This document shows positions 1 to 64,000 of a stretch of DNA of 64,000 nt, one piece after another (positions within the stretch are counted from its first letter, which is position 1; the number at the start of each line of letters is the position of its first letter). The notes below the pieces were generated by a model. It ran no database searches and was not told where the DNA came from. It saw only the letters and a list, made by a program, of their open reading frames with translations. This DNA comes from Mucilaginibacter phyllosphaerae (GTDB lineage Bacteria; Bacteroidota; Bacteroidia; Sphingobacteriales; Sphingobacteriaceae): NCBI RefSeq assembly GCF_004378255.1, contig NZ_SNQG01000001.1:930001-994000 (forward strand). The letters are read 5' to 3'. Both the position numbers and the translations under genes were made by a program.

Positions 1-234
1 TGGATGATATTTTTCGATAAGAACGATCTTTTCTCTCAATACGAATACCATCAGCAGCTGAACAAGTTAAAGCAAGAACAGGCCTTTTACCAAACAGAAA
101 CGGCCAAAGTGAACAAAGATCTGGAAGAACTCACCTCAGACAAAGCCAAACTGGAAAAGTTTGCCCGCGAAAAGTACCTCATGAAAAAGGATAACGAAGA
201 CGTTTTTGTGATTGTACACGAAAAAAAGAAATAA
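1..234 (+). CDS. FtsB/DivIC-family septum formation initiator, 3' part
   Basis: Small cell-division coiled-coil protein of the DivIC/FtsB family, which links early and late divisome proteins in the inner membrane. The reading frame is open from base 1 (a Trp codon precedes the first visible Met), so the gene starts upstream of the window and the N-terminal membrane helix is missing here. What is visible is the end of a helix followed by a heptad-rich stretch (roughly residues 13-55 of the visible part) and the family-typical FAREKYLMKKDNEDVFVI ending, matching the conserved ARE.Y.MK...E.V pattern. The Lys-rich tail is normal. Family call is good; the gene symbol is left empty because the Bacteroidota homologue is named inconsistently. 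Confidence 0.85.
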   Translation, partial: WMIFFDKNDLFSQYEYHQQLNKLKQEQAFYQTETAKVNKDLEELTSDKAKLEKFAREKYLMKKDNEDVFVIVHEKKK

Positions 235-257
235 ACCGGTATTAAACCGGCTTATTT
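229..257 (+). terminator. Possible hairpin after the septum initiator gene
   Basis: Arms 229-239 and 247-257 (AAATAAACCGG against CCGGCTTATTT) pair with one A/C mismatch and a 7-base loop. The hairpin overlaps the stop codon and no clear T-run follows, so it is only a weak terminator candidate between convergent genes. Confidence 0.35.
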
Positions 258-304
258 AGCTTAAATATCGCTTTCATACCCTTATTTCTGCCCCTGAAAC
301 TACC

Positions 305-2077
305 TTAATTCTTCGTATCTATCTTAGGTATGCTAAACATGGCCTCTTTAATGAATTTTACCGGGGCGCTGCCATAGCTCAAAAATTTTTCGTTAAATTG
401 TTTTAGCTTATAGTTATTGGCCTGCTTTTTCTTCCACTCATCATGCAGTGAATTTATCTCTTTATAGCCTGTATAATAGCTGGTTAACTGCACGCTGCTT
501 ACACTTACACGTTTCCATTTACCATCGGCTTCGGCTTGTTGCTGAAAGGCTTCTTTGGTAAGCATTTTTACGGCTTGTTCCTGGGTCATAGCGCCGGTGT
601 GCACGCTGTAGTCCAGTATGGTATTATACACCGAGCGGAGGTGCCATTTATACCACATCAGGCGCATTTCGGGGGCGTTATCGCCAAAACCTGCATCAAT
701 CATTTCCTGTTCGCTAAATACGGCCCAGCCCTCTATCATAGCACCATTGCTTAGTACAGATTTTATTAAACTTGGCGATTGATTGGCATACACCAGTTGC
801 GTGTAATGCCCCGGTATAGCCTCGTGGATGCAAAGGATCTGCAAAATATAGTCGTTATACTCGCGCAGGTAGCTTTCTGCCTTGCTGGCCGGCCAGCCGG
901 CTAAACTCCCTACGTTATAATAGGTATTGCCACCCTTGTCATAAGGCCCCGGCGAACTGACAGAAGCACCGGCAACACCCGCCATATAAGCAGGCTCTTT
1001 ACGCACTATCAGCGGCTTGGTTGGGTCTAAAGTAACCAGGTCTTTTGCTTTGATAAACGCAGTAAGCTTAGGGATCTCCCGTTCAATAGCCGACTGGAAA
1101 TCATCAGGCGCAACATGCTTGGCCGATAAGGTATCTATCACCCTGGCAATAAACTCCAGCGAATCTTTAGGTATAGGCTGCGTACCAAAATATTTTGGCC
1201 ACAGTTTACGGCTAAGTTTTGCCATTTCGCGGTGCAGGTACTTTTTACGTTCAACGGCCGAGTTAAAGGTTTGCTGCGCTGTACCTTCGGCCTGTATATC
1301 GTATTTAAACTTGGTTTCGTAAAGCTGCTTGCCCAGCCTAAAACTGCGGGGTTTATCATTCTTCAGCGCTTTTAAATAAGCAGCATATTCCTTAATGGCT
1401 GCCGCAGATACCTTGGCCCTGTCCAACATCAGTTTTTGTTCGGCGGCCGGGATATTTGTTTTCTTTAACGAATCGGCAAAATCGCTTTCGATAACGCTTA
1501 CACCGCCCAGATGCTGCTCGATAGCCAGGCTGGTTAATTCGGCAACCGGGTTTTTAAGTTGCTTTTCGGCCTCTTTATAATATGCCGGTATGTTCTCCAT
1601 TTTTTGGTAAAAGCTGCGCAGGCGTTTACTTAGCGGTGCATAAGACTCATTTAGTATGGTGGCAAAAGTGCCTATTACGTTATAGGAAGATGGGTCCCAC
1701 TGGTATTGTTTCAATTGCTCGGTGTTCCATTGCAGGCTTTCCATTTGGTTTTGCATCAAATGATGGTCTATCTTGTTCGCATCGTTCATGGTATTTACCT
1801 CGTAACGGTTCAGCGAATCTAATTGCACTTTAGCAAATTTGACGAGTTGCGCCCTGGTCTTATCATTCGGGACAAGCAGCACACTATCGTATTTATGGTA
1901 GCCTACGCTGGTAGCCCAGTCGGGATTATTTTTCCACAACTCTTCTAAAAAATGGTCTTCGTACCTGATAAAAGCTGCATCATCTCTCAACGAAACATCC
2001 TGCATAGATTGCCCGTCCTTTTTACAAGCGGTAAATGCGCCCACATACAGGGCCATTAATAGTATCTTTTTGATCAC
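305..2077 (-). CDS. DUF885 family lipoprotein, probable metallo-enzyme
   Basis: A 590-residue member of the DUF885 family, envelope proteins that look like zinc metallopeptidases of unknown substrate. The N-terminus (hydrophobic stretch ending AFTAC, Cys at residue 18) is a lipoprotein signal, so the mature protein is probably lipid-anchored and faces the periplasm or the cell surface. The HEAIPGH motif at residues 418-424 is the conserved HExxxGH-like metal site of the family, and the length is usual. The start is GTG at 2077; the next ATG (2056) would leave too short a signal peptide. It is convergent with the upstream septum gene and divergent from the DinB gene at 2172. A TTTG/N21/TAAGTTTA arrangement upstream resembles a Bacteroidota promoter. 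Substrate unknown. Confidence 0.85.
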   Translation of the reverse strand: MIKKILLMALYVGAFTACKKDGQSMQDVSLRDDAAFIRYEDHFLEELWKNNPDWATSVGYHKYDSVLLVPNDKTRAQLVKFAKVQLDSLNRYEVNTMNDANKIDHHLMQNQMESLQWNTEQLKQYQWDPSSYNVIGTFATILNESYAPLSKRLRSFYQKMENIPAYYKEAEKQLKNPVAELTSLAIEQHLGGVSVIESDFADSLKKTNIPAAEQKLMLDRAKVSAAAIKEYAAYLKALKNDKPRSFRLGKQLYETKFKYDIQAEGTAQQTFNSAVERKKYLHREMAKLSRKLWPKYFGTQPIPKDSLEFIARVIDTLSAKHVAPDDFQSAIEREIPKLTAFIKAKDLVTLDPTKPLIVRKEPAYMAGVAGASVSSPGPYDKGGNTYYNVGSLAGWPASKAESYLREYNDYILQILCIHEAIPGHYTQLVYANQSPSLIKSVLSNGAMIEGWAVFSEQEMIDAGFGDNAPEMRLMWYKWHLRSVYNTILDYSVHTGAMTQEQAVKMLTKEAFQQQAEADGKWKRVSVSSVQLTSYYTGYKEINSLHDEWKKKQANNYKLKQFNEKFLSYGSAPVKFIKEAMFSIPKIDTKN

Positions 2078-2171
2078 TGCGTTAAATTTTGCTTTGGTGC
2101 ATAAACTTAAAACTTTTGAAGCAAATAAATCAAACCCGGGCCTAATTTGTTAATTACAAAACAGATTAGTT

Positions 2172-2648
2172 ATGGATCATCAACACGATATACTGATAAA
2201 CGAATTAATAAAGCTGCTGGAAGGCGGCGGTGCGCACGCCACTTTAAAGGATGCACTCAGCGGTTTATCCGCCAACCTGCGCGGCAGTAAGCCCCACAAC
2301 TTGCCTTACAGCATCTGGCAACTGGCAGAGCATATCCGGATAGCACAGTGGGATATGCTGGAGTTTAGCAAGAACGGCAGCCATCAATCACTAAAATGGC
2401 CTGATGATTACTGGCCAAAAGAGGCCGAACCTGCAGATGACGACGCATGGAACAACACTATCGCCCAAATCGATGCCGACAGAAATGAGTTTATCGCCCT
2501 TTTAAAAAGTGGTAATATTTATGCCAAAATACCTCACGGCGACGGGCAAAGCATCCTGCGCGAGGCCTTACAGATAGCCGATCATAATGCATATCATATA
2601 GCAGAGATCATCCTACTGAGGCGTTTACTGGGCGCGTGGAAAAGTTAG
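2172..2648 (+). CDS. DinB-family (DinB_2/DUF664-like) protein
   Basis: A 158-residue four-helix DinB-like protein. This superfamily uses three His residues to hold a divalent metal; some members are thiol transferases, but most have no assigned reaction. Visible markers are the helix with AEHIRIAQWDM near residue 56 and the C-terminal DHNAYHIAEI helix, which carry the expected metal-binding His positions. Probably cytoplasmic, as there is no signal peptide. The stop is 7 bases from an AGCCTCACC repeat element that fills the gap to the convergent hydrolase gene. It is related only at family level to the second DinB protein at 45882. Biochemical role unknown. Confidence 0.8.
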   Translation: MDHQHDILINELIKLLEGGGAHATLKDALSGLSANLRGSKPHNLPYSIWQLAEHIRIAQWDMLEFSKNGSHQSLKWPDDYWPKEAEPADDDAWNNTIAQIDADRNEFIALLKSGNIYAKIPHGDGQSILREALQIADHNAYHIAEIILLRRLLGAWKS

Positions 2649-2655
2649 CAGATGT

Positions 2656-2746
2656 AGCCTCACCTAAATCCTTTTCAAAGCAGAGAACTTGAAAAAAACC
2701 TTCAACTATTAGAGCCCTCTCCTTTGGGAGAGGGCAGGGTGAGGCT
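2656..2746. repeat. Palindromic intergenic repeat, copy 1 (AGCCTCACC ends)
   Basis: A 91-bp unit bounded by inverted ends (AGCCTCACC at 2656-2664 and GGGTGAGGCT at 2737-2746). It contains an internal hairpin CCCTCTCC/GGAGAGGG near 2716-2735. The same unit occurs inside leuS at 8317-8401, with matching ends, matching CCTAAATCC and ACTT blocks and the same CCCTCTCCTTTGG core. It occupies essentially all of the space between two convergent genes, so it may also act as a bidirectional terminator. It has no coding capacity and looks like a REP/MITE-type non-autonomous element. Confidence 0.8.
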
Positions 2747-2749
2747 TTT

Positions 2750-4033
2750 CTACTTCAGCCCCTTCACAAAATTAGTTATTGCCGTTACCAGTTCGGGTTT
2801 CAGCGGCAGATCCGGATCGCTGTAGGTAGCCCGGTTCTTGTCTTTATCAGCCGGGGCTTCCTTTAGTATGTGGTTCATGTTGGGTATAATTACCAGGGTA
2901 GCGTCTGATTTTGCTTTTTTCAGCATATCGGCGTCCGTAGTGGGTACCTGTATGTCTGTTGTGCCCTGCAAGATCAATACCGGCACTTTAGCCTTTTTCA
3001 GCTCTCTTACCGGCATGTATCTAAACCACGATAATAAATAGGGCTGAATATCAGGCCGGGCTATAGGATAAAGTTTTGGGTCGATATTATCTGTGAATTT
3101 GCCTTTTTTCAGGCTGTCCAGCATGGTTTTAAAGTTATCCTGAATATACTTTGGATAAGCCTTCATTTGCTCGGTAACAACAATATCTGCCGAGCGGCCT
3201 GCACCGGCAACGGATATAAAAGCATTTGCAGGCTGATCGCGGATGGCTAACATGCCTACCAGCGAGCCCTCGCTGTGGCCCAGTACGATCACCTTCGAAA
3301 AACGCTGATCCTCGCTTAATAAATTGATCAGGCCCACAGCGTCATCTACATAATCTTCAAAACGCAATTCTTTCTCTTTGGTAGTAGTTGTGCTTTGGCC
3401 CACCATACGCTTATCGTAACGCAGGGTTGCAATGCCGTTTTTGCCCAGTTCGTTAGCCAGCATTTTATAGGTATTGCCGTTTAGGCCCAGTTTGGCGCTG
3501 TTACCATTCCTGTCTGTAGGGCCAGACCCGGGGATGATCAATACTACAGGGATCTTACCCGAAGCGTTAACCGGCATGGCTAAAGTGCCCGATATGGTGC
3601 CCGAAAATGTTTTGAGCAACACAGGCGATTCCTTTAAGGAAGCATCAAGGGCAATGGTTTTAGCTTCTTCTGCATACGGGCTCAATAATAAGCCGGTAAG
3701 CTTATTTTGGTTGTTTAATGATATATTTAACAAAAACACGGCATTATCAAAGGTTGCCTTATAAACTGCCAGCGGTTGGTTATACTTCAAAAAGTCTGCT
3801 TTTTTTAATGTGCCCAACTGAGATCGTAGCTGTACGGTTGTCGATTTGAATTTATCCAGCGGCAGGCTGGTTTTCATTTCGGGGCTAAACATATTAAATA
3901 TGCTATCGGGCTGGTTACCGTTATAAAACCGTACAAACTTGCTTGCTGTAAGTGCGTAATTAGCAGGCAAATCCTGTGCTTTTAACTGTGCGGTAAAAAA
4001 CAGGGCAAGTATTATAAAATATATCTTCTTCAT
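2750..4033 (-). CDS. Secreted alpha/beta hydrolase with N-terminal DUF3887-like domain
   Basis: A 427-residue secreted alpha/beta-hydrolase. Residues 1-19 form a signal peptide ending in KAQ. Residues ~25-115 match the DUF3887-type fold often fused to hydrolases in Bacteroidota. The hydrolase domain follows, with an oxyanion region VVLIIPGSGPTDRNG, the nucleophile elbow GHSEGS (Ser254), an acid region LILQGTTDIQVP and a catalytic His in NMNHILKE. The family includes esterases and peptidase-like enzymes; the substrate cannot be told from sequence. Its ATG (4033) faces the outer-membrane receptor gene at 4216 across a 182-bp divergent promoter region. Its stop is 3 bp from the palindromic repeat. 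Confidence 0.85.
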   Translation of the reverse strand: MKKIYFIILALFFTAQLKAQDLPANYALTASKFVRFYNGNQPDSIFNMFSPEMKTSLPLDKFKSTTVQLRSQLGTLKKADFLKYNQPLAVYKATFDNAVFLLNISLNNQNKLTGLLLSPYAEEAKTIALDASLKESPVLLKTFSGTISGTLAMPVNASGKIPVVLIIPGSGPTDRNGNSAKLGLNGNTYKMLANELGKNGIATLRYDKRMVGQSTTTTKEKELRFEDYVDDAVGLINLLSEDQRFSKVIVLGHSEGSLVGMLAIRDQPANAFISVAGAGRSADIVVTEQMKAYPKYIQDNFKTMLDSLKKGKFTDNIDPKLYPIARPDIQPYLLSWFRYMPVRELKKAKVPVLILQGTTDIQVPTTDADMLKKAKSDATLVIIPNMNHILKEAPADKDKNRATYSDPDLPLKPELVTAITNFVKGLK

Positions 4034-4215
4034 GTTATAATGATGGCTTTCTTCTTTGGCGAAATTAATAAAATTGCAAGTATTACCTTTAATAAATAGC
4101 CGCCGGCAACAATTTTAATATAAATTCGTAAAAGCTATAATAGGATGCAAGCATTTGTTATATTTAAAATCTAAAACTAAAATAACTATAAAGCAAATTT
4201 CTACGAGGTAAATTA

Positions 4216-6651
4216 ATGAGGGTTAAATTTGGTTGCTTTTTTACGGTTATCCTGGCAGGCTTATTTAATTTTTGTTACGCCCAAACAGGTTCATCGGTAA
4301 TTAGCGGGAGTGTTTGGATACAAAATAACCAGGCTGCCGATGCGGCCACCGTTGTTTTATTAAAACTGCCCGATTCTGCCGCGGTTGCATCTGCATTGGT
4401 TAACCCTAAAGGCAATTACCGGTTTACAGCTGTATCTGCAGGCGCATACCTTATTCTGGCTACCCGGCTTGGCTATAAAAAAGCCTATTCTGCAGTATAT
4501 ACTCTAAAACCCGGGCAAACGGTTTCGGCCGGTATCATTTTGCTATCCCCTGCCAGTAGCCAGCTTAAAGAAGTAGCCATTGTTGGCAGAAAACCTTATG
4601 TGGAAGTGCGGCCGGGCAAAACCATAATCAATCCATCAGCCAGCATCATTGCCGACGGGCAATCGGCACTGGATATTTTAAGGCAATCGCCGGGTGTGCG
4701 TGTGGATAATAACGAGAATGTAAGTATCAGCGGGCGGCAGGATGCCCTGATACTGATAGACGGGAAAGCCACTAATTTAAGCGGCGCCGACCTTACCGCG
4801 CTCTTAAAAAGCACCCAGGGCAGTAATATAGACCGCATGGAACTGATAACCGGCGGATCGGCAAAGTACGATGCTGCGGCGGGTGGTATCATCAACATCA
4901 TTTATAAAAAAGGGAAAAACCTGGGTACCAACGGCACTTTAAATACATCGGCAGGGTATGGTACCTATTACAAAGCCAACGCCGGTTTATCTTTAAATCA
5001 TCGCACCGCAGGCTACAATATTTTTGGTAATTATAATTTTACTGCCAACAAAACCTTCAGGGAGATCCTTACCGACAGGGGCATCAATTATGCCGGTGTA
5101 CAAAGCGATTATAACACCATGTATAACAACATCCAGCAAAACCGTAATCACGCCTTTGCGCTGGGTACAGATTTCTTTTTGTCGCCGGGCCAAAGCATCG
5201 GCTTTTTAGTTAACGGGTTTGTAAGCGATAATGTATTCCATAAAAACAATGATCTGCACATAACTAACCAGGGCGTGTTAGATTCTGTTATTAAGGCAAC
5301 ATCCGGCATAAACAGGGATATTACCAACATCAACTATAACCTAAATTATAACGGTACGCTTGATAAAACAGGCAGAAGTATATCGGCCAATATTACCTAT
5401 AACCATACTTCGCGCAAATCTGCAGAGTATATTACCAACGAATTTTTTGATGCAGCCGGCGCCGCTTACCGCAACCCATTGTTATTACAAAATATCTCTC
5501 CAACAAAAATCAATAACTGGACCGGTACCATAGCCTACACCAATCCGCTGCCAAAAGATGCCAAACTGGAAGCAGGCTTAAAATACAGTTATACCAATAC
5601 CGATAATAACCTTGTTTTTGGCCCGCAGGTTAATGGTATTTATACCATTGATAATAACTACAGCAATTACTTTATTTTTAAAGAAAGCATTGGCGCCGGT
5701 TATGTTAACTACAACGGCAAGTTTGGCAAGTTTGATCTGGAAAGCGGCCTGCGCGGCGAGTACACCTATAATAATGGCACATCGGTTACAAATAAGCATA
5801 CCACCATCCGCAAATACTTTAACCTGTTCCCCACTGTTTTATTAAATTACCGGTATAACGATAATAACGAATACGCCCTATCATTCACCAGAGGCATCAC
5901 CAGGCCCGGTTACGATAAGCTAAACCCCTTTTTATACTTTGTAGATCTGTATAATTACCAGGCGGGCAACCCCTACCTAATGCCCGAGTACAATAGTTCG
6001 GTAAGGTTAACACATACTTACAAGCAGCAAACAGTTACCGCTTTATACGCCACTTTGCTTACAGGTGCGTCGTTCCCGTTCTATAACCAAAATGATACCA
6101 CCAAAATAAGCACCACTACCAATGTTAATCTGGGCCGGCTTTATACTTATGGCATCAACATCAATACACCTGTTACTTTTACCACATGGTGGCGCAGCAC
6201 TTATGATATTGATGCATCTTACCAGCGGTACGTAGCTTACAGCCAATATGGCAACCTAAACAAAGGCACCGGCGATGTTATTATTAATACCACCCAGTAT
6301 TTTCAATTAAACAGCACTATAACGGCACAATTAAGCGGTAAATACGAAACCGCCACCTTTTACGGCATTAACCAGTTTAGGCCAAACTATTTTATGAATG
6401 CGGGCATCAGTAAACAAATATTAAACAAACTTGGCCGCCTTAGCCTTGTTGCCGAAGATATTTTCAGAACGAACAGAGACCGTGCCTACACCAATTACCA
6501 AAACCTTAACCGTAGCATGGTAGACAGGAGAGAATACCGCAAAGTTACTTTAAGCTTTAGCTACCGCTTTGGTAAAGCAACCGTAAAAAGCGCTGCAAAA
6601 CACGTTATCGGTAACGAGGATATCCAAAACCGTATCCGGTTGAACAATTAA
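4216..6651 (+). CDS. TonB-receptor-like outer-membrane beta-barrel protein
   Basis: An 811-residue outer-membrane protein of the 'outer membrane beta-barrel family' (TonB-dependent receptor-like). Order: signal peptide (residues 1-23), a carboxypeptidase-regulatory-like Ig domain (~28-110), a plug domain beginning with the KEVAIVGRKPYVEV segment and including the ILRQSPGVRVDNNENVSISGR region, then an aromatic- and Asn/Tyr-rich barrel with the family landmark RPGYDKLNPFLYFVDLYNYQ. Transport of a bulky ligand powered by TonB is the usual role of relatives, but several members of this subfamily have no known ligand. No SusD-like partner is adjacent, so it is not an obvious polysaccharide locus. 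The stop overlaps the convergent KTSC gene by 4 bp. Confidence 0.85.
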   Translation: MRVKFGCFFTVILAGLFNFCYAQTGSSVISGSVWIQNNQAADAATVVLLKLPDSAAVASALVNPKGNYRFTAVSAGAYLILATRLGYKKAYSAVYTLKPGQTVSAGIILLSPASSQLKEVAIVGRKPYVEVRPGKTIINPSASIIADGQSALDILRQSPGVRVDNNENVSISGRQDALILIDGKATNLSGADLTALLKSTQGSNIDRMELITGGSAKYDAAAGGIINIIYKKGKNLGTNGTLNTSAGYGTYYKANAGLSLNHRTAGYNIFGNYNFTANKTFREILTDRGINYAGVQSDYNTMYNNIQQNRNHAFALGTDFFLSPGQSIGFLVNGFVSDNVFHKNNDLHITNQGVLDSVIKATSGINRDITNINYNLNYNGTLDKTGRSISANITYNHTSRKSAEYITNEFFDAAGAAYRNPLLLQNISPTKINNWTGTIAYTNPLPKDAKLEAGLKYSYTNTDNNLVFGPQVNGIYTIDNNYSNYFIFKESIGAGYVNYNGKFGKFDLESGLRGEYTYNNGTSVTNKHTTIRKYFNLFPTVLLNYRYNDNNEYALSFTRGITRPGYDKLNPFLYFVDLYNYQAGNPYLMPEYNSSVRLTHTYKQQTVTALYATLLTGASFPFYNQNDTTKISTTTNVNLGRLYTYGININTPVTFTTWWRSTYDIDASYQRYVAYSQYGNLNKGTGDVIINTTQYFQLNSTITAQLSGKYETATFYGINQFRPNYFMNAGISKQILNKLGRLSLVAEDIFRTNRDRAYTNYQNLNRSMVDRREYRKVTLSFSYRFGKATVKSAAKHVIGNEDIQNRIRLNN

Positions 6652-6869
6652 AGGTACTTCACCTTTTCTTCGGGATACTTACCCTTTATTTTGGTTACAA
6701 AAAAGTGCCCGAGCGATTGGCTGCTGATGAATTTTTTATAGGCCGGGGGTTTAAAATTAAAGTACTGCCACACACCGCCGTTTTCTTTAAACTCCAGTTC
6801 GAGGATGTGTTTATCTGCATCGTAACCAATGCTTTGTAAGGCCGATGATTGTACCGGATGCCTGCGCAT
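6648..6869 (-). CDS. KTSC domain protein
   Basis: A 73-residue protein made almost entirely of a KTSC domain (named after the KTSC domain of lysyl-tRNA synthetase-associated proteins), a small fold of unknown function. Visible hallmarks are PVQSSALQSIGYD near the start, ILELEFKENGGVWQYFNFKPPAYKKF in the middle, and a final LGHFFVTKIKGKYP. I place the start at the ATG at 6869 (MRRHPVQSS) because this matches the usual family start; a TTG eight codons upstream is less likely. The 3' end overlaps the stop of the convergent receptor gene by 4 bp. Confidence 0.85.
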   Translation of the reverse strand: MRRHPVQSSALQSIGYDADKHILELEFKENGGVWQYFNFKPPAYKKFISSQSLGHFFVTKIKGKYPEEKVKYL

Positions 6870-6911
6870 AATATGATAGCAGGGCAAAGCCAAAAAAGTT
6901 TTTACAAAATG

Positions 6912-7295
6912 TTAACCGGCATGGCCGCTAAAGGCACTGATAACAATAACAAGCAACACAATAAAAGTAATAAAGGTGTACAGGTAATCTTTTTCGAGGA
7001 TAAAACCAATTGCGCTGAATATTACACGTACCACAGGTGTGGCTATCAATAAAACAATACCGGCCTGTATAATGGCCCTGCCCCTTAAAGTAAGTATGCC
7101 GTTGATGATGCCTGCCGGGCTATGGATAAAATCGGGCACGCCTTTAAACACATGATAGTTGGTTATTACATGGCCGTGGCGGTACAGGTAAATAACGCCG
7201 CCGGTAAAAACAACCAGCATAGATACAAATACCCCGGCACGCAGTACCCAGCCTATTACCGCCTGCATATCTTTATCCTTAAACCGCTGTGTCAT
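6912..7295 (-). CDS. DUF1634 family membrane protein
   Basis: A 127-residue integral membrane protein of the DUF1634 family, with helices at roughly residues 14-34, 62-84 and 101-121. In many bacteria DUF1634 genes sit directly beside a TauE/SafE-type sulfite/anion exporter; no such gene is adjacent here, so its partner, if any, lies elsewhere. The start ATG at 7295 is preceded by a promoter-like pair on the minus strand: TTG, 20 bases, then TATTTTCG (one mismatch to TAnnTTTG), giving a very short leader. It is divergent from leuS. Function not established. Confidence 0.8.
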   Translation of the reverse strand: MTQRFKDKDMQAVIGWVLRAGVFVSMLVVFTGGVIYLYRHGHVITNYHVFKGVPDFIHSPAGIINGILTLRGRAIIQAGIVLLIATPVVRVIFSAIGFILEKDYLYTFITFIVLLVIVISAFSGHAG

Positions 7296-7438
7296 TGCGG
7301 TCGAAAATAAGGGATAAAAAACGGCTTACCAAGTTTAATGTTAACCTATATATTATATAGACTTTATTGAAACTCACTGGCAAACGCTGATGTTAAAGCA
7401 GTTTTTACTATTTTCGCAACCTTATACGGTAAAAGCAA

Positions 7439-10348
7439 ATGGACTATCAATTTCAAAAAATAGAGAAGGACTGGCAGAAATTCTGGGCCGAAAACAAAAC
7501 TTTCAGGGCCGATAATCAATCTGGTAAACCCAAGTATTATGTGCTGGATATGTTTCCCTACCCATCGGGCGCGGGGCTGCATGTTGGCCATCCGCTGGGC
7601 TACATCGCTTCTGATATTTTTGCACGTTACAAGCGCCTAAAAGGCTTTAACGTATTGCACCCCATGGGATACGATAGCTTTGGCCTGCCTGCCGAGCAAT
7701 ATGCCATACAAACCGGGCAGCATCCATCGGTTACTACCGAGGATAATATAGCCACTTACCGCCGTCAACTGGACCAGATCGGTTTCTCGTTCGACTGGGA
7801 CCGCGAGGTACGCACCAGTTCGCCCGATTATTATAAGTGGACACAGTGGATATTTATGCAGCTGTTTAACAGCTATTACGATAAAGATGCTGATAAGGCG
7901 CAAAGCATTGCCAAACTGGTAGCGCATTTTGAAAGTAATGGTTCTGCCGGTGTAAATGCCGTTTGCGATGAAGAAGTTTTAAGCTTTACCGCCGATGAAT
8001 GGAAAGCATTTAGCGCGCAGCAACAGCAAGCCGAATTGCTAAAATATCGCCTTACCTACCTGCGCGAAAGTACCGTTAACTGGTGTGCCGCATTAGGTAC
8101 CGTACTGGCTAACGACGAGGTGAAAGATGGCTTTAGCGAGCGCGGCGGCTACCCTGTAGAACAAAAGAAAATGATGCAGTGGAGCATGCGCATTACCGCC
8201 TATGCCCAGCGCCTGTTACAAGGCCTTGACCATATTGACTGGCCCGAGCCGCTAAAAGAAATGCAACGCAACTGGATAGGTAAAAGCGTTGGCGCAAGCG
8301 TAAGGTTTCCGTTGGAAGCCTCACCTAAATCCTCTCCAAAGGAGAGGACTTCAGAAGAAGGTTCTAACTCCCTCTCCTTTGGAGAGGGCCGGGGTGAGGC
8401 TGCTTCCTACATTGAAGTTTTCACTACCCGTGTAGATACTGTTTTTGGGGTAAGTTTTTTGGTGATAGCGCCCGAGCATGAGCTGGTGGCTGAATTAACC
8501 ACGCCCGGGCAAAAGGCCGACATTGAGACCTACATTGCCCAAACCAAAAAGAAAAGCGAGCTTGACCGTATGGCCGATACTAAAACGGTATCAGGCGCAT
8601 TTACGGGCAGCTATGTAACTAACCCGCTTAATGGCGAGAAAGTGCCGGTGTGGATAGCTGATTATGTTTTGGCCGGCTATGGTACCGGTGCCGTGATGGC
8701 CGTACCATCTGGCGACCAGCGCGACTTTTTGTTTGCCAAACATTTTAACCTGCCCATCATCCCGATCATCGATATCCAGAATATTGAAATAGAAGCCGAC
8801 CCGACCAAGGAAGGTAAATACATTAACAGTGATTTTATAAACGGACTGGGCTACAAAGAGGCCACAGCCGCAGTAGTTGCCAGGCTGGAAGAACTTGGCT
8901 TAGGCAAAGCCAAAGTAAACTTCAGGATGCGGGATGCTATTTTTGGCCGCCAGCGCTACTGGGGGGAGCCGGTGCCGGTTTACTTTAAAGACGGCCTGCC
9001 CTATTTGATAGAAGAGCAGCACCTGCCATTGTTATTGCCCGAAATTGATAAATACCTGCCAACCGAAAGCGGCGAACCGCCACTGGGCCGCGCTACGGAT
9101 TGGAGCTACAAAGCAGAAGGTAAAGTATCCCCTATCGGGGAAGATTTAGAGGGGGCCGAGGCCTTCTACGCTTACGAACTAAGCACCATGCCGGGTTGGG
9201 CAGGCAGCAGCTGGTACTGGTACCGTTATATGGATGCCCATAACGACCAGGAATTTGCATCGCGCGAGGCTATTGAATATTGGAAAGATGTGGATTTGTA
9301 CATCGGCGGCAGCGAACATGCTACCGGCCACCTTTTGTATAGCCGTTTCTGGAACAAGTTTTTAAAGGATATTGGTAAAGTGGTTGAGGAAGAGCCTTTC
9401 AAAAAACTGATTAACCAGGGAATGATACAGGGTAGAAGTAATTTCGTGTATCGGTTGATAGATGAAGAAGGAAAAGGCACTAATACATTTGTTTCGCACG
9501 GCTTGATCAAAGAATACAAAACATCGCCGCTACATGTTGATGTAAACATTGTAGAGAACGAAGTTTTGAATGTGAACAAGTTTAAAGCATGGAGAGAAGA
9601 CTTTGCTGATGCTGAATTTATTTTAGAGAACGGCAAATACATCTGCGGTGTTGAAGTCGAAAAAATGTCCAAATCCAAGTTTAACGTGGTAAACCCGGAT
9701 GATCTGATTGCCCGTTACGGAGCAGATACCCTGCGCATGTACGAGATGTTTTTAGGTCCGCTGGAGCAGAGTAAGCCATGGAATACTAACGGTATCGAGG
9801 GTGTATTCAAATTCCTGCGTAAATTCTGGAAGCTTTTTCATGATGCCGATTTTAACTTTAACGTAAGTGACGAAGCGCCTACCAAAGCCGAGCTGAAATC
9901 GTTACATAAGATCATCCAGAAAGTGGAGCAGGATATCGAACGTTTTTCGTTCAATACATCCGTATCCAGCTTTATGATAGCGGTTAACGAACTTACCGAC
10001 CTTAAATGCAGCAAACGTGCTATTTTGCAGGAATTGGTGATTACACTTGCCCCTTACGCACCGCACATCTGCGAGGAGCTTTGGACACTGCTGGGTAACC
10101 CTGCCGGCACAATATCTACCGCGGCTTACCCTATATTTAACCCGGCTTACCTGGTAGAAGATGAATTTAGCTACCCGGTATCTTTCAACGGTAAGATGAA
10201 AACCAATGTCAGCCTGTCGTTAACTATGGAAACCGCTGATATTGAGGCTGCTGTTTTAGCCAATGCCGATGTACAAAAATACCTGGATGGCAAAACCCCT
10301 AAAAAGGTGATTGTGGTAAAAGGCCGCATTGTAAATATCGTAATATAA
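7439..10348 (+). CDS. leuS: Leucyl-tRNA synthetase with in-frame repeat insertion
   Basis: Class Ia aminoacyl-tRNA synthetase that charges tRNA-Leu and edits mischarged products in its CP1 domain. The HIGH-type motif is HVGH at residues 48-51 and KMSKS is at 742-746. The editing domain begins with [10 protein letters not shown] (~328), followed by the zinc-less [17 protein letters not shown] catalytic region and a C-terminal anticodon-binding domain. At 969 residues it is longer than most homologues (about 920-940 in the phylum). Residues ~294-324 are encoded by a palindromic intergenic repeat lying in frame just before the editing domain, and residues ~561-574 may be a second, smaller insertion. 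A TATTTTCG -7-like box lies at 7409-7416. A strong intrinsic terminator follows. Confidence 0.97.
8317..8401. repeat. Palindromic repeat, copy 2, inside leuS
   Basis: An 85-bp copy of the element at 2656-2746. Ends AGCCTCACC (8317-8325) and GGGTGAGGCT (8392-8401) are inverted; internal arms CTCTCCAAAGGAGAGG (8332-8347) and CCCTCTCC/GGAGAGGG (8370-8388) form two hairpins. It is read through in frame and adds a Ser/Glu/Gly-rich segment containing SPKERT and LSFGEGRGE to leucyl-tRNA synthetase, without a stop codon. Confidence 0.85.
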
Positions 10349-10363
10349 ATATTCAACTATTTA

Positions 10364-10420
10364 AGCCTCTGTGCATTTATGGCCCTGTTACAGGGGATTG
10401 TAAATGCACAGGGGCTTTTT
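10364..10420 (+). terminator. Intrinsic terminator of leuS
   Basis: Arms at 10364-10379 and 10401-10416 (AGCCTCTGTGCATTTA against TAAATGCACAGGGGCT, one G-T pair) enclose a second small hairpin CCCTGT-T-ACAGGG. Five T residues follow. It starts about 16 bp after the leuS stop. Confidence 0.9.
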
Positions 10421-10542
10421 GCTGCGCCTTAGTGTAACATGTACATTACATTGCTACATAATCGGGGTAAAATTTAACCTGCCTGTAACATTTTAGGCAT
10501 TTTTGCCTCCAATTACCAAAACGCCTAAAAACGCTCAAATTT

Positions 10543-13089
10543 ATGAAACGTATATTTTTACTTTTAATAGTTATCTGTACTGCTGTATTAGCCAAAGCCC
10601 AGATTCCGGGCGGTGGCGGGGGTTCCAGCATTGTGGGGAAAATCTCTGGTACGGTGATAGATTCACTTACCAAAAAACCGGTTGACTATGCAACCATCAG
10701 CCTGTTCAAAAGCGGCGCAAAATCGCCCGTAAACGGTGTTTTAACGGACGAAAAAGGGAACTTTAAGATCGATAACGTGCGTGCCGGTAAATATAAGATC
10801 ACCATATCATTTATCGGGTACCCAACCAAAACTTTCGACCCGGTTGAAACCACCGCGGCAAAGCCGGACAATAATATGGGTACCCTTGTTTTGGCCCCAA
10901 GTGCAAAAGCGCTTAAAGAGGTACAGATTGTTGGTCAGCAGGCGCTGGTAGAAAACAGGATCGACAAGATCGTTTACAACGCCGAAAAAGATCTTACCGC
11001 AGCAGGTGGCAATGCTACAGATGTACTGCAGAAAGTGCCCCTGGTATCTGTTGACATGAACGGTAACGTAGCCATCCGCGGCGATCAGAACGTTCGCGTG
11101 TTGATAAATGGTAAACCATCCGGCGCAACATCAGCAAGCTTAAGCGATGTATTAAAAACCATCCCTGCCGATCAGATCAAAAACATTGAGGTGATAACCT
11201 CGCCATCAGCTAAATATGATGCGGAGGGATCTGGCGGTATCATTAATATCATCACTAAAACAAAAAATGCATCAGGTATAAGCGGTTCTGTTAGCGGTGG
11301 TGTGGGTACACGCCAAAATAACGGTAACGTGAATTTAAACTACAATAAAAACCGCTTTAACTTCTCTGCCAACCTAGGCGGCAACCTTACTTGGCCACAA
11401 ACATCAACTACCCTGTTTGACCAAACGATCCAAACAGGCGCTGTTAACCAGCGCAACGTAAACAACACCAGCAATGAAATTAAACGCCACGGTGCAAGAG
11501 GTACGTTAACCGCTGGTTACGAGTTTAATGGCTTTAACAGCATTAACAGTACGCTGGCCTTAAATGATGGTGGCTTTAACGCTAATGGCGGTGGTACATA
11601 CAGTATCAAAGATTTAATTGATTCTACAAAAAACCTTAACTATATTGGTAAAACCGGTTCTAAAAATAAGTTTAGCGGGTTTGACTGGAATGTAGATTAC
11701 ACGCACAAATTTAAAAAGGAGGGCCATGAGATCACGGTATCGGGCCAGTGGAGCCACAGTATTATCAAAACAGATTATACCAGCTTATTCAGCGCAAGGC
11801 AACCCAGCCAAAAGGGCGATAACAACGGCAAAAACAATGAATATACCGCCCAGGCAGACTACACCCTGCCTATCAGCAAAACTTTAAAGCTTGAGGCAGG
11901 TGGTAAAACTATACAAAGGCGTATAAACAGCGTTTACAATATTTATTCGGTAGATTATCCTAACGGCGATAACCCAATTTTAGATACAGAGAACTCTAAC
12001 CTGTATAATTACAATCAAAATGTTTATGCCGGTTATAGTGTGTTTACCATTACATTACCAAAAAGTTATTCGTTATTAGCCGGTTTCCGTTATGAGAACA
12101 CCCGTATAAAAGGTGACCCCGAAACGCCTTTTGCAAGCGGCGAGAACCAGCAAGTATTAAGCCCGTTTTCGGCAAGCTATAATACTTATGTACCAAGCTT
12201 AACCTTACAAAAAGTATTTGGTGCCAATACATTAAAACTATCCTACAGCAAGCGTATCCAAAGGCCATCTTTGCAGGTATTAAATCCGTTTATCAACAGA
12301 AGCAGCATTCAGGCACAATCAGTTGGTAACCCTAATCTGGCGCCGGAGGTATCTCAAACTGTTGAATTAAATTATAACACCTACATCAAATCTTCCGTAA
12401 TAAACTTCTCGGTTTATTATAAAAGAACTAATGACCTGATAGAAGGTATAGCAAGGCCAATAACCGAAATAGTTGGAGACAGCACTGTAAACGGTACCCG
12501 TACAGAGCAAAATAACGTGGCCAGAAATAACTCGGTAGGTGCAAGCTTCTTCGGTTCGATAACGCCTTTCAAAGCACTAACCATACGTGCTAACATTAAC
12601 CTGTTTACTTATAACCCAACAGTTTATGCGCAATACGCTGGCTTTGTAAACCAGGATGCTTTAAAAACAAGGCTGATGTCTACCATGTTTGGCAGTGCAC
12701 AGCTTACCTTGCCTAAAAACTTTATTGTAGAGGCCTTTGGTTTTACCAACTCTGCCCGCAGAACCATACAGGGTACCAGCCCGGCGTTTGGTATCTATGC
12801 CTTTGGTATTAAAAAACAGTTTATGGATAAAAAGGCTTCTATTGGCTTTAACACCGTGCAGCCTTTTGCAGTTAATAAATCATTTAACCAAAATATATCA
12901 AGCCCTGGTTTTACCCAGGTTAGCAGTACACAGTTTCCTTTTCAATCTTTTGGTATAACATTTAGCTACAGCTTCGGTAAAATAAGCTTTAGCAACCCGC
13001 AGCAAAAGAAAAAGAAAGGCGTTAATAACGACGACCAGATACAGGGCGGCGACCAAACCGGCGGCGGCGCACCGGCCGGCGGCAGATAA
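10543..13089 (+). CDS. TonB-receptor-like outer-membrane protein with Gly-rich tail
   Basis: An 848-residue outer-membrane beta-barrel family protein. Order: signal peptide (1-19), a Gly-rich linker, a carboxypeptidase-regulatory-like domain (~30-110) with the GTVIDSLTKKPVDYATISL signature, a plug (KEVQIVGQQALVENRIDKIV through VITSPSAKYDAEGSGGIINI), then the barrel with the SYSKRIQRPSLQVLNPFIN landmark seen in relatives. The C-terminal ~27 residues are charged then Gly-rich (KKKKGVNNDD followed by GG repeats), extending past the usual final aromatic strand. It is paralogous at family level to the protein at 4216. Ligand unknown; no SusD partner is present. Confidence 0.85.
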   Translation: MKRIFLLLIVICTAVLAKAQIPGGGGGSSIVGKISGTVIDSLTKKPVDYATISLFKSGAKSPVNGVLTDEKGNFKIDNVRAGKYKITISFIGYPTKTFDPVETTAAKPDNNMGTLVLAPSAKALKEVQIVGQQALVENRIDKIVYNAEKDLTAAGGNATDVLQKVPLVSVDMNGNVAIRGDQNVRVLINGKPSGATSASLSDVLKTIPADQIKNIEVITSPSAKYDAEGSGGIINIITKTKNASGISGSVSGGVGTRQNNGNVNLNYNKNRFNFSANLGGNLTWPQTSTTLFDQTIQTGAVNQRNVNNTSNEIKRHGARGTLTAGYEFNGFNSINSTLALNDGGFNANGGGTYSIKDLIDSTKNLNYIGKTGSKNKFSGFDWNVDYTHKFKKEGHEITVSGQWSHSIIKTDYTSLFSARQPSQKGDNNGKNNEYTAQADYTLPISKTLKLEAGGKTIQRRINSVYNIYSVDYPNGDNPILDTENSNLYNYNQNVYAGYSVFTITLPKSYSLLAGFRYENTRIKGDPETPFASGENQQVLSPFSASYNTYVPSLTLQKVFGANTLKLSYSKRIQRPSLQVLNPFINRSSIQAQSVGNPNLAPEVSQTVELNYNTYIKSSVINFSVYYKRTNDLIEGIARPITEIVGDSTVNGTRTEQNNVARNNSVGASFFGSITPFKALTIRANINLFTYNPTVYAQYAGFVNQDALKTRLMSTMFGSAQLTLPKNFIVEAFGFTNSARRTIQGTSPAFGIYAFGIKKQFMDKKASIGFNTVQPFAVNKSFNQNISSPGFTQVSSTQFPFQSFGITFSYSFGKISFSNPQQKKKKGVNNDDQIQGGDQTGGGAPAGGR

Positions 13090-13122
13090 TCAGCCAAAAT
13101 CAACAATTAATATATCATAGCA

Positions 13123-13157
13123 AACGCCCCTTCGGAAAACTGAAGGGGCGTTGCTTT
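13123..13157 (+). terminator. Intrinsic terminator of the receptor gene
   Basis: Perfect 11-bp arms, AACGCCCCTTC at 13123-13133 and GAAGGGGCGTT at 13142-13152, with an 8-base loop. A T-rich run (GCTTTTTA) follows. It lies between the receptor gene and the convergent hicB gene. Confidence 0.88.
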
Positions 13158-13198
13158 TTAATGATTATTATAGCTTATATACTTACTGGCAAGTATAA

Positions 13199-13591
13199 TC
13201 AGGCATGTTCAAAAGAAGCATCTTGTTTACCATCTATAGCAGTAGCAATTTCCTTTTTATGATCGAGCGTATAGGAAAGTGCTACCTTAACAAATTCGTT
13301 AAGTGTAATATTATGAATAGCCGCATACAATGCAGCTTCTTTGTGCAAATTGGCAGGAACACGAACATTGAAAGTCCCTTTATACGTCTTATCCGGTTCT
13401 TTACCAATCTCTATACACGTTTCTAAATAATCTTCTACTGCTTCTTCGAAAGAAATTTTAAGTTCTGCAACTGATGAGCCCTCAAAGCTTACCAAATCAT
13501 TTATACCTAAGACTTTTCCAAAGAAAACTTCATCAGTAGCGCTAAACTGCACCGATGCGTAATAGTTTTTATATTGTAGGATGTCATTCAT
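13199..13591 (-). CDS. hicB: HicB-family antitoxin
   Basis: A 130-residue antitoxin of a type II HicAB module. Residues ~1-65 form the degenerate RNase-H-like HicB fold (YYASVQFSATDEVFFGKVLGI, then the SVAELKISFEEAVEDYLE helix). Residues ~72-112 are a ribbon-helix-helix DNA-binding domain (TFNVRVPANLHKEAALYAA, NEFVKVAL). It should neutralise HicA and repress its own operon through the RHH domain. It is the second gene of the pair and overlaps the end of hicA by 8 bp, which fits translational coupling. The plausible operator is the inverted repeat at 13933-13954. Confidence 0.9.
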   Translation of the reverse strand: MNDILQYKNYYASVQFSATDEVFFGKVLGINDLVSFEGSSVAELKISFEEAVEDYLETCIEIGKEPDKTYKGTFNVRVPANLHKEAALYAAIHNITLNEFVKVALSYTLDHKKEIATAIDGKQDASFEHA

Positions 13592-13847
13592 CTTGTATGT
13601 GACCCTTTTCTTTTAAATGAGCAATAACTTGTTTTAAAGCATATGCTTTAACAATGTTACCGGGGTGAGGTTTATGAAGCGTGATAACTTCTTTTTTGCT
13701 ATCAACAAATCTTCTTCTTGATCCACCTGTTTTGCCACCGGTTAATTCTTCGTAGCCAAAAAAAGCTACAATTTTACATAATTCATCCCAGGTAAAGTCC
13801 TTGGGAACAGATAACAACCGACTGATTAATTTGTCTTGTATGGACAT
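13584..13847 (-). CDS. hicA: HicA-family mRNA interferase toxin
   Basis: An 87-residue toxin of the HicA family, small dsRBD-fold proteins that cleave mRNA independently of translation. Landmarks are the FTWDELCKIVAFFGYEE helix, GKTGGSRRRF at 38-47 and TLHKPHPGN at 57-64. Canonical HicA proteins carry a catalytic His in a GSHH-type motif; here that position is Arg (GSRRRF), a variant I recall for a Bacteroidota subfamily, leaving His58 and His61 as the only nearby histidines. It is first in the hicA-hicB pair, as is canonical. The leader is about 100 bases from the predicted start point in 13933-13954. Activity is uncertain because of the motif change. Confidence 0.88.
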   Translation of the reverse strand: MSIQDKLISRLLSVPKDFTWDELCKIVAFFGYEELTGGKTGGSRRRFVDSKKEVITLHKPHPGNIVKAYALKQVIAHLKEKGHIQDE

Positions 13848-13932
13848 GCGTTAATGACTTGAAATTTTTCATTTGTTTTCCCTCAAACTTTTACTTTTTA
13901 ACTATCTTACTTTTTACTTCTATTTCGGGACG

Positions 13933-13989
13933 ATACAATATAATTATACTGTATTATCAAAAATAAAAATTTTAATTAATATTTGCAAC
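13933..13989 (-). promoter_or_regulatory. hicAB promoter and candidate HicB operator
   Basis: Read on the minus strand: a -33 element GTTG (13986-13989), 20 bases, then TATTTTTG (13958-13965), an exact match to the Bacteroidota -7 consensus TAnnTTTG. The expected start of transcription falls near 13951, within an inverted repeat at 13933-13954 (arms ATACAATATAA and TTATACTGTAT, 10 of 11 pairs matching). A repressor bound there would overlap the start site, as expected for autoregulation by the RHH antitoxin. Operator function is inferred. Confidence 0.65.
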
Positions 13990-14014
13990 TAATTTTCAGT
14001 TGCAAACTGAAAAT
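13983..14014. repeat. Two overlapping, mutually exclusive hairpins upstream of hicAB
   Basis: Hairpin 1 pairs TTGCAACT (13983-13990) with AGTTGCAA (13998-14005). Hairpin 2 pairs ATTTTCAG (13992-13999) with CTGAAAAT (14007-14014). Both have perfect 8-bp arms and 7-base loops and share bases, so only one can form at a time. The segment sits between the hicAB promoter -7 box and the eno terminator, and includes the -33 element. Confidence 0.7.
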
Positions 14015-14020
14015 ATGACA

Positions 14021-14055
14021 AAAAAAGCCGGTCAATCACTTAACCGGCTTTTCGT
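14021..14055 (-). terminator. Intrinsic terminator of eno
   Basis: Arms AAGCCGGT (14025-14032) and ACCGGCTT (14043-14050) with T/A-rich flanks on both sides. Reading on the minus strand, the hairpin is followed by a run of T (14021-14026 complement). It lies 30 bp past the enolase stop. Confidence 0.88.
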
Positions 14056-14084
14056 ATTTTATTGCCCTTCAAGAGGTTGGGGGA

Positions 14085-15389
<1,305 letters not shown>

Positions 15390-15488
15390 TTATTATCGGA
15401 TTTTGAGTGTTTACTATACTAATTTAGTGGGCTAAGTTAAGTGCAAAAACAGGAAATACCAACGCAAATTTTGTATTTGTAATGATTA

Positions 15489-16223
15489 TTAATCGTTTGT
15501 GGTAGGGATATGCTCTTTAGGCTTACCATTCTTGCGGTTAATACGGTACATAACCGTTATGGCCAGATTATTTTTTGCCCCGGCAGATGTAAGGCTGTAA
15601 TTATACTGATCCAGATAGCCTGCCTGCACACTCAAAGATTTATCGAACTGGTAACCCAGAGCTGCCGAAAAACGGTTACGCTCGAAATGCGGGGCCTTGT
15701 TGTTAAAAAAAACTTCGTCGAATATGGATACGAAAAAGGTTTTGGGCGAGATCTTTTTATGGTTTATCGGGATAACCGCATTTAAACGATAACGGAACCT
15801 ATTGCGATAGATGCCATTTAGCCAGCGCTGTTCGGCCCGATAGCGGTGCTCCAGTTTTATCCTGTCTAAAAAAGAGTTGATGGTAAGCTGCTCCCACATC
15901 CTGAATTCCTGCACGGTGGGCGGTGCATCCAGGTTAGTAAAATCTTTGGTTACGTATCTGCCGGTACCAAATAATGCCGTGTAGTTATTCGCAATATCGT
16001 AGCTTACGCCACCTTTTGTTTCGTAATAAAAAAATTGGTTAAACAATTCGTTAGCACGCGATTGCAATTCGATGTATCCACCCCATTTATGTGTACTATC
16101 GCCGGGTAATACAACGGTAGCGATGGCCCAGGTACCGGTTTTATAATTTTGCGCGTTAACTTTTAATGAACAAACCGTTAACATAAACAACACCAGGGTT
16201 AAATAACCAGTATTTTTTAACAT
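15489..16223 (-). CDS. DUF2490 outer-membrane protein (paralogue 1)
   Basis: A 244-residue DUF2490 protein: signal peptide (1-24, ending NAQ), then amphipathic beta strands rich in aromatic residues, with the EQLTINSFLDRIKLEHRYRAEQRW core and RNRFRYRLNAVIPI strand typical of the family. The protein is predicted to be a small outer-membrane barrel; no transported substrate is known for the family. Two tandem paralogues lie at 41271 and 42092, but this copy is clearly more distant from them. The upstream spacer (16260-16342) holds six TGTTAA half-sites, in both orientations, that could be regulatory. Confidence 0.82.
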   Translation of the reverse strand: MLKNTGYLTLVLFMLTVCSLKVNAQNYKTGTWAIATVVLPGDSTHKWGGYIELQSRANELFNQFFYYETKGGVSYDIANNYTALFGTGRYVTKDFTNLDAPPTVQEFRMWEQLTINSFLDRIKLEHRYRAEQRWLNGIYRNRFRYRLNAVIPINHKKISPKTFFVSIFDEVFFNNKAPHFERNRFSAALGYQFDKSLSVQAGYLDQYNYSLTSAGAKNNLAITVMYRINRKNGKPKEHIPTTND

Positions 16224-16272
16224 TCTATTAATCTAATTTTAATACAAAAGTATTTCCCTATTGTTAGCTAAG

Positions 16273-16342
16273 TGTTAACATAGCAAGTGTTAATATTATT
16301 AATGTGTTAAGCATTTGACCTAATGTTAATTTAACATTAACA
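16273..16342. promoter_or_regulatory. Cluster of TGTTAA motifs upstream of DUF2490 gene
   Basis: TGTTAA occurs at 16273, 16288, 16305 and 16324, and its complement TTAACA at 16331 and 16337, so six copies fall within 70 bp at 15-19 bp spacing. The copies at 16324 and 16331 form a perfect palindrome, AATGTTAA-T-TTAACATT. The copy at 16305 extends to TGTTAAGCAT, the same 10-mer found twice upstream of the gene at 35456. The helical-repeat-like spacing suggests a cooperative regulator site; A+T richness makes chance occurrence possible. Confidence 0.5.
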
Positions 16343-16366
16343 AAAAAGGCGCCACGTAGCGCCTCC
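16342..16366 (-). terminator. Terminator of the ABC-2 transporter operon
   Basis: Arms GGCGC (16348-16352) and GCGCC (16359-16363) with a 6-base loop. On the minus strand they are followed by TTTTTTG. It lies about 45 bp after the permease stop. Confidence 0.75.
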
Positions 16367-16408
16367 AAGTCTTTATTGCTTATTCTAAATCCTGAGTCTA
16401 TTATCTTT

Positions 16409-17527
16409 TTACTCCCATTTAAACGTTTTAACCGCTACTGCATAGATCCCTATCCCCCAAAGCAGCAGTATAAATAACTGGTGGGTAACATCGCCCAGGC
16501 CGGCACCCTCAAAGGCTACCTTACGCATCGCATTATTTAAATGGGTAAGCGGTAGCACATTGCTTAAATGCTGCAACCAAACCGGGAAGGCCGTTACCGA
16601 AAAAAACGTACCCGACAGCAGAAACTGAGGCATGGTAATAATATTAGAAATAGGCGGCACCGAACTTTCGTTTTTAGCTATGCCGGATATGGTAAAGCCA
16701 AACCCCATAAAAATGATGAGCCCGATGGTACAAAGCACCAGCATATTTAATACCGTAACCACACCATGTATCAGTGTAAAACCAAAAACAAAGTGCCCCA
16801 CCATAATAATAAACAAAGCGCCCAATAACGAGAATACGATCCGCGCCAATGCCTCGCCCAATACAATGCTGTAGCGTTTAACCGGGGTGGCAAAAAAGCG
16901 TTTAATAACCAGCGTAAGGCGTAAGCTTAAAAATACAAAGGCTGTACCAAACACCCCGCTGCTTAACAACGAAAAGCCCAACTGCCCGGGCAAAATAAAA
17001 TCGATGTATTTATATTCACGGCCGGTTACCACGGTTTCTTTCAGATCTACCGCATTTGGAATAGGGATACCCGAAAATTGCTGGATCTTTTTAAACTGTT
17101 CTGACTGGATCCTGTAAAAAATATTATTCAGTACCGATTTTAACACAGAACCTTTATCGCCCGATGCATGGCTGTATTGTACACTCATGCCAATGGGTTT
17201 CATAGCCACAAATGGCTTCATATCTATAATGGCGTCAATACTACCCTTGGCCAGGTTCTTGCGCATCTCATCTGCCGTTTGATTTTTAATAAGGTGGATG
17301 ATCTTATTCTGGGCAAGCGCTTTGTAAACGGGATTAAGCGTATCGGCACCTTTGGCTACACCTACATCTACAGACATGCCTCCGCCGCCAATATTGGCAA
17401 ATACCACAATAAATATCAGCGGGAAAGCCAAACTAAACACTACCGCAGATGGACTGCGGAGTATAGAACGGAAACTGGCCCTGGCAATGGCAAGGGTTGC
17501 GCGGGTATTGTTATATTTTTGGTTCAT
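16409..17527 (-). CDS. ABC-2 type transporter permease
   Basis: A 372-residue membrane subunit of an ABC exporter of the ABC-2 family. Topology visible: one helix near residues 23-45, a ~120-residue extracytoplasmic domain, then five helices between ~175 and 368 (LGFSLLSSGVFGTAFVFLSL, IVFSLLGALFIIMVGHFVFG, MLVLCTIGLIIFMGFGFTI, PPISNIITMPQFLLSGTFF and the C-terminal LFILLLWGIGIYAVAV). It lies 88 bp downstream of its ATPase gene in the same direction and should form the transport complex with it. Substrate unknown: relatives export drugs, lipids or polysaccharides. Confidence 0.88.
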   Translation of the reverse strand: MNQKYNNTRATLAIARASFRSILRSPSAVVFSLAFPLIFIVVFANIGGGGMSVDVGVAKGADTLNPVYKALAQNKIIHLIKNQTADEMRKNLAKGSIDAIIDMKPFVAMKPIGMSVQYSHASGDKGSVLKSVLNNIFYRIQSEQFKKIQQFSGIPIPNAVDLKETVVTGREYKYIDFILPGQLGFSLLSSGVFGTAFVFLSLRLTLVIKRFFATPVKRYSIVLGEALARIVFSLLGALFIIMVGHFVFGFTLIHGVVTVLNMLVLCTIGLIIFMGFGFTISGIAKNESSVPPISNIITMPQFLLSGTFFSVTAFPVWLQHLSNVLPLTHLNNAMRKVAFEGAGLGDVTHQLFILLLWGIGIYAVAVKTFKWE

Positions 17528-17590
17528 TGGCTTAATAGTTCATTGGTGTAATTTGAAATTTGCGAAATGCTCACTAACATCTGTAAACTT

Positions 17591-17615
17591 CTACTCCCCC
17601 TTCAGGTGCTAAGGG
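17591..17615. repeat. Fragment related to the CCCCTTCAGG repeat
   Basis: ACTCCCCCTTCAGG followed by GGGC-type sequence lies directly against the ATPase stop codon, inside the gap of the ABC operon. It resembles the inverted ends of the element at 26045-26204 but is incomplete. Confidence 0.45.
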
Positions 17616-18380
17616 CTAACTCTCCCTCCACTCCTTACCGGTAAGGTTAATAAATACATCCTCCAGGTTGGCGCCTTTGGTTTGTTTAGCACGTTCAAAC
17701 CCGGTAGCCACCAGTTGGTCAATAAAACGATCAGGGGTATCTATACCTATGATATGGCCGCCGTCTACAAAGGCTACACGGTCGCACAGTACTTCGGCTT
17801 CATCCATGTAATGAGTGGTAATAACCACGGTGGTACCGGCATCACGAATCTCGCGGATCAGGTCCCACAGGTTACGGCGTGCCTGCGGATCAAGCCCGGT
17901 TGTAGGCTCATCCAAAAATATAATACGTGGATTGTTAATGAGTGTGGTAGCTATTGAAAAACGTTGCTTTTGCCCGCCGGATAATTCCTTGAATTTAGCT
18001 TTTGCCTTATCATTCAACGCAACCTTACCCAACATTTCGGCCGGTGTTTTAGTAATCCCGTAGAGGCCCGAGAACAGATCAATCAGTTCCGAAAGGTTAA
18101 GATTGGGATAATAACCTGCTGCTTGCAATTGTACCCCAATGCGCTTTTTAATGCTGTCTGCGTCGGTTTCTATATCAAAGCCATCAACAGTTACTTCGCC
18201 CGATGTTTTTTCGCGTAAGGTTTCAATAATTTCCAGCGTGGTGGTTTTGCCGGCACCATTTGGCCCAAGCAGGCCAAAGATCTCGCCTTCGTAAACTTCA
18301 AAGCTGATGCCTTTTACCGCTTCAAAATCGCCATAGTTTTTTACCAGGTTTTTAACCGTAATAATAGGTTTATTTGCCAT
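17616..18380 (-). CDS. ABC transporter ATP-binding protein
   Basis: A 254-residue cytoplasmic ATPase that powers the ABC-2 permease encoded immediately downstream. Visible motifs: Walker A GLLGPNGAGKTT, Q-loop in GVQLQAAGYYPNL, signature LSGGQKQR, Walker B IIFLDEPTTGLD, and the switch His in VITTHYMDEAE. The arrangement matches the CcmA/DrrA-like class of ABC-2 exporters. I use the ATG at 18380 (MANKPIITV) rather than the ATG 14 codons upstream, because homology begins at this Met. A TTTG/N19/TAATGTTTG pair upstream is promoter-like with one extra base in the -7 box. Confidence 0.92.
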   Translation of the reverse strand: MANKPIITVKNLVKNYGDFEAVKGISFEVYEGEIFGLLGPNGAGKTTTLEIIETLREKTSGEVTVDGFDIETDADSIKKRIGVQLQAAGYYPNLNLSELIDLFSGLYGITKTPAEMLGKVALNDKAKAKFKELSGGQKQRFSIATTLINNPRIIFLDEPTTGLDPQARRNLWDLIREIRDAGTTVVITTHYMDEAEVLCDRVAFVDGGHIIGIDTPDRFIDQLVATGFERAKQTKGANLEDVFINLTGKEWRES

Positions 18381-18481
18381 AGCGTAAATATGCGTTGTAT
18401 TTGTGTAATTATTACCATACAAACATTAAAACCGCATTAAATTTAAACAAACGCCAATGCAAATAACCCTCAACGGATGGC

Positions 18482-18694
18482 TTACTTCCCACCCTTTTTA
18501 AGCTCGCTTTCTGATTTGATAACTTGCTTGCCTTTATCCATCTTTATTTCGTAAGCAGGCTCATCTTTACTGGCATTGCGTTTTACACTTGTGCCTTTTA
18601 TTGATTTTTTAACCGGCTCGGTATGTTTCTTTTCAATCTTGCCTTCGGCTTCGCCTTTGCCCCAGTTCCAGTGTACGGTATCTCCCTTTTTCAT
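18482..18694 (-). CDS. DUF2945 (hypervirulence-associated TUDOR-like) protein
   Basis: A 70-residue basic protein matching the DUF2945/HVA1 TUDOR domain: MKKGDTVHWNWGKGEAEGKI at the start, then the KGTSVKRNASKDEPAYEI core and KQVIKSESEL end, which is the whole domain. The domain is small and found widely in bacteria and fungi, without an established bacterial function. No signal peptide. Monocistronic by context: the ABC operon begins about 100 bp downstream on the same strand. Confidence 0.85.
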   Translation of the reverse strand: MKKGDTVHWNWGKGEAEGKIEKKHTEPVKKSIKGTSVKRNASKDEPAYEIKMDKGKQVIKSESELKKGGK

Positions 18695-18749
18695 AACCTG
18701 TAATTTTGGTTAACTGCAGCAATAGACCTGCCAAAATCTGCCCGGATAC

Positions 18750-18848
18750 TTAAAAAATAAACCTGCCTAATAAGCCTATCAATACAATAGCATTGGCCAA
18801 AATAGCAAGTATAGCGCTAAATGTTGGGATAGTTAAAAGTGTGATCAT
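18750..18848 (-). CDS. Possible 32-residue membrane peptide
   Basis: An ATG at 18848 opens a 32-codon frame whose product is almost entirely hydrophobic, with one helix spanning the whole length (TFSAILAILANAIVLIGLLG) and a single Arg near the C-terminus. Very small one-helix proteins of this type exist in relatives, but I cannot confirm homology. No clear promoter or ribosome-binding site is visible. The surrounding 18695-18996 gap holds nothing else that I recognise. Confidence 0.3.
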   Translation of the reverse strand: MITLLTIPTFSAILAILANAIVLIGLLGRFIF

Positions 18849-18996
18849 CGTGATGTTTTTTTGTTGTTTTACACCACAAAATTGTATCAAACCAAGGTTA
18901 TTTAACAGCTTTTTTAGGTGAACGGGAACAAAATGTCGGTAAGTGTATTCCAAAAAGGAATAAGCAGCGGCATTTTAGCGGTTACTGTTTTACTGG

Positions 18997-20805
18997 TTAC
19001 TCTTCACCCACATTAATGCCTATTTGTTTAAGCAGTAAGGATGCATTGAAGGTTTTGCACTCGCCGTGCTTCATCTTGTAATCAAATAGCATTTCGCCAT
19101 CTATCACCTGTATATCAAAGTAGTAGTTGCGTACATAATCAGGATATTTATCTTCTAACCGGGCAATCTGCAGATCGTGCGTGGCAACCATGCCTACGCC
19201 TTTTTTGGCAATAAGCTGCTCTATCACCGCTTTGCTGCCCAGATACTTATCCATAGAGTTGGTGCCGCGCAGCATCTCATCAATCAAAAAGAAAACGCGG
19301 TGCTGATGCTCTACCGCGGCCAGCAGCATCTGCAGGCGGTCCAGTTCGGCCTTAAAGGTAGATGTACTTTCGTTTAATGAATCTTTGATCCGCATGTAGC
19401 TTACAATGGTAATAACAGATACTTCCATAGCAGCGGCGCATACTGTTGAGCCGGCCAGGGCCAGCACGGTATTGATACCAACGGTACGCAAAAAGGTACT
19501 TTTACCTGCCATGTTGCTGCCGGTGATGATGTCTATCTTAAAGGCATCTTGCAGATCATAATCATTATCTACCCTTTTGCCAGGGATAAGCGGATGTGCA
19601 ATATTTTTTGCCTTAACGGTGTAACCTTCGGTATCGGCAATAACGGGGTAAACCCAATCCGGGTAATTGATGGCAGGCACAGCAAGGCTGATGAGTGCTT
19701 CGAATTCGGCTATTACATCAAAGGCCTCTTCAAAATTATGATGATTGCTGCGCTTCCATTTTTCTATCTGCAGAATTTGTTTCAGCGCCCATAAAAAAAA
19801 CACATTTAACAAAAATCCAACTATCATAATAAGGCTATAACCAAGCTTATTAATTAGTTTTGATAACTCGCGGATGTTTTTTGAAGTTTGGTTTGTCCTC
19901 AGCTTTTCATTCAGATCAACACACCTTTGCGACTGCCATTGATGGCTCTCAATCGCATTAAATACAATAGCATAGTTGGCCAGCACGCTGCCTATTTTAT
20001 CGGCAATTGCCCCTCCTCTTAAAATATAGCTTCCCTTTGAAATTAAAATAAGCAAGTTAAAAATAACTATCGCGATAACTACAAGTTTAAAAACCGGGTA
20101 TAAAAATATACCAGCCAATAAGGCAAACGATAACAGATATGGGGATATTTTGATGTAGGATGTTAACCATTTTTCGCCGGGTAATTTTAAAGGCGTGCTT
20201 AGATAAACAAACAAACGTTTCATTTGATCGGTATCCTCTTTAATGGCAAATAGCAGTTTGGTTTGGGTGTTTACCTTCCACTCGTTATTAGCGGCAATCT
20301 CTTTAACGGCTTGCTGGCGCGATAAAATAACGGGCTTGTCTGCCGGGGCGTTTAGCCAGTCGGCCAGTTTATCATTACCTGTTGATGTTGCTGCACGATT
20401 AATGAGATGGAATAGCGAAGCATTACCAAAGATATCCAGATCTGAACTGTAAATGTGCTTTTCGTTACTGTAGTGCTGCCCGTTATTATACAGGTTGGCG
20501 TTGTTTTGCAGACTATCAATTTCATTAAGGTTGATGCGTTGTAGATCCAGATAGTAATCGCGTTGGCGTTCGTAGCTGCCCTGGCGGGCTACCAGCCAGG
20601 CAAAAGCGGCCAGCAACAGCGCAAAACTAACAGCCATAATAGTAAAGTTATCCTGCGCAATGGTTAGGTAAATGGCAAACACCATCAGCCCGAAAATGCC
20701 CAGCCGGAGCAGTGAATAAGTATTGGCCAACTTTTTATATTTAACGGCCTGTTGGTTTGCCTGCGCGGCGGCTTGCTTATAGTTATCAATTATAGTTTGT
20801 TGCAC
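18997..20805 (-). CDS. Membrane-anchored MutS-family ATPase
   Basis: A 602-residue protein with a C-terminal MutS-type ATPase domain and no mismatch-recognition domain. The N-terminal part has an amphipathic segment and two helices (~30-70), with further helices near 215-260 and 330-350, so it should be membrane-bound. ATPase motifs: Walker A GSNMAGKSTFLRT (~432), the conserved STSTFKAEL segment, Walker B VFFLIDEMLRG, and VATHDLQIA. The family is common in Bacteroidota, where it is usually annotated 'DNA mismatch repair protein MutS', but the architecture argues against a classical MutS role. The start is GTG at 20805. It is divergent from rlmH. Confidence 0.85.
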   Translation of the reverse strand: MQQTIIDNYKQAAAQANQQAVKYKKLANTYSLLRLGIFGLMVFAIYLTIAQDNFTIMAVSFALLLAAFAWLVARQGSYERQRDYYLDLQRINLNEIDSLQNNANLYNNGQHYSNEKHIYSSDLDIFGNASLFHLINRAATSTGNDKLADWLNAPADKPVILSRQQAVKEIAANNEWKVNTQTKLLFAIKEDTDQMKRLFVYLSTPLKLPGEKWLTSYIKISPYLLSFALLAGIFLYPVFKLVVIAIVIFNLLILISKGSYILRGGAIADKIGSVLANYAIVFNAIESHQWQSQRCVDLNEKLRTNQTSKNIRELSKLINKLGYSLIMIVGFLLNVFFLWALKQILQIEKWKRSNHHNFEEAFDVIAEFEALISLAVPAINYPDWVYPVIADTEGYTVKAKNIAHPLIPGKRVDNDYDLQDAFKIDIITGSNMAGKSTFLRTVGINTVLALAGSTVCAAAMEVSVITIVSYMRIKDSLNESTSTFKAELDRLQMLLAAVEHQHRVFFLIDEMLRGTNSMDKYLGSKAVIEQLIAKKGVGMVATHDLQIARLEDKYPDYVRNYYFDIQVIDGEMLFDYKMKHGECKTFNASLLLKQIGINVGEE

Positions 20806-20881
20806 AGATATTATAGATATTTTTGTACTTCAATGTTACAACAATAAGATAACATTTTAAGCCTAATAGTTACAGCTGTAA

Positions 20882-21355
20882 ATGAAGATAACGTTTATAA
20901 CCGTTGGTAAAACCGAAGATGCCTACTTAAAAGAAGGTATAGAGAAATATGTAAAACGCCTGAAGCACTACACCAAGCTGGAACTGGTTGACATCCCCGA
21001 ACTAAAAAACACCAAAGCACTAACCGAGGAACAGCAAAAAGCTAAAGAAGCCGAATTGATCCTCAAAAAAATAACCGTGCAGGACCATGTGATCCTGCTG
21101 GATGAGAACGGATTGGAATTCACCTCTGTACAGTTTGCCAATTATATCAACAAGCGTTCGGTTTCCTCATCGGCCAATCTCATCTTTATCGTGGGCGGCC
21201 CCTACGGGTTCGATCAGTTGGTTTACCAGCGCGCCAATGATAAGCTATCCCTCAGCCGTATGACCTTCTCGCACCAAATGGTACGCCTGTTTTTTGTGGA
21301 GCAGCTTTACCGGGCCTATACTATTATTAAGGGGGAGCCGTATCATCATCAATAA
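20882..21355 (+). CDS. rlmH: 23S rRNA pseudouridine-1915 N3-methyltransferase
   Basis: RlmH, a SPOUT-class methyltransferase that modifies pseudouridine 1915 in helix 69 of 23S rRNA on assembled 70S ribosomes. 157 residues, normal length. Visible: MKITFITVGKTEDAYLKEGI start, the HVILLDENGLEFTSVQFA strand-loop, the SAM-binding knot LIFIVGGPYGFD, and the C-terminal LSRMTFSHQMVRLFFVEQLYRAYTI with the terminal YHHQ. A divergent spacer of 76 bp separates it from the MutS-like gene. Confidence 0.97.
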   Translation: MKITFITVGKTEDAYLKEGIEKYVKRLKHYTKLELVDIPELKNTKALTEEQQKAKEAELILKKITVQDHVILLDENGLEFTSVQFANYINKRSVSSSANLIFIVGGPYGFDQLVYQRANDKLSLSRMTFSHQMVRLFFVEQLYRAYTIIKGEPYHHQ

Positions 21356-21361
21356 CTGACA

Positions 21362-21400
21362 CGGTTACAGGATTTTTAGATTGACAGGATTATTGAGCAC
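21362..21400. repeat. Intergenic ACAGGATTTTTAG-type repeat
   Basis: Directly after rlmH, ACAGGATTTTTAGATTGACAGG shows an internal repeat (ACAGGATT twice). The sequence type is familiar as dispersed intergenic DNA in Bacteroidota genomes. No second copy was found in this window. Confidence 0.4.
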
Positions 21401-21453
21401 ATAGATAGAAACAGAAACAAACATCGCCTAACTCATTTCCAATAAGGCAATTT

Positions 21454-21496
21454 ATTTGCACATTTGTATATCTGCATATTTGCACATCCATATATC
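21454..21496. repeat. TTTGCACAT-rich repeat before the CDF gene
   Basis: Several imperfect copies of TTTGCACATnTG end exactly at the start codon of the cation exporter (21497). A related array precedes the M3 peptidase gene (33505-33540). Confidence 0.55.
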
Positions 21497-22411
21497 ATGC
21501 ACAGTCACGACCACTCCCACCATCATCACGACCACGCTCCAAAAATAGACCATCTGAATGCGGCATTTATATGGGGCATTATCCTCAACTCCGCATTTGT
21601 AGTTATCGAGGCTGTTTACGGTTTTATCAGCGGCTCATTATCCTTACTAACGGATGCCGGCCATAACCTAAGCGATGTGGCATCGCTTGCGCTGGCCCTG
21701 CTTGCCTTTAAGCTGGCCAAAGCTAAATCAAACAAGGATTATACTTACGGCTATAAACGCTCCACCATCATCGTATCGTTTTTTAATGCCATGATACTCA
21801 TCGTAGCTGTTGGTTTTATTGTGTATGAAGCCGTTATACGTTTTATTCATCCCGAGCCTGTTGCAGGCGGCACGGTTGCCTGGGTAGCCTTTGTAGGGAT
21901 AGCCATAAACGGTTTTACCGCATGGCTTTTTGTAAAAGATAAAGATACCGACCTGAACGTAAAAGGCGCCTACCTGCATATGGCGGTTGATGCCATCGTA
22001 TCTTTAGGCGTAGTGATATCGGGTATTATTATTTACTTTACGCACCTGGAATGGATCGATAGCGTGGTTAGTATCATTATCGGTGTAATCATCTTAACCG
22101 GCACCTGGAACCTGCTTAAAGACAGCCTGCGCCTGGAAATGGACGGTGTGCCTAAAGACATCGACCTGAAAAAAATAAAGGCAGAACTGATGGGCGCCAA
22201 TGGTGTGGTAGATATCCATCACATGCATGTTTGGGCCTTAAGCACTACCGAAAATGCGCTTACCGCCCACCTGGTAGTTAGCCCCGATAACATGGTAAAA
22301 TTCGATGAGATCAAACACGATCTGCGCCACCGGCTGGAACACCTGTCTATCAGCCATAGCACGTTTGAGCCGGAGTTTAGCAATGAGAAATGCGAGCAGC
22401 CGGATTGTTAA
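21497..22411 (+). CDS. Cation diffusion facilitator (CzcD/ZitB-type) metal exporter
   Basis: A 304-residue inner-membrane CDF protein that exports Zn2+ or a similar divalent metal by proton antiport. It starts with a His-rich cytoplasmic tail (HSHDHSHHHHDH), then six helices. Metal-site motifs are HxxxD in LTDAGHNLSDVASL (helix II) and again in LHMAVDAIVSLG (helix V). The C-terminal cytoplasmic ferredoxin-like domain ends with a Cys-containing tail. I choose the ATG at 21497; the upstream in-frame ATG lies in repeat sequence. Metal specificity cannot be read with certainty, though the His tail favours Zn. Confidence 0.93.
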   Translation: MHSHDHSHHHHDHAPKIDHLNAAFIWGIILNSAFVVIEAVYGFISGSLSLLTDAGHNLSDVASLALALLAFKLAKAKSNKDYTYGYKRSTIIVSFFNAMILIVAVGFIVYEAVIRFIHPEPVAGGTVAWVAFVGIAINGFTAWLFVKDKDTDLNVKGAYLHMAVDAIVSLGVVISGIIIYFTHLEWIDSVVSIIIGVIILTGTWNLLKDSLRLEMDGVPKDIDLKKIKAELMGANGVVDIHHMHVWALSTTENALTAHLVVSPDNMVKFDEIKHDLRHRLEHLSISHSTFEPEFSNEKCEQPDC

Positions 22412-22438
22412 TTTTTACATAAATTACCATTATACCAA

Positions 22439-22861
22439 ATGAACACCACTAACCGACGTAAATTTATAGCAACCGCAGCTACTGTTGCTGCAGGCACACT
22501 GGTTGCCTCGGCCATGCCTGATATTATAAAACCTACCACTATGATAAATAAATATCCCATCGTTCACCACGCATTATTCTGGTTAAAAAACCCAAGTTCA
22601 AAAGAAGATCGCGATAAACTGGTGGCCGGCGTAAAATCGCTCGGTAAAATAGAGAGCATTAAAGAATTGCATGTGGGTGTTGTTGCCAGCACCGAAAAAC
22701 GCGATGTAGTTGATAACAGCTGGGGCGTATCTGAAGTGATGTTTTTTGCCGATCTGGCGGGGCAGGCAGCTTACCAAACCCACCCTATTCATCAGCAATT
22801 TATAAAAGACCATAGCCACCTTTGGGAAAAGGTTGTGGTTTATGATGCAGTAGACGCGTAA
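22439..22861 (+). CDS. Dabb (stress-responsive A/B barrel) domain protein, exported
   Basis: A 140-residue protein with a twin-arginine-like export signal (NRRKFIATAATVAAGTLVASA, residues 5-25) followed by a complete Dabb domain. The domain starts at VHHALFWLK, includes IKELHVGVVAS and DVVDNSWGVSEVMFF, and ends HPIHQQFIKDHSHLWEKVVVYD. Dabb proteins are dimeric alpha/beta barrels, some with enzymatic roles, others unknown. Separated from the exporter gene by only 27 bp, so co-transcription is likely, but a functional link is not evident. Confidence 0.85.
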   Translation: MNTTNRRKFIATAATVAAGTLVASAMPDIIKPTTMINKYPIVHHALFWLKNPSSKEDRDKLVAGVKSLGKIESIKELHVGVVASTEKRDVVDNSWGVSEVMFFADLAGQAAYQTHPIHQQFIKDHSHLWEKVVVYDAVDA

Positions 22862-22872
22862 TTGTCTGAACA

Positions 22873-22941
22873 GTTGTCATGGTGAGCCTGTCGAACCATT
22901 AGCTAATTTATCAAGTCTTCGACAAGCTCAGACTGACAAAT
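22873..22941. repeat. TTGTCATGGTGAGCCTGTCGAA-type palindromic repeat, copy 1
   Basis: About 69 bp with inverted ends (TTGTCA/TGACAA) and inner arms GTCGAA/TTCGAC. The same unit is present in the opposite orientation at 55408-55479. It is non-coding and lies between convergent genes. Confidence 0.7.
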
Positions 22942-22951
22942 TTAATTATCC

Positions 22952-23036
22952 ATATCATCCTGAACTTGTTCAGGATCCCACAGGACAAGTTGGATATTTA
23001 GCAAGTGGGATACCGAAATTAATTCGACATGACGAA
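22952..23036. repeat. CCTGAACTTGTTCAGGAT palindrome repeat
   Basis: Contains an 8-bp-arm palindrome (CTGAACTTGTTCAG) and outer GGATCCCA/TGGGATA blocks. It abuts the preceding repeat. This type is a familiar dispersed intergenic repeat in Bacteroidota and other bacteria. Confidence 0.5.
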
Positions 23037-23083
23037 CCGTTTAACCCTACACGCTATCGCTCGCAATAGACGTAGTAGGATTA

Positions 23084-23117
23084 AAACAAAGCCCCGATAG
23101 ACATTCTACCGGGGCCT
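23084..23117 (-). terminator. Terminator of the DUF5606 gene
   Basis: Arms GCCCCG (23091-23096) and CGGGGC (23110-23115). On the minus strand the hairpin is followed by TTTGTTTT. It lies about 25 bp beyond the DUF5606 stop codon. Confidence 0.75.
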
Positions 23118-23140
23118 GATTATTTATAAGCAAAATTTGC

Positions 23141-23644
23141 TTAAGCTTTTTTAGCAGCTGCTTTCTTAGCTTTGGCTTTTGGCGCTTCGGCAACCGGGGC
23201 CTCTTCCTCTACAGGTTCTGCAATTGGTGTTTCTTCGGCAACAGGCGCTGCGGCAGCGGCAGGTGCTTCGTTAAATAAAGGCAGATCTTTTAAGATCAAA
23301 AACCAGCTGATGATCTTTTTAATATCAGATGAATAAACTTTTTCTTCGTCGTGGTCGGCAGCAACTTCGTAAAAAAACTCGCGTAGTTTTTTGCCATCCT
23401 CTTTAGGGGCAGGTACACTGGCCGCGGCTTTCATGCGCTCAAACACATCAATAAGCTTTATATCATCTTCTAAACCAAAAATAGTAATCTCATTCAAAGC
23501 CGCCAATTTAGCGGTAGATAAGTTTACCACCAGCTTAGTTTTTTGCGCATCGAGGCTTTCTAAAACGTAGCCGGTTTTGTTTTGTGCAAGCGCCCTCCAT
23601 AAACCCGGTTTACCCGATACTGCAACAATTCCCTGTAAATTCAT
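23141..23644 (-). CDS. DUF5606 domain protein
   Basis: A 167-residue cytoplasmic protein. Residues 1-~125 match the Bacteroidota-specific DUF5606 domain: MNLQGIVAVSGKPGLWRALA, VVNLSTAKLAALNEITIFG, LIDVFERMK, and a helical segment ending ISWFLILKDLPLF. The remaining ~40 residues are a low-complexity Ala/Glu/Pro region ending in a Lys/Ala-rich tail (KAKAKKAAAKKA), resembling nucleic-acid- or polyanion-binding tails. Function of the family is unknown. It lies 80 bp downstream of ppiB on the same strand, with repeat-like sequence (ATCACTAC type) between them. Confidence 0.85.
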   Translation of the reverse strand: MNLQGIVAVSGKPGLWRALAQNKTGYVLESLDAQKTKLVVNLSTAKLAALNEITIFGLEDDIKLIDVFERMKAAASVPAPKEDGKKLREFFYEVAADHDEEKVYSSDIKKIISWFLILKDLPLFNEAPAAAAAPVAEETPIAEPVEEEAPVAEAPKAKAKKAAAKKA

Positions 23645-23724
23645 TTTTTATGTTGTTGATGGAGCTGATTGAGTAAATAGGTGATTATTAACTAATCACT
23701 ACTCTCCAATCACCACTCACTATA

Positions 23725-24162
23725 CTATTCCTCTATTACTTCTATGCTTAAAATTTTATCGCCCTGGCGAATGTCGTCAACCACGTCAACGTTTTCTACA
23801 ACCTTACCAAATACGGTGTGGTTACGGTCTAAATGCGCGGTGTTATCGCGGCTGTGGCAGATAAAAAATTGAGAGCTACCGGTGTTACGGCCTGCATGTG
23901 CCATTGAAAGCACACCACGATCGTGATACTGGTTATCGCCTGTTAATTCACAGTCGATACGTTTGCCAGAACCACCTGCACCGGTACCGGTTGGGTCGCC
24001 GCCTTGTACCACAAAATTAGGGATAACACGATGAAAAGTTACGTTATCGTAAAAACCTGTTTTAGCCAATCCTAAAAAGTTAGCTACGGTGTTTGGCGCA
24101 TCTTTGTCAAAAAATTGAACGGTCATGTCGCCTTTTTCGGTTTTAATTATTGCTTTGCTCAT
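23725..24162 (-). CDS. Cyclophilin-type peptidyl-prolyl cis-trans isomerase
   Basis: A 145-residue single-domain cyclophilin that catalyses prolyl isomerisation in the cytoplasm (no signal peptide). Visible: FHRVIPNFVVQGGDPTGTG with catalytic Arg45 and Gln53, GVLSMAHAGRNTGSSQFFI, and HTVFGKVVENVDVVD. The Trp that confers cyclosporin binding in eukaryotic cyclophilins is His110 here, as in many bacterial forms. An exact -7 box, TACCTTTG on the minus strand (24187-24194), predicts a leader of about 18 bases. Confidence 0.93.
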   Translation of the reverse strand: MSKAIIKTEKGDMTVQFFDKDAPNTVANFLGLAKTGFYDNVTFHRVIPNFVVQGGDPTGTGAGGSGKRIDCELTGDNQYHDRGVLSMAHAGRNTGSSQFFICHSRDNTAHLDRNHTVFGKVVENVDVVDDIRQGDKILSIEVIEE

Positions 24163-24186
24163 TTGTTTTTTAATTTAAACAGGTGG

Positions 24187-24194
24187 CAAAGGTA
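24187..24194 (-). promoter_or_regulatory. -7 promoter element of the cyclophilin gene
   Basis: TACCTTTG read on the minus strand is an exact match to the Bacteroidota TAnnTTTG consensus, 25 bp before the ATG. No convincing -33 TTTG was seen at the right distance. Confidence 0.5.
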
Positions 24195-24341
24195 AGGAAT
24201 TGAGGTGAAAGGTAAAAGGGTATTAGTTATTAGAGGTTGGCGATAAGAGATTAGATAAAAAACTTAATTATTGAAAATTTGGCATTCGGGCATTCGAGGT
24301 CTTAGTCACAGGACTAACAACTATTGTTGGAACTGTCCTCC

Positions 24342-24675
24342 CTAACGCATTTTTTGCTTCAAAAGAATTGGGTTTAGTATTTCGAGTATTATACCCGTTC
24401 CAATAACATTCGGGCCTTCGCCAAATTCAAAATGCATACCCGGCTCAAGTAAGCCGGTAAATATATCGGTAGCAATAATGCTGATTTCAGCTTTGATATT
24501 TTCGCCCGGATATACCCGTTCTCTTCCTATAAAAATTTGTTGACCGCTGGTTAGATAATCGTTAATTGGAAATTTTAAATGTGGACGATAGCCAGAAATC
24601 GCAAGCGATTTCCTCCCCCCCCTCTTGCGTGGTTAAATATTTCAATTCTGCAATAAAATCAGGTTGCTTATTCAT
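24342..24675 (-). pseudogene. EF-Tu domain-3-like small protein, frameshifted at a G8 tract
   Basis: From the ATG at 24675 the frame reads MNKQPDFIAELKYLTTQEGG, then goes out of frame at eight consecutive G (24615-24622 on the plus strand as C) and stops soon after. Removing one G restores a continuous ~110-residue frame to the stop at 24342: EGGRKSLAISGYRPHLKF, then GRERVYPGENIKAEISIIAT and GMHFEFGEGPNVIGTGIILE. This matches the third domain of elongation factor Tu (EEGGR...GYRP..., PGDN..., REG...GAG/TG), and the intact length is what I recall for stand-alone Bacteroidota proteins of this type. The total length of 334 bases is 3n+1, fitting one inserted base. It could be a real pseudogene, a phase-variable gene or a sequencing error. 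The rest of 24195-24725 holds only ATTCG-type repeat sequence. Confidence 0.8.
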
Positions 24676-24720
24676 ATCACTAATATAGTCCGTCCTATAA
24701 TACCATTTCCAATTAATCGT

Positions 24721-24728
24721 TACATTTG
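24721..24728 (+). promoter_or_regulatory. -7 promoter element before the gene at 24738
   Basis: TACATTTG exactly matches TAnnTTTG and lies within a GTTAC/GTAAC inverted repeat. The expected start point is just before the ATG at 24738, so the upstream TTG codon at 24726 is unlikely to be translated. Confidence 0.5.
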
Positions 24729-24737
24729 GTAACGGCC

Positions 24738-26039
24738 ATGAATTATTTAAAGAAACGCTTTTCGCCTTTTACCTATTACCTTTTACCTAAAGGCTTTCTG
24801 CTTTTAGCTTTATGCCTTCTACCTCTCCTTACAAGGGCTGCCTCTATCCTTATCCCGATGGATGAGGAACAGAAAGACCATCTAAAATCGTACGGTATTG
24901 CTTTCTGGACGCTGAAGAATGGCGAAACAGTTGACTGGCTGCTCAACTATCGCGGCGGTAGCTTTATGATGAAGTATGACAAGCGCCTGGAGGATGAGTG
25001 TAAGATCCGCGGGGTAAGCTATGAGGTACTGGCTGATGCCAAAGCCGGCCAGATAATTACCGAGGTAAGCGATCCATCAGTTAATATGGATTTAGTAAAG
25101 TTGGAGAAAGCGCCTAAAATGGCGGTTTATTCGCCCAAAAATAAGTTACCCTGGGATGATGCCGTAACCCTGGTTTTAAAATATGCCGAGATCCCCTATG
25201 ATGTTATTTACGATGAAGAGGTGATTCGTGGCGACCTGCCCAAGTACGACTGGCTGCACATGCACCACGAGGATTTTACCGGGCAATTCAGCAAGTTTTA
25301 CGGCGCTTACCGTTATGCACAATGGTATATGGATGATGTAAAAGGACAGCAGGCCATGGCCGCCAAGCTGGGTTTTAAAAAGGTATCGCAAATGAAACTG
25401 GCCGTGGTGCAGCGCATCCGCGATTTTTGCGCAGGCGGGGGCTTTTTGTTTGCCATGTGCAGCGGTACGGATACCTTCGACATTGCCTTGGCGGCAGCTA
25501 ATACCGATATGGTGGAAAGTATGTTTGACGGTGACCCTGCCGACCCCGATGCGCAATCGAAACTGGATTTTACCCAAACCTTTGCATTCCAGAACTTTAT
25601 TATCGACCAAAACCCTACATCGCATCAGTTTAGCAACATTGATGTTACCCCTATCAGGCAAGTAGAGCGCAGCCGCGACTTTTTTACGCTGTTTGATTTT
25701 TCGGCCAAGTGGGATGTAGTGCCCAGCATGCTCACGCAAGATCATGATAAGGTAATAAAAGGCTTTATGGGCTTAACCACCGCCTACAGTAAAAGTAAAC
25801 TAAAGCCCGGCGTTACCGTTATGGGCGAAATGAAAACTGCCAACGAGGCCCGCTACATTCATGGCGAATTTGGCAAGGGCCAGTGGACATTTTACAGCGG
25901 CCACGACCCCGAAGATTATCAGCACGCCGTGGGCGACCCGCCAACAGATCTGAAGCTGCATCCCAATTCGCCCGGTTACAGGTTAATTTTAAATAACGTG
26001 CTGTTCCCTGCGGCTAAAAAGAAAAAACAGAAAACGTGA
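24738..26039 (+). CDS. Secreted protein of the family annotated 'asparagine synthetase B' in Bacteroidota
   Basis: A 433-residue exported protein. Relatives are commonly labelled 'asparagine synthetase B', but there is no N-terminal Cys glutaminase or synthetase ATP site, so I do not accept that function. Conserved parts: SILIPMDEEQKDHLKSYGIA after the signal peptide, WLLNYRGGSFMMKY, a middle DYDWLHMHHEDFTGQF-like block, GGGFLFAMCSGTDTFD, and the C-terminal HGEFGKGQWTFYSGHDPEDYQH. The GGGFLFAMCSGTD and YSGHDPE blocks resemble glutamine-amidotransferase-like folds, which is only a suggestion. The signal-peptide coding region consists of CCTTTTACCT-like repeats, as if derived from intergenic sequence. 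It is followed by a repeat, with no obvious operon partner. Confidence 0.75.
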   Translation: MNYLKKRFSPFTYYLLPKGFLLLALCLLPLLTRAASILIPMDEEQKDHLKSYGIAFWTLKNGETVDWLLNYRGGSFMMKYDKRLEDECKIRGVSYEVLADAKAGQIITEVSDPSVNMDLVKLEKAPKMAVYSPKNKLPWDDAVTLVLKYAEIPYDVIYDEEVIRGDLPKYDWLHMHHEDFTGQFSKFYGAYRYAQWYMDDVKGQQAMAAKLGFKKVSQMKLAVVQRIRDFCAGGGFLFAMCSGTDTFDIALAAANTDMVESMFDGDPADPDAQSKLDFTQTFAFQNFIIDQNPTSHQFSNIDVTPIRQVERSRDFFTLFDFSAKWDVVPSMLTQDHDKVIKGFMGLTTAYSKSKLKPGVTVMGEMKTANEARYIHGEFGKGQWTFYSGHDPEDYQHAVGDPPTDLKLHPNSPGYRLILNNVLFPAAKKKKQKT

Positions 26040-26044
26040 TCTAC

Positions 26045-26204
26045 CCCCAGAGCCCCTGAAGGGAATTTTTTGAAAACATAAAAAATCTTTAATGTCAAAT
26101 TATGAATGTTAAATATCAAATGCTAAAGTTTCTTTGGTCTTAGTCATTCGATATTCAGTATTGGGCGTTCAAATTTATTCTACTCCCCTTCAGGGGACTG
26201 GGAG
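26045..26204. repeat. MITE-like element with ~20-bp imperfect inverted ends
   Basis: Left end CCCAGAGCCCCTGAAGGGA (26046-26064) and right end TCCCCTTCAGGGGACTGGG (26184-26202) are imperfect inverted repeats enclosing about 120 bp of A+T-rich, ATTCGATATTCAG-like sequence. It fills the gap between two convergent stop codons. No coding capacity. A related fragment is at 17591-17615. Confidence 0.55.
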
Positions 26205-26205
26205 C

Positions 26206-28311
26206 CTAATTATAAAACGTCCACGCTATACCAAATTTAAGCACCTTATCCATTTGCGGGTAGCGGTTTACAGTATAAAAACCATTACTAAAAAGCCCCT
26301 GGTTTACATAATCATACTGAATGAAAAGGTTGGTTTTTTGCAGGGTAGCTTTAAAAAAAAGGCTGGCTATTGGGTATGAAGTAAAAGTAACATCGGGGCC
26401 ATTATAAAACTGGCCTAAACCAACGGCGTACGATGGCGCCAGATATGCGGTGTTGTAGCGCACAGTTGCCCCAAACTGCGAGTTGAGTACATCAAATAGT
26501 TTGGCGCCATAATACAGGCTGCTGTAGGTATAAACTTCTGGCGTACGCAGAAGGGCGGCATTATCTGTTTTTTGGTAAACTACGTAATTATCAAAGTGCA
26601 GCTTACGCCACTCCAGGTTTTTACCCAGGCTGATCTTGAGCAGGTTTACAGCCGGGCCGTATTGCCTGGGCGTAGCATCGTTACCGCCGGGTTGTGCCGC
26701 AAAATACAGATAATCGGTTATCAAAAAATATTCGGCTTTCAAATCTACCTGCAATGCGTCGTTTACGTAATTAAAAGACAGATTGGTGGTTTTTTGATTA
26801 TTAAAACTATTGTTGAAAATGTAGTGGTTAGAGATCCAGTTGGTGTACACCAAACCCGGCGAACTGCTTTGCAGATAAGCACCTAATACAATACGCCCGG
26901 CTTTTTGCCCGCCGGCAAGGGTAAGTTTGGCATCGTACAATAAATCGCCAAAGTTGCGGCCCTGTACAATCTGGCGCAGGTCGCCCTCCAGGTTTATACG
27001 ATCGCTGAATTTGTAGCCCAGCCTTGCCTTTAAGGTAATGTTCTGGAAGCTTTCGCCCTGCACTTTTGCCGGGCGTACTACCTTATTACCAAACTCATTT
27101 AAAACCGTATCGGCTACAAACTGGCTTATCTTGTAAAAATCCTGTACCAGGCCAACATCCAGCTTAAGCTCATTCTTCACCATTTTAAGGGATCTGCCCC
27201 TTAAGTAAAAACTATACGAAAAATCATTCTGCACGTGCAGCACGTTCAACGAATCGCGCGATCTGGCTGCGCTAAAATAATAATCCGGAAAAACGCGGTA
27301 CTGGTCCAATCCGTTTTGCAGGTAATTGTATTTACGCTGATTATAGTAAAAAGTATAGGCCACTCGCTGGGTAGGCAATACATTCTTATTACCTGCTTTG
27401 CCATTGTTAAGGCTATCTACACGGCCTATATAATAAAATTGCTTAACATATAATCCGTTACTTTTCCACTGGCTAAAACTGCCGGGCAGGCGTACCGGTT
27501 CGCCGGTTTTATCAAATGATGATTGGGTACTTTTAAATATCGTGTCTTTTAATATCGAACCGGTTTCGGGCGCTTTAAGGTTATTAAATAACAGGTTAGC
27601 CAACAGGTTATAGCGTTTGTTTTTACTGTGATACCAGGTAAACACACCGGCGGTAAAATCGCTTACGTTTTGCGCAAGGATGTTGTTGGTGCTGTAATAC
27701 CCGCGCGATCCGTTAAAGTTCATCAAAAAACCTATATTCCAGTTGGGCTTAACATTTTGGGTGTGTACCACTTTAAACAATTGCTCTTTAGTGCCGCCTA
27801 TCGTACTGAATAAGGATAACAAAGTGTAAGGCGCCCGTGCATTAAAATAATTAATATCCTGCGGGTTTACCATGTAGGCATCCAGCGCATGCAGCCCCTC
27901 GTCAAAACCAATGGTTTTACGCGGGTTAAACAACAGATCGCGTTGTGCAAGGCCTACAAAGCCTAAACTTATCTTTGGGTTACGCGGCTGGTTTAACGGG
28001 CTGTAGTTCTCAAAATTCACCAGGCCTGTATCCAGTGGAAACAGCTGGATACTATCCATCAGCAAGCGCTCGCTGGTAACCTTAATAAATTTGGAGGTAA
28101 ATACGATAGAATCGTGCTTGTTTTCTTCCCGCTTGCGGATGGAATCTATATTTTGCGAATCGCTGTTACGCCGGGCATTACGTGAAGTATCGCGCGAGTA
28201 AACCGGGTCTGTTTGCTGGCCGGGATAAGTATTGGTACGTACCTGCGCAAAAACGCCCTGCACCGATGCACAGATCAATAAAACAAGTAAATATTTTAGC
28301 CTGTTCGCCAT
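26206..28311 (-). CDS. Putative porin (outer-membrane beta-barrel)
   Basis: A 701-residue Bacteroidota 'putative porin'. It has a signal peptide (1-22), then a polar, Arg/Asp-rich N-terminal segment (~23-75), a short conserved block (SERLLMDSIQLFPLDTGL), and a long beta-barrel region with alternating aromatic strands such as GFLMNFNGSRGYYSTNN and QRVAYTFYYNQRKYNY, ending in a terminal aromatic residue. It should form an outer-membrane channel; substrate unknown. Its ATG overlaps the pnp stop (TAATG), the third gene of an lpxK-pnp-porin run that I recall as conserved in the phylum. Confidence 0.87.
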   Translation of the reverse strand: MANRLKYLLVLLICASVQGVFAQVRTNTYPGQQTDPVYSRDTSRNARRNSDSQNIDSIRKREENKHDSIVFTSKFIKVTSERLLMDSIQLFPLDTGLVNFENYSPLNQPRNPKISLGFVGLAQRDLLFNPRKTIGFDEGLHALDAYMVNPQDINYFNARAPYTLLSLFSTIGGTKEQLFKVVHTQNVKPNWNIGFLMNFNGSRGYYSTNNILAQNVSDFTAGVFTWYHSKNKRYNLLANLLFNNLKAPETGSILKDTIFKSTQSSFDKTGEPVRLPGSFSQWKSNGLYVKQFYYIGRVDSLNNGKAGNKNVLPTQRVAYTFYYNQRKYNYLQNGLDQYRVFPDYYFSAARSRDSLNVLHVQNDFSYSFYLRGRSLKMVKNELKLDVGLVQDFYKISQFVADTVLNEFGNKVVRPAKVQGESFQNITLKARLGYKFSDRINLEGDLRQIVQGRNFGDLLYDAKLTLAGGQKAGRIVLGAYLQSSSPGLVYTNWISNHYIFNNSFNNQKTTNLSFNYVNDALQVDLKAEYFLITDYLYFAAQPGGNDATPRQYGPAVNLLKISLGKNLEWRKLHFDNYVVYQKTDNAALLRTPEVYTYSSLYYGAKLFDVLNSQFGATVRYNTAYLAPSYAVGLGQFYNGPDVTFTSYPIASLFFKATLQKTNLFIQYDYVNQGLFSNGFYTVNRYPQMDKVLKFGIAWTFYN

Positions 28312-29126
28312 TAAAGCCCCGCTATTAATTCTTTTAAAATTACCGTAAGTTTTGGTTCTGCAGCCCTTGCAACTGCCAGTATCTCATCAAGCGATACGGG
28401 CGACAGTACTTCAGGGAAACCCTCATCCGTAATTACCGATATGGCAAAAACCGGCAGGCCCATGTGGTTGGCCACAATCACCTCGGGCACGGTGCTCATG
28501 CCCACAATATCGCCGCCAATTATGCGCAGATATTTATATTCGGCACGGGTTTCCAGATTAGGGCCGGTAACCGCAACATAAACTCCTTTATGGCACGTAA
28601 TATTGTTTGCTTTGGCAATGGCAAGCCCCTTTTCTATCAGGTGATGTTTATAAGGCTCGCTCATATCCGGAAAACGCGGGCCCAGGTCACTATCATTACG
28701 GCCTGTAAGCGGGTTTAATGGCTGCAGGTTAATATGATCTTCAATGATCATCAGGTCGCCCTTTTTAAATTCCGGATTAAGCGATCCGCTGGCATTGGAT
28801 ACAAACAGCGTTTTAATCCCCAGCATTTTCATCACCCTAACCGGGAAAGTGATCTGCTGCATGGTATAACCTTCGTAATAATGCAGGCGGCCCTGCATGG
28901 CAACAACTTTTTTACCACCCAGCATACCAAAAATTAACTTACCCGAATGAAATTCCAAAGTCGACATTGGGAAATCAGGTATATTGGAGTACATCAGCTG
29001 CTTTTCTATCTCAATCTCGTTCACCAGGGCGCCCAGGCCGGTACCTAAAATAATACCTGCTTCGGGTTCAAAATCGCCTATACGTTTCTTGATATATTCA
29101 GTTGTGTTGCGGATGCTCTCTAACAT
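28311..29126 (-). CDS. pnp: Purine-nucleoside phosphorylase
   Basis: Trimeric-type purine-nucleoside phosphorylase of purine salvage (cytoplasm), cleaving inosine/guanosine to base plus ribose-1-phosphate. 271 residues, usual length. Motifs: GIILGTGLGAL near residue 26, FHSGKLIFG, MQGRLHYYEGY, VSNASGSLNPEF, GPNLETRAEY, and GMSTVPEVIVANHMG. It overlaps the 3' end of lpxK by 29 bp and its stop overlaps the porin start, so the three genes are probably co-translated. The start cannot move downstream without losing the phosphate-binding GTGLG, so the overlap is real. Confidence 0.95.
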   Translation of the reverse strand: MLESIRNTTEYIKKRIGDFEPEAGIILGTGLGALVNEIEIEKQLMYSNIPDFPMSTLEFHSGKLIFGMLGGKKVVAMQGRLHYYEGYTMQQITFPVRVMKMLGIKTLFVSNASGSLNPEFKKGDLMIIEDHINLQPLNPLTGRNDSDLGPRFPDMSEPYKHHLIEKGLAIAKANNITCHKGVYVAVTGPNLETRAEYKYLRIIGGDIVGMSTVPEVIVANHMGLPVFAISVITDEGFPEVLSPVSLDEILAVARAAEPKLTVILKELIAGL

Positions 29127-30153
29127 AGTTTTTTATTAATTGATCAAATGCCGGCTGCCCGTTGTTTAAAAACTGCACACCAATTGGCTGTACCCATACA
29201 GGCAATTGCGCAAGGGCAGGTAACAGTTCATGTACCCCTAAACGCTGCGCATCCTTTTCTGTTGTGATGATAATTTTTTTTGTTGATTTACAGGCAGCAA
29301 ATTCATCAGCAAGTTTAGCGATATTTTTTAAGCTAAACTGATGATGATCCGGATAATTATGATGGATGATGCCTGCCGAATATTTACTAATGTGCTGCAT
29401 CAAAGGCTTAGGATTAGCTATACCTGTTAAAAGAAATACTGTGGCATCTGCATCAATAAGCTTATTAATTCTATTACCCTGCAGGTCCTGCAAAGGCTGG
29501 TAAGCTATTGCGCTAAAAAACAAAGGCTGCAAGTTTAAAGGCGAAATTTGTTGATAACAGCGCATCATTTGTTCTTCTGATAATTCTGTAGGGCATTTGG
29601 TTATTACCATCACATCTGCCCGCCAGCGGCTACTGAAAGGCTCGCGCAGGTTACCCGCCGGCAATAACATTTTTGGCTTTTGTAAATGCTGATAATCAAA
29701 CAACAAAATGCTTAAGCCCGGCTTAACAGCGCGGTGCTGAAAGGCATCATCCAATAAAATAAGGTTGTGGTTTATCTTAAGCTGATTGATACCCGCCACC
29801 CTATCCTCGCAAACCGCTACGGTAACATCCGGAAATTTATGATAGAATTGGGATGGTTCATCGCCAATTTCTGTTGCAGTGGCTGTAGCGTTAGCAGTTA
29901 AAAATCCTTTTGTTTTGCGGCCATAGCCACGGCTTAATGTGGCTAATTCACGGTCGTTTTTTAACAAGCGCACCAGGTACTCTGTCATGGGGCTTTTGCC
30001 TGCGCCGCCAACTTCCAGGTTACCTACACAGATCACCGGCAAATCAAATTCGCGGCTTTTAAATAAACCTGCATCGTAAAACCAGTTGCGGATGATAATA
30101 ACCAGCCCATATAGCAACGAAAACGGAAACAAAAGCCAGCGCAGGTATTGCAT
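29098..30153 (-). CDS. lpxK: Tetraacyldisaccharide 4'-kinase
   Basis: LpxK phosphorylates the 4' position of the lipid A disaccharide intermediate at the inner membrane. 351 residues from the ATG at 30153 (MQYLRWLLFPFS), whose first ~25 residues form the membrane-associated helix. An ATG 19 codons upstream would add a non-homologous extension. Walker A is GNLEVGGAGKSPMTEYL (Lys53). Later landmarks are LATLSRGYGRKTKGFL, GDEPSQFYHKFPD, LLDDAFQHRAV and TTEKDAQRL. Its presence confirms a lipid A-containing outer membrane. It is the first gene of the lpxK-pnp-porin operon. Confidence 0.95.
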   Translation of the reverse strand: MQYLRWLLFPFSLLYGLVIIIRNWFYDAGLFKSREFDLPVICVGNLEVGGAGKSPMTEYLVRLLKNDRELATLSRGYGRKTKGFLTANATATATEIGDEPSQFYHKFPDVTVAVCEDRVAGINQLKINHNLILLDDAFQHRAVKPGLSILLFDYQHLQKPKMLLPAGNLREPFSSRWRADVMVITKCPTELSEEQMMRCYQQISPLNLQPLFFSAIAYQPLQDLQGNRINKLIDADATVFLLTGIANPKPLMQHISKYSAGIIHHNYPDHHQFSLKNIAKLADEFAACKSTKKIIITTEKDAQRLGVHELLPALAQLPVWVQPIGVQFLNNGQPAFDQLIKNYVREHPQHN

Positions 30154-30267
30154 AGATGCGGTAAAGATAGGAAAAGGGAGATTAGTTATCACGACACCTT
30201 TTGCAAACATTACTTCATGCCAATTGATCTAAAAAGTTTTTAACTTAGTCATTAATCCACTCTATTT

Positions 30268-31176
30268 ATGAAATACATTTCATCATTCCTGCTACTCTTC
30301 ACAACCCTCACCACTTTTGCCCAAACCGACCAAAAGCTAACGGCTCAATTGCTGGCAGCTACAAAAGGGTTTCATGGCGATGTGGGCATTTATGTACAAA
30401 ACCTTAAAACCGGCAAAACTGCTGCCATTAATGCCGATACGCTTTTCCCTACGGCCAGCATGATAAAAGTGAGCATTTTAAGCGGATTGATGGATAAGAT
30501 AGACAAAGGTGAATTGCAGTACAATCAAAAACTGGTTTATTACGATTCGCTGCTTTATGCAGGCGAAGATATTTTAGGTTCTTTTAAAGATAAAGACACC
30601 ATACAACTGAGTAAGGTTGCTATGCTGATGATCACCATGAGCGATAATACCGCCAGCCTTTGGCTGCAGAAGCTGGTGGGCGGCGACTACATCAACAACT
30701 GGCTTGATGCCAATGGTTTTAAAGCGATGCGGGTAAATTCGCGCATCCCGGCACGGCGAGCGGTATGGGAAAAATATGGATGGGGCGTTACCACGCCGCG
30801 GGAAATGTGCCGCCTGTTTACTATGATAAGAGAAGGCAAAGCAGTTAGTCCGGCAGCCAGCGAACGCATGAGCCGTACACTCAACCGTATTTTTTGGGAT
30901 GAAACGGCTCTGTCGCAGATACCGCCTTATGTACAAACAATGTCTAAACAGGGCGCCGTTGATGCATCCAGATCAGAAACGGTACTGGTAAATGCACCGC
31001 ATGGCGATTATGTATTTTCTGTGATCACCAAAAACAATAAGGACCAGCGCTGGACAAGCGATAATGAAGCAGATGTGCTTATCAAAAAAGTATCAGCCTT
31101 GCTATGGCATTACTTCGAGCCCGGCAGCAAATGGCAGCCAGCCCCAGGTGTAGAAAAGTATATGCTTAATGAATAA
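30268..31176 (+). CDS. Serine hydrolase of the class A beta-lactamase fold
   Basis: A 302-residue exported protein (signal peptide 1-19) of the beta-lactamase2 family. The SxxK motif is S64-M-I-K67 and the SDN loop is S125-D126-N127, both intact. The third motif, normally KTG, is KQG in MSKQGAVDASRSETVLV. The omega-loop Glu cannot be placed with confidence; the AVWEKYGWGVTTPREM segment sits near where it should be. Relatives include true beta-lactamases and uncharacterised hydrolases, and resistance cannot be inferred. It is convergent with the VOC gene, ending at its stop. Confidence 0.85.
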   Translation: MKYISSFLLLFTTLTTFAQTDQKLTAQLLAATKGFHGDVGIYVQNLKTGKTAAINADTLFPTASMIKVSILSGLMDKIDKGELQYNQKLVYYDSLLYAGEDILGSFKDKDTIQLSKVAMLMITMSDNTASLWLQKLVGGDYINNWLDANGFKAMRVNSRIPARRAVWEKYGWGVTTPREMCRLFTMIREGKAVSPAASERMSRTLNRIFWDETALSQIPPYVQTMSKQGAVDASRSETVLVNAPHGDYVFSVITKNNKDQRWTSDNEADVLIKKVSALLWHYFEPGSKWQPAPGVEKYMLNE

Positions 31177-31665
31177 TTACTTTAACAACCCTAACAATCC
31201 CGGCATATCGAGCTGGCGGGTGTACATGGTAAGATTGCCATGCTCATCTGCAGGCCATTGGCCTTTGGGCCTGTCCCAATAAAGCTCAACACCGTTCTGG
31301 TCTGGGTCATTTAAGTATATAGCTTCAGATACGCCGTGATCTGCGGCGCCTGTAATGCTATATTGAGCATTGATAAGGCGCTGTAATATGGCGGCAAGAT
31401 CTTTACGCTCGGGGTATAAAATGGCAGTATGGTACAAACCCGGTGCATACTCGGGCGCTGGTGATGCGCCTTTGCTATGCCAGGTATTTAAACCGATATG
31501 GTGGTGGTACCCACCTGCGGATATAAACGCAGCCTGGTCGCCATACATCATTACTAACTCAAACCCCAGCAGGTCGCAATAAAATGCCAATGATTTTTGA
31601 ATATCGCTTACTTTTAAATGTACGTGGCCAATGCGGGTATGTGCCGGTATTTTGTATTCGCTCAT
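31177..31665 (-). CDS. VOC (glyoxalase/bleomycin-resistance/extradiol dioxygenase) family protein
   Basis: A 162-residue VOC-fold metalloenzyme. Two beta-alpha-beta-beta-beta halves are visible. The first begins GHVHLKVSDIQKSLAFYCDLLGFELVMMYG and includes HHIGLNTWHSKG; the second includes LYHTAILYPER and ends NDPDQNGVELYWDRPKGQW. Likely metal ligands are the His in GHVHL, His in LYHTA and Glu in VELYWD, an H/H/E set. This subfamily resembles catechol-2,3-dioxygenase-like proteins, but no degradation genes lie nearby. Substrate unknown. Confidence 0.82.
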   Translation of the reverse strand: MSEYKIPAHTRIGHVHLKVSDIQKSLAFYCDLLGFELVMMYGDQAAFISAGGYHHHIGLNTWHSKGASPAPEYAPGLYHTAILYPERKDLAAILQRLINAQYSITGAADHGVSEAIYLNDPDQNGVELYWDRPKGQWPADEHGNLTMYTRQLDMPGLLGLLK

Positions 31666-31676
31666 GATGAGATTTT

Positions 31677-31790
31677 GTATGTTGTAAAGTTACAATGTTG
31701 TAAATTTGGTTTTGTTGCTTAATTGCAATAAATGTTTAAACATTAAATGTTACGCAGATAACATTCAACTTTACAACCTTCAAACATTTC
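31677..31790. repeat. TTGTAAAGTT-type inverted repeat spacer
   Basis: The spacer between the VOC gene and engB contains TTGTAAAGTTACAATGTTGTAAA (31681-31703) and, inverted, CAACTTTACAACCTTCAAAC (31768-31787). These low-complexity blocks flank an A+T-rich core and may be intergenic repeat DNA. Confidence 0.45.
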
Positions 31791-31806
31791 AAGATAAAAT
31801 AAACCT

Positions 31807-31814
31807 TACCTTTG
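31807..31814 (+). promoter_or_regulatory. -7 promoter element immediately before engB
   Basis: TACCTTTG exactly matches TAnnTTTG and ends only 4 bp before the ATG at 31819. The start point would fall on or beside the start codon, implying a leaderless or near-leaderless transcript. Confidence 0.5.
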
Positions 31815-31818
31815 CATT

Positions 31819-32448
31819 ATGATCATCAAATCTGCCGACTTTATATGCAGCAATACCCAGGTATCTAAATTACCCCCGCCTTTAAAGCCCGAATATGCTT
31901 TTATAGGCCGCAGTAACGTGGGGAAATCATCCCTGATCAATATGCTGGTACAGAAAAAAGGGCTGGCAAAAACATCACAAACACCGGGTAAAACACAGCT
32001 TATTAACCATTTTTTGGTAAACGACAACTGGTATATTGTTGATTTGCCTGGCTATGGTTATGCCCGTGCATCTAAAAGCAAAAAAGCCGACTGGAACAAA
32101 TTCATCCAAACCTACCTGGATAAGCGCGAAAGCCTGCAATGTGTAATGGTTTTAGTAGATAGCCGGCTGGAACCCCAAAAAATTGACCTGGAGTTTTGCA
32201 GCTGGCTGGGCGAAAAGGGCCTTCCTTTTGTGCTGGTGTTTACCAAGGCCGATAAACAAAGCAATATTAAAACCGATCAGAACATTGCAAAATTCAGAAA
32301 AGCCATGCTGGCATTTTTTGAAGAAGCCCCGCAGCATTTCGTCACCTCATCTGAGTTACATACCGGCCGCGATGAGGTATTGGGTTTTGTAAGCAGCATT
32401 AACCAGAACTTTGAGGTACCCGATTTTGATGAGGAACATTATAAGTAA
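31819..32448 (+). CDS. engB: Ribosome biogenesis GTPase EngB/YsxC
   Basis: A 209-residue YihA/YsxC-family GTPase that assists late 50S ribosomal subunit assembly in the cytoplasm. Motifs: G1 GRSNVGKSSLINM (P-loop), the switch region TSQTPGKTQ, G3 DLPGYGYARA, G4 VFTKADK, and G5 in VTSSELHTGRDEVL. Length is typical. The start is confirmed by the family N-terminus (MIIKSADFICSNTQVSKLPPP). A -7 promoter box ends 4 bp before the ATG. It is followed by the UbiA-family gene 83 bp away in the same direction. Confidence 0.96.
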   Translation: MIIKSADFICSNTQVSKLPPPLKPEYAFIGRSNVGKSSLINMLVQKKGLAKTSQTPGKTQLINHFLVNDNWYIVDLPGYGYARASKSKKADWNKFIQTYLDKRESLQCVMVLVDSRLEPQKIDLEFCSWLGEKGLPFVLVFTKADKQSNIKTDQNIAKFRKAMLAFFEEAPQHFVTSSELHTGRDEVLGFVSSINQNFEVPDFDEEHYK

Positions 32449-32528
32449 TAATTTCGAACATCGAACCGGGAATAAGGAATATCGAAGTAACCTTCATCAT
32501 TCTTTATTCGACATTCGTCATTCTAAAT
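32449..32528. repeat. ATTCGACATTCG-type intergenic repeat
   Basis: The gap between engB and the UbiA gene carries imperfect inverted blocks: TTTCGAACATCGAA and AATAAGGAATATCGAA on the left, TTTATTCGACATTCGTCATTC on the right. Related sequence lies inside 26100-26175 and near 56232-56290. Confidence 0.5.
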
Positions 32529-32531
32529 AAA

Positions 32532-33386
32532 ATGAAAAAATATTTATCATTAGTAACCTTTACGCATACCATATTCGCGATGCCCTTTGCCTTTATCGGC
32601 TTTTTTTTGGCGGTTACTACTACCAACCACAAATTTGAATGGCAAAAACTGGCGATGATGCTGTTGTGTATGGTGTTTGCCCGCAATTCGGCCATGGCGT
32701 TTAACCGCTATCTGGACAGGAACATTGATGCCAAAAACCCCCGCACCAAGCAGCGCGACATCCCGGCCGGGCGAATTTCGCCGGCTGCGGCTTTAACGTT
32801 TACCTTAACCAACTGCGCGCTCTTTATATTAACCACCTGGTTTATTAACCCACTGTGTTTTTACCTTTCGCCCATTGCTTTGTTGGTAGTATTAGGTTAC
32901 AGCGCAACCAAAAGATTTACCGCATTATGCCACATGGTTTTAGGTTTGGGCTTATCGCTTGCCCCTATCGGCGCTTATTTAGTGGTTACCGGTGCGTTTG
33001 CACTAACACCCATTTTCTTTTCGCTATCCGTACTTTGCTGGGTAAGCGGGTTTGACATCATCTACGCCCTGCAGGATGAGGACTTTGACCGCGACCAGAA
33101 ACTACATTCCATCCCGGCATGGCTGGGCAAGGTTAATGCATTAAGGCTTTCATCTGTATTGCATGTATTTTCGGCATTTTTTGTGCTGATGCCTGTATTT
33201 TATACTCATGTAGGTGTTTTATATTATATCGGTATTGTATTCTTCTGCGCTATGCTCATCTATCAGCACACTCTGGTAAAACCAAACGATCTGAGCCGCG
33301 TAACTTTTGCATTCATGACCACCAATGGTATTGCCAGCGTGGTGTTTGCAGCCTTTTTTTTGATGGATAGGGTTTGGATGCGGTAA
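32532..33386 (+). CDS. UbiA-family prenyltransferase (MqnP/4-hydroxybenzoate type)
   Basis: A 284-residue inner-membrane prenyltransferase with about eight helices. The first Asp-rich motif is NRYLDRNID (residues 58-66) and the second is YALQDEDFDRDQK (~175-187), both binding Mg-prenyl diphosphate. The family transfers a polyprenyl chain to an aromatic acceptor in quinone synthesis; relatives in Bacteroidota are annotated as 4-hydroxybenzoate octaprenyltransferase or MqnP of the futalosine menaquinone route. As the phylum uses menaquinone, a menaquinone role is the more likely (inference). No other quinone genes are in the window. A clear terminator follows. Confidence 0.88.
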   Translation: MKKYLSLVTFTHTIFAMPFAFIGFFLAVTTTNHKFEWQKLAMMLLCMVFARNSAMAFNRYLDRNIDAKNPRTKQRDIPAGRISPAAALTFTLTNCALFILTTWFINPLCFYLSPIALLVVLGYSATKRFTALCHMVLGLGLSLAPIGAYLVVTGAFALTPIFFSLSVLCWVSGFDIIYALQDEDFDRDQKLHSIPAWLGKVNALRLSSVLHVFSAFFVLMPVFYTHVGVLYYIGIVFFCAMLIYQHTLVKPNDLSRVTFAFMTTNGIASVVFAAFFLMDRVWMR

Positions 33387-33413
33387 TATCGTTATAAGAA
33401 AAAGAGTCTGCAT

Positions 33414-33449
33414 AAGTCCGAAAGAAAAAGCCGCTTTCGGGCTTTTCAT
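33414..33449 (+). terminator. Terminator of the UbiA-family gene
   Basis: Arms 33414-33424 (AAGTCCGAAAG) and 33434-33444 (CTTTCGGGCTT) pair over 11 bp with one G-T pair, followed by T-rich sequence (TTCATTTTTAT). Confidence 0.75.
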
Positions 33450-33504
33450 TTTTATAACATCTTTTTCATCTTCCCGACTTGCGGTCTTCTCATCTTCCCA
33501 AATA

Positions 33505-33540
33505 ATCTGCACATTTGCATATAAGCACATCTGCACATCA
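33505..33540. repeat. TTTGCACAT-rich repeat before the M3 peptidase gene
   Basis: ATCTGCACATTTGCATATAA and GCACATCTGCACATCA form tandem imperfect copies of the same unit seen before the cation exporter (21454-21496). The array ends 5 bp before the start codon at 33546. Confidence 0.55.
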
Positions 33541-33545
33541 ATTAT

Positions 33546-35246
33546 ATGATCCATAAAAAAACAAGAACCTATATCCCGGCCGACCTTGAAATTAAATGGG
33601 AAACCCTGGAGCCGATATACAAAGAACTACTTAACCGCCCCCTACATTCGGTAGAAGAACTGGAGCAATGGCTAAAAGACGGCAGCGAGCTACAGGCCGC
33701 CCTAGAGGAGGATTTTGCCTGGCGATATATTCGTATGACATGTGATACCAACAGCGAAGAGTTGTTGGCTAATTTTCAATACTTTGCTACTGAGATAGAG
33801 CCAAAAACCGCGCCTTACAACAACGAATTAAATAAGAAACTGGTTGAGAGCGAGTTTGTAGATCAGTTGAATGAAGAGAAATTCTATATTATGCTGCGCA
33901 GTGTGCGTAAATCGTTAGAGTTGTTTCGCGAGGAGAATATTCCGCTGCAAACAGAGATCCAGGTAGAGCAGCAGAAGTATCAGTCGATAACCGGATCTAT
34001 GAGTGTACACATCGGCGATAAAGAATATACGTTAGAGCAGGCATCCGTTTTTCTGAAAGATACCGACCGCAGCAAAAGGCAGCAGGTTTGGGAAAAAATA
34101 ACCGAACGCCGCCTGCAGGATAAAGGCGTTTTAGATACCCTGTTTGACCACCTACGTGCCCTGCGCCACAAAGTGGCTTTGAATGCCGGTTTTGAAAACT
34201 TCCGCGATTACATGTTCCAGGCATTGGGCCGTTTTGATTATACCCCTCAGGATTGTTACGCTTTCCACGCCGCTATCGAGACTGAGGTAGTGCCTATCCT
34301 AAGAGAATTTGCCGAAAAACGCCGCGGGGCATTAGGTGTTGATACCCTTAAACCCTGGGACCTGGATGTGGATATAACCGGCAAGCCCGCCTTAAAACCG
34401 TTTAACAGCGGCAGCGAACTGATCGAAAAATCTATCCAGTGCTTTAGCAACATCAACCGTTACCTGGGCGAACGTTTAGAGATCATGAAGGATAACAACC
34501 TGTTTGATGTGGAAAGCCGCAAAGGCAAAGCGCCGGGCGGTTATAACTATCCGCTATCTGAAACGGGGGCACCTTTCATTTTCATGAACTCGGCCAATAC
34601 CTTTCGCGACCTGACCACTATGGTACACGAGGGCGGCCATGCGGTACATACCTTTTTAACCGCCGACCTGGAACTGAACGATTTTAAACATTGCCCAAGC
34701 GAAGTGGCAGAATTGGCATCCATGTCTATGGAATTAATCTCTATGGATAACTGGAATGTTTACTTTGATAATGAAGAAGACTTGAAACGCGCCAAACATG
34801 ATCAGTTGTTTGACGTATTGAAAACACTGCCCTGGGTAGCCGTGGTTGACCAGTTTCAGCACTGGATCTATACTAACCCCGAGCATACTGATGCCGAGCG
34901 TACTGAAGCATGGTTAAAGATCTACGAGCCATTTGGCGCGGGCTTTGCCGATTGGAGCGAACACCCGCAGGCCGAACAAAACCTTTGGCAAAAACAGCTG
35001 CATATTTTTGAAGTGCCCTTTTATTATATAGAATATGGTATGGCCCAGCTTGGCGCCATTGCCGTTTGGAAAAACTACAAAGAAAACCCTGAGAAAGGCC
35101 TGCAACAATACCTGGACGCCCTAAAACTGGGTTACACCAAAACCATTAAAGAAATTTACGAAACCGCCGGTATCAGGTTTGATTTTAGCGCGGGCTATGT
35201 TAAAGAACTGGCCGAATTTGTAAAAGCCGAAATGGATAAAATATAG
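33546..35246 (+). CDS. M3-family oligoendopeptidase
   Basis: A 566-residue zinc oligopeptidase of family M3 (PepF-like), hydrolysing short peptides in the cytoplasm; there is no signal peptide. The zinc-binding HEGGHAVH motif is at residues 361-368, with the third ligand Glu in PSEVAELASMSMELI. Other family blocks are SLELFREENIPLQTEIQVEQ, NAGFENFRDYMFQALGRFDY, and the C-terminal FYYIEYGMAQLGAIAVWKNY. Length is typical. A good terminator follows. The only oddity is the TTTGCACAT repeat array abutting the start codon. Confidence 0.93.
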   Translation: MIHKKTRTYIPADLEIKWETLEPIYKELLNRPLHSVEELEQWLKDGSELQAALEEDFAWRYIRMTCDTNSEELLANFQYFATEIEPKTAPYNNELNKKLVESEFVDQLNEEKFYIMLRSVRKSLELFREENIPLQTEIQVEQQKYQSITGSMSVHIGDKEYTLEQASVFLKDTDRSKRQQVWEKITERRLQDKGVLDTLFDHLRALRHKVALNAGFENFRDYMFQALGRFDYTPQDCYAFHAAIETEVVPILREFAEKRRGALGVDTLKPWDLDVDITGKPALKPFNSGSELIEKSIQCFSNINRYLGERLEIMKDNNLFDVESRKGKAPGGYNYPLSETGAPFIFMNSANTFRDLTTMVHEGGHAVHTFLTADLELNDFKHCPSEVAELASMSMELISMDNWNVYFDNEEDLKRAKHDQLFDVLKTLPWVAVVDQFQHWIYTNPEHTDAERTEAWLKIYEPFGAGFADWSEHPQAEQNLWQKQLHIFEVPFYYIEYGMAQLGAIAVWKNYKENPEKGLQQYLDALKLGYTKTIKEIYETAGIRFDFSAGYVKELAEFVKAEMDKI

Positions 35247-35253
35247 CATTCTT

Positions 35254-35287
35254 AGCTCCTTCATAAAATCGAAGGGGCTTTTTTTTG
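35254..35287 (+). terminator. Terminator of the M3 peptidase gene
   Basis: Arms AGCTCCTTC (35254-35262) and GAAGGGGCT (35271-35279), one G-T pair, 8-base loop, followed by eight T residues. Confidence 0.85.
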
Positions 35288-35379
35288 CCTCTGTTTTTAC
35301 CAGATTATTAGTTATAACATTTTACCCTTATTTACCGTTTTTTGATGCTTTAAGGCGGTTTTTAGCAATTTTAAATGAA

Positions 35380-35443
35380 TGTTAAGCATGGCTGTTAAGC
35401 ATTCGTTTTTAGGTATGCTATAAAACTTATATGTGTTTTATAG
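35380..35443 (+). promoter_or_regulatory. Direct repeats and palindrome upstream of gene 35456
   Basis: TGTTAAGCAT occurs twice (35380-35389 and 35393-35402) with 3 bases between, a period of 13. Downstream, a perfect palindrome with 9-bp arms, CTATAAAAC (35418-35426) and GTTTTATAG (35435-35443), has an 8-base loop and ends 12 bp before the ATG. The direct repeat may bind an activator or repressor; the palindrome may be an operator or a leader hairpin. Both assignments are inference. Confidence 0.5.
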
Positions 35444-35455
35444 GTTAAACTATCT

Positions 35456-36112
35456 ATGAAAAAGATACTTGTAATACTGAGCCTTGTGCTGTCAGCTACA
35501 GCGGGCTTTGCACAAATTTTGAAACCGATTAAAATAGATAGCCTGGTTACCATATCCCTGCCAGAAAAATTCACTAAAAAAGATACGCTCGGCCAATCCA
35601 TTTATTCGAGTAATGGCACTTATGGTTACATGGTTGTGATTCGTGCGCCCAATGCCGAAAACAATGCCCCTTTGAAAAAAGAACGTGACCTGAACAAGGT
35701 ATTGCAGGATTATATTAAAGGCATCAAGGGCCAGTCTGAAGGTAATACCTTAAACGTACGCGATACTACCGTTGGCCACCTTAAAGCCAAAACCTTCGAG
35801 CTGGAAACCGACCAGGGGGCAGGTAAACAAGTGCGTAACTTCATTATCATTTATACCCAGGATATTACCTACACTTTTGAGTATTACTACGAATCGTTAA
35901 GGAAAGACCTGGCACAAGAAGAATACAAAACCTACGCAGGCTCCCTAAAGGTATCGCCCGAACTAAAACGTACCGACCAGTACCTGTCAATGGCTAAAGG
36001 TTTATCGCCAACGGCAAAAATTGCTATTTACGGTGGTGGCGCTTTACTGGTTATTTTAATACTGATATTAGTTATCCGCAAAAAAAAGCGGCAAGAATTA
36101 ACAGAGGCATAA
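35456..36112 (+). CDS. Exported protein with C-terminal membrane anchor, unknown function
   Basis: A 218-residue protein I do not recognise at family level. It has a signal peptide (1-19, ending GFA), a soluble periplasmic region of ~165 residues with alternating strands (TLGQSIYSSNGTYGYMVVI, YTQDITYTFEYYYESL), and a C-terminal helix (GGGALLVILILILVI, ~191-207) followed by a Lys/Arg-rich cytoplasmic tail. The topology is therefore periplasmic domain plus single-pass anchor. Upstream direct repeats and a palindrome suggest regulated expression. The stop lies 3 bp from the convergent PAP2 gene's stop. Confidence 0.75.
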   Translation: MKKILVILSLVLSATAGFAQILKPIKIDSLVTISLPEKFTKKDTLGQSIYSSNGTYGYMVVIRAPNAENNAPLKKERDLNKVLQDYIKGIKGQSEGNTLNVRDTTVGHLKAKTFELETDQGAGKQVRNFIIIYTQDITYTFEYYYESLRKDLAQEEYKTYAGSLKVSPELKRTDQYLSMAKGLSPTAKIAIYGGGALLVILILILVIRKKKRQELTEA

Positions 36113-36115
36113 TTT

Positions 36116-36775
36116 TCATGCCCTTTTCAGCAGTCCCCGGTTCCACCGGGGGCTATTTATAACCTGTTTACGGTCAATATAACTCAGCCAGGCAACAGTT
36201 ATTATTACCCCAATTACCGACCCCGCCATTACATCCTCAAAAAAATGCTGGCTAAGATACATACGCGAGTAACCAACCGTTAACGCAACTAACAGCATAA
36301 CTATACCCCAGCTTTTATTTTTCAGCAGATAGGTTATTACCACCGCAGCAGAAAATGCGGTAACCGTATGCCCCGAAGGGAAGCTATGCACGGTTAAAAT
36401 GTACAGGCCTTTTACAAAATGGATCTTATCCAGCTGATCGCTGAAATAGGCTTTTGGCCGGGGCATGTCAAAGCAATACTTTAACATCTGTGCGGTAAGG
36501 GATGTTAAGGCATAGCCGGTTATCAGCAGGAAGGCTGCCCTGTAACTAAACAGCAGCAATATTGCCGCTAATACAATCACGGTAAGCCCATCGCCAATAT
36601 CGGTTAGGTATGGTTGTATGCTATCTAAAAAATTGGTATGGAAACCATTTACTGCAAAGTAAATTTCTGCACGGGTATAAAGCAATTTGAGGATAAGGCA
36701 GGCACAGAGGATAAAAACATACGGTATAAAAAAGTAACGTATTTTATACAAAACATCTTTTGCGCCTGCATTCAT
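36116..36775 (-). CDS. PAP2-family membrane phosphatase
   Basis: A 219-residue inner-membrane phosphatase of the PAP2 superfamily, acting on lipid phosphates such as phosphatidate or undecaprenyl pyrophosphate. All three signature motifs are present: KxxxxxxRP in KYCFDMPRP, PSGH in HSFPSGHTVT, and SRxxxxxH in YSRMYLSQH. About five helices are visible. Start: ATG at 36775; a GTG two codons upstream is possible but adds nothing. Substrate cannot be decided; the undecaprenyl pyrophosphate role is common for this size class. Confidence 0.9.
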   Translation of the reverse strand: MNAGAKDVLYKIRYFFIPYVFILCACLILKLLYTRAEIYFAVNGFHTNFLDSIQPYLTDIGDGLTVIVLAAILLLFSYRAAFLLITGYALTSLTAQMLKYCFDMPRPKAYFSDQLDKIHFVKGLYILTVHSFPSGHTVTAFSAAVVITYLLKNKSWGIVMLLVALTVGYSRMYLSQHFFEDVMAGSVIGVIITVAWLSYIDRKQVINSPRWNRGLLKRA

Positions 36776-36818
36776 CGGCACAAAATAAGCATATACTTTT
36801 TCAATGCAAAAAAATGGT

Positions 36819-36826
36819 TATGTTTG
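36819..36826 (+). promoter_or_regulatory. -7 promoter element of the amino-acid permease gene
   Basis: TATGTTTG exactly matches TAnnTTTG, 30 bp before the ATG at 36857. No -33 TTTG is visible at the usual distance. Confidence 0.45.
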
Positions 36827-36856
36827 GTTTGAAAAAGACCAACTGATCCAAACTAC

Positions 36857-38575
36857 ATGTCTAAAAGTATATTTCGTAGAAAATCAGTCTCTAAAATTTT
36901 AGCTGATGTTGCCAGCGGTTTTAGTGACAGTGAGCACCCGGGCAGCGCATCCCAGCTGGAAAAAGCCTTAAATGTAAAAGATCTTACCCTGATGGGTATA
37001 GCCGCCGTTGTTGGCGCGGGCATCTTCTCCACCATCGGCGAGGCCTCGTTTCAGGGTGGGCCGGGTGTAAGTATCCTGTTTGTTATTACAGCTATTACCT
37101 GTGGTTTTTCGGCTTTGTGCTATGCAGAGTTTGCATCGCGCATACCGGTTGCAGGCAGCGCCTATACCTATGCGTATGCCTCCTTTGGCGAACTGATCGC
37201 CTGGATAATTGGTTGGGATTTGCTGATGGAATATGCGATAGGCAATATTGCGGTAGCCATATCCTGGAGCGAATACTTTGTAAACCTGCTGGAAGGATTT
37301 AAGATCCACCTGCCGGCCTGGGTTACGATGGATTACTTCTCGGCCTTTACCGCACACGAAAAGGTACAGGAATTAACCGCCAGCGGCCATCTTACAGATA
37401 TTACCGACCGTATGCGCATTGCAGCATCAGCCTGGGCCACGGCACCGGGCAGCGGCAATATCAAGTTTATTGCCAACCTGCCCGCATTGGCTATTGTTAT
37501 TGTAATTACCTATCTGGTTTATATCGGCATCCGCGAAACTAAAAAAGCTACCAATGCCATGGTTTATCTTAAAATAGCCATCGTAATAGCAGTTATTGTG
37601 ATCGGCTTTTTTTACGTTACACCTGCCAACTGGCACCCGTTTTTACCTAATGGCTTTGGTGGGGTGATGAAGGGCGTTTCGGGGGTGTTTTTTGCCTATA
37701 TTGGGTTTGATGCCATATCTACCACGGCCGAGGAATGCCAGAACCCACAAAAAGATTTACCGCGCGGCATGATCTATTCGCTGGTTATCTGTACGGTTTT
37801 ATACATTCTTATTGCTTTAGTTCTTACCGGTATGGTGAGTTATAAAGACCTTAGGGTTGGCGATCCGCTGGCTTATGTATTTGCCAAGGTTGGTTTAAAA
37901 AACATCAGTTATGTGATATCTATCAGTGCGGTTATTGCTACAGCAAGCGTGTTATTGATCTTCCAGTTAGGGCAGCCACGCATCTGGATGAGCATGAGCC
38001 GCGACGGTTTATTACCTAAAGCATTTTCGCGCATCCACCCTAAATTTCATACGCCATCATTTGCTACCATAGTTACCGGTTTTGTGGTAGCCATACCGGC
38101 CTTATTTTTAAACCTTACCGAGGTTACCAATTTAACCAGCATAGGTACCCTTTTTGCCTTTGTACTGGTTTGTGGCGGTGTACTTTTACTACCGCGCGAA
38201 GCCGCTGTTAAGGGCAAGTTCCATCTGCCTTATATCAACTCGCAATTTATAGTACCCGCTTTATTTATCGTGGGTGTTTTCTTTTTCCGCAGCAACATTA
38301 TAAATTTAGTAAGCGGCGAAGCTTTACACCATAAATTCCCTTACTTTTTGTTCATCATCCTTTCGGCAACTTTGGCCGTGTTATCCTTTGTAAAAAAACT
38401 CTCGCTAATCCCTGTCTTAGGCCTGGTGAGCTGTTTTTACCTGATGGCCGAGTTAGAATACGAAAGCTGGATCCGTTTCCTGGCATGGCTTATTATAGGC
38501 CTGGTAATATATTTTAGCTATGGCTACAAACACAGCGTAATGGGCAAAGGCGATAATGCTAAATTAGAACGATAG
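36857..38575 (+). CDS. APC-family amino-acid permease
   Basis: A 572-residue inner-membrane transporter of the amino acid-polyamine-organocation superfamily, of the cationic amino acid transporter/YfnA-like branch. The first helix block KDLTLMGIAAVVGAGIFSTIGEA carries the GAGIF substrate-gating motif; 12-13 helices follow, with FAYIGFDAISTTAEECQNPQKDLPRGM as the second hallmark. The cytoplasmic N-terminal ~45 residues include SKSIFRRKSV, usual for the branch. The exact substrate is unknown. A palindromic terminator is shared with the convergent GH130 gene. Confidence 0.92.
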   Translation: MSKSIFRRKSVSKILADVASGFSDSEHPGSASQLEKALNVKDLTLMGIAAVVGAGIFSTIGEASFQGGPGVSILFVITAITCGFSALCYAEFASRIPVAGSAYTYAYASFGELIAWIIGWDLLMEYAIGNIAVAISWSEYFVNLLEGFKIHLPAWVTMDYFSAFTAHEKVQELTASGHLTDITDRMRIAASAWATAPGSGNIKFIANLPALAIVIVITYLVYIGIRETKKATNAMVYLKIAIVIAVIVIGFFYVTPANWHPFLPNGFGGVMKGVSGVFFAYIGFDAISTTAEECQNPQKDLPRGMIYSLVICTVLYILIALVLTGMVSYKDLRVGDPLAYVFAKVGLKNISYVISISAVIATASVLLIFQLGQPRIWMSMSRDGLLPKAFSRIHPKFHTPSFATIVTGFVVAIPALFLNLTEVTNLTSIGTLFAFVLVCGGVLLLPREAAVKGKFHLPYINSQFIVPALFIVGVFFFRSNIINLVSGEALHHKFPYFLFIILSATLAVLSFVKKLSLIPVLGLVSCFYLMAELEYESWIRFLAWLIIGLVIYFSYGYKHSVMGKGDNAKLER

Positions 38576-38605
38576 TGAATACAGAGGTTAGGCCGACATT
38601 AAATA

Positions 38606-38645
38606 AGAATAGACAACCTTTTAACAGTTGTCTATTCTAAAAAAT
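38606..38645. terminator. Bidirectional terminator between permease and GH130 gene
   Basis: Perfect 12-bp arms, AGAATAGACAAC (38606-38617) and GTTGTCTATTCT (38627-38638), with a 9-base loop; A-run after the right arm and A/T-rich flank on the left. It is equidistant from two convergent stop codons. Confidence 0.8.
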
Positions 38646-38661
38646 CGGTTATAATGCCCGC

Positions 38662-40134
38662 TTACTCCTCTATCCCGTCTTCCTTAAACCTGGCTAAAAG
38701 TTCGTCCAGGTCAACCTCGGCAAAAGATGTTGATGAATCTGAAATGCCGTAAGGGATGATCAGTTTATTGTTGTGTACGATAGACCCGCAGGAGTATAGT
38801 ACGTTTGGCACATATCCTTCGCGCTCATCGCTGTTAGGTACCAACAGGGGCTCTTTCAGGCGCCCTATCTCAATAGTAGGGTCATCCAGTTTCAATAAAC
38901 TTGCGCCGAGTACATAACGGCGCATCGGGCCAACACCATGGGTTATCACAATCCAGCCATCCTTGGTTTCAATTGGCGAACCGCAGTTACCTATCTGTAC
39001 AAACTCCCAGGTAAATTTGGGTTTTTGCAACAGATCGGGTTTCTCCCATATATTGATCTTATCAGAATACATGATGTAGTTGTTGCAACCGTCGATACGT
39101 GATATCATGGCGTAACGCCCGTTTATTTTACGCGGAAAGAGCGCCAGATTTTTGTTCTGTGCACCGGCGCCATATAATGGCATTATTTTAAAATTATAAA
39201 AATCGGTGGTTTGCAGCAACTTGGGCATAATCAACGACCCATCGTAGGCCGTGTAAGTGGCGTAGTAAACATAAGTACCATCCTCATTAAAAAACTTAAC
39301 AAAGCGAGCATCTTCTATACCCTTGCGCTCATATTCAGAGATAGGGAAAATTACCCTGTCAGAGATATCCGTATCCAGCGAAAAAACAATTTCATAGTAG
39401 GAATCGGCCAGCCACAATACTTTATCATACTCCAGGCGCATCATATCATCTTCCTGCAGTTTTTGCGAATCAAGAATAATGCGGCGCAGGTTAGAATACT
39501 CAAAATGGTGGTCGAGTTTGTCTTCCAGTTCCTTCAACACGCTGATGTTGATCTGGGTGATGGCCGCTTTTTCTAAAAAAAGTTTTTTATTATAAACTGC
39601 GTTACGTACAATTTCGGCTTCATCAATATAGCTACCGGCCGGCAAAACGGTTATCTGGTTATGCTTATCTATCATCGCCCTGCGAAATGTGATAGAAGAG
39701 ATATGCCCCTCGCCCACTGCCCTAAAGCTGATGATAACACGCCTTTGGCCGTCTTCCATTTCGGTTTGGTCAGGGTCTTCTATGATCGAAGGGTTAAAGA
39801 ATGCCGCCGATTCAATTGAATACTCATGCGTAAAATACGAGCCGATAAGCAGTTTGCGGTAAACAGTAAGGGTATCAAAATCAATACCCAGTTCGGCTAT
39901 CAGAGGTTTTAATTTGCTGCAATGGCGGTTAAGCACACGTGTAATATTACGGTGCCGTTTAGAATACTCCTGCAGCAGGGGTGATACAATACCAAAGGCG
40001 GTTTCCTCGCTTATGCCCATTACACGCTGTAATACTTCTTTGGCACGATCATTACCATTGAAAAAAAATCGCGCTATTACACGTTTCGGATCGGGATTTA
40101 CTCTTATTGGTTTTCGTTCTACAGAAAGTCTCAT
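38662..40134 (-). CDS. GH130-family beta-mannoside phosphorylase/glycosidase
   Basis: A 490-residue GH130 enzyme. The family cleaves beta-mannosides, mostly by inverting phosphorolysis; some members hydrolyse beta-1,2-mannosides. The catalytic five-bladed propeller is in the C-terminal ~310 residues: QNKNLALFPRKINGRYAMI, IGNCGSPIETKDGWIVITHGV, YVLGASLLKLDDP, REGYVPNVLYSCG and a final YGISDSSTSFAEV. The N-terminal ~170 residues are a helical extension (TRVLNRHCSKLKP, YFTHEYSIESAAFFNPS) seen in the longer Bacteroidota subfamily. No signal peptide, so it acts inside the cell. It probably works with the glycosyltransferases at 46349-49634 (inference). Confidence 0.88.
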   Translation of the reverse strand: MRLSVERKPIRVNPDPKRVIARFFFNGNDRAKEVLQRVMGISEETAFGIVSPLLQEYSKRHRNITRVLNRHCSKLKPLIAELGIDFDTLTVYRKLLIGSYFTHEYSIESAAFFNPSIIEDPDQTEMEDGQRRVIISFRAVGEGHISSITFRRAMIDKHNQITVLPAGSYIDEAEIVRNAVYNKKLFLEKAAITQINISVLKELEDKLDHHFEYSNLRRIILDSQKLQEDDMMRLEYDKVLWLADSYYEIVFSLDTDISDRVIFPISEYERKGIEDARFVKFFNEDGTYVYYATYTAYDGSLIMPKLLQTTDFYNFKIMPLYGAGAQNKNLALFPRKINGRYAMISRIDGCNNYIMYSDKINIWEKPDLLQKPKFTWEFVQIGNCGSPIETKDGWIVITHGVGPMRRYVLGASLLKLDDPTIEIGRLKEPLLVPNSDEREGYVPNVLYSCGSIVHNNKLIIPYGISDSSTSFAEVDLDELLARFKEDGIEE

Positions 40135-40294
40135 ACTTAAAATATGCGTTTATTCAATAACACCATGCCTGCAAAATTGATTTGAGCAATTTCACAAACC
40201 TTGCTAAATGCTGTAAATATTACAGTTATAGTATAACATTGGACTGTTAATTCACAGCCTGCCCTACCCGTTAGACCCTTTTAGGACTAAAAGT

Positions 40295-41215
40295 TTAAAT
40301 CATGCTGTTCCTTTTGATCAGGTAGGTTTTTAAGATCTCGTTATAACCCTGCTCAATATCGGCATCTATTAGTTGTATGTGATGCTGGGCGCATTTTAGT
40401 TCCAGTTGATGGCGGTAATTTTTCAGGGCCGATTGATAACTGTCGCGAATTTTGTTGGGATGTACACGTACCTCGGTACCGGTTTCTATATCTACAAAAT
40501 GATGAGGGCGATTATCAAAATTAAAATCAAGTTCGTGCTGTTTGCTGGTCACATTAAATATTATTACCTCGTGCTTTTTATATTTAAGGTGCTGTATGGC
40601 GGCAAAAAGCTGCTGCGTTTTTTCGGGGTCAAGGCTATTCTCCAGCATATCACTAAAAATGATAACCATACTGCGCTGATGGATCTCGCCGGCTATATGG
40701 TGCAGTACCTTCGTAATATGGGTAGCTGTATTTTGTTTAGGATGCTCATAAGCCTTTTCCAGTTCGGCATATAACCTAAAAAGGTGCGTAGATGTAGACC
40801 GGGCCGGGCTCATCCAGTCCATCTGATCCGCAAACAGGCATAACCCAAAAGCATCCCGCTGCTTTTTAAACAGGTACATTAACGATGCTATGGCATAAAT
40901 GGAAAACTGCAGCTTATTTATACCCTCTGCGGGGAAATTCATGCTGGATGAGGTATCCAGCAGCAAAAAACAACGCAGGTTGGTTTCTTCTTCAAACTGT
41001 TTTACAAAAAGTTTATCGGTACGGGCCAGCAGTTTCCAATCGATATTTTTTACAGATTCGCCGTTATTATATAGCCTGTGCTCGGCAAATTCTACCGAAA
41101 ACCCATGAAACGGGCTTTGGTGCAGCCCGGTTATAAAGCCTTCTACCACCTGCCGGGCAAGCAATTCCAGGTTGGCCAGCTGGCGTATATGTTGATCGTT
41201 ACTAAGCGTGGGCAT
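40295..41215 (-). CDS. DUF58 domain protein (vWA-like)
   Basis: A 306-residue cytoplasmic protein of the DUF58 family, vWA-like proteins usually encoded beside MoxR AAA+ ATPases and aerotolerance proteins (Bat). Visible: EHRLYNNGESVKNIDWKLLARTDKLFVKQFEEE, the conserved DUF58 core, then the MIDAS-like FLLLDTSSSMNFP (DxSxS) and SMVIIFSDMLENS, so metal-dependent ligand binding is possible. No MoxR or Bat genes are adjacent, so its partner lies elsewhere in the genome. Family good, precise role open. Confidence 0.85.
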   Translation of the reverse strand: MPTLSNDQHIRQLANLELLARQVVEGFITGLHQSPFHGFSVEFAEHRLYNNGESVKNIDWKLLARTDKLFVKQFEEETNLRCFLLLDTSSSMNFPAEGINKLQFSIYAIASLMYLFKKQRDAFGLCLFADQMDWMSPARSTSTHLFRLYAELEKAYEHPKQNTATHITKVLHHIAGEIHQRSMVIIFSDMLENSLDPEKTQQLFAAIQHLKYKKHEVIIFNVTSKQHELDFNFDNRPHHFVDIETGTEVRVHPNKIRDSYQSALKNYRHQLELKCAQHHIQLIDADIEQGYNEILKTYLIKRNSMI

Positions 41216-41270
41216 GTTGCAAGTTAGTTAACTAAACGCTTATTTTGCAGTCGATATTTTAAGTGGGCCA

Positions 41271-41981
41271 CTAAAACCTGGTATAGATAGCCGCCTGCAA
41301 TACGTGGTTAAAATAAGTGCTTGATGTTTGCTGCACAAACTGATTAAGGTAACCAAACTCCAGGTCTAATTCCTTTTGTAAGCGGTAGCCAAATGATACG
41401 TAAGCACGGTTCTGATCGAAAAAGTGCTTATTTACTTTATGGTTATTTTGCACATTGGCAAAAACCTCGTTTTGCAAACCGATAAAGGCGCCTTTACTAA
41501 ATACATCCGTTTTTTTGAGTGGTACAACAGCCCTGGCAAAATACCGCAGGCGCTGCGAAAAATAATGATCCTGTTTAGCGGTAGTGTTCCCTAAAAAACG
41601 CTGCTCTAACCTAAAACGGTGCTGCAGGGTGGCAGCCTTACCAATTTTAGTATTAATGATCAGCTGCTGCCAGATGCGGCTCTCTGGCCTGAAGGTTTCT
41701 GCACCGCCTGCCGCGCGGCCATTGGTAGCAATATAGGCATAACCCAGGGCTGCCATTTTATTTTTATCGAAATAATAGTTTAACGATGGCCGCAAAAGTA
41801 TGTTCTGCAGATAATCATAATGATTGGCAGACCGGAACTGCGCATCAAATGACATACCCCATTTTGGCGAAAATTTTTGGGTATGGAACAATGCGGCCCA
41901 GCCAGCAAAACGGTTCTCCTGAGCGAAAACCCTTGGAGCAAGCAGGATGATCAATAGCAGTAGTATTAAACTCTTTTTCAT
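41271..41981 (-). CDS. DUF2490 outer-membrane protein (tandem paralogue 2)
   Basis: A 236-residue DUF2490 protein: signal peptide 1-20 (ending FAQ), then an outer-membrane barrel with WAALFHTQKFSPKWGMSFDAQFRSAN, the AATLQHRFRLEQRFLGN core, the FSQRLRYFARAVVPL strand and a final aromatic residue (YTRF). Its 3' half is nearly identical to that of the next gene upstream (42092-42850), so they are a recent tandem duplication. It lacks an extended loop present in that copy. No function is known for the family. Confidence 0.85.
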   Translation of the reverse strand: MKKSLILLLLIILLAPRVFAQENRFAGWAALFHTQKFSPKWGMSFDAQFRSANHYDYLQNILLRPSLNYYFDKNKMAALGYAYIATNGRAAGGAETFRPESRIWQQLIINTKIGKAATLQHRFRLEQRFLGNTTAKQDHYFSQRLRYFARAVVPLKKTDVFSKGAFIGLQNEVFANVQNNHKVNKHFFDQNRAYVSFGYRLQKELDLEFGYLNQFVQQTSSTYFNHVLQAAIYTRF

Positions 41982-42091
41982 AACATAGATAATTACAATA
42001 CTAACAAAAACACATGTAATTTTTGCCGGGCTTCGGCAAATTTAAAAAAATCGCCTTAAAGATAACCAGGCCTGGCACAACCTTGCTTGCA

Positions 42092-42850
42092 TTAAAACCG
42101 GGTATAAATGGCTGCCTGTATTACGTGGTTAAAATAGGTGCTTGTTTTTTGCTGCACAAACTGGTTAAGGTATCCAAATTCCAGATCAGCCCTTTTTTTC
42201 ATACGAAAACCCAGGGATACGTAAGCACGGTTCTGATCAAAAAGGTGATAATTTACATTGTGATTGTTTTGCACATTGGCAAATACCTCGTTCTGTAAAC
42301 CTACAAATACGCCATTAGTAAATACAGCAGTTTTTTTTAACGGTATAACAGCCCTGGCAAAATAACGCAGGCGTTGCGAAAAATAAGGAGTTTGTTTGGC
42401 GGTGGTATTGGCTAAAAAACGCTGTTCTAACCTAAAACGCTGCTGCAGGATGGCCGCTTTGCCAATTTTAGTATTAATGCTAAATTGCTCCCAACTGCGG
42501 CTTTCGGGGTTAAAAGTCTTTGCACTATCTGTAGCCCAGGAGTTTGTAGCAATATATACATACCCCACCGAAATCATTTTATTAGCAAAATAGTAATTTA
42601 ACGATGGGCGCAATAATAGCGTAGTAACATAATCGTAGTTAACCGTACCGGGATTTGACTTATAAGCGTGATCCCACATGGCGTAATTATTAGCCGAACG
42701 GGATTGCGCGTCAACAGATACGCCCCATTTCTTCGTGAATTTTTGGGTGTAAAACAATGCTACCCAACCAGAAAGACTATACTCTTGTGCTAAAAGTTTA
42801 GGAGCTGAAATTGTGATAAGCAAACTGAAAATCAGTAAGTTTTTCTTCAT
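42092..42850 (-). CDS. DUF2490 outer-membrane protein (tandem paralogue 3)
   Basis: A 252-residue DUF2490 protein with a signal peptide (1-21, ending LAQ). Its core and C-terminus closely match the gene at 41271 (same RFRLEQRFL, FSQRLRYFARAV, LQNEVFANVQNNH, DQNRAYVS and LNQFVQQ blocks) but it has ~16 extra residues after RSANNY (containing WDHAYKSNPGTVNY). The start is the ATG at 42850; a TTG nine codons upstream is not convincing. Together with 41271 it forms a same-strand pair with 110 bp between them. The duplication may let surface loops diverge. Confidence 0.85.
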   Translation of the reverse strand: MKKNLLIFSLLITISAPKLLAQEYSLSGWVALFYTQKFTKKWGVSVDAQSRSANNYAMWDHAYKSNPGTVNYDYVTTLLLRPSLNYYFANKMISVGYVYIATNSWATDSAKTFNPESRSWEQFSINTKIGKAAILQQRFRLEQRFLANTTAKQTPYFSQRLRYFARAVIPLKKTAVFTNGVFVGLQNEVFANVQNNHNVNYHLFDQNRAYVSLGFRMKKRADLEFGYLNQFVQQKTSTYFNHVIQAAIYTRF

Positions 42851-43025
42851 TAGGCGGTAACCCTGCGAAGATAGCAAAACACGTGATATTTAAAGCGAAC
42901 TGTCTGAATAAATGTTTATTATACATTTTAGCCGCGTTTATTTAACCGGGGGCTAGCGGCTCATCCAAGCTAATATTGTAAAAAACACGTCAAGCGAATT
43001 GCCTTTCACCATTTAATTCCAGGTG

Positions 43026-44048
43026 CTAATCTTTAAACTTTACTATCCTTTTCCTGCCAATATCATACGTTAAACGGAAAGCCTCCTGATTACTGAAATA
43101 TCCGGGGGTATTGTGCAGGCTTAATACAAATTGCCCACGCAGGCCGTTAGCTATAAACGGGGTGTAAATAATATCTAAACGATTGTATGTTTTGTACTGG
43201 TAATAAGCATCGCCAAAGGCAATATGATGGCCATCGCCTTTATAAAATTCATCATAAAGGGCAAAACGTTTATAACCCGCATAAACGCTTGCTACAAAAC
43301 CGGTTGGCTTTTGCCAGCCGTCTATTCCGCGGGTGCGTTCTAAAGATAGCATGCCGCCAGCTTCAACATTCAAAGAATCCAGAAACGTTTTGTGGCTAAA
43401 GTTAGCTCCTATCCTGATCTGTGCCGCGCCATTGTCTCTGATATGGTCATCAGGAATAGCTATTGCCGGGCCGGCATCATGCAGTAAAAAAAAATAGTGC
43501 GATACGTAAAACGGCCCATCTAACGATGGCTGATATTTACCCGAAAAGCCAAACAGGAACTGTTCCCTATCTACATTGGTTTGGCGGCTCACCCAATCTA
43601 TCCAAACGGTTTCGGTAACATGGCTGTTTTTAAATCGCGTTAGCAAACCCTCTACATTAGGGCGAAAATAGCGCAGGGTATCATTCAGCATGGCGCGCGG
43701 GTAATCGGTCAACAAACCTTCGCGGTTAAAGGCACCTGCGTTAAACAGCCAGTTTTTACCGGTGTAGCTGTAATAGGCTACCGGGTTAACCCGCACAAAA
43801 AACGGATTCCCCCCAAACTCGTGCAGGGCATTAGCGCCAAAAATAAAATGGTTGCTGCTATCGATATTAAAGCCTGCATCGGCCGTAATACGCACGCCCG
43901 AGTAAGTGCGCGAGCGCTGTACAAATTCCTTATACTCGCGGTTATCAAAAAAGCTCATTCCATTTACATGAAAATCAACGTTCTGTGCGCTTGCCACCCG
44001 GGCTGTAAGTATAGTAACTAATAATACTAAGTATATTTTTTTGATCAT
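43026..44048 (-). CDS. Outer-membrane beta-barrel protein, unknown family
   Basis: A 340-residue protein I do not recognise. A signal peptide (1-21, ending ASA) is followed by strands with aromatic girdle residues: IFGANALHEFGGNPFFVRVNPVAYYSYTGKNW, YVSHYFFLLHDAG, AAQIRIGANFSH, YAGYKRFALYDEFYKG and a C-terminal LTYDIGRKRIVKF. This is a typical outer-membrane barrel pattern. It ends 148 bp before the DUF2490 pair and begins 11 bp after the GT39 stop, so it is probably in the same operon as GT39. A role in export or anchoring of a glycosylated surface product is possible but speculative. Confidence 0.65.
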   Translation of the reverse strand: MIKKIYLVLLVTILTARVASAQNVDFHVNGMSFFDNREYKEFVQRSRTYSGVRITADAGFNIDSSNHFIFGANALHEFGGNPFFVRVNPVAYYSYTGKNWLFNAGAFNREGLLTDYPRAMLNDTLRYFRPNVEGLLTRFKNSHVTETVWIDWVSRQTNVDREQFLFGFSGKYQPSLDGPFYVSHYFFLLHDAGPAIAIPDDHIRDNGAAQIRIGANFSHKTFLDSLNVEAGGMLSLERTRGIDGWQKPTGFVASVYAGYKRFALYDEFYKGDGHHIAFGDAYYQYKTYNRLDIIYTPFIANGLRGQFVLSLHNTPGYFSNQEAFRLTYDIGRKRIVKFKD

Positions 44049-44059
44049 GCTTTCGCGAT

Positions 44060-45778
44060 TTATTCAACTGTAAAATTTATAATGCGGCTGTTTTTACTAC
44101 CCGCAAACGGCTCTGTGCGCAAAGAAAAAAACAAATCAAACGTGCCTTTTTGCATGGGCGCAGTTACTGCCATCCTGTAATGTTTGCTTGCTCCTTTTGG
44201 CAAGGCAATATTATTAAACATACTATCTGCCGGTTGTACGCTAATGGGCGTAACATGCACAAAAAAACAGGCCTCTAACGTTACCGGGTGCTTATAGCCG
44301 GCGTTGGTAAAATTAACAGCAAAAGGATAGGGATTGGTTATCGTAAGGTCAAATTCAAACTTTTGGCCGGGTTTGGCTTTAATGAGCGTTTCTTTGGTGT
44401 TTATAGCTATTTTTTGATAGGTACGTGCATCACCTACCCAGCCGCCATACCACGTGCCGGCATTACATTTAATGCTATCGGTTGTAATGCCGGGCATATT
44501 ATTTTTTACTAAAAAATAAATGCGCTGATGCTGCAGGCTGTCTTCCATCGGCCAGATATCAAACATTGTGCGCCCGTAATACCGCGAGTCGTACGCAAAA
44601 CCTTTAAGGCTGCGGGTGTAATAACTGTATTTAGATGGATTTTGAAAACCCTCGTCCATCACTATAAAAGCATTCCCCGCCTTTTGATGTACCAGGCCTG
44701 CCCATTCATGAAAACCAAAATAACTTTTTAAAGCTTCCACCTTTTTTATATAAGGGAAGCCGCCTATCAGCGAAATCCTCAACAAAAGTATCAGCACAAT
44801 ATTTGCAATTGCCAGCCTGTAAAACCATTTGCCATTAAAATTTTGACGGGCAAAACTGATAAGGGCAAGGCATAACAACGGGATGAAAGCAATTAACGTA
44901 TAATGCGGCTGCACATTCACTTTTAGGGTATTCAACAAAAAAAAGCCGAATGTGCCGATGGCATTAAATATGAGTGCACGCGTAAATACATCTGTTACTT
45001 TAGTGCCTAAACCTTTATAAAACAAAAACCAGCTGATAAAGGCGCCGCCCAGTAAAAGCTGCCCTACTACATAAGTGATACTGATAGATACATCATACCC
45101 AAAAGCCGATGAACGCTCAAATAACTGGTAATTAATCGCCGGGAACCCCCTATGCATCTGCCACAAAATATGCGGCGTATAAACTGCAAGCCCGGTTAGT
45201 ATAGCCAGATAAAAGGTTTTACGGTTAAACAGCTTAAGGTTTGATAGCAGCGTAAAACCAACCAATAGCACCCCGTGATATTTGCTGTAAAGCAGGCAGG
45301 CCACGATAATACCGATGGCAAAAGCTGTTAGCCAGCTATCCTGATCCAGGTATTTTTGGTAGCAATAATAAAACAGCACCGCAAAGAAAAACAACGGTGC
45401 ATCGGGCGTGCTGGTAAAGCCGTACACATGAAATATCAATATGCCCGACACGAGTAACATAAACCATTTGGGGCTTACCTGGTATCGTTTTAAGATTAAC
45501 CATAGCAGATAAATAGCCAGGCTGTTACTTAATACGGTAAGCAGGCGTAAACCAAGTTCGTTAGGTATAAGGGCATCGCCTATCTTGATGAACAGGGCCA
45601 CCATAGGCGGATGATAAAAATAGCCCCAATCCAGCTTTTGGGCAAACATCCAATAGTAGGCCTCATCGGCATGCAGTTCTAAAGTGTATGCCTGTATGGC
45701 GTTAAGCAGCATCCAGCATAGTATAAAATACCATATAGGTTTATCATACTGTACAGAATTGCTTGCCGTGTTTGCCAT
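44060..45778 (-). CDS. GT39-family (PMT/ArnT-like) glycosyltransferase
   Basis: A 572-residue integral membrane glycosyltransferase, GT39/GT83 type, using polyprenyl-phosphate sugars. N-terminal signature: ELHADEAYYWMFAQKLDWGYFYHPPMVALFIKIGD, with the catalytic Asp-Glu near residue 38-39. About eleven helices span residues ~14-360, followed by a ~200-residue periplasmic C-terminal domain with strand patterns such as KFEFDLTITNPYPFAVNF. Relatives glycosylate lipid A (ArnT), proteins or lipids; the acceptor is unknown. It is 11 bp upstream of the outer-membrane gene at 43026. Divergent from the DinB gene. Confidence 0.87.
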   Translation of the reverse strand: MANTASNSVQYDKPIWYFILCWMLLNAIQAYTLELHADEAYYWMFAQKLDWGYFYHPPMVALFIKIGDALIPNELGLRLLTVLSNSLAIYLLWLILKRYQVSPKWFMLLVSGILIFHVYGFTSTPDAPLFFFAVLFYYCYQKYLDQDSWLTAFAIGIIVACLLYSKYHGVLLVGFTLLSNLKLFNRKTFYLAILTGLAVYTPHILWQMHRGFPAINYQLFERSSAFGYDVSISITYVVGQLLLGGAFISWFLFYKGLGTKVTDVFTRALIFNAIGTFGFFLLNTLKVNVQPHYTLIAFIPLLCLALISFARQNFNGKWFYRLAIANIVLILLLRISLIGGFPYIKKVEALKSYFGFHEWAGLVHQKAGNAFIVMDEGFQNPSKYSYYTRSLKGFAYDSRYYGRTMFDIWPMEDSLQHQRIYFLVKNNMPGITTDSIKCNAGTWYGGWVGDARTYQKIAINTKETLIKAKPGQKFEFDLTITNPYPFAVNFTNAGYKHPVTLEACFFVHVTPISVQPADSMFNNIALPKGASKHYRMAVTAPMQKGTFDLFFSLRTEPFAGSKNSRIINFTVE

Positions 45779-45847
45779 TTATCAGATTATGCTGCAAATG
45801 TAAAATAAAAGCCGCATGCACAGTATGCTTAATCAGCCGGATTATTT

Positions 45848-45855
45848 TAGATTTG
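45848..45855 (+). promoter_or_regulatory. -7 promoter element of the DinB-family gene
   Basis: TAGATTTG exactly matches TAnnTTTG, 26 bp before the ATG at 45882. The -33 element is not obvious. Confidence 0.45.
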
Positions 45856-45881
45856 AGCGTTGATAATAAAGACTTACAGCT

Positions 45882-46340
45882 ATGCTTGATAAACAATTAG
45901 ATATTATGCTGCAACCGCGCATAAAAATATTAGAAACATTACAGGGCTTTACAGTAGCGCAGTTAAACACCATACCGGCGGGTTTTAACAACAACATTAT
46001 CTGGAACCTGGGCCACATGGTAGCCGCCCAGCAAGGTGTGTGCTACAAACGTGCCGGGTTAAATACCTGGGTTGATGATGCTTTCTTTCAGCGATATAAA
46101 CCGGAAAGCAAACCAGAAGCACCAGTTGATGAGGAGGAGTTTGAGAACATTAAACAACTACTGGTAAGCAGTTTAGATCAGTTAAAAAAAGATTATGCCG
46201 ACAGCGTTTTTACCAATTACCCGGCATGGACAACCCGTTACGGCGTAAAGATAGCTAATATTGAAGATGCCCTTGCCTTCTTACCCTTCCACGAAGGCTT
46301 ACATATTGGTTATATTATGGCCATGAGGAAACTGGTATAG
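45882..46340 (+). CDS. DinB-family protein
   Basis: A 152-residue DinB_2-type four-helix protein. Metal-binding His are expected in IIWNLGHMVAAQQGV and FHEGLHIGYIMAM, which match the family's two conserved helices. No signal peptide. The family includes putative metal-dependent hydrolases and thiol transferases, and no specific reaction can be assigned. It is monocistronic between divergent GT39 and convergent GT4 genes, with only 8 bp to the GT4 stop. It differs clearly in sequence from the DinB protein at 2172. Confidence 0.85.
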   Translation: MLDKQLDIMLQPRIKILETLQGFTVAQLNTIPAGFNNNIIWNLGHMVAAQQGVCYKRAGLNTWVDDAFFQRYKPESKPEAPVDEEEFENIKQLLVSSLDQLKKDYADSVFTNYPAWTTRYGVKIANIEDALAFLPFHEGLHIGYIMAMRKLV

Positions 46341-46348
46341 ACAGGTTT

Positions 46349-47356
46349 TTACAGGCCCAGGATCTGCTGATATAGTTTAAAATAGTCCCCTGCCATTTTC
46401 TCTTTTGAAAATTGGGAACTGGCCCAATCGCGGCAATCTTTACGGTTGATAGCGCCCAGTTGCCCTATTACATCCACCACTTCATCTACAGTATTTACCA
46501 AAAAACCCGTTTTTCCGTGCCGGATCAGCTCTGGCATCGATCCTTTGTTGAACGCGATCACCGGGGTGCCGCACAGCATAGCTTCGGCCACGCTCATTCC
46601 AAAGGGTTCGGCAAAATTTATAGGGTGCAGCAGGGCCAGGGCATTGCCTAAAAGCTCGTTCCGCTTGTCGGGGCCGGCCGGGCCAATGTATTGGATCTGG
46701 TCGTTCAACTGGGGCTCTACCCGTTCTTTAAAGTAGTTTTCGTCCTGGATGATACCGGCAATTATTAGCCTTTTTTTCGCCTTTTTTGACACTTCAATCG
46801 CCTCTAAAGGACCTTTATCATGATGGATACGGCCAAAGTAGAGCAGGTAGTCCTGCGGGTGTTCGGTAAACTTAAAATCTTCGGTATTTAAGCCGTTATA
46901 AACCGTTGCGATGTAATCCAGCTCGGTGCTGCGATCGGCATTGCTGATAGATACATAATGCCCGCGCGAATTGTACTTTTTATAAACCGGGATGATCCGC
47001 GGCGATGAAAAGCCATGTATGGTAGTGATCACCGGGGTATTGATCAGCCCGGTATAACTTAATGGCAAAAAATCAAAATTATTATGGATGATGTCAAAAT
47101 CACCGGCTTGCTCCATCAGGTTGCTGATGTGCAGGCACTCCAGTACTTTGGCATCCTGGGTACGGTCTTCCTCGTAGCCTTGCGCGCATACGGATTGCAA
47201 TTTACCTTCGGTAACAGAGTCACCTGTGGCAAAAAGCGTAACATCTACGCCATGGTTTATCAAGCCTTCGGCAATGTTAGAGGCAACCTGTTCCCACGGG
47301 CCGTAATGCCTGGGCGGTGTGCGCCAGGCAACGGGGGCTAAAATAGCTGCTTTCAT
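46349..47356 (-). CDS. GT4-family glycosyltransferase
   Basis: A 335-residue cytoplasmic GT4 (GT-B fold) glycosyltransferase. N-terminal acceptor domain: AWRTPPRHYGPWEQVASNIAEGL, FDIIHNNFDFLPL. C-terminal donor domain: YLLYFGRIHHDKGPLEAIEVSKKA, and the catalytic EPFGMSVAEAMLCGTPVIAFNKGSMPELI with the conserved E(x7)E. Its start is immediately after the stop of the larger glycosyltransferase gene (1 bp apart), so they are translationally coupled. Substrate unknown; relatives transfer mannose or glucose. Confidence 0.9.
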   Translation of the reverse strand: MKAAILAPVAWRTPPRHYGPWEQVASNIAEGLINHGVDVTLFATGDSVTEGKLQSVCAQGYEEDRTQDAKVLECLHISNLMEQAGDFDIIHNNFDFLPLSYTGLINTPVITTIHGFSSPRIIPVYKKYNSRGHYVSISNADRSTELDYIATVYNGLNTEDFKFTEHPQDYLLYFGRIHHDKGPLEAIEVSKKAKKRLIIAGIIQDENYFKERVEPQLNDQIQYIGPAGPDKRNELLGNALALLHPINFAEPFGMSVAEAMLCGTPVIAFNKGSMPELIRHGKTGFLVNTVDEVVDVIGQLGAINRKDCRDWASSQFSKEKMAGDYFKLYQQILGL

Positions 47357-47357
47357 T

Positions 47358-49634
47358 TTAGCACATCTTTACCTGCTCATCCAACTTATTATACTCGTAC
47401 TCCAGTTCAAACGCCTTTAGCACGGTAAGGTGCGATATCAGGTACGCTAATGTACTTTCGGCACCCTGGTTACGGTTGATGCCTGTTGGCAATAAACCAT
47501 CGCAGCAGCCCTTGGTTTCATGGTCGTAAAGCGGTGCGCGTAACGTATTTTCGCCCAGGAACCACTTATAGCTCAAAAACATTTTTTCGATATACTGCGG
47601 CTTGCGGAAGATCTGGTAGGCCTGGAAATGCATCAGTACCATGGCCATCGTTTCGATAGCCTGCTGGTCAAACGTAGGGAATTTACCGCCACGGTAATAC
47701 CAGCCGTCGTTACCAACAGGGCTTAAGTACCCGTTAGACAGGGTTAATTTATCTAAAAATGCCATCGTTTTAAGGGCGATGTCTTTCGCTTTCTGGTTAC
47801 CTGTTATCTCGCACGAGTGCAACAGGGCCAGCGGAAGAATGGCGTTATCATAGGTCATGCTTTCTTCAAACCACTCCCAATCATCAGACCGGGTGTTTTC
47901 GTAAGCATCAATTAACGGCTGGGTTAAGCGCACCAGTTCGGCAACTATACCTTCATCCGTTGGGAATGCCTGCAGGTACAAAGCTATCCCGATAATGGTA
48001 TTTGCCTGCCCGCGGATATGTTTTAAAGCCTTAAAATGCGGGTAAGATTTATGGAAGATCTCCATCGCAAACTCGCGGTAAGAATTACTTGCCGCGCAAT
48101 TTATTAAGTGGCCTAAAGCCCAGATGGTGCGGCCAAATGAATCTTCGGATCCTACTTCATCCAGGTACTGGCGGCTAAAACTTAAAAAATTACGGAAGTT
48201 ACCATCCTCTGTTTGCATGTAGTGGATATAACTTAAATAAATAGGCAGCAGTTTAAAGGCATCATTACTTTTGCTGCGCTGGTAGGCCATCAAAGCCATA
48301 ATAAGGGCGCGGGAGTTATCGTCCAGGCAATAACCTTCCTTTAAGTTGGGGATCCCGTATTTAGCGTGTTGTACAATACCGGTATCATCGGTTAGGCGCA
48401 AAACGTGCGTAAGGCTGAATTTTGGCAATATCTCCGGGTCAACAATACTGTTTTTTAAGATCTTATCGCTAAAATCGTGTTTGGCTGCAGCTATCTGTGC
48501 TACACGGATAAACTCTGCGCCGGTTGCAGGCCAGCGTAAATGCAGCCCATATTCGTATGCATTTGTTTTTAGTTCATCTAAAACCTCTTTGTTATCTAAC
48601 AATTCGTTAACCGTTTCGGCAAGGGCATCTGCATTTTTAAATTCAAATAAACGCCCGCGGCCATCAGCCAGCAACTCGGTAGCATGCCAGTAAGGTGTTG
48701 ATACCACAGCAGCCCCTGCCCCAACTGCATAAGATAGCGTACCGCTGGTTATCTGTGCTTCGTTAAGATATGGGGTAACATAAACTTCGGCAGCGGTTAA
48801 GTAATCTATCAGTTCATCTTCGGCCACAAATTTATTGATGAATGACAGATGCTTGGAAACATTTAGCTGCGCAGCCAGGCTTTTCAGGTGGTCGCGGTAT
48901 TCCTCGCCCGAGTTTTTGATAACGCCCGGATGGGTATTACCCAATACCACATACATTACATCGGGATGTTTGGCAACTATTTTTGGTAATGCTTTTACTA
49001 CAGTTTCTAAACCTTTATTACGGCTTAATAAACCAAATGTAAGCATCACCCGGTGGTTTTTAAACTGACTTAAGTTTTTAACCGGGTTTACCTCCGGGGC
49101 TTCCAGATCAGGCACACCGTGCTCTATGATCTGAATTTTATCTTCGGGGATATCATATATGGTGGTCAGGAATTCAACCGCACGTTTGCTCATCACGATG
49201 ATCTTTGACGATTGCTCGGCAATTTCGCGGATGATGATGCGCTGTACGTAGCTGGGGTCTTTTAATATGGTGTGCAGGATAGATATCAGCGGTTTTTCTA
49301 ACCGGTTTATCAGCGGTAAAATATAAATGCCGCTTTCGCCGCCATAGATGCCAAATTCATGCTCTAATATCACGGCATCAACAGAACTGGTGTTGATATA
49401 ATTTGCTGCGCGGATGTAATCTTTTTGATGGTTTTGGCGAACAACGTATTTAACATGTGCAGGATATTCATATTCCTGAATATTCTCCGAATCGTTTAAA
49501 GCAACAACGTATCCCCCGTCAAGCGGCGACTTCCTTTCGGGGAAATTGGCGTTGATAGCATTCATTAAATTATGGTTAAATGTGGCAATACCACATTCGC
49601 GCGGCGGGTAAGTTGATATGTATGCGATTTTCAT
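47358..49634 (-). CDS. Fusion of GT4 glycosyltransferase and alpha/alpha-barrel domain
   Basis: A 758-residue bifunctional protein. Residues 1-~390 are a GT4 domain: ISTYPPRECGIATFNHNLMNAI, AVILEHEFGIYGGESGIY, VMLTFGLLSRNKGLETVVKALP and AEVYVTPYLNEAQITSGTLSYAVGAGAAVVSTPYWHATELLADGRG. Residues ~400-745 are helical repeats (RLTDDTGIVQHAKYGIPNLKEGYCLDDNSRALIMALMAY, FGRTIWALGHLI) resembling an (alpha/alpha)6 toroid, as in glycosidases. It is coupled to the second GT4 gene. I suggest a shared glycan pathway with GH130 at 38662, since these families co-occur in the phylum; substrate unknown. Confidence 0.85.
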   Translation of the reverse strand: MKIAYISTYPPRECGIATFNHNLMNAINANFPERKSPLDGGYVVALNDSENIQEYEYPAHVKYVVRQNHQKDYIRAANYINTSSVDAVILEHEFGIYGGESGIYILPLINRLEKPLISILHTILKDPSYVQRIIIREIAEQSSKIIVMSKRAVEFLTTIYDIPEDKIQIIEHGVPDLEAPEVNPVKNLSQFKNHRVMLTFGLLSRNKGLETVVKALPKIVAKHPDVMYVVLGNTHPGVIKNSGEEYRDHLKSLAAQLNVSKHLSFINKFVAEDELIDYLTAAEVYVTPYLNEAQITSGTLSYAVGAGAAVVSTPYWHATELLADGRGRLFEFKNADALAETVNELLDNKEVLDELKTNAYEYGLHLRWPATGAEFIRVAQIAAAKHDFSDKILKNSIVDPEILPKFSLTHVLRLTDDTGIVQHAKYGIPNLKEGYCLDDNSRALIMALMAYQRSKSNDAFKLLPIYLSYIHYMQTEDGNFRNFLSFSRQYLDEVGSEDSFGRTIWALGHLINCAASNSYREFAMEIFHKSYPHFKALKHIRGQANTIIGIALYLQAFPTDEGIVAELVRLTQPLIDAYENTRSDDWEWFEESMTYDNAILPLALLHSCEITGNQKAKDIALKTMAFLDKLTLSNGYLSPVGNDGWYYRGGKFPTFDQQAIETMAMVLMHFQAYQIFRKPQYIEKMFLSYKWFLGENTLRAPLYDHETKGCCDGLLPTGINRNQGAESTLAYLISHLTVLKAFELEYEYNKLDEQVKMC

Positions 49635-49878
49635 TTTTTATACAGCAGATGTTATTATAATTTTAATATCCGGATGATTTTATTTGATAACTCAAAAATC
49701 ATTCTGACCCAAAAAGTATGCATCTAAAGCTACTTAAAACAGCAATACAGGCTAAAAATGCACTATTTATCCGGATAGCTACTACCCTGCATAAATTGTA
49801 CCAATTAGCTTAAAAACTATCCAAAAACTTATTTTTCAGTTAATTTTTTAATTATAATTAAACACAATTTGATCTGAT
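49635..49878. promoter_or_regulatory. A+T-rich spacer upstream of the GT4 operon
   Basis: A 244-bp gap between the GT operon (minus) and the aminotransferase gene's 3' end. It is strongly A+T rich and presumably carries the GT operon promoter. I found no exact TAnnTTTG with a -33 partner, no repeat family and no terminator-quality hairpin. Confidence 0.3.
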
Positions 49879-51084
49879 CTATTTTACGCAAGTTGCATCT
49901 GCATGAAAATCAATTGCCTCGGTAATAATGTTGCAGGCGTTGATAAGCTGGGGAGCGGTAATAATAAGCGGAGGGGCCAAACGCATAGAATTGCTGCAAT
50001 GCAGAAACCAATCGGTAATTATACCGTTTTCTATACACCGGTCGATTATTTTTTTATTCAGTTCAAAACTCTTAAATTCTACAGCCAGCATTAAGCCTTT
50101 GCCGCGAATTTGCTTAATGGCAGGATGGGTAAGATAATTACGGATGATGGCCTCTTTTTCGGCAACCTGTTGCACCAGGCCTTCCTCCAGCAATACCTCA
50201 AGCGCTGCCAGGCCGGCGGCGCAGCAAACCGGGTGGCCGCCAAAGGTGGTAATATGCCCCAGGATAGGATTTTCTTTTAAAGCCGCCATCACATCAACGC
50301 CTGCTATAAACGCGCCAACCGGCATGCCGCCGCCCAGTGCTTTGGCCAGCAGCAATATATCGGGTATAATATCAAAGTGCTCAAAGGCAAACAGCTTGCC
50401 TGTACGGCCAAATGCTGCCTGTATCTCGTCCAGTATCAGCAAGGCGCCAACCTGTGTACAGCGGTTGCGCAAGGCCTGCATATAGGCCGCATCCGGCACA
50501 CGCACACCAGCCTCGCCCTGTATGGTTTCCAGTATAACGCAGGCGGTTTGGCTGGTTATCAGATCCAAGCCGGGCAAACTATTCAGATTAATGAAACTGA
50601 TGCCCGGTAATAAAGGGCGGTACGCTTGTTTAAATTCTTCGTTACCCATAACACTTAAGGCGCCATGCGTGCTGCCATGATACGAGTTATTAAATGCCAC
50701 TATCTGCTGCCTGCCGGTAAAGCGTTTGGCCAGTTTCAGGGCCCCCTCTACAGCTTCGCCGCCAGAATTGGTGAAGTAAACAGAATTTAGTGATTTGGGC
50801 AGGATGCTCACCAGCTTTTCGGCAAAGCGCACCTGCGGGGTTTGCACGTATTCGCCATACACCATCAGGTGCATGTATTTATCAACCTGGTTTTTCACAG
50901 CCTGCACCACCCTTGGGTTGCTGTGGCCCAGGTTACTTACCCCAATGCCCGATATCAGATCTGTATGGGCCTTGCCTGTTTTATCGTAAATATAAACGCC
51001 TTCTGCACGCTCAAATTCCAGCAACAGCGGAAAATGCGTTGTTTGGGCGTTGTTATTTAAGAAGAGTTGGCGAAGGGTTAACAT
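49879..51084 (-). CDS. Class III PLP-dependent aminotransferase (ornithine/acetylornithine-like)
   Basis: A 401-residue class III aminotransferase. Visible: THFPLLLEFERAEGVYIYDKTGKAHTDLISGIGVSNLGHS, SVYFTNSGGEAVEGALKLAKRF, FNNSYHGSTHGAL, ILDEIQAAFGRTG, and the PLP Lys in LLLAKALGGGMPVGAFI. The closest functional classes are acetylornithine or ornithine aminotransferase, but no arginine genes are adjacent, so the symbol is withheld. The gap to the Spy-like gene upstream is 103 bp and contains ATCACTAA-type repeats. Cytoplasmic. Confidence 0.9.
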   Translation of the reverse strand: MLTLRQLFLNNNAQTTHFPLLLEFERAEGVYIYDKTGKAHTDLISGIGVSNLGHSNPRVVQAVKNQVDKYMHLMVYGEYVQTPQVRFAEKLVSILPKSLNSVYFTNSGGEAVEGALKLAKRFTGRQQIVAFNNSYHGSTHGALSVMGNEEFKQAYRPLLPGISFINLNSLPGLDLITSQTACVILETIQGEAGVRVPDAAYMQALRNRCTQVGALLILDEIQAAFGRTGKLFAFEHFDIIPDILLLAKALGGGMPVGAFIAGVDVMAALKENPILGHITTFGGHPVCCAAGLAALEVLLEEGLVQQVAEKEAIIRNYLTHPAIKQIRGKGLMLAVEFKSFELNKKIIDRCIENGIITDWFLHCSNSMRLAPPLIITAPQLINACNIITEAIDFHADATCVK

Positions 51085-51149
51085 TACTTAATTAGTAATT
51101 TTGACAAACTTATTCATTCATGCAAAAATCAGCAATCTAAGCGATACTT

Positions 51150-51187
51150 CAATCACTAAATCGCTAATTCATTAAATCACTAACTAA
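51150..51187. repeat. AATCACTAAATCGCTAATTC-type repeat
   Basis: Imperfect tandem blocks (AATCACTAAATCGCTAA, ATTAAATCACTAACTAA) between the aminotransferase gene and the Spy-like gene. A looser relative (AATCACTACTCTCCAATCACC) sits at 23693-23713 upstream of the DUF5606 gene. Confidence 0.4.
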
Positions 51188-51661
51188 TTAATTACCCGCG
51201 CGGATGCTGCGTTCGCTGAATTGTTTGATCAGTTCGTTGGTAAATTCAACTTCACTTTTATAAAGTGCGCTCACTTTTTCGGGGGGGAGTACTTTCAGAA
51301 ATTCGTCGCGGTAGCGCTTGCGGATAACCACCATCTGGTTATCATATTCAAGTTCCTTATCTATCTGGTCCATACCGTTGGCGGTAGAACTGGAGTTGTT
51401 GAGGCGTTTTAATATTTTTACGGCCGTAAGTTCCTGCTGGTACTGGCGGTATAAAGGCCAAAACCGGCGCGATTCTTCGTCAGTAAGTGCAAGTTGCTGG
51501 CCAATAAATTTGTCGCGTGCGGCCTGTAGCTTAGGGTTACGCACGATCCTGTTTTTTACAGACGGCACAGGGCGTCGCAAATTATTTATCTGCGCAAAAA
51601 CATCATTGTCACTTATTGCAAATACCAGTAAAAAGAAAATATATCTAAACAGCCTGTTCAT
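51188..51661 (-). CDS. Periplasmic Spy/CpxP-like helical protein
   Basis: A 157-residue exported protein: signal peptide (1-23, ending VFAQ), then mostly helical. The LALTDEESRRFWPLYRQYQQEL block is the Bacteroidota equivalent of the LTxxQ-type helices of Spy/CpxP, and the C-terminal FLKVLPPEKVSALYKSEVEF helix is similarly placed. It is likely a periplasmic stress-sensing or chaperone-like protein. It is the third gene of the sigma/anti-sigma run, 11 bp after the anti-sigma-like gene, which supports a role in an envelope-stress response (inference). Confidence 0.75.
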   Translation of the reverse strand: MNRLFRYIFFLLVFAISDNDVFAQINNLRRPVPSVKNRIVRNPKLQAARDKFIGQQLALTDEESRRFWPLYRQYQQELTAVKILKRLNNSSSTANGMDQIDKELEYDNQMVVIRKRYRDEFLKVLPPEKVSALYKSEVEFTNELIKQFSERSIRAGN

Positions 51662-51672
51662 TAAAAGTATTA

Positions 51673-52491
51673 TTAATTAATATCAATATATTCCTGCAGA
51701 TCGGCATCCAGGGCATCAGTATTAATTTGCTTATCGTTATCCATTAGGCCACGTGTATCGTTGGCATCTATATTCAGTTCAAGGTAGTCTTTTATTTCGT
51801 CTACCGGTATGTTTGATACCTGCTTATGTAAAAAAGTTTGCGTGTGTGTAACCGGTTGCTGCACATCCCTTAAAAAGGCGCCCGCACCAATTATTAAAGC
51901 CAAACAAGCCGCGGTAGCATACTTAAAGGTGTTTGATGCCCAAAGCTTGCGTACAATAGTTTTACGTATTACCGCTTCCTGGTTTACAGTTTTATTTAAA
52001 ATTGCGGTATTAAGCTTTTCAAAATAGCCATCGGGTACAGTAAACCCGGGTTGTTTATCTGCTATTTCTTCAACAGCAATACGCGCAGTTATCTGCTGCT
52101 GCAAGTTGTCAAAATATCCTGCAGGCACGCTAAATGCTTCGGCATTGCTGCCTGCAGCGCTTTCTATGTTAATGCGGCTTTGTATTGTATTTGTAAGCTG
52201 GTTAAAATACCCTTCGGGTACTGTAAAACCATCTTCATCGGTATTGGCAACTGCCTCAATGTTTATCCTGCTTTGGATATTGGCGCTTAATTCTTCAAAA
52301 TAATCTGCAGGCACGGTAAACCCCTGTGCCGCATCATCATGCTTAAACTCATCTAATTTTAGAAGGGACAATATGCGCTGACCGGCCTCCTCAAAATAGC
52401 CGGATGGCACCGTAAACGGGTTTTCTTTAGAAAACCGTTCAAGTGACATTTCTTTGTCCGCCCATTCGTTATGCTCCATATCGCTTTTCAT
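51673..52491 (-). CDS. Membrane protein with five F[TS]VPxxYF repeats, anti-sigma-like
   Basis: A 272-residue protein I do not know as a named family. Residues 1-~190 are predicted cytoplasmic and contain five ~31-residue repeats starting at residues 26, 58, 89, 120 and 150, each built on F[TS]VPxxYF plus a short helix (e.g. EELSANIQSRINIEA). One membrane helix follows (~191-207, ATAACLALIIGAGAFL), then a ~65-residue periplasmic tail. Position directly after an ECF sigma gene and a single helix with cytoplasmic N-terminus fit an anti-sigma regulator, but there is no recognisable zinc-binding anti-sigma domain. The start is ATG at 52491, with a second possible at residue 5. Confidence 0.7.
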   Translation of the reverse strand: MKSDMEHNEWADKEMSLERFSKENPFTVPSGYFEEAGQRILSLLKLDEFKHDDAAQGFTVPADYFEELSANIQSRINIEAVANTDEDGFTVPEGYFNQLTNTIQSRINIESAAGSNAEAFSVPAGYFDNLQQQITARIAVEEIADKQPGFTVPDGYFEKLNTAILNKTVNQEAVIRKTIVRKLWASNTFKYATAACLALIIGAGAFLRDVQQPVTHTQTFLHKQVSNIPVDEIKDYLELNIDANDTRGLMDNDKQINTDALDADLQEYIDIN

Positions 52492-52552
52492 ACTCTCTTA
52501 TAGATGAACAATCTTTCAAAAGGTTTAATGCTAAATTAAATATTCTACTAAA

Positions 52553-53107
52553 TTAATCGGAATTAGTTATGAATGCTTCTATCTTTTTAACCGCAAGGTG
52601 GTAGGATGCCTTTAAAGCGCCTACGCTGGTGCCTAAAACATCGCTTATTTCTTCATATTTCATATCATCAAAATACTTCATATTAAAAACAAGGCGCTGT
52701 TTATCGGGCAGGGTTAATATAGCTTCCTGCAGTTTTCGCTGGATCTGGTCGCCGCTGAACTGATCCGAGCCCGAAAGCGTATCGGCCAGTTCATAATCCA
52801 CATCATCCAACGAGATGTTGTTCTTCGCTTTTTTCTTGTTCAAAAAGGTAATGCATTCGTTGGTGGCAATCCGGTACATCCAGGTGTATAGCTGCGCATC
52901 ATTACGAAAGCCCGGCAGGTTTTTCCAGATCTTGATAAACACATCCTGCACAATATCGTCGGCATCGTCATGATCGATAACCATGCGGCGCACATGCCAG
53001 TATATTTTTTGCTGATACTTTTTCAGCAAAAGGTTAAATGCTTCGTTACGGGTCTTTTCGTCCCTAAACTTGCTGAGTATCTCTTCGTCTTCTGCCTGAA
53101 TGGCCAT
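52553..53107 (-). CDS. ECF-type RNA polymerase sigma factor
   Basis: A 184-residue sigma-70 family factor of the ECF group. Region 2: RDEKTRNEAFNLLLKKYQQKIYWHVRRMV, DADDIVQDVFIKIWKNLPGF, and LYTWMYRIATNECITFLNKKK (DNA melting and -10 recognition). A short linker leads to region 4: ILTLPDKQRLVFNMKYFDDMKYEEISDVLGTSVGALKASYHLAVKKI (helix-turn-helix, -35 recognition). Length is typical for the class. It precedes the repeat-containing membrane protein by 61 bp and the Spy-like protein, so the three form a probable envelope-stress module. Its target promoters are not evident here. Confidence 0.93.
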   Translation of the reverse strand: MAIQAEDEEILSKFRDEKTRNEAFNLLLKKYQQKIYWHVRRMVIDHDDADDIVQDVFIKIWKNLPGFRNDAQLYTWMYRIATNECITFLNKKKAKNNISLDDVDYELADTLSGSDQFSGDQIQRKLQEAILTLPDKQRLVFNMKYFDDMKYEEISDVLGTSVGALKASYHLAVKKIEAFITNSD

Positions 53108-53172
53108 CTATTAAAATTTATCTTTTAAATAAATATAACGCTTTTTTGTTTGAATATGCGTTAAAGATACAT

Positions 53173-53634
53173 TTATCCAACCAGGTCAAGCACCTGCTGC
53201 GATGAATTTTTGGTATCAACCTTGGCTATCACCTGCTCAATAATACCATCGCCGTTGATAATAAAAGTGGTGCGGGCGGTACCCATATATTTTTTGCCGT
53301 ACATGTTTTTTTCTACCCAAACGCCGTAGGCTTCTACAATACTGTGGTCGGTATCGGCTATCAGGGTAAAGGGCAGCTGATATTTGCTCTCGAACTTTTT
53401 GTGCGATTTTTCGTCGTCTACACTCACCCCGATCACATCAAAGCCTTTGCCTAATAACGATTGGTAGTTATCCCTGAAACTGCAGCTTTCTGCCGTGCAG
53501 CCGGGGGTATCGTCTTTTGGGTAAAAATACAGAATAACGTTTTTGCCTTTATAATCTGCCAGCGAAACCGGGTTGCCATTCTGGTCGTTTGCTGTAAAGT
53601 TTGGCGCTTTATCGCCTGCTTGTGGGGTTGCCAT
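53173..53634 (-). CDS. bcp: Thioredoxin-dependent peroxiredoxin BCP
   Basis: A 153-residue BCP/PrxQ-type peroxiredoxin that reduces hydrogen peroxide and organic peroxides using thioredoxin. The peroxidatic Cys46 and resolving Cys51 lie in PGCTAESCSFRD, after the GKNVILYFYPKDDT strand. Later blocks are FDVIGVSVDDEKSHKKF and PFTLIADTDHSIVEAYGV. Cytoplasmic. The start lies 4 bp beyond the stop of the M23 gene, so both are probably on one mRNA with the M23 gene upstream. Confidence 0.95.
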   Translation of the reverse strand: MATPQAGDKAPNFTANDQNGNPVSLADYKGKNVILYFYPKDDTPGCTAESCSFRDNYQSLLGKGFDVIGVSVDDEKSHKKFESKYQLPFTLIADTDHSIVEAYGVWVEKNMYGKKYMGTARTTFIINGDGIIEQVIAKVDTKNSSQQVLDLVG

Positions 53635-53638
53635 ATTT

Positions 53639-55369
53639 TTACCTGTTAAATTCTGCTGTAAATGTAGTTGCGTTATTTTTTATATCGGTTACCGTAAACT
53701 CAAACTTGTGCCTGCCGGCTGCAATACTATCATCAAAGGTATAACTTAAAACTTTTGTTTTATAGTCCCACTCTACCAGTACCCATTTACCGTCAATTTT
53801 GCCTGCATAACTTTTTATACCGCTCAGGTTATCGCTCATGCGCAGTTTAATGGCGCGCAGGGCTTTCATATTGCTGCCGTTACGAATGTTGATGGGGATA
53901 ATAACCGGTGCAACGGTATCCAGCTTAATATAATAATCGCCAAAGGCGCGTGCTTTTGCCTTTACATAGCCACCATCATAAGTACCGCCAATGCTGCCGG
54001 TTGCGGCATTCACTATAACTGCTTTATCGGCATAGGCGCCGGGGCTTACATCCGGTTTTATCCAAATTTCATAGTCGTCGTGTATCGGCGTTAGTTTGTT
54101 GTGGATGCGGTGGGTTAACGATAGCGCCCCCGGCTTTGCAGGCATAGCCGAATACATAAAATCCAGATCGTCATACAAGTTACCGGGCTGTATAATTACC
54201 TTCACTTTGTCGTTAATAAATTCGCTCTTGCGGTCGTAACGCATCAGGGTACCCAGCGGTTTATCGGCAATGGCGCTGCCCGCAGAGGTATTGGATTGTA
54301 CCTTGAGCGTTAAGGTGGAGGTATTACCGGCAATATCCTTTACAATATATTGTACCTCGTGCAGTTTATCGTCATTAAAAGCCATAATACCGCGGTTGAT
54401 GGATTGCGGATACAGCGAGATGCGGCTACCGGGCAATATAAAGCATTTTTGTACCCAGCGGCGGGCGGTAATAAACACCGGATAATCGATATAAGCATTG
54501 ATGGCATGTGTTTGATCGAACGCGAAACGCTCTACCGCAAAAGTGTACATGGTGATGCCATCCAGCTTAAGCTCTAACGAGTAAATGCCGTTGCGGTTAA
54601 AAGAAGCACTGTTTTGATCGATAACGGAAATACCAAAGCCCACATTACCGCTCAGGTTTAGCACCTGTGGCCTGGTTAAGTGGTAATTTCCGTTGGTGCC
54701 TGTTACGGCTAAAAACTCTTTCGGCGTTTTTTCGCTAAAGGCGTTGCCGTTTAAGTGGTAAATGCCAATAGCAGATATAGCAGGTGGTATTTTATCCGGA
54801 ATGGTTAGGCCAAACAGCTGCGGATTGATGGTTTCCTGTGTCAGCGTATCTCTGATCTCGAAATGCACATGCGGCCCGGCAGATGCCCCCCGGTTACCAG
54901 ATGTAGCTACCACATCGCCTTTGCTTACCTTAAACAGGCCAACCGGCAGGGCAATATCAGCCTCGAATGTTTGGTTTTTGTATTGATAATCGCGGATGTA
55001 CTTGGCTATCTCAGGTGTAAAAGCTTCGATGTGGCCGTAAACGGTGGTAAAACCATTTGGGTGGGTGATATATAAAGCCTGCCCGAAACCGCCAAACTGG
55101 ATGCGCACACGCGAGATATATCCGTCGTAAGCAGCATGTACCGGGAAGCCTATGCGCTGGTTGGTCTTAAAATCCAATCCGGAGTGAAAGTGGTTTGCCC
55201 TAAGCTCGCCAAAAGAACCTGCCGTACTTGGCGGCAGATCAAGCGGGTAGCGAAACTGGTTTTGAGGGTATTGCCTGCTTTGGATCACATCCTGGGCGTG
55301 GGTGGATGCAGCCGTGATCAGTACTGCAATACTTAATAATATTTTCCGGCTCACCGTTCGAATCAACAT
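53639..55369 (-). CDS. M23-family metallopeptidase, exported
   Basis: A 576-residue exported protein (signal peptide 1-25) with an N-terminal M23/LytM domain (~48-190). Zinc-site signatures: HFHSGLDFKT (His62 and Asp66, HxxxD) and HVHFEIRD. The remaining ~380 residues are beta-rich, with Ig-like pattern segments (FGISVIDQNSASFNRNGIYSLELKLDG, IVKDIAGNTSTLTLKV, KIDGKWVLVEWDYKTKVLSY), probably several immunoglobulin-like domains. M23 enzymes cut peptidoglycan cross-links or act as inactive activators; the motifs here are complete. Likely periplasmic or surface-associated in cell-wall remodelling. Overlaps the gap to bcp by 4 bp. Confidence 0.85.
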   Translation of the reverse strand: MLIRTVSRKILLSIAVLITAASTHAQDVIQSRQYPQNQFRYPLDLPPSTAGSFGELRANHFHSGLDFKTNQRIGFPVHAAYDGYISRVRIQFGGFGQALYITHPNGFTTVYGHIEAFTPEIAKYIRDYQYKNQTFEADIALPVGLFKVSKGDVVATSGNRGASAGPHVHFEIRDTLTQETINPQLFGLTIPDKIPPAISAIGIYHLNGNAFSEKTPKEFLAVTGTNGNYHLTRPQVLNLSGNVGFGISVIDQNSASFNRNGIYSLELKLDGITMYTFAVERFAFDQTHAINAYIDYPVFITARRWVQKCFILPGSRISLYPQSINRGIMAFNDDKLHEVQYIVKDIAGNTSTLTLKVQSNTSAGSAIADKPLGTLMRYDRKSEFINDKVKVIIQPGNLYDDLDFMYSAMPAKPGALSLTHRIHNKLTPIHDDYEIWIKPDVSPGAYADKAVIVNAATGSIGGTYDGGYVKAKARAFGDYYIKLDTVAPVIIPINIRNGSNMKALRAIKLRMSDNLSGIKSYAGKIDGKWVLVEWDYKTKVLSYTFDDSIAAGRHKFEFTVTDIKNNATTFTAEFNR

Positions 55370-55407
55370 ATTTGATATTTAATTGCGCAAAAGGCGCCGT
55401 TTTTAGG

Positions 55408-55479
55408 TTGTCAGTCAGCCTGTCGAATACTTAAACGCTTTGCATAATGGTTAATGGTTCGACAAGCCCACCATGACAG
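55408..55479. repeat. TTGTCATGGTGAGCCTGTCGAA-type palindromic repeat, copy 2
   Basis: A 72-bp reverse-orientation copy of the element at 22873-22941: on the minus strand it reads TGTCATGGTGGGCTTGTCGA and ends near TCGACAGGCTGACTGACAA. It fills the gap between the M23 and FAH-family genes. Confidence 0.7.
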
Positions 55480-55517
55480 TATAATTTTAAGGTTATCGTT
55501 TATCTGTATGTAATACC

Positions 55518-56129
55518 TTATTTAACATAAAAATCTAAAAGCTTCTCCCCCTCCAAAAACCCTTCCAGCCGGTCGCCAACGGCAACTTTGCCTACACCCT
55601 GGGGGGTACCGGTAAATATCAGGTCGCCTTTTTTAAGGGTGATATACCGGGACACAAAGACAATGATACGTTCAAACGAAAACAACAGATCTTTGGTATT
55701 ACCCTGCTGGCGGGTTTCGCCGTTAATATCCAGCTTAAAGTTTATATTGTAGATATCTGTAAACCGGGCCTTTGGTAAAAAGTTGCTCACCGGGGCCGAA
55801 TGATCAAAGGCTTTGGCCAGCTCCCAGGGCAGGCCCTTTTCTTTATGTTTAGATTGGATATCCCTTGCGGTAAAATCTACGCCAAGCGCAATTTCATCGT
55901 AGTAACCGGCGGCAAATTTTTCGTTAATATGCTTACCCTCTTTGCTTACTTTAAGCACGAGCTCGATCTCGTGATGGATATCCTGCGAAAACTCAGGATG
56001 ATAAAAAGGTTTATTATCCTTCAGCAGGGCGGTATCCGGCTTCATAAAAATCACCGGAGTGGTTGGTACAGGGTTATTTAATTCTTTAGCGTGTTCGGCG
56101 TAGTTACGGCCAATAGCAATAATTTTCAT
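55518..56129 (-). CDS. Fumarylacetoacetate hydrolase (FAH)-family protein
   Basis: A 203-residue FAH-family protein, of the YcgM/FAHD1 branch that hydrolyses or decarboxylates acylpyruvates and oxaloacetate. Visible: MKIIAIGRNYAEHAKELNNPVPTTPVIFMKPDTALL, HHEIELVLKVSKEGK (metal-binding Glu), ALGVDFTARDIQSKHKEKGLPWELAKAFDHSAPVSNF, and GDLIFTGTPQGVGKV. The start is the ATG at 56129; an upstream TTG is not used. No other amino-acid breakdown genes are adjacent. Cytoplasmic. Confidence 0.92.
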   Translation of the reverse strand: MKIIAIGRNYAEHAKELNNPVPTTPVIFMKPDTALLKDNKPFYHPEFSQDIHHEIELVLKVSKEGKHINEKFAAGYYDEIALGVDFTARDIQSKHKEKGLPWELAKAFDHSAPVSNFLPKARFTDIYNINFKLDINGETRQQGNTKDLLFSFERIIVFVSRYITLKKGDLIFTGTPQGVGKVAVGDRLEGFLEGEKLLDFYVK

Positions 56130-56294
56130 AAGCAAATGTGAATAACGCCGAAATTATAAACTATACCTGCTAAAACCTAAATGTTACAGAAGTAAATTGA
56201 AAAAAAGAAGATCAATAACGGGGGAATTAATATCAAACAGTGAATGTTGAATATCGAATGTTGAAGGAGAAAGAAATTCGATACTATCGCAATA

Positions 56295-56801
56295 CTACAG
56301 CACTATCGGGATCCTTTTGTTTACAGATTCGTTACCAACGGTTATCCGTAAAAAATAAAAGCCGCGTGCTAATTTGTTGGTTACAGTGTAACTAATGCTT
56401 TGGTCGCCAAATTCTACACGCTGCGATAAAAGGGTAAGCACCTCATTACCCAAAAAATCCATCAACTTAACATTTACATAAGCATTGCGCGACAGCGTAT
56501 ATTTTACGTTGATAACATCGGTAACCGGGATAGGGAAAACCTGCACATTGGTTAACAGTTTATCATCGGGGCGGGCAAGGTTGATCTTGGCGCTGGATAC
56601 GGCTGCCGGTTTTAATGGCGGCAAGGCCAGGTGCAGGCCATTTTTAAGGTAAGATGTTTTACTTGTTTTGCCTTTAGCGCTGCGCAGGTACGAAGTATCA
56701 CTTTTTTGTGCATTAACTCCCTTTGCAAGCGCAAAATTCACCGCGATTGCGATTGCAATTACAGTGAACCAGGAATTAAGATAAGTAGATTTTCGAACCA
56801 T
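56295..56801 (-). CDS. Small exported protein with type IX secretion sorting domain
   Basis: A 168-residue protein: signal peptide (1-~31, ending VNA), a ~50-residue low-complexity Ser/Lys/Leu region (SAKGKTSKTSYLKNGLHLALPPLKP), and a C-terminal ~80-residue T9SS type A sorting domain (VQVFPIPVTDVINVKYTLS, VNVKLMDFLGNEVLTLL, LARGFYFLRITVGNESVNKRIPIVL). The sorting domain normally sits behind a large functional domain; here there is almost no cargo. It may be a small surface protein, a truncated gene or a decoy substrate. The upstream ~60 bp contain ATTCGATATTCG repeats. Confidence 0.85.
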   Translation of the reverse strand: MVRKSTYLNSWFTVIAIAIAVNFALAKGVNAQKSDTSYLRSAKGKTSKTSYLKNGLHLALPPLKPAAVSSAKINLARPDDKLLTNVQVFPIPVTDVINVKYTLSRNAYVNVKLMDFLGNEVLTLLSQRVEFGDQSISYTVTNKLARGFYFLRITVGNESVNKRIPIVL

Positions 56802-56992
56802 ATTATTTTATTCTTTGCAAAAATATAAATAAAGCGCTCATCAATTGATAATGTTATGAATAAATAAATAGTTTTAACAAATTTTAACAAAATGCGCTTT
56901 TGTTAGTTGATATGTACGATAGACTTATACGATTGATTATAGTTTAAGTTGTAATGGTTTTTTTTAATAGTTTTGTATCTTTTTAAAGCATA
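56802..56992. promoter_or_regulatory. Divergent A+T-rich promoter region with kup -7 box
   Basis: A divergent spacer between the T9SS gene (minus) and kup (plus). TAGTTTTG at 56968-56975 is an exact TAnnTTTG match and lies 16 bases after TTG (56949-56951), shorter than the usual spacing. The start point would leave a leader of about 10-15 bases before the GTG at 56993. Confidence 0.4.
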
Positions 56993-58957
56993 GTGTCAAA
57001 CCATAAAGATCTGCAGAAACTATCAGCCGCTGGGCTGCTAATTAGCTTAGGAATTATCTACGGTGATATAGGTACATCACCTTTATACGTGTTTAAAGCC
57101 ATTATTGGCTCAGAACATTCCAGCAATTCACAACCTATTTCGCAAGCTTTGGTATTGGGAGGTGTATCCCTTATTTTTTGGACGCTAACCCTGCAAACCA
57201 CGCTTAAATATGTTATTATCACCCTGCGGGCAGATAATAAGGGCGAGGGCGGCATATTTTCCTTATTCTCTCTGGTGCGCCGCAAGGCAAAGTGGCTTAT
57301 TGTACCTGCCGTTATAGGCGGCTGCGCGCTGCTTGCCGATGGGATAATTACACCGCCTATCACCATATCGTCGGCCATTGAGGGTTTGCAAACCTATTAC
57401 CCGCATTTACCTACGGTACAAATTGTAATAGCTATTATAGCCGGCTTATTTATTATTCAGCAGTTTGGTACATCACTGGTGGGCAAAGCTTTTGGGCCAA
57501 TTATGTTCATTTGGTTTACCATGATGGGCGTTTTAGGCTTCTCGTACATTATACAGATGCCATCTATTGTAAAGGCTTTAAACCCTTATTATGCTTACCA
57601 GCTGCTTACATCAGATTATAATGCCTTTATTATATTAGGGGCTGTTTTTTTGTGTACTACAGGTGCCGAGGCTTTATATTCCGATCTGGGCCACTGCGGC
57701 AGGGATAACATCCGCATCAGCTGGATCTATGTTAAGGCTTGTTTGGTATTGAATTACCTGGGCCAGGCAGCATGGCTTTTACAGCGCGAAGGCCAGGTGA
57801 TCAACCTGAATATGAATAACCCCTTCTACAAAATTATGCCCGATTGGTTCCTGATATTTGGGATAGGTATAGCCACCATTGCGGCGGTTATTGCCAGCCA
57901 GGCCTTAATATCAGGCTCGTTTACGCTGATAGCAGAAGCGGTTAGGCTTAACTTGTGGCCCAAGGTGCGTATCAATTACCCGTCCGAGCAGAAAGGGCAG
58001 CTGTATGTGCCAAGCGTAAACTGGCTGCTTTGCGCTGGCTGTATTGGTGTGGTGGTGTTGTTTAAGCACTCGGCAAAGATGGAGGCAGCCTATGGCTTAA
58101 GCATTACCGTAGCCATGTTAATGACCACTATACTGGTATCTAAATTCCTGCAGCGTAAAAAGGTACCGGCCTATATTATCGGTACATTCCTATTGGTTTA
58201 TCTGGTTATCGAGGGTACCTTTTTATTGGGTAACCTGGTTAAATTTATACATGGCGGCTGGTTTACGCTATCTATAGGCTTGGTGCTGTTCATCATCATG
58301 TGGACCTGGCACAACGCCCGCAAGATCAAAAACCGGTATGTTAAATTTATCGAGATAGACGATTATTTCAGCATCATTAAAGAAATGAGCGAGGATGAAA
58401 GCGTACCCAAATATGCTTCGCAACTGGTGTATCTAACCAGCGCTAATTTTAATTCAGAGGTCGAATCGAAGATCATATATTCTATATTGCAAAAGCAACC
58501 CAAACGTGCCGATGTTTATTGGCTGGTACATGTGGATGTGGTGGATGAGCCTTACAAAAGCGAGTATGAGGTTGATTTTTTGGTACCGGGTAAACTCATC
58601 CGTATCGACTTTAAGCTTGGTTTTAGGGTAGAGCAGCAGATAAACCTGCTTTTTCGAAAGGTGGTTGAAGATCTGGTAAAGAATGGAGAAGTAGATATCA
58701 CCAGTACCTATAAATCATTAAACAAGCACAAAATTGTGGGCGACTTTAGGTTTGTGGTGATAGAAAAGGTATTATCCCGCTCGCACAATCTTTCATTCTA
58801 CGAGAAGGTGATCATGTTCTTTTATACCCAGCTGAAAAAAATAAGCCTTTCGGAAGAGCGCAACTTTGGCCTCGACCTGAGCTTTGTAACAGTAGAGAAA
58901 GTACCGTTGATGCTTACCTCGCCAGAGAGTGTAAAGCTGGAGCGTATCATGCCTTAA
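56993..58957 (+). CDS. kup: Kup-family potassium transporter
   Basis: A 654-residue KUP/HAK potassium:proton symporter. About twelve helices occupy residues ~10-430, starting with GLLISLGIIYGDIGTSPLYVFKAI and including the family TLKYVIITLRADNKGEGGIFSLFSLVRR block and ALYSDLGHCGRDNIRISW. The cytoplasmic C-terminal ~220 residues form a soluble regulatory region. The start is GTG (56993), with no nearby ATG and a plausible -7 box 18 bases before it. A strong terminator follows. It is monocistronic. Confidence 0.95.
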   Translation: MSNHKDLQKLSAAGLLISLGIIYGDIGTSPLYVFKAIIGSEHSSNSQPISQALVLGGVSLIFWTLTLQTTLKYVIITLRADNKGEGGIFSLFSLVRRKAKWLIVPAVIGGCALLADGIITPPITISSAIEGLQTYYPHLPTVQIVIAIIAGLFIIQQFGTSLVGKAFGPIMFIWFTMMGVLGFSYIIQMPSIVKALNPYYAYQLLTSDYNAFIILGAVFLCTTGAEALYSDLGHCGRDNIRISWIYVKACLVLNYLGQAAWLLQREGQVINLNMNNPFYKIMPDWFLIFGIGIATIAAVIASQALISGSFTLIAEAVRLNLWPKVRINYPSEQKGQLYVPSVNWLLCAGCIGVVVLFKHSAKMEAAYGLSITVAMLMTTILVSKFLQRKKVPAYIIGTFLLVYLVIEGTFLLGNLVKFIHGGWFTLSIGLVLFIIMWTWHNARKIKNRYVKFIEIDDYFSIIKEMSEDESVPKYASQLVYLTSANFNSEVESKIIYSILQKQPKRADVYWLVHVDVVDEPYKSEYEVDFLVPGKLIRIDFKLGFRVEQQINLLFRKVVEDLVKNGEVDITSTYKSLNKHKIVGDFRFVVIEKVLSRSHNLSFYEKVIMFFYTQLKKISLSEERNFGLDLSFVTVEKVPLMLTSPESVKLERIMP

Positions 58958-58977
58958 GCACACTGCTTTTGATAGCA

Positions 58978-59014
58978 AAGGGGTGCCCGGTTCAGCCGGG
59001 CACCCCTTTTTTTG
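58978..59014 (+). terminator. Terminator of kup
   Basis: Perfect 11-bp G+C-rich arms, GGGGTGCCCGG (58980-58990) and CCGGGCACCCC (58996-59006), with a 5-base loop, followed by seven T residues. Confidence 0.95.
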
Positions 59015-59042
59015 TTTTGATGAAAGCAGCAAATTGCGTCAA

Positions 59043-59068
59043 CAAAAAAACCCGGCATAACCGGGTTT
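59043..59068 (-). terminator. Terminator of sucAB
   Basis: Arms AACCCGG (59049-59055) and CCGGGTT (59061-59067) with a 5-base loop. On the minus strand a run of T (TTTTTTT) follows. It is 26 bp after the sucB stop. Confidence 0.9.
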
Positions 59069-59093
59069 CCTTTGATCTTTAAAAATCTTTTTA

Positions 59094-60692
59094 TTATACG
59101 CCTAACAGTAATCTTGTTGGGTCTTCCAGCAGTTGTTTAACACGCACCAGGAAGCTTACCGATTCGCGGCCGTCAATGATACGGTGATCATATGACAGGG
59201 CCAGGTACATCATCGGGCGGATAACCACTTGCCCGTTTACGGCTACAGGGCGCTCAATAATATTGTGCATACCCAATATAGCCGATTGCGGCGAGTTGAT
59301 GATGGGGGTAGACATCATAGAACCAAACACACCACCGTTGGTGATGGTAAACGTGCCGCCGGTCATTTCGTTAATTGTTAATTTATTTTCGCGCGCTTTA
59401 CCGGCTAACACTACAATAGCTTTTTCAATTTCGGCAAGGCTCATGCTTTCCGCATTGCGGATAACCGGAACCACCAAACCTTTTGGAGCAGATACTGCGA
59501 TAGAGATATCAGCAAAATTGCTGTAAACCACCTCTTCGCCTTCTATGCGTGCGCCAACTGCCGGCCACTCTTTCAGTGCCTCGGTAACTGCTTTGGTAAA
59601 AAACGACATAAAGCCTAAGCCAACGCCGTGTTTCTCTTTAAACTTGTCTTTGTACTTGCTGCGCACTTCCATTATCGGCGCCATATCCACCTCGTTAAAG
59701 GTGGTTAACATGGCCGTTTCATTTTTAACAGCTACCAAACGTTTGGCAACCGTTTTACGTAACGACGACATTTTTTCCCTGCGGTCGCTTCTTGCCCCCG
59801 TTTCTGATTGAGGGGTTTGCGGTGCAGCAGGTTTTTGGCTTTCTGCTTGTGGCTTTTGGCTTTCTGCCTGCGCGTTAAGGGCATCGCCTTTGGTAATGCG
59901 GCCATCAACACCTGTACCGCTAACGGCTGTAGCAGCAACACCTTTTTCGGCCAATATTTTTGCAGCAGCAGGTGATGGTGTGCCCGATGCATAAGTTGTA
60001 CCTTTTGACGGAGCGGCTTGTGGTGATTCGTTCACTATATCTGCAACTGCAGGGGTAACCGGCGTTGCAGCGGCAGGAGCAGCGGCGCCGCCACCTTCAA
60101 TGGTACAAACTACTGCGCCAATGGCAAGGGTATCGCCTTCCCGGGCTATCGTTTTAAGTACGCCTGCTTTTTCGGCAGTAAGTTCAAAGGTTGCCTTGTC
60201 TGATTCCAGCTCGGCAATAGCCTCATCCATTTCAACCGCATCGCCATCCTTCTTCATCCAACGCGATAAAGTAACCTCGGTGATAGATTCGCCCACAGGT
60301 GGTACTTTAATTTCTAAAGATGATGAACCGCTCTGATCCGGGGCAGGTGCGTAACCATTAGCAGGTACTTCCGGGCTAACAGCAGTGCCGGGCTCTTCTG
60401 TTTTGGCAGTAGCCGGTGCAGCGGCAGGCGCGCTTTCGGCTTTGGCCGCAGGTGCGCCACCTTCTTCAATGGTAGCTACAATAGCGCCAATGGCTAATAC
60501 ATCGCCTTCGGCAGCGGCAGTTTTTAAAGTTCCGGCCTTTTCGGCAGTAAGCTCAAAAGTCGCCTTGTCTGATTCCAGTTCGGCTATCACTTCGTCCATT
60601 TCTACCTGGTCGCCATCCTTTTTTTTCCAGGCTGATAAGGTTACTTCGGTAATGGATTCGCCTACCGGCGGAACTTTTATTTCTAAACTCAT
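59094..60692 (-). CDS. sucB: 2-oxoglutarate dehydrogenase E2 (dihydrolipoyl succinyltransferase) with two lipoyl domains
   Basis: Core enzyme of the 2-oxoglutarate dehydrogenase complex (TCA cycle), transferring succinyl groups to CoA. Domain order: lipoyl domain 1 (~3-77, lipoyl-Lys43 in [10 protein letters not shown]), linker, lipoyl domain 2 (~126-200, Lys166, nearly the same sequence), Ala/Pro linker, E1/E3-binding domain (~236-272), a second linker with two AESQKP blocks (~275-290), and the catalytic domain (305-532) with active-site His503 and Asp507 ([12 protein letters not shown]). Classical E2o enzymes, such as E. coli SucB, have one lipoyl domain and ~400 residues, so 532 residues and two near-identical domains point to an intragenic duplication. 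It lies 111 bp downstream of sucA. Confidence 0.95.
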
Positions 60693-60803
60693 ATTTTAGT
60701 AGTTGTAAGTTTTTATTAGTTGAAAGTATAAAGTTAAAGGTTGAAAGTAGATAAAGTGATCGGCAAACCCTTTTAACTTTCTACTTTAAACTCTTAACTC
60801 TTA
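60693..60803. repeat. sucA-sucB spacer with TAAAGTTTAAAGG-type inverted sequence
   Basis: AGTTAAAGGTTGAAAGTAG (60731-60749) and, inverted, CTTTCTACTTTAAACTCTTAACT (60778-60799) flank the central ~30 bp. The sequence is low-complexity intergenic repeat type and has no coding capacity. It separates two genes that are expected to be co-transcribed. Confidence 0.45.
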
Positions 60804-63611
60804 TCAATCCGCACCCGCGTTAGCCATTTTTTCTGTTGTTTTTTTGATGGTTTCCTTAACTGCTTTACCTGCAGGTGCTTCAAACGCTTTAGATACGATG
60901 TGCAATTGCTGCGCGGCATGCTGCTTGGCAAAACCTGTAGCTGTGCTGCTACCCTCTAAACGCGATATAACATTCAGGTTCAACACCCTGTCGTTATGGA
61001 ATTTACGGCAAATGTATGGCCATGCACCCATATTCTCGGGCTCTTCCTGTACCCAGAAAAACTCGGTAGCTTTTTCATATTTGGCCTTAAGCTTTAAAAT
61101 TTGCTGTATTGGCGTTGGGTACAATTGCTCTACACGGATAATGGCAACATCCTTGCGCTTATCTGCCTGCTGCTTTTCGTACAGGTCGTAATAAACTTTA
61201 CCGGTACAAAGCAGTACACGTTTAACCTTTTTAGGGTCGGCGTAGTTATCGTCAATCGTTTCGTGGAATTTACCGTTGGTAAAATCTGCCAGTGGCGATA
61301 CGCAGTTAGGGCTGCGCAGTAAACTTTTTGGTGTAAAAATAATGAGCGGCTTGCGGAAACTGCGGTGCATTTGCCTTCTTAAGATATGAAAGAAGTTTGC
61401 CGGCGTAGTACAGTTGGCCACCTGGATATTATCATCCGCGCAAAGCTCTAAAAAGCGCTCTACACGTGCCGATGAATGCTCGGGGCCCTGCCCTTCGTAA
61501 CCGTGCGGCAACAACATCACCAAACCGTTACCACGCTGCCATTTTGTTTCGGCGCTGGCAATATACTGGTCTACAATGATCTGTGCACCGTTAAAGAAAT
61601 CGCCAAACTGGGCTTCCCAAATGGTTAAGGCATTGGGGTTGGCCAGGGCGTAACCATATTCAAAACCTAAAACACCGTACTCTGAAAGCAGGGAGTTGAA
61701 TATGCTTAATTTGGCTTGTGTATCGATGGTTTCCAACGGTGTAAACTCGTCTTCAGAATCAACCAGCGTTAATACCGCATGGCGGTGAGAGAAGGTACCG
61801 CGTTTAACATCCTCACCGCTTAACCTTACCGGGAAACCGTCTTTTAACAGTGTACCGTAGGCAAGTAATTCGCCCATTGCCCAATCAAACATTTGTGTTT
61901 TGTTAACCATGGCGTTACGGTCTTCAAACAGCTTTTCTATCTTTTTAAAGAATGCTTTATCTTTTGGAAGCGTAGTAATGGCATTGCCTATCTCGCTGAT
62001 GGTCTCTTCGCTTACAGAGGTATCCGGCGTACTAATAAATTCTTTATGATTTGCCAGGTGCAGGCCTTTCCAGGCGCCTTCAAACATCGGGATGGTATCT
62101 GTAAACCTGTCGGCAGCCTTTGCTTCATCAAGCATGCCCTGCAATTCGGCACGGAAACTTTTTTCCAGCTCCTTTACAAATTTATCGTCAACCGTACCTT
62201 CGGTGATTAGTTTTTTGCTGTAGATCTGTAAAGGGTTGGCATGTGCCTCAATGGCCTTGTATAATACCGGCTGGGTAAATTTAGGCTCATCCGCCTCGTT
62301 GTGGCCATAGCGGCGGTAACAAAGTATATCAATAAACACATCCTCGTTAAACACCTGGCGATATTCCATAGCCAGGTTAATTACATAAACCAATGCCTCA
62401 ACATCGTCGCCATTTACGTGGAAAACCGGCGAAAGCACCGTTTTGGCCACATCTGTACAATAAGTACTTGAACGGGCATCTTTATAATTGGTGGTGAAAC
62501 CGATTTGATTGTTGATAACCAGGTGGATGGTACCGCCGGTGCTGTAACCGTCCAGTTTTTCCATCTGCAATACCTCGTAAACAATGCCCTGGCCTGCTAC
62601 GGATGCATCGCCATGAATTAATATCGGGGCGATCTTAGAATGATCGCTGCTGTATTTAAAATCAATTTTTGCGCGGGTGATACCTTCTACAACCGGGTCA
62701 ACCGCTTCCAGGTGCGAAGGGTTAGGACAAAGGCTTAAGTGTACCTTTTTGCCTTGTTTGGTTTGGATATCTGTTGAATAGCCCAGGTGATACTTTACAT
62801 CGCCGCCAAATGGAGATGATGCATCGAAGTTTTTACCTTCAAATTCAGAGAACACTTCTTTGTAAGTTTTCTCCATGATGTTGGTAAGCACGTTTAAACG
62901 GCCACGGTGCGCCATACCGATGATAAACTCTTCGATACCCAGTTCCGAACCCTTTTTGATAACCGAATCAAGGGCCGGGATCAATGCTTCGGCACCTTCT
63001 AACGAAAACCGCTTTTGGCCCAGAAATTTAGTACCCAAAAAATTCTCAAAAGTAACGGCTTCGTTCAGTTTCCCCAGGATCTGCTTTTTTTCATCGGCTG
63101 TAAAAGATGGGGTGTTGCGCTTTTTCTCCATCCTGTCCTCAAACCATTTTAGTTTGATAGGATTACGGATGTAGGTATATTCTGCACCAATAGACTGGCA
63201 ATAGGTTTGCTCAAGCAACTGGCGGATATCTTTTAGTTTGGCGGGGCCTAAACCAACTTCAACACCTGCATTGAATACGGTTTCCATATCTGCCTCGGTA
63301 AGGCCAAAGGTTTCCAGCTCTTTACCCGGAAAATACTTGCGGCGCTCGCGTACAGGATTGGTTTTGGTGAATAAATGGCCGCGCGAACGGTAACCATTTA
63401 TCATATTCAGCACATTGATCTCTTTAATGAAATGCTCGGATGTTTCGGCAGGCGCAGTACCTGCAGCCGCCTGGTTATCCTGGCCAAACAGAAATCCTTC
63501 AAAAAATTTCTGCCAGCCATAATCAACAGACTCTGGGTCTTGCTGATAAGCTTCGTATAAAGAGTTGATGTAGTCAGCGTTTGCGCTGTTTATATAATTT
63601 AGGCGATCCAT
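60804..63611 (-). CDS. sucA: 2-oxoglutarate dehydrogenase E1 component
   Basis: Thiamine-diphosphate-dependent E1 of the 2-oxoglutarate dehydrogenase complex. 935 residues from the ATG at 63611 (MDRLNYINSANADYINSLYEAYQQDP), matching the family's N-terminal motif. An in-frame ATG at 63659 is rejected because an exact -7 promoter box (63636-63643) lies between the two. Landmarks: IGMAHRGRLNVLTNI, HLGYSTDIQTKQGKKVHLSLCPNPSHLEAVDPVVEG, ILIHGDASVAGQGIVYE, QIGFTTNYKDARSSTYC, the CYRRYGHNEADEP region, and the C-terminal WVQEEPENMGAWPYI. It is followed by sucB on the same strand. Confidence 0.97.
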   Translation of the reverse strand: MDRLNYINSANADYINSLYEAYQQDPESVDYGWQKFFEGFLFGQDNQAAAGTAPAETSEHFIKEINVLNMINGYRSRGHLFTKTNPVRERRKYFPGKELETFGLTEADMETVFNAGVEVGLGPAKLKDIRQLLEQTYCQSIGAEYTYIRNPIKLKWFEDRMEKKRNTPSFTADEKKQILGKLNEAVTFENFLGTKFLGQKRFSLEGAEALIPALDSVIKKGSELGIEEFIIGMAHRGRLNVLTNIMEKTYKEVFSEFEGKNFDASSPFGGDVKYHLGYSTDIQTKQGKKVHLSLCPNPSHLEAVDPVVEGITRAKIDFKYSSDHSKIAPILIHGDASVAGQGIVYEVLQMEKLDGYSTGGTIHLVINNQIGFTTNYKDARSSTYCTDVAKTVLSPVFHVNGDDVEALVYVINLAMEYRQVFNEDVFIDILCYRRYGHNEADEPKFTQPVLYKAIEAHANPLQIYSKKLITEGTVDDKFVKELEKSFRAELQGMLDEAKAADRFTDTIPMFEGAWKGLHLANHKEFISTPDTSVSEETISEIGNAITTLPKDKAFFKKIEKLFEDRNAMVNKTQMFDWAMGELLAYGTLLKDGFPVRLSGEDVKRGTFSHRHAVLTLVDSEDEFTPLETIDTQAKLSIFNSLLSEYGVLGFEYGYALANPNALTIWEAQFGDFFNGAQIIVDQYIASAETKWQRGNGLVMLLPHGYEGQGPEHSSARVERFLELCADDNIQVANCTTPANFFHILRRQMHRSFRKPLIIFTPKSLLRSPNCVSPLADFTNGKFHETIDDNYADPKKVKRVLLCTGKVYYDLYEKQQADKRKDVAIIRVEQLYPTPIQQILKLKAKYEKATEFFWVQEEPENMGAWPYICRKFHNDRVLNLNVISRLEGSSTATGFAKQHAAQQLHIVSKAFEAPAGKAVKETIKKTTEKMANAGAD

Positions 63612-63635
63612 GAGAAACCATTGTTGTAAACGCAA

Positions 63636-63643
63636 CAAAATTA
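63636..63643 (-). promoter_or_regulatory. -7 promoter element of sucAB
   Basis: TAATTTTG on the minus strand exactly matches TAnnTTTG, 25 bp before the ATG at 63611. A TTTG lies 13 bases upstream, closer than the usual -33 distance. The predicted start point is near 63629, giving a leader of about 18 bases. Confidence 0.55.
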
Positions 63644-63810
63644 AGCATAATACATTCAAATGCTGAAATAATATGCAATTACTTTTCTATAATTTTTATA
63701 AAAGAAACCATACGGTATGTTTTAAGTACGAATAGAAAAATATAGCATCATGTTTATCCCTTTATACAGCATTGCTTGCCATAGCGCAGCTTGCTATAAA
63801 TTAAGTGAAA

Positions 63811-63850
63811 ATAAAAACAGGCCTTGCTAAATTTGTAAGCAGGCCTGTTT
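63811..63850 (-). terminator. Terminator of the right-edge gene
   Basis: Arms 63816-63828 and 63838-63849 pair as AACAGGCC(T)TGCT against AGCAGGCCTGTT with a one-base bulge. On the minus strand it is followed by TTTTTATTTT. It is located 27 bp past the stop of the partial lectin gene. Confidence 0.85.
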
Positions 63851-63876
63851 AAATGTGATATAAATTAAGATGATTA

Positions 63877-64000
63877 TCAGTTAAGCTGTGTTAAAGTAAA
63901 CTGTTGATTGGTTGAACTTAAGCTGCAGGTATATTGGTTTAAGGCAGCCCCGTTTGCTGTAGACGCGGCATTTACATCGAGGCATTTGCCACTAAGGGCC
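63877..64000 (-). CDS. 3' end of a ricin-type beta-trefoil lectin domain protein
   Basis: An open frame enters from the right edge and stops at 63877 (41 visible codons). The visible part reads SGKCLDVNAASTANGAALN, then QYTCSLSSTNQQFTLTQLN, matching the last repeat of a ricin B/CBM13-type trefoil (GKCLDV ... NG..L..W.C ... NQQF). The domain binds carbohydrate and is usually C-terminal on secreted glycoside hydrolases or lectins, so the full gene is probably a secreted carbohydrate-active protein. It ends without a type IX sorting domain. A strong terminator lies 27 bp downstream. Confidence 0.8.
   Translation of the reverse strand, partial: ALSGKCLDVNAASTANGAALNQYTCSLSSTNQQFTLTQLN

Follow-up and report, generated by a model that had tools for sequence, protein, structure and literature searches.

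The window, by which we mean the whole 64,000-nt stretch of Mucilaginibacter phyllosphaerae DNA analysed here, encodes leucyl-tRNA synthetase (leuS, 7439–10348, forward strand) as an uninterrupted ORF of 969 amino acids. The product contains the Pfam domains LeuRS editing domain, tRNA-synt_1 and Anticodon_1, and carries HVGH at residue 48 and KMSKS at residue 742, presumably the class I motifs; a search of the genome for the C-terminal half of LeuRS found a single copy. Where the editing domain begins, at a site referred to here as S1, the gene contains an in-frame palindromic element of 85 bp with type A arms (8317–8401, forward strand; residues 294–321). The left arm (8317–8356, forward strand) is itself a hairpin, CCTCTCC AAA GGAGAGG, and the right arm (8362–8401, reverse strand) is inverted relative to it; the two are 78% complementary and separated by a spacer of 5 nt. 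As a single strand the element folds at -56.2 kcal/mol, compared with -29.5 ± 3.5 in 200 shuffles (z -7.6, none of the 200 as good). Its ends read AGCC...GGCT in the sequence, and neither end has a GTAG or CGTC tag. The preliminary description of this DNA had reported an 85-bp palindrome with inverted ends that has become part of the coding sequence of an essential enzyme, and on both points it was correct. It was also right that the ORF is read through without a stop, but the segment of about 30 residues that it described is in fact 28 amino acids long.

Another repeat remnant, overlooked in that description, lies further downstream in leuS at site S2, where a partial right arm of type B (9122–9157, forward strand) encodes residues 562–573. 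In the structure model of the window LeuRS, both inserts (residues 295–321 and 561–573) have pLDDT below 50 and lie between predicted strands, those flanking the S1 insert being 282–292 and 324–329. Low pLDDT is weak evidence of disorder in these inserts because the conserved catalytic stretches 35–59 and 68–83 also fall below 50 in the model, which, like the second model described below (L266), was built from 21 sequences and has a mean pLDDT of 73–75.

A second, free-standing copy of the type A palindrome occupies intergenic DNA at 2656–2746 (forward strand). The copy aligns with the S1 unit over its full length (78% identity, 69.8 bits, E 4e-13), and the two agree at both ends (81% over 48 nt and 81% over 32 nt), so that, as had been claimed, they have more in common than a short hairpin. 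The genome-wide search that had been proposed for the unit yielded 40 BLAST rows at E up to 10, with both strands of self-complementary copies counted; these correspond to 19 distinct genomic places, exclusive of four weak ones (E 0.17–4). The exact core CTCTCCNNNGGAGAGG occurs in 16 copies per strand, compared with none for the reversed-pattern control. Judged by stop-to-stop frames, most of the 19 places are intergenic or at gene ends, and two are clearly inside conserved genes, namely leuS and a UvrA gene (L004), in which an in-frame half copy reads ASPKSYPKERT and the Pfam UvrA domains are present. As in Rickettsia palindromic elements (RPEs) and intragenic REPs, a palindrome with copies elsewhere is thus read without a stop inside a conserved ORF. 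Two other origins were considered and rejected: positions 1–20000 of the window gave no match to an Rfam-known RNA, and the 85-mer had no match in a phage collection at E 1e-5.

We compared 130 leuS loci, one per genome, from 149 genomes of the genus Mucilaginibacter and extracted an ORF from each; some of the 19 genomes outside this set have matches that are fragmentary or heavily interrupted, and one of the 19 (G060) was added later as L249. The 130 proteins are strongly variable in length at three sites, S1, S2 and S3, the last being the segment that precedes KMSKS. By loose peptide patterns lacking a chance control, which make these counts approximate, a repeat-type peptide or nuclease occupies S1 in 27 and S2 in 37 of the 130, something is present at S3 in 6, and at least one of the three sites is occupied in 50. 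The preliminary description expected the segment to be limited to the lineage of M. phyllosphaerae, which is not the case: the same two-armed type A element is present at the S1 loop in nine of the 130, counting that of the window. Among these nine, the first 35 nt of the left arm have a median pairwise identity of 0.97, as opposed to 0.48 at 4-fold sites of the core, and the arms are therefore either recent or kept as DNA. Capture is recurrent, as had been proposed: on a FastTree phylogeny with many weak forks (124 rows, insert columns left out), repeat presence at S1 requires at least 21 state changes. For the S2 nuclease the minimum on this tree is 13. The UvrA half copy lies in the same genome as the leuS element. 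Six partial or truncated sequences (L152, L153, L155, L156, L157 and L159) were left out of this tree. Several sister pairs are unlike in repeat or nuclease state, for example L154/L124, L083/L140 and L091/L148. The S1 and S2 junctions vary by several codons between species, and when filled and empty sites were compared for target-site duplication, the junctions proved strongly diverged. The long S2 insert of L080 is a different domain of 128 amino acids (best Pfam E 0.18, no PADLOC matches).

The nuclease mentioned above is a DUF559 (Vsr-like) domain of about 105 amino acids that is embedded in frame, mostly between arm-encoded peptides, in 18 of the 130 LeuRS proteins (at S2 in 17 and at S1 in L093); a Pfam scan also places a restriction-enzyme-like family at the same position in most cases. 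One further LeuRS (L308) contains two nuclease domains, at S1 and S2. Residues R33, R34, Q35, H36, D44, E55, D57 and H61 are invariant in all 13 aligned DUF559 domains; the catalytic residues are thus conserved, and together with the low dN/dS given below this speaks for an intact nuclease. Relatives of known structure include an endonuclease-like protein (3hrl, E 1.9e-29) and a mobile intron protein (3r3p, E 5.6e-6), the latter of which we take to be of the EDxHD / Vsr-like homing endonuclease kind, and one of the three domains scanned with PADLOC matched the HEase profile (E 3.7e-5, a distant similarity). By these two distant similarities (3r3p and HEase), the nuclease is related to known homing endonucleases. 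In an AlphaFold model of the LeuRS of L266 (Mucilaginibacter sp. E4BP6), DUF559 forms an alpha/beta unit of its own (residues 581–680, pLDDT 67–87), flanked by low-confidence linkers at 536–559 and 682–694. In a PDB fold search, the matches listed (the best 50 of 286) were whole LeuRS chains.

LeuRS is only one of the hosts. Other genus proteins with an embedded DUF559 are an IcmF-like mutase and an Lhr-type helicase; terminal fusions also occur, the domain being at the C-terminal end of TruB and at the N-terminal end of HisF and, by sequence reading alone, HisH. The M. phyllosphaerae genome itself encodes a single DUF559, which is fused to hisF and has other flanking repeats. A scan of named genomes, from which we took the best 80 of at least 576 confirmed candidates (81 domains; not a census), returned mostly Bacteroidota by title, with at least four titles from other phyla (L295, L300, L304 and L314). 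Among these 81 domains, 56 are internal to long ORFs, 6 are C-terminal, 5 are N-terminal, and 14 have less than 150 amino acids on both sides. Assigned by sequence motifs, the hosts in this best-80 set are LeuRS at S1 (21) and S2 (12), IcmF (10), MetH (6), IleRS (4), TruB (2), Lhr (1), others (16) and short ORFs (9). Pfam matches of representatives support LeuRS, IcmF-like mutase, Lhr, TruB, MetH, DegT, MmeI and HisF-type hosts, as well as a class I synthetase that we read as IleRS. A repeat-type peptide occurs within 70 amino acids on at least one side in 54 of the 56 internal cases of the best 80, and on both sides in 37, by a loose pattern that had no chance control. In a sample of the phylum, 126 of 296 genomes encode a DUF559-type domain at E 1e-10, whether embedded or not.

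Arms of the kinds seen in leuS recur around these nucleases. Over its terminal 32 nt (8370–8401, reverse complement), the right arm of the leuS palindrome is an exact match to the terminal inverted repeat carried by L172, a DUF559 element in an IcmF-like gene; like a MITE with an autonomous partner, the palindrome thus has terminal inverted repeats in common with a longer gene-carrying element. In 13 of the 17 nuclease inserts at S2, type B arms bracket the domain, and the reverse-complemented right arm is 0.89–1.0 identical to the left one over 36 nt; the other four lack this arrangement, which counts against the element model. We scored inverted repeats around 69 embedded or fused DUF559 rows from the genus (four genes doubled; 65 after removal of identical DNA) and around 80 of the 81 domains of the best-80 set, one with a short flank being left out. 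The score exceeded all 60 shuffles, which permute two-base blocks and so are not exactly dinucleotide-preserving, in 63 of 69 and 67 of 80 cases, respectively, and exceeded the same-strand control in 65 of each. Median scores were 27 and 25, against a 99th percentile of 20 and a maximum of 23 at 500 random places of the window. Repeat patterns of types A–D lie within 250 bp of 52/69 embedded or fused genus domains, 50/81 domains of the best-80 set and 1/42 low-scoring, mostly stand-alone DUF559; the regular expressions for arms are loose, which makes these counts approximate, and the reversed control for pattern B is invalid as that repeat is nearly its own mirror image. The 42 low-scoring rows comprise 38 of 40 stand-alone loci (L191–L230), L236, L242 and two pieces of an interrupted HisF fusion (L235). 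The inverted repeats around them are of other kinds: 39 of the 42 scored above shuffles, and only 18 above the same-strand control, because direct repeats are also present. The 22 brackets printed for these loci are mostly of the GACTCACCC... and ACACACCCC... kinds. Since the inverted repeats differ in this way, DUF559 lineages and repeat families seem to be matched.

The presence of a DUF559 domain with the same kind of repeat at the same spots of LeuRS in relatives suggests that a family of mobile elements resides unspliced inside essential genes. The preliminary description regarded the leuS segment as REP/MITE-like. As far as the palindromic repeat is concerned this is borne out, but because the S1 and S2 loops of relatives hold DUF559 mostly between such arms, a nuclease-less form of a larger in-frame element is a better description than a plain REP or MITE. 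We therefore regard the segment as probably an in-frame DUF559 element without its nuclease, either a MITE- or REPIN-like copy or a footprint, translated by the host without splicing. Such an element would consist of two inverted, hairpin-forming arms around the reading frame of a DUF559 endonuclease (Vsr-like, PD-(D/E)XK), and in Bacteroidota its in-frame locations would be the loops or termini of conserved housekeeping proteins, with which it would be translated unspliced. The nuclease may cut arm or target DNA, or DNA close by, and the element may then be copied into new or empty sites during repair, in a homing- or transposition-like manner. Short palindromes would result from loss of the nuclease or would be moved in trans, and the host would survive because the arms encode soluble, probably disordered linkers rich in Ser, Pro, Lys, Glu and Gly. 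More tentatively, and with real doubt, we suggest that these elements could form a splicing-free, in-frame class of homing type, which inserts in loops of essential enzymes, is translated with them, is spread by its nuclease from allele to allele and from gene to gene, and seeds and mobilises the short palindromes of Bacteroidota. The varying S1 and S2 junctions are unexpected under strict site-specific homing and count against the element model.

An unlikely alternative, though one with evidence of its own, is that the palindromes are ordinary REP or MITE repeats moved by a RAYT or an unlinked transposase, with DUF559 domains as passengers or with the repeats as insertion hot spots. RAYT-type Y1 transposases are encoded in 133 of the 149 genus genomes, and flanking inverted repeats of other sequence occur at 11 of 27 RAYT loci, an observation that counts against the element model. 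The same holds for copy number: judged by eye against DUF559 or RAYT presence, the number of type A copies does not vary with the presence of DUF559, as G053, in which no DUF559 was found, has 51 copies per strand and some DUF559 carriers, such as G048 and G006, have none. Nor was a cognate nuclease for the type A copies found in the M. phyllosphaerae genome, the only DUF559 of which is of the HisF kind, and this too counts against the model. However, RAYTs were rejected as a candidate partner of these repeats: patterns A–D were found at none of 28 sampled Y1_Tnp loci, in contrast to the 52 of 69 embedded or fused DUF559 given above. Moreover, 16 genomes have no Y1 match, and yet two of these contain 13 (G115) and 10 (G051) type A copies per strand. 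Nor would one expect passengers to lie in frame at the same loops in several host proteins.

It is improbable that the segment is a host-selected LeuRS domain or linker, for example a regulatory one, that descended vertically and was lost in some lineages. In its favour, the dN/dS of the nuclease is low (ratio of means 0.075–0.148, on the basis of 3–6 unsaturated pairs per host group), and the carriers nearest to each other, L086/L087 and L081/L085, rank as closest by nuclease and by host core alike, so that the pattern is partly vertical. Across the 14 carriers, however, distances between S2 DUF559 domains show no correlation with LeuRS core distances (rho -0.01, with 988 of 2000 permutations as high), whereas seven core blocks of like length (105 columns) gave rho 0.25–0.60. 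The same kind of arms and nuclease is found in unrelated enzymes, and arm DNA identity is kept at synonymous positions, as described above. DUF559 trees, in which 67 of 133 inner branches are without resolution, group the domains within the genus largely by host site, with two exceptions: the S1 nuclease of L169 (the L093 gene) falls among IcmF elements, and the HisH copy L233 among HisF copies. These two placements suggest rare jumps of DUF559 between hosts, and the S2 distances, taken with the two matching closest pairs, fit horizontal spread with some vertical descent, which is compatible with homing but falls short of proof.

Removal of the insert after transcription or translation, by an intron, an intein or translational bypass, would leave a normal enzyme. 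Inteins and introns also favour conserved genes, and the palindrome forms a strong hairpin; nevertheless, we consider this explanation very improbable. The intein reading was rejected, as no Hint splicing domain was among the Pfam matches of 11 DUF559 hosts (E limits 1e-3 and 1e-6), and four loci scanned for intron RNA around the nuclease gave no Rfam match at gathering scores. The reading frames of nuclease and palindrome hosts are open throughout, which bypass would not need. Of 16 DUF559–HisF fusions, 15, including that of M. phyllosphaerae (L160), have no ATG, GTG or TTG between the two parts, which places the start of HisF within the nuclease frame or ahead of it. In the interrupted fusion (L235) a stop lies inside the nuclease, and HisF there must begin inside it; in the other fusions, too, HisF could start at a codon within the nuclease part, and both points count against the element model. 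All 17 nuclease-LeuRS genomes checked, 13 of them with a completeness of at least 90%, gave a single locus for the C-terminal half of LeuRS, that of the fusion. Many of the relatives are represented by draft or metagenome assemblies, but an assembly or annotation artefact is scarcely credible, as the nuclease is present in the LeuRS of single-contig G023 (S2) and G041 (S1), both among these 17, and close homologues recur in separate assemblies.

Palindromes in coding genes are known from Rickettsia and from several REP families, and the question addressed here is how they arrive and how the genes survive. With the same LeuRS loops holding either a bare palindrome or a version with a conserved nuclease, the question of origin becomes testable. 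If an origin from in-frame nuclease elements is correct, DUF559 fusions annotated in LeuRS, HisF, TruB and MetH would be selfish passengers, and a mobile element would have a way to evade counterselection that needs neither introns nor inteins. Should the nuclease indeed move the element, it would represent a new class of mobile element.

Among known systems, the RPEs are described, in the passages cited, as palindromes that lie in frame inside unrelated ORFs and are tolerated by the protein (PMC10969869). The leuS palindrome is likewise in frame and tolerated, and the earlier comparison with Rickettsia was apt as far as these passages go. By description the two are set apart by their ends, which are CGTC in the R. 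conorii RPE sequences according to the part of the source cited (PMC3733652), as opposed to AGCC...GGCT, and by the DUF559 nuclease inside the element, the RPE passages mentioning none. Intragenic REPs of the GTAG and CGTC types (Di Nocera et al. 2013) are presented in the cited sections as hairpins in coding genes, often in inverted pairs, with uvrA, tRNA synthetases and truB among the hosts (PMC3733652); the same host types are seen here, a striking overlap. GTAG REPs are associated with RAYTs and CGTC REPs are said there to be without a dedicated transposase (PMC3733652). They differ from the present repeats in their tags and in that here the arms bracket DUF559, with none of the 28 sampled RAYT loci carrying the patterns. 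REPINs and MITEs have two inverted arms with a short spacer and can be derived from a longer gene-carrying element. Their arm layout, as outlined in the part of a MITE review cited (PMC10969869), is like that of the leuS palindrome, but the protein here is a Vsr-like nuclease and not a transposase, the element is in frame, and a target-site duplication was not found.

Vsr-like/EDxHD homing endonucleases such as 3r3p resemble the embedded nucleases in profile, in their housekeeping hosts and in their patchy distribution. In contrast to these, no intron or intein was found here, the junctions are not exactly fixed, and the host keeps the domain. VsrA of Caulobacter, a DUF559 protein encoded by its own gene and described in the portion of the source cited as a Vsr-like putative mismatch-repair nuclease (PMC12907096), has the same Pfam domain and belongs to the same PD-(D/E)XK superfamily; here the domain is embedded between arms in other enzymes. 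We found no report in the open-licence literature of DUF559 as a partner of in-frame palindromes. Taken alone, the in-frame palindrome in leuS is a further case of a known kind; what is new is the connection to a nuclease element.

The genome to which the window belongs contains a single match to DUF559, the Vsr-like nuclease domain. This copy (G000:C21:90835-91143) lies in the his operon, where it shares a reading frame with HisF and forms an N-terminal fusion to that protein. At the same locus, a repeat-like peptide, KLPLQGAGG, lies upstream of a HisH-like start. A locus in another genome (L233, G044:C1:505000-510000) encodes two closely spaced DUF559 copies, one fused to HisF and the other to HisH, which cluster together in the DUF559 tree.

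Among leucyl-tRNA synthetases, one (L308) carries two DUF559 domains, one at each of the insert sites S1 and S2. Another has at S2 a different domain of ~128 aa (L080:1742-2125), for which no significant match was found in Pfam and whose two ends bear the near-duplication ATKW/ATDW. The segment preceding the KMSKS motif (residues 664-750 of the window enzyme; loci L060-L158) occurs in two length forms, one of 85 residues in 89 of the 130 LeuRS sequences and a strongly variable one of 121-163 aa in 39; many of the long forms show little likeness to one another.

In a UvrA gene (L004), a half palindrome, EEASPKSYPKERTSENGE, is read in frame (G000:C10:168037-168075). An IcmF-like ORF (L173) contains a DUF559 element and, elsewhere within it, a separate palindrome that lacks the nuclease and encodes a 28-residue peptide.

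The stand-alone DUF559 genes of the genus (L191-L230) are flanked on both sides by other hairpin repeats, of the GACTCACCC... and ACACACCCC... kinds, some of which are present in inverted as well as direct orientation. In the window itself, the repeat scan detected longer direct repeats at 41269-42494 (copies 81-86% identical) and 60048-60687 (72% identical).
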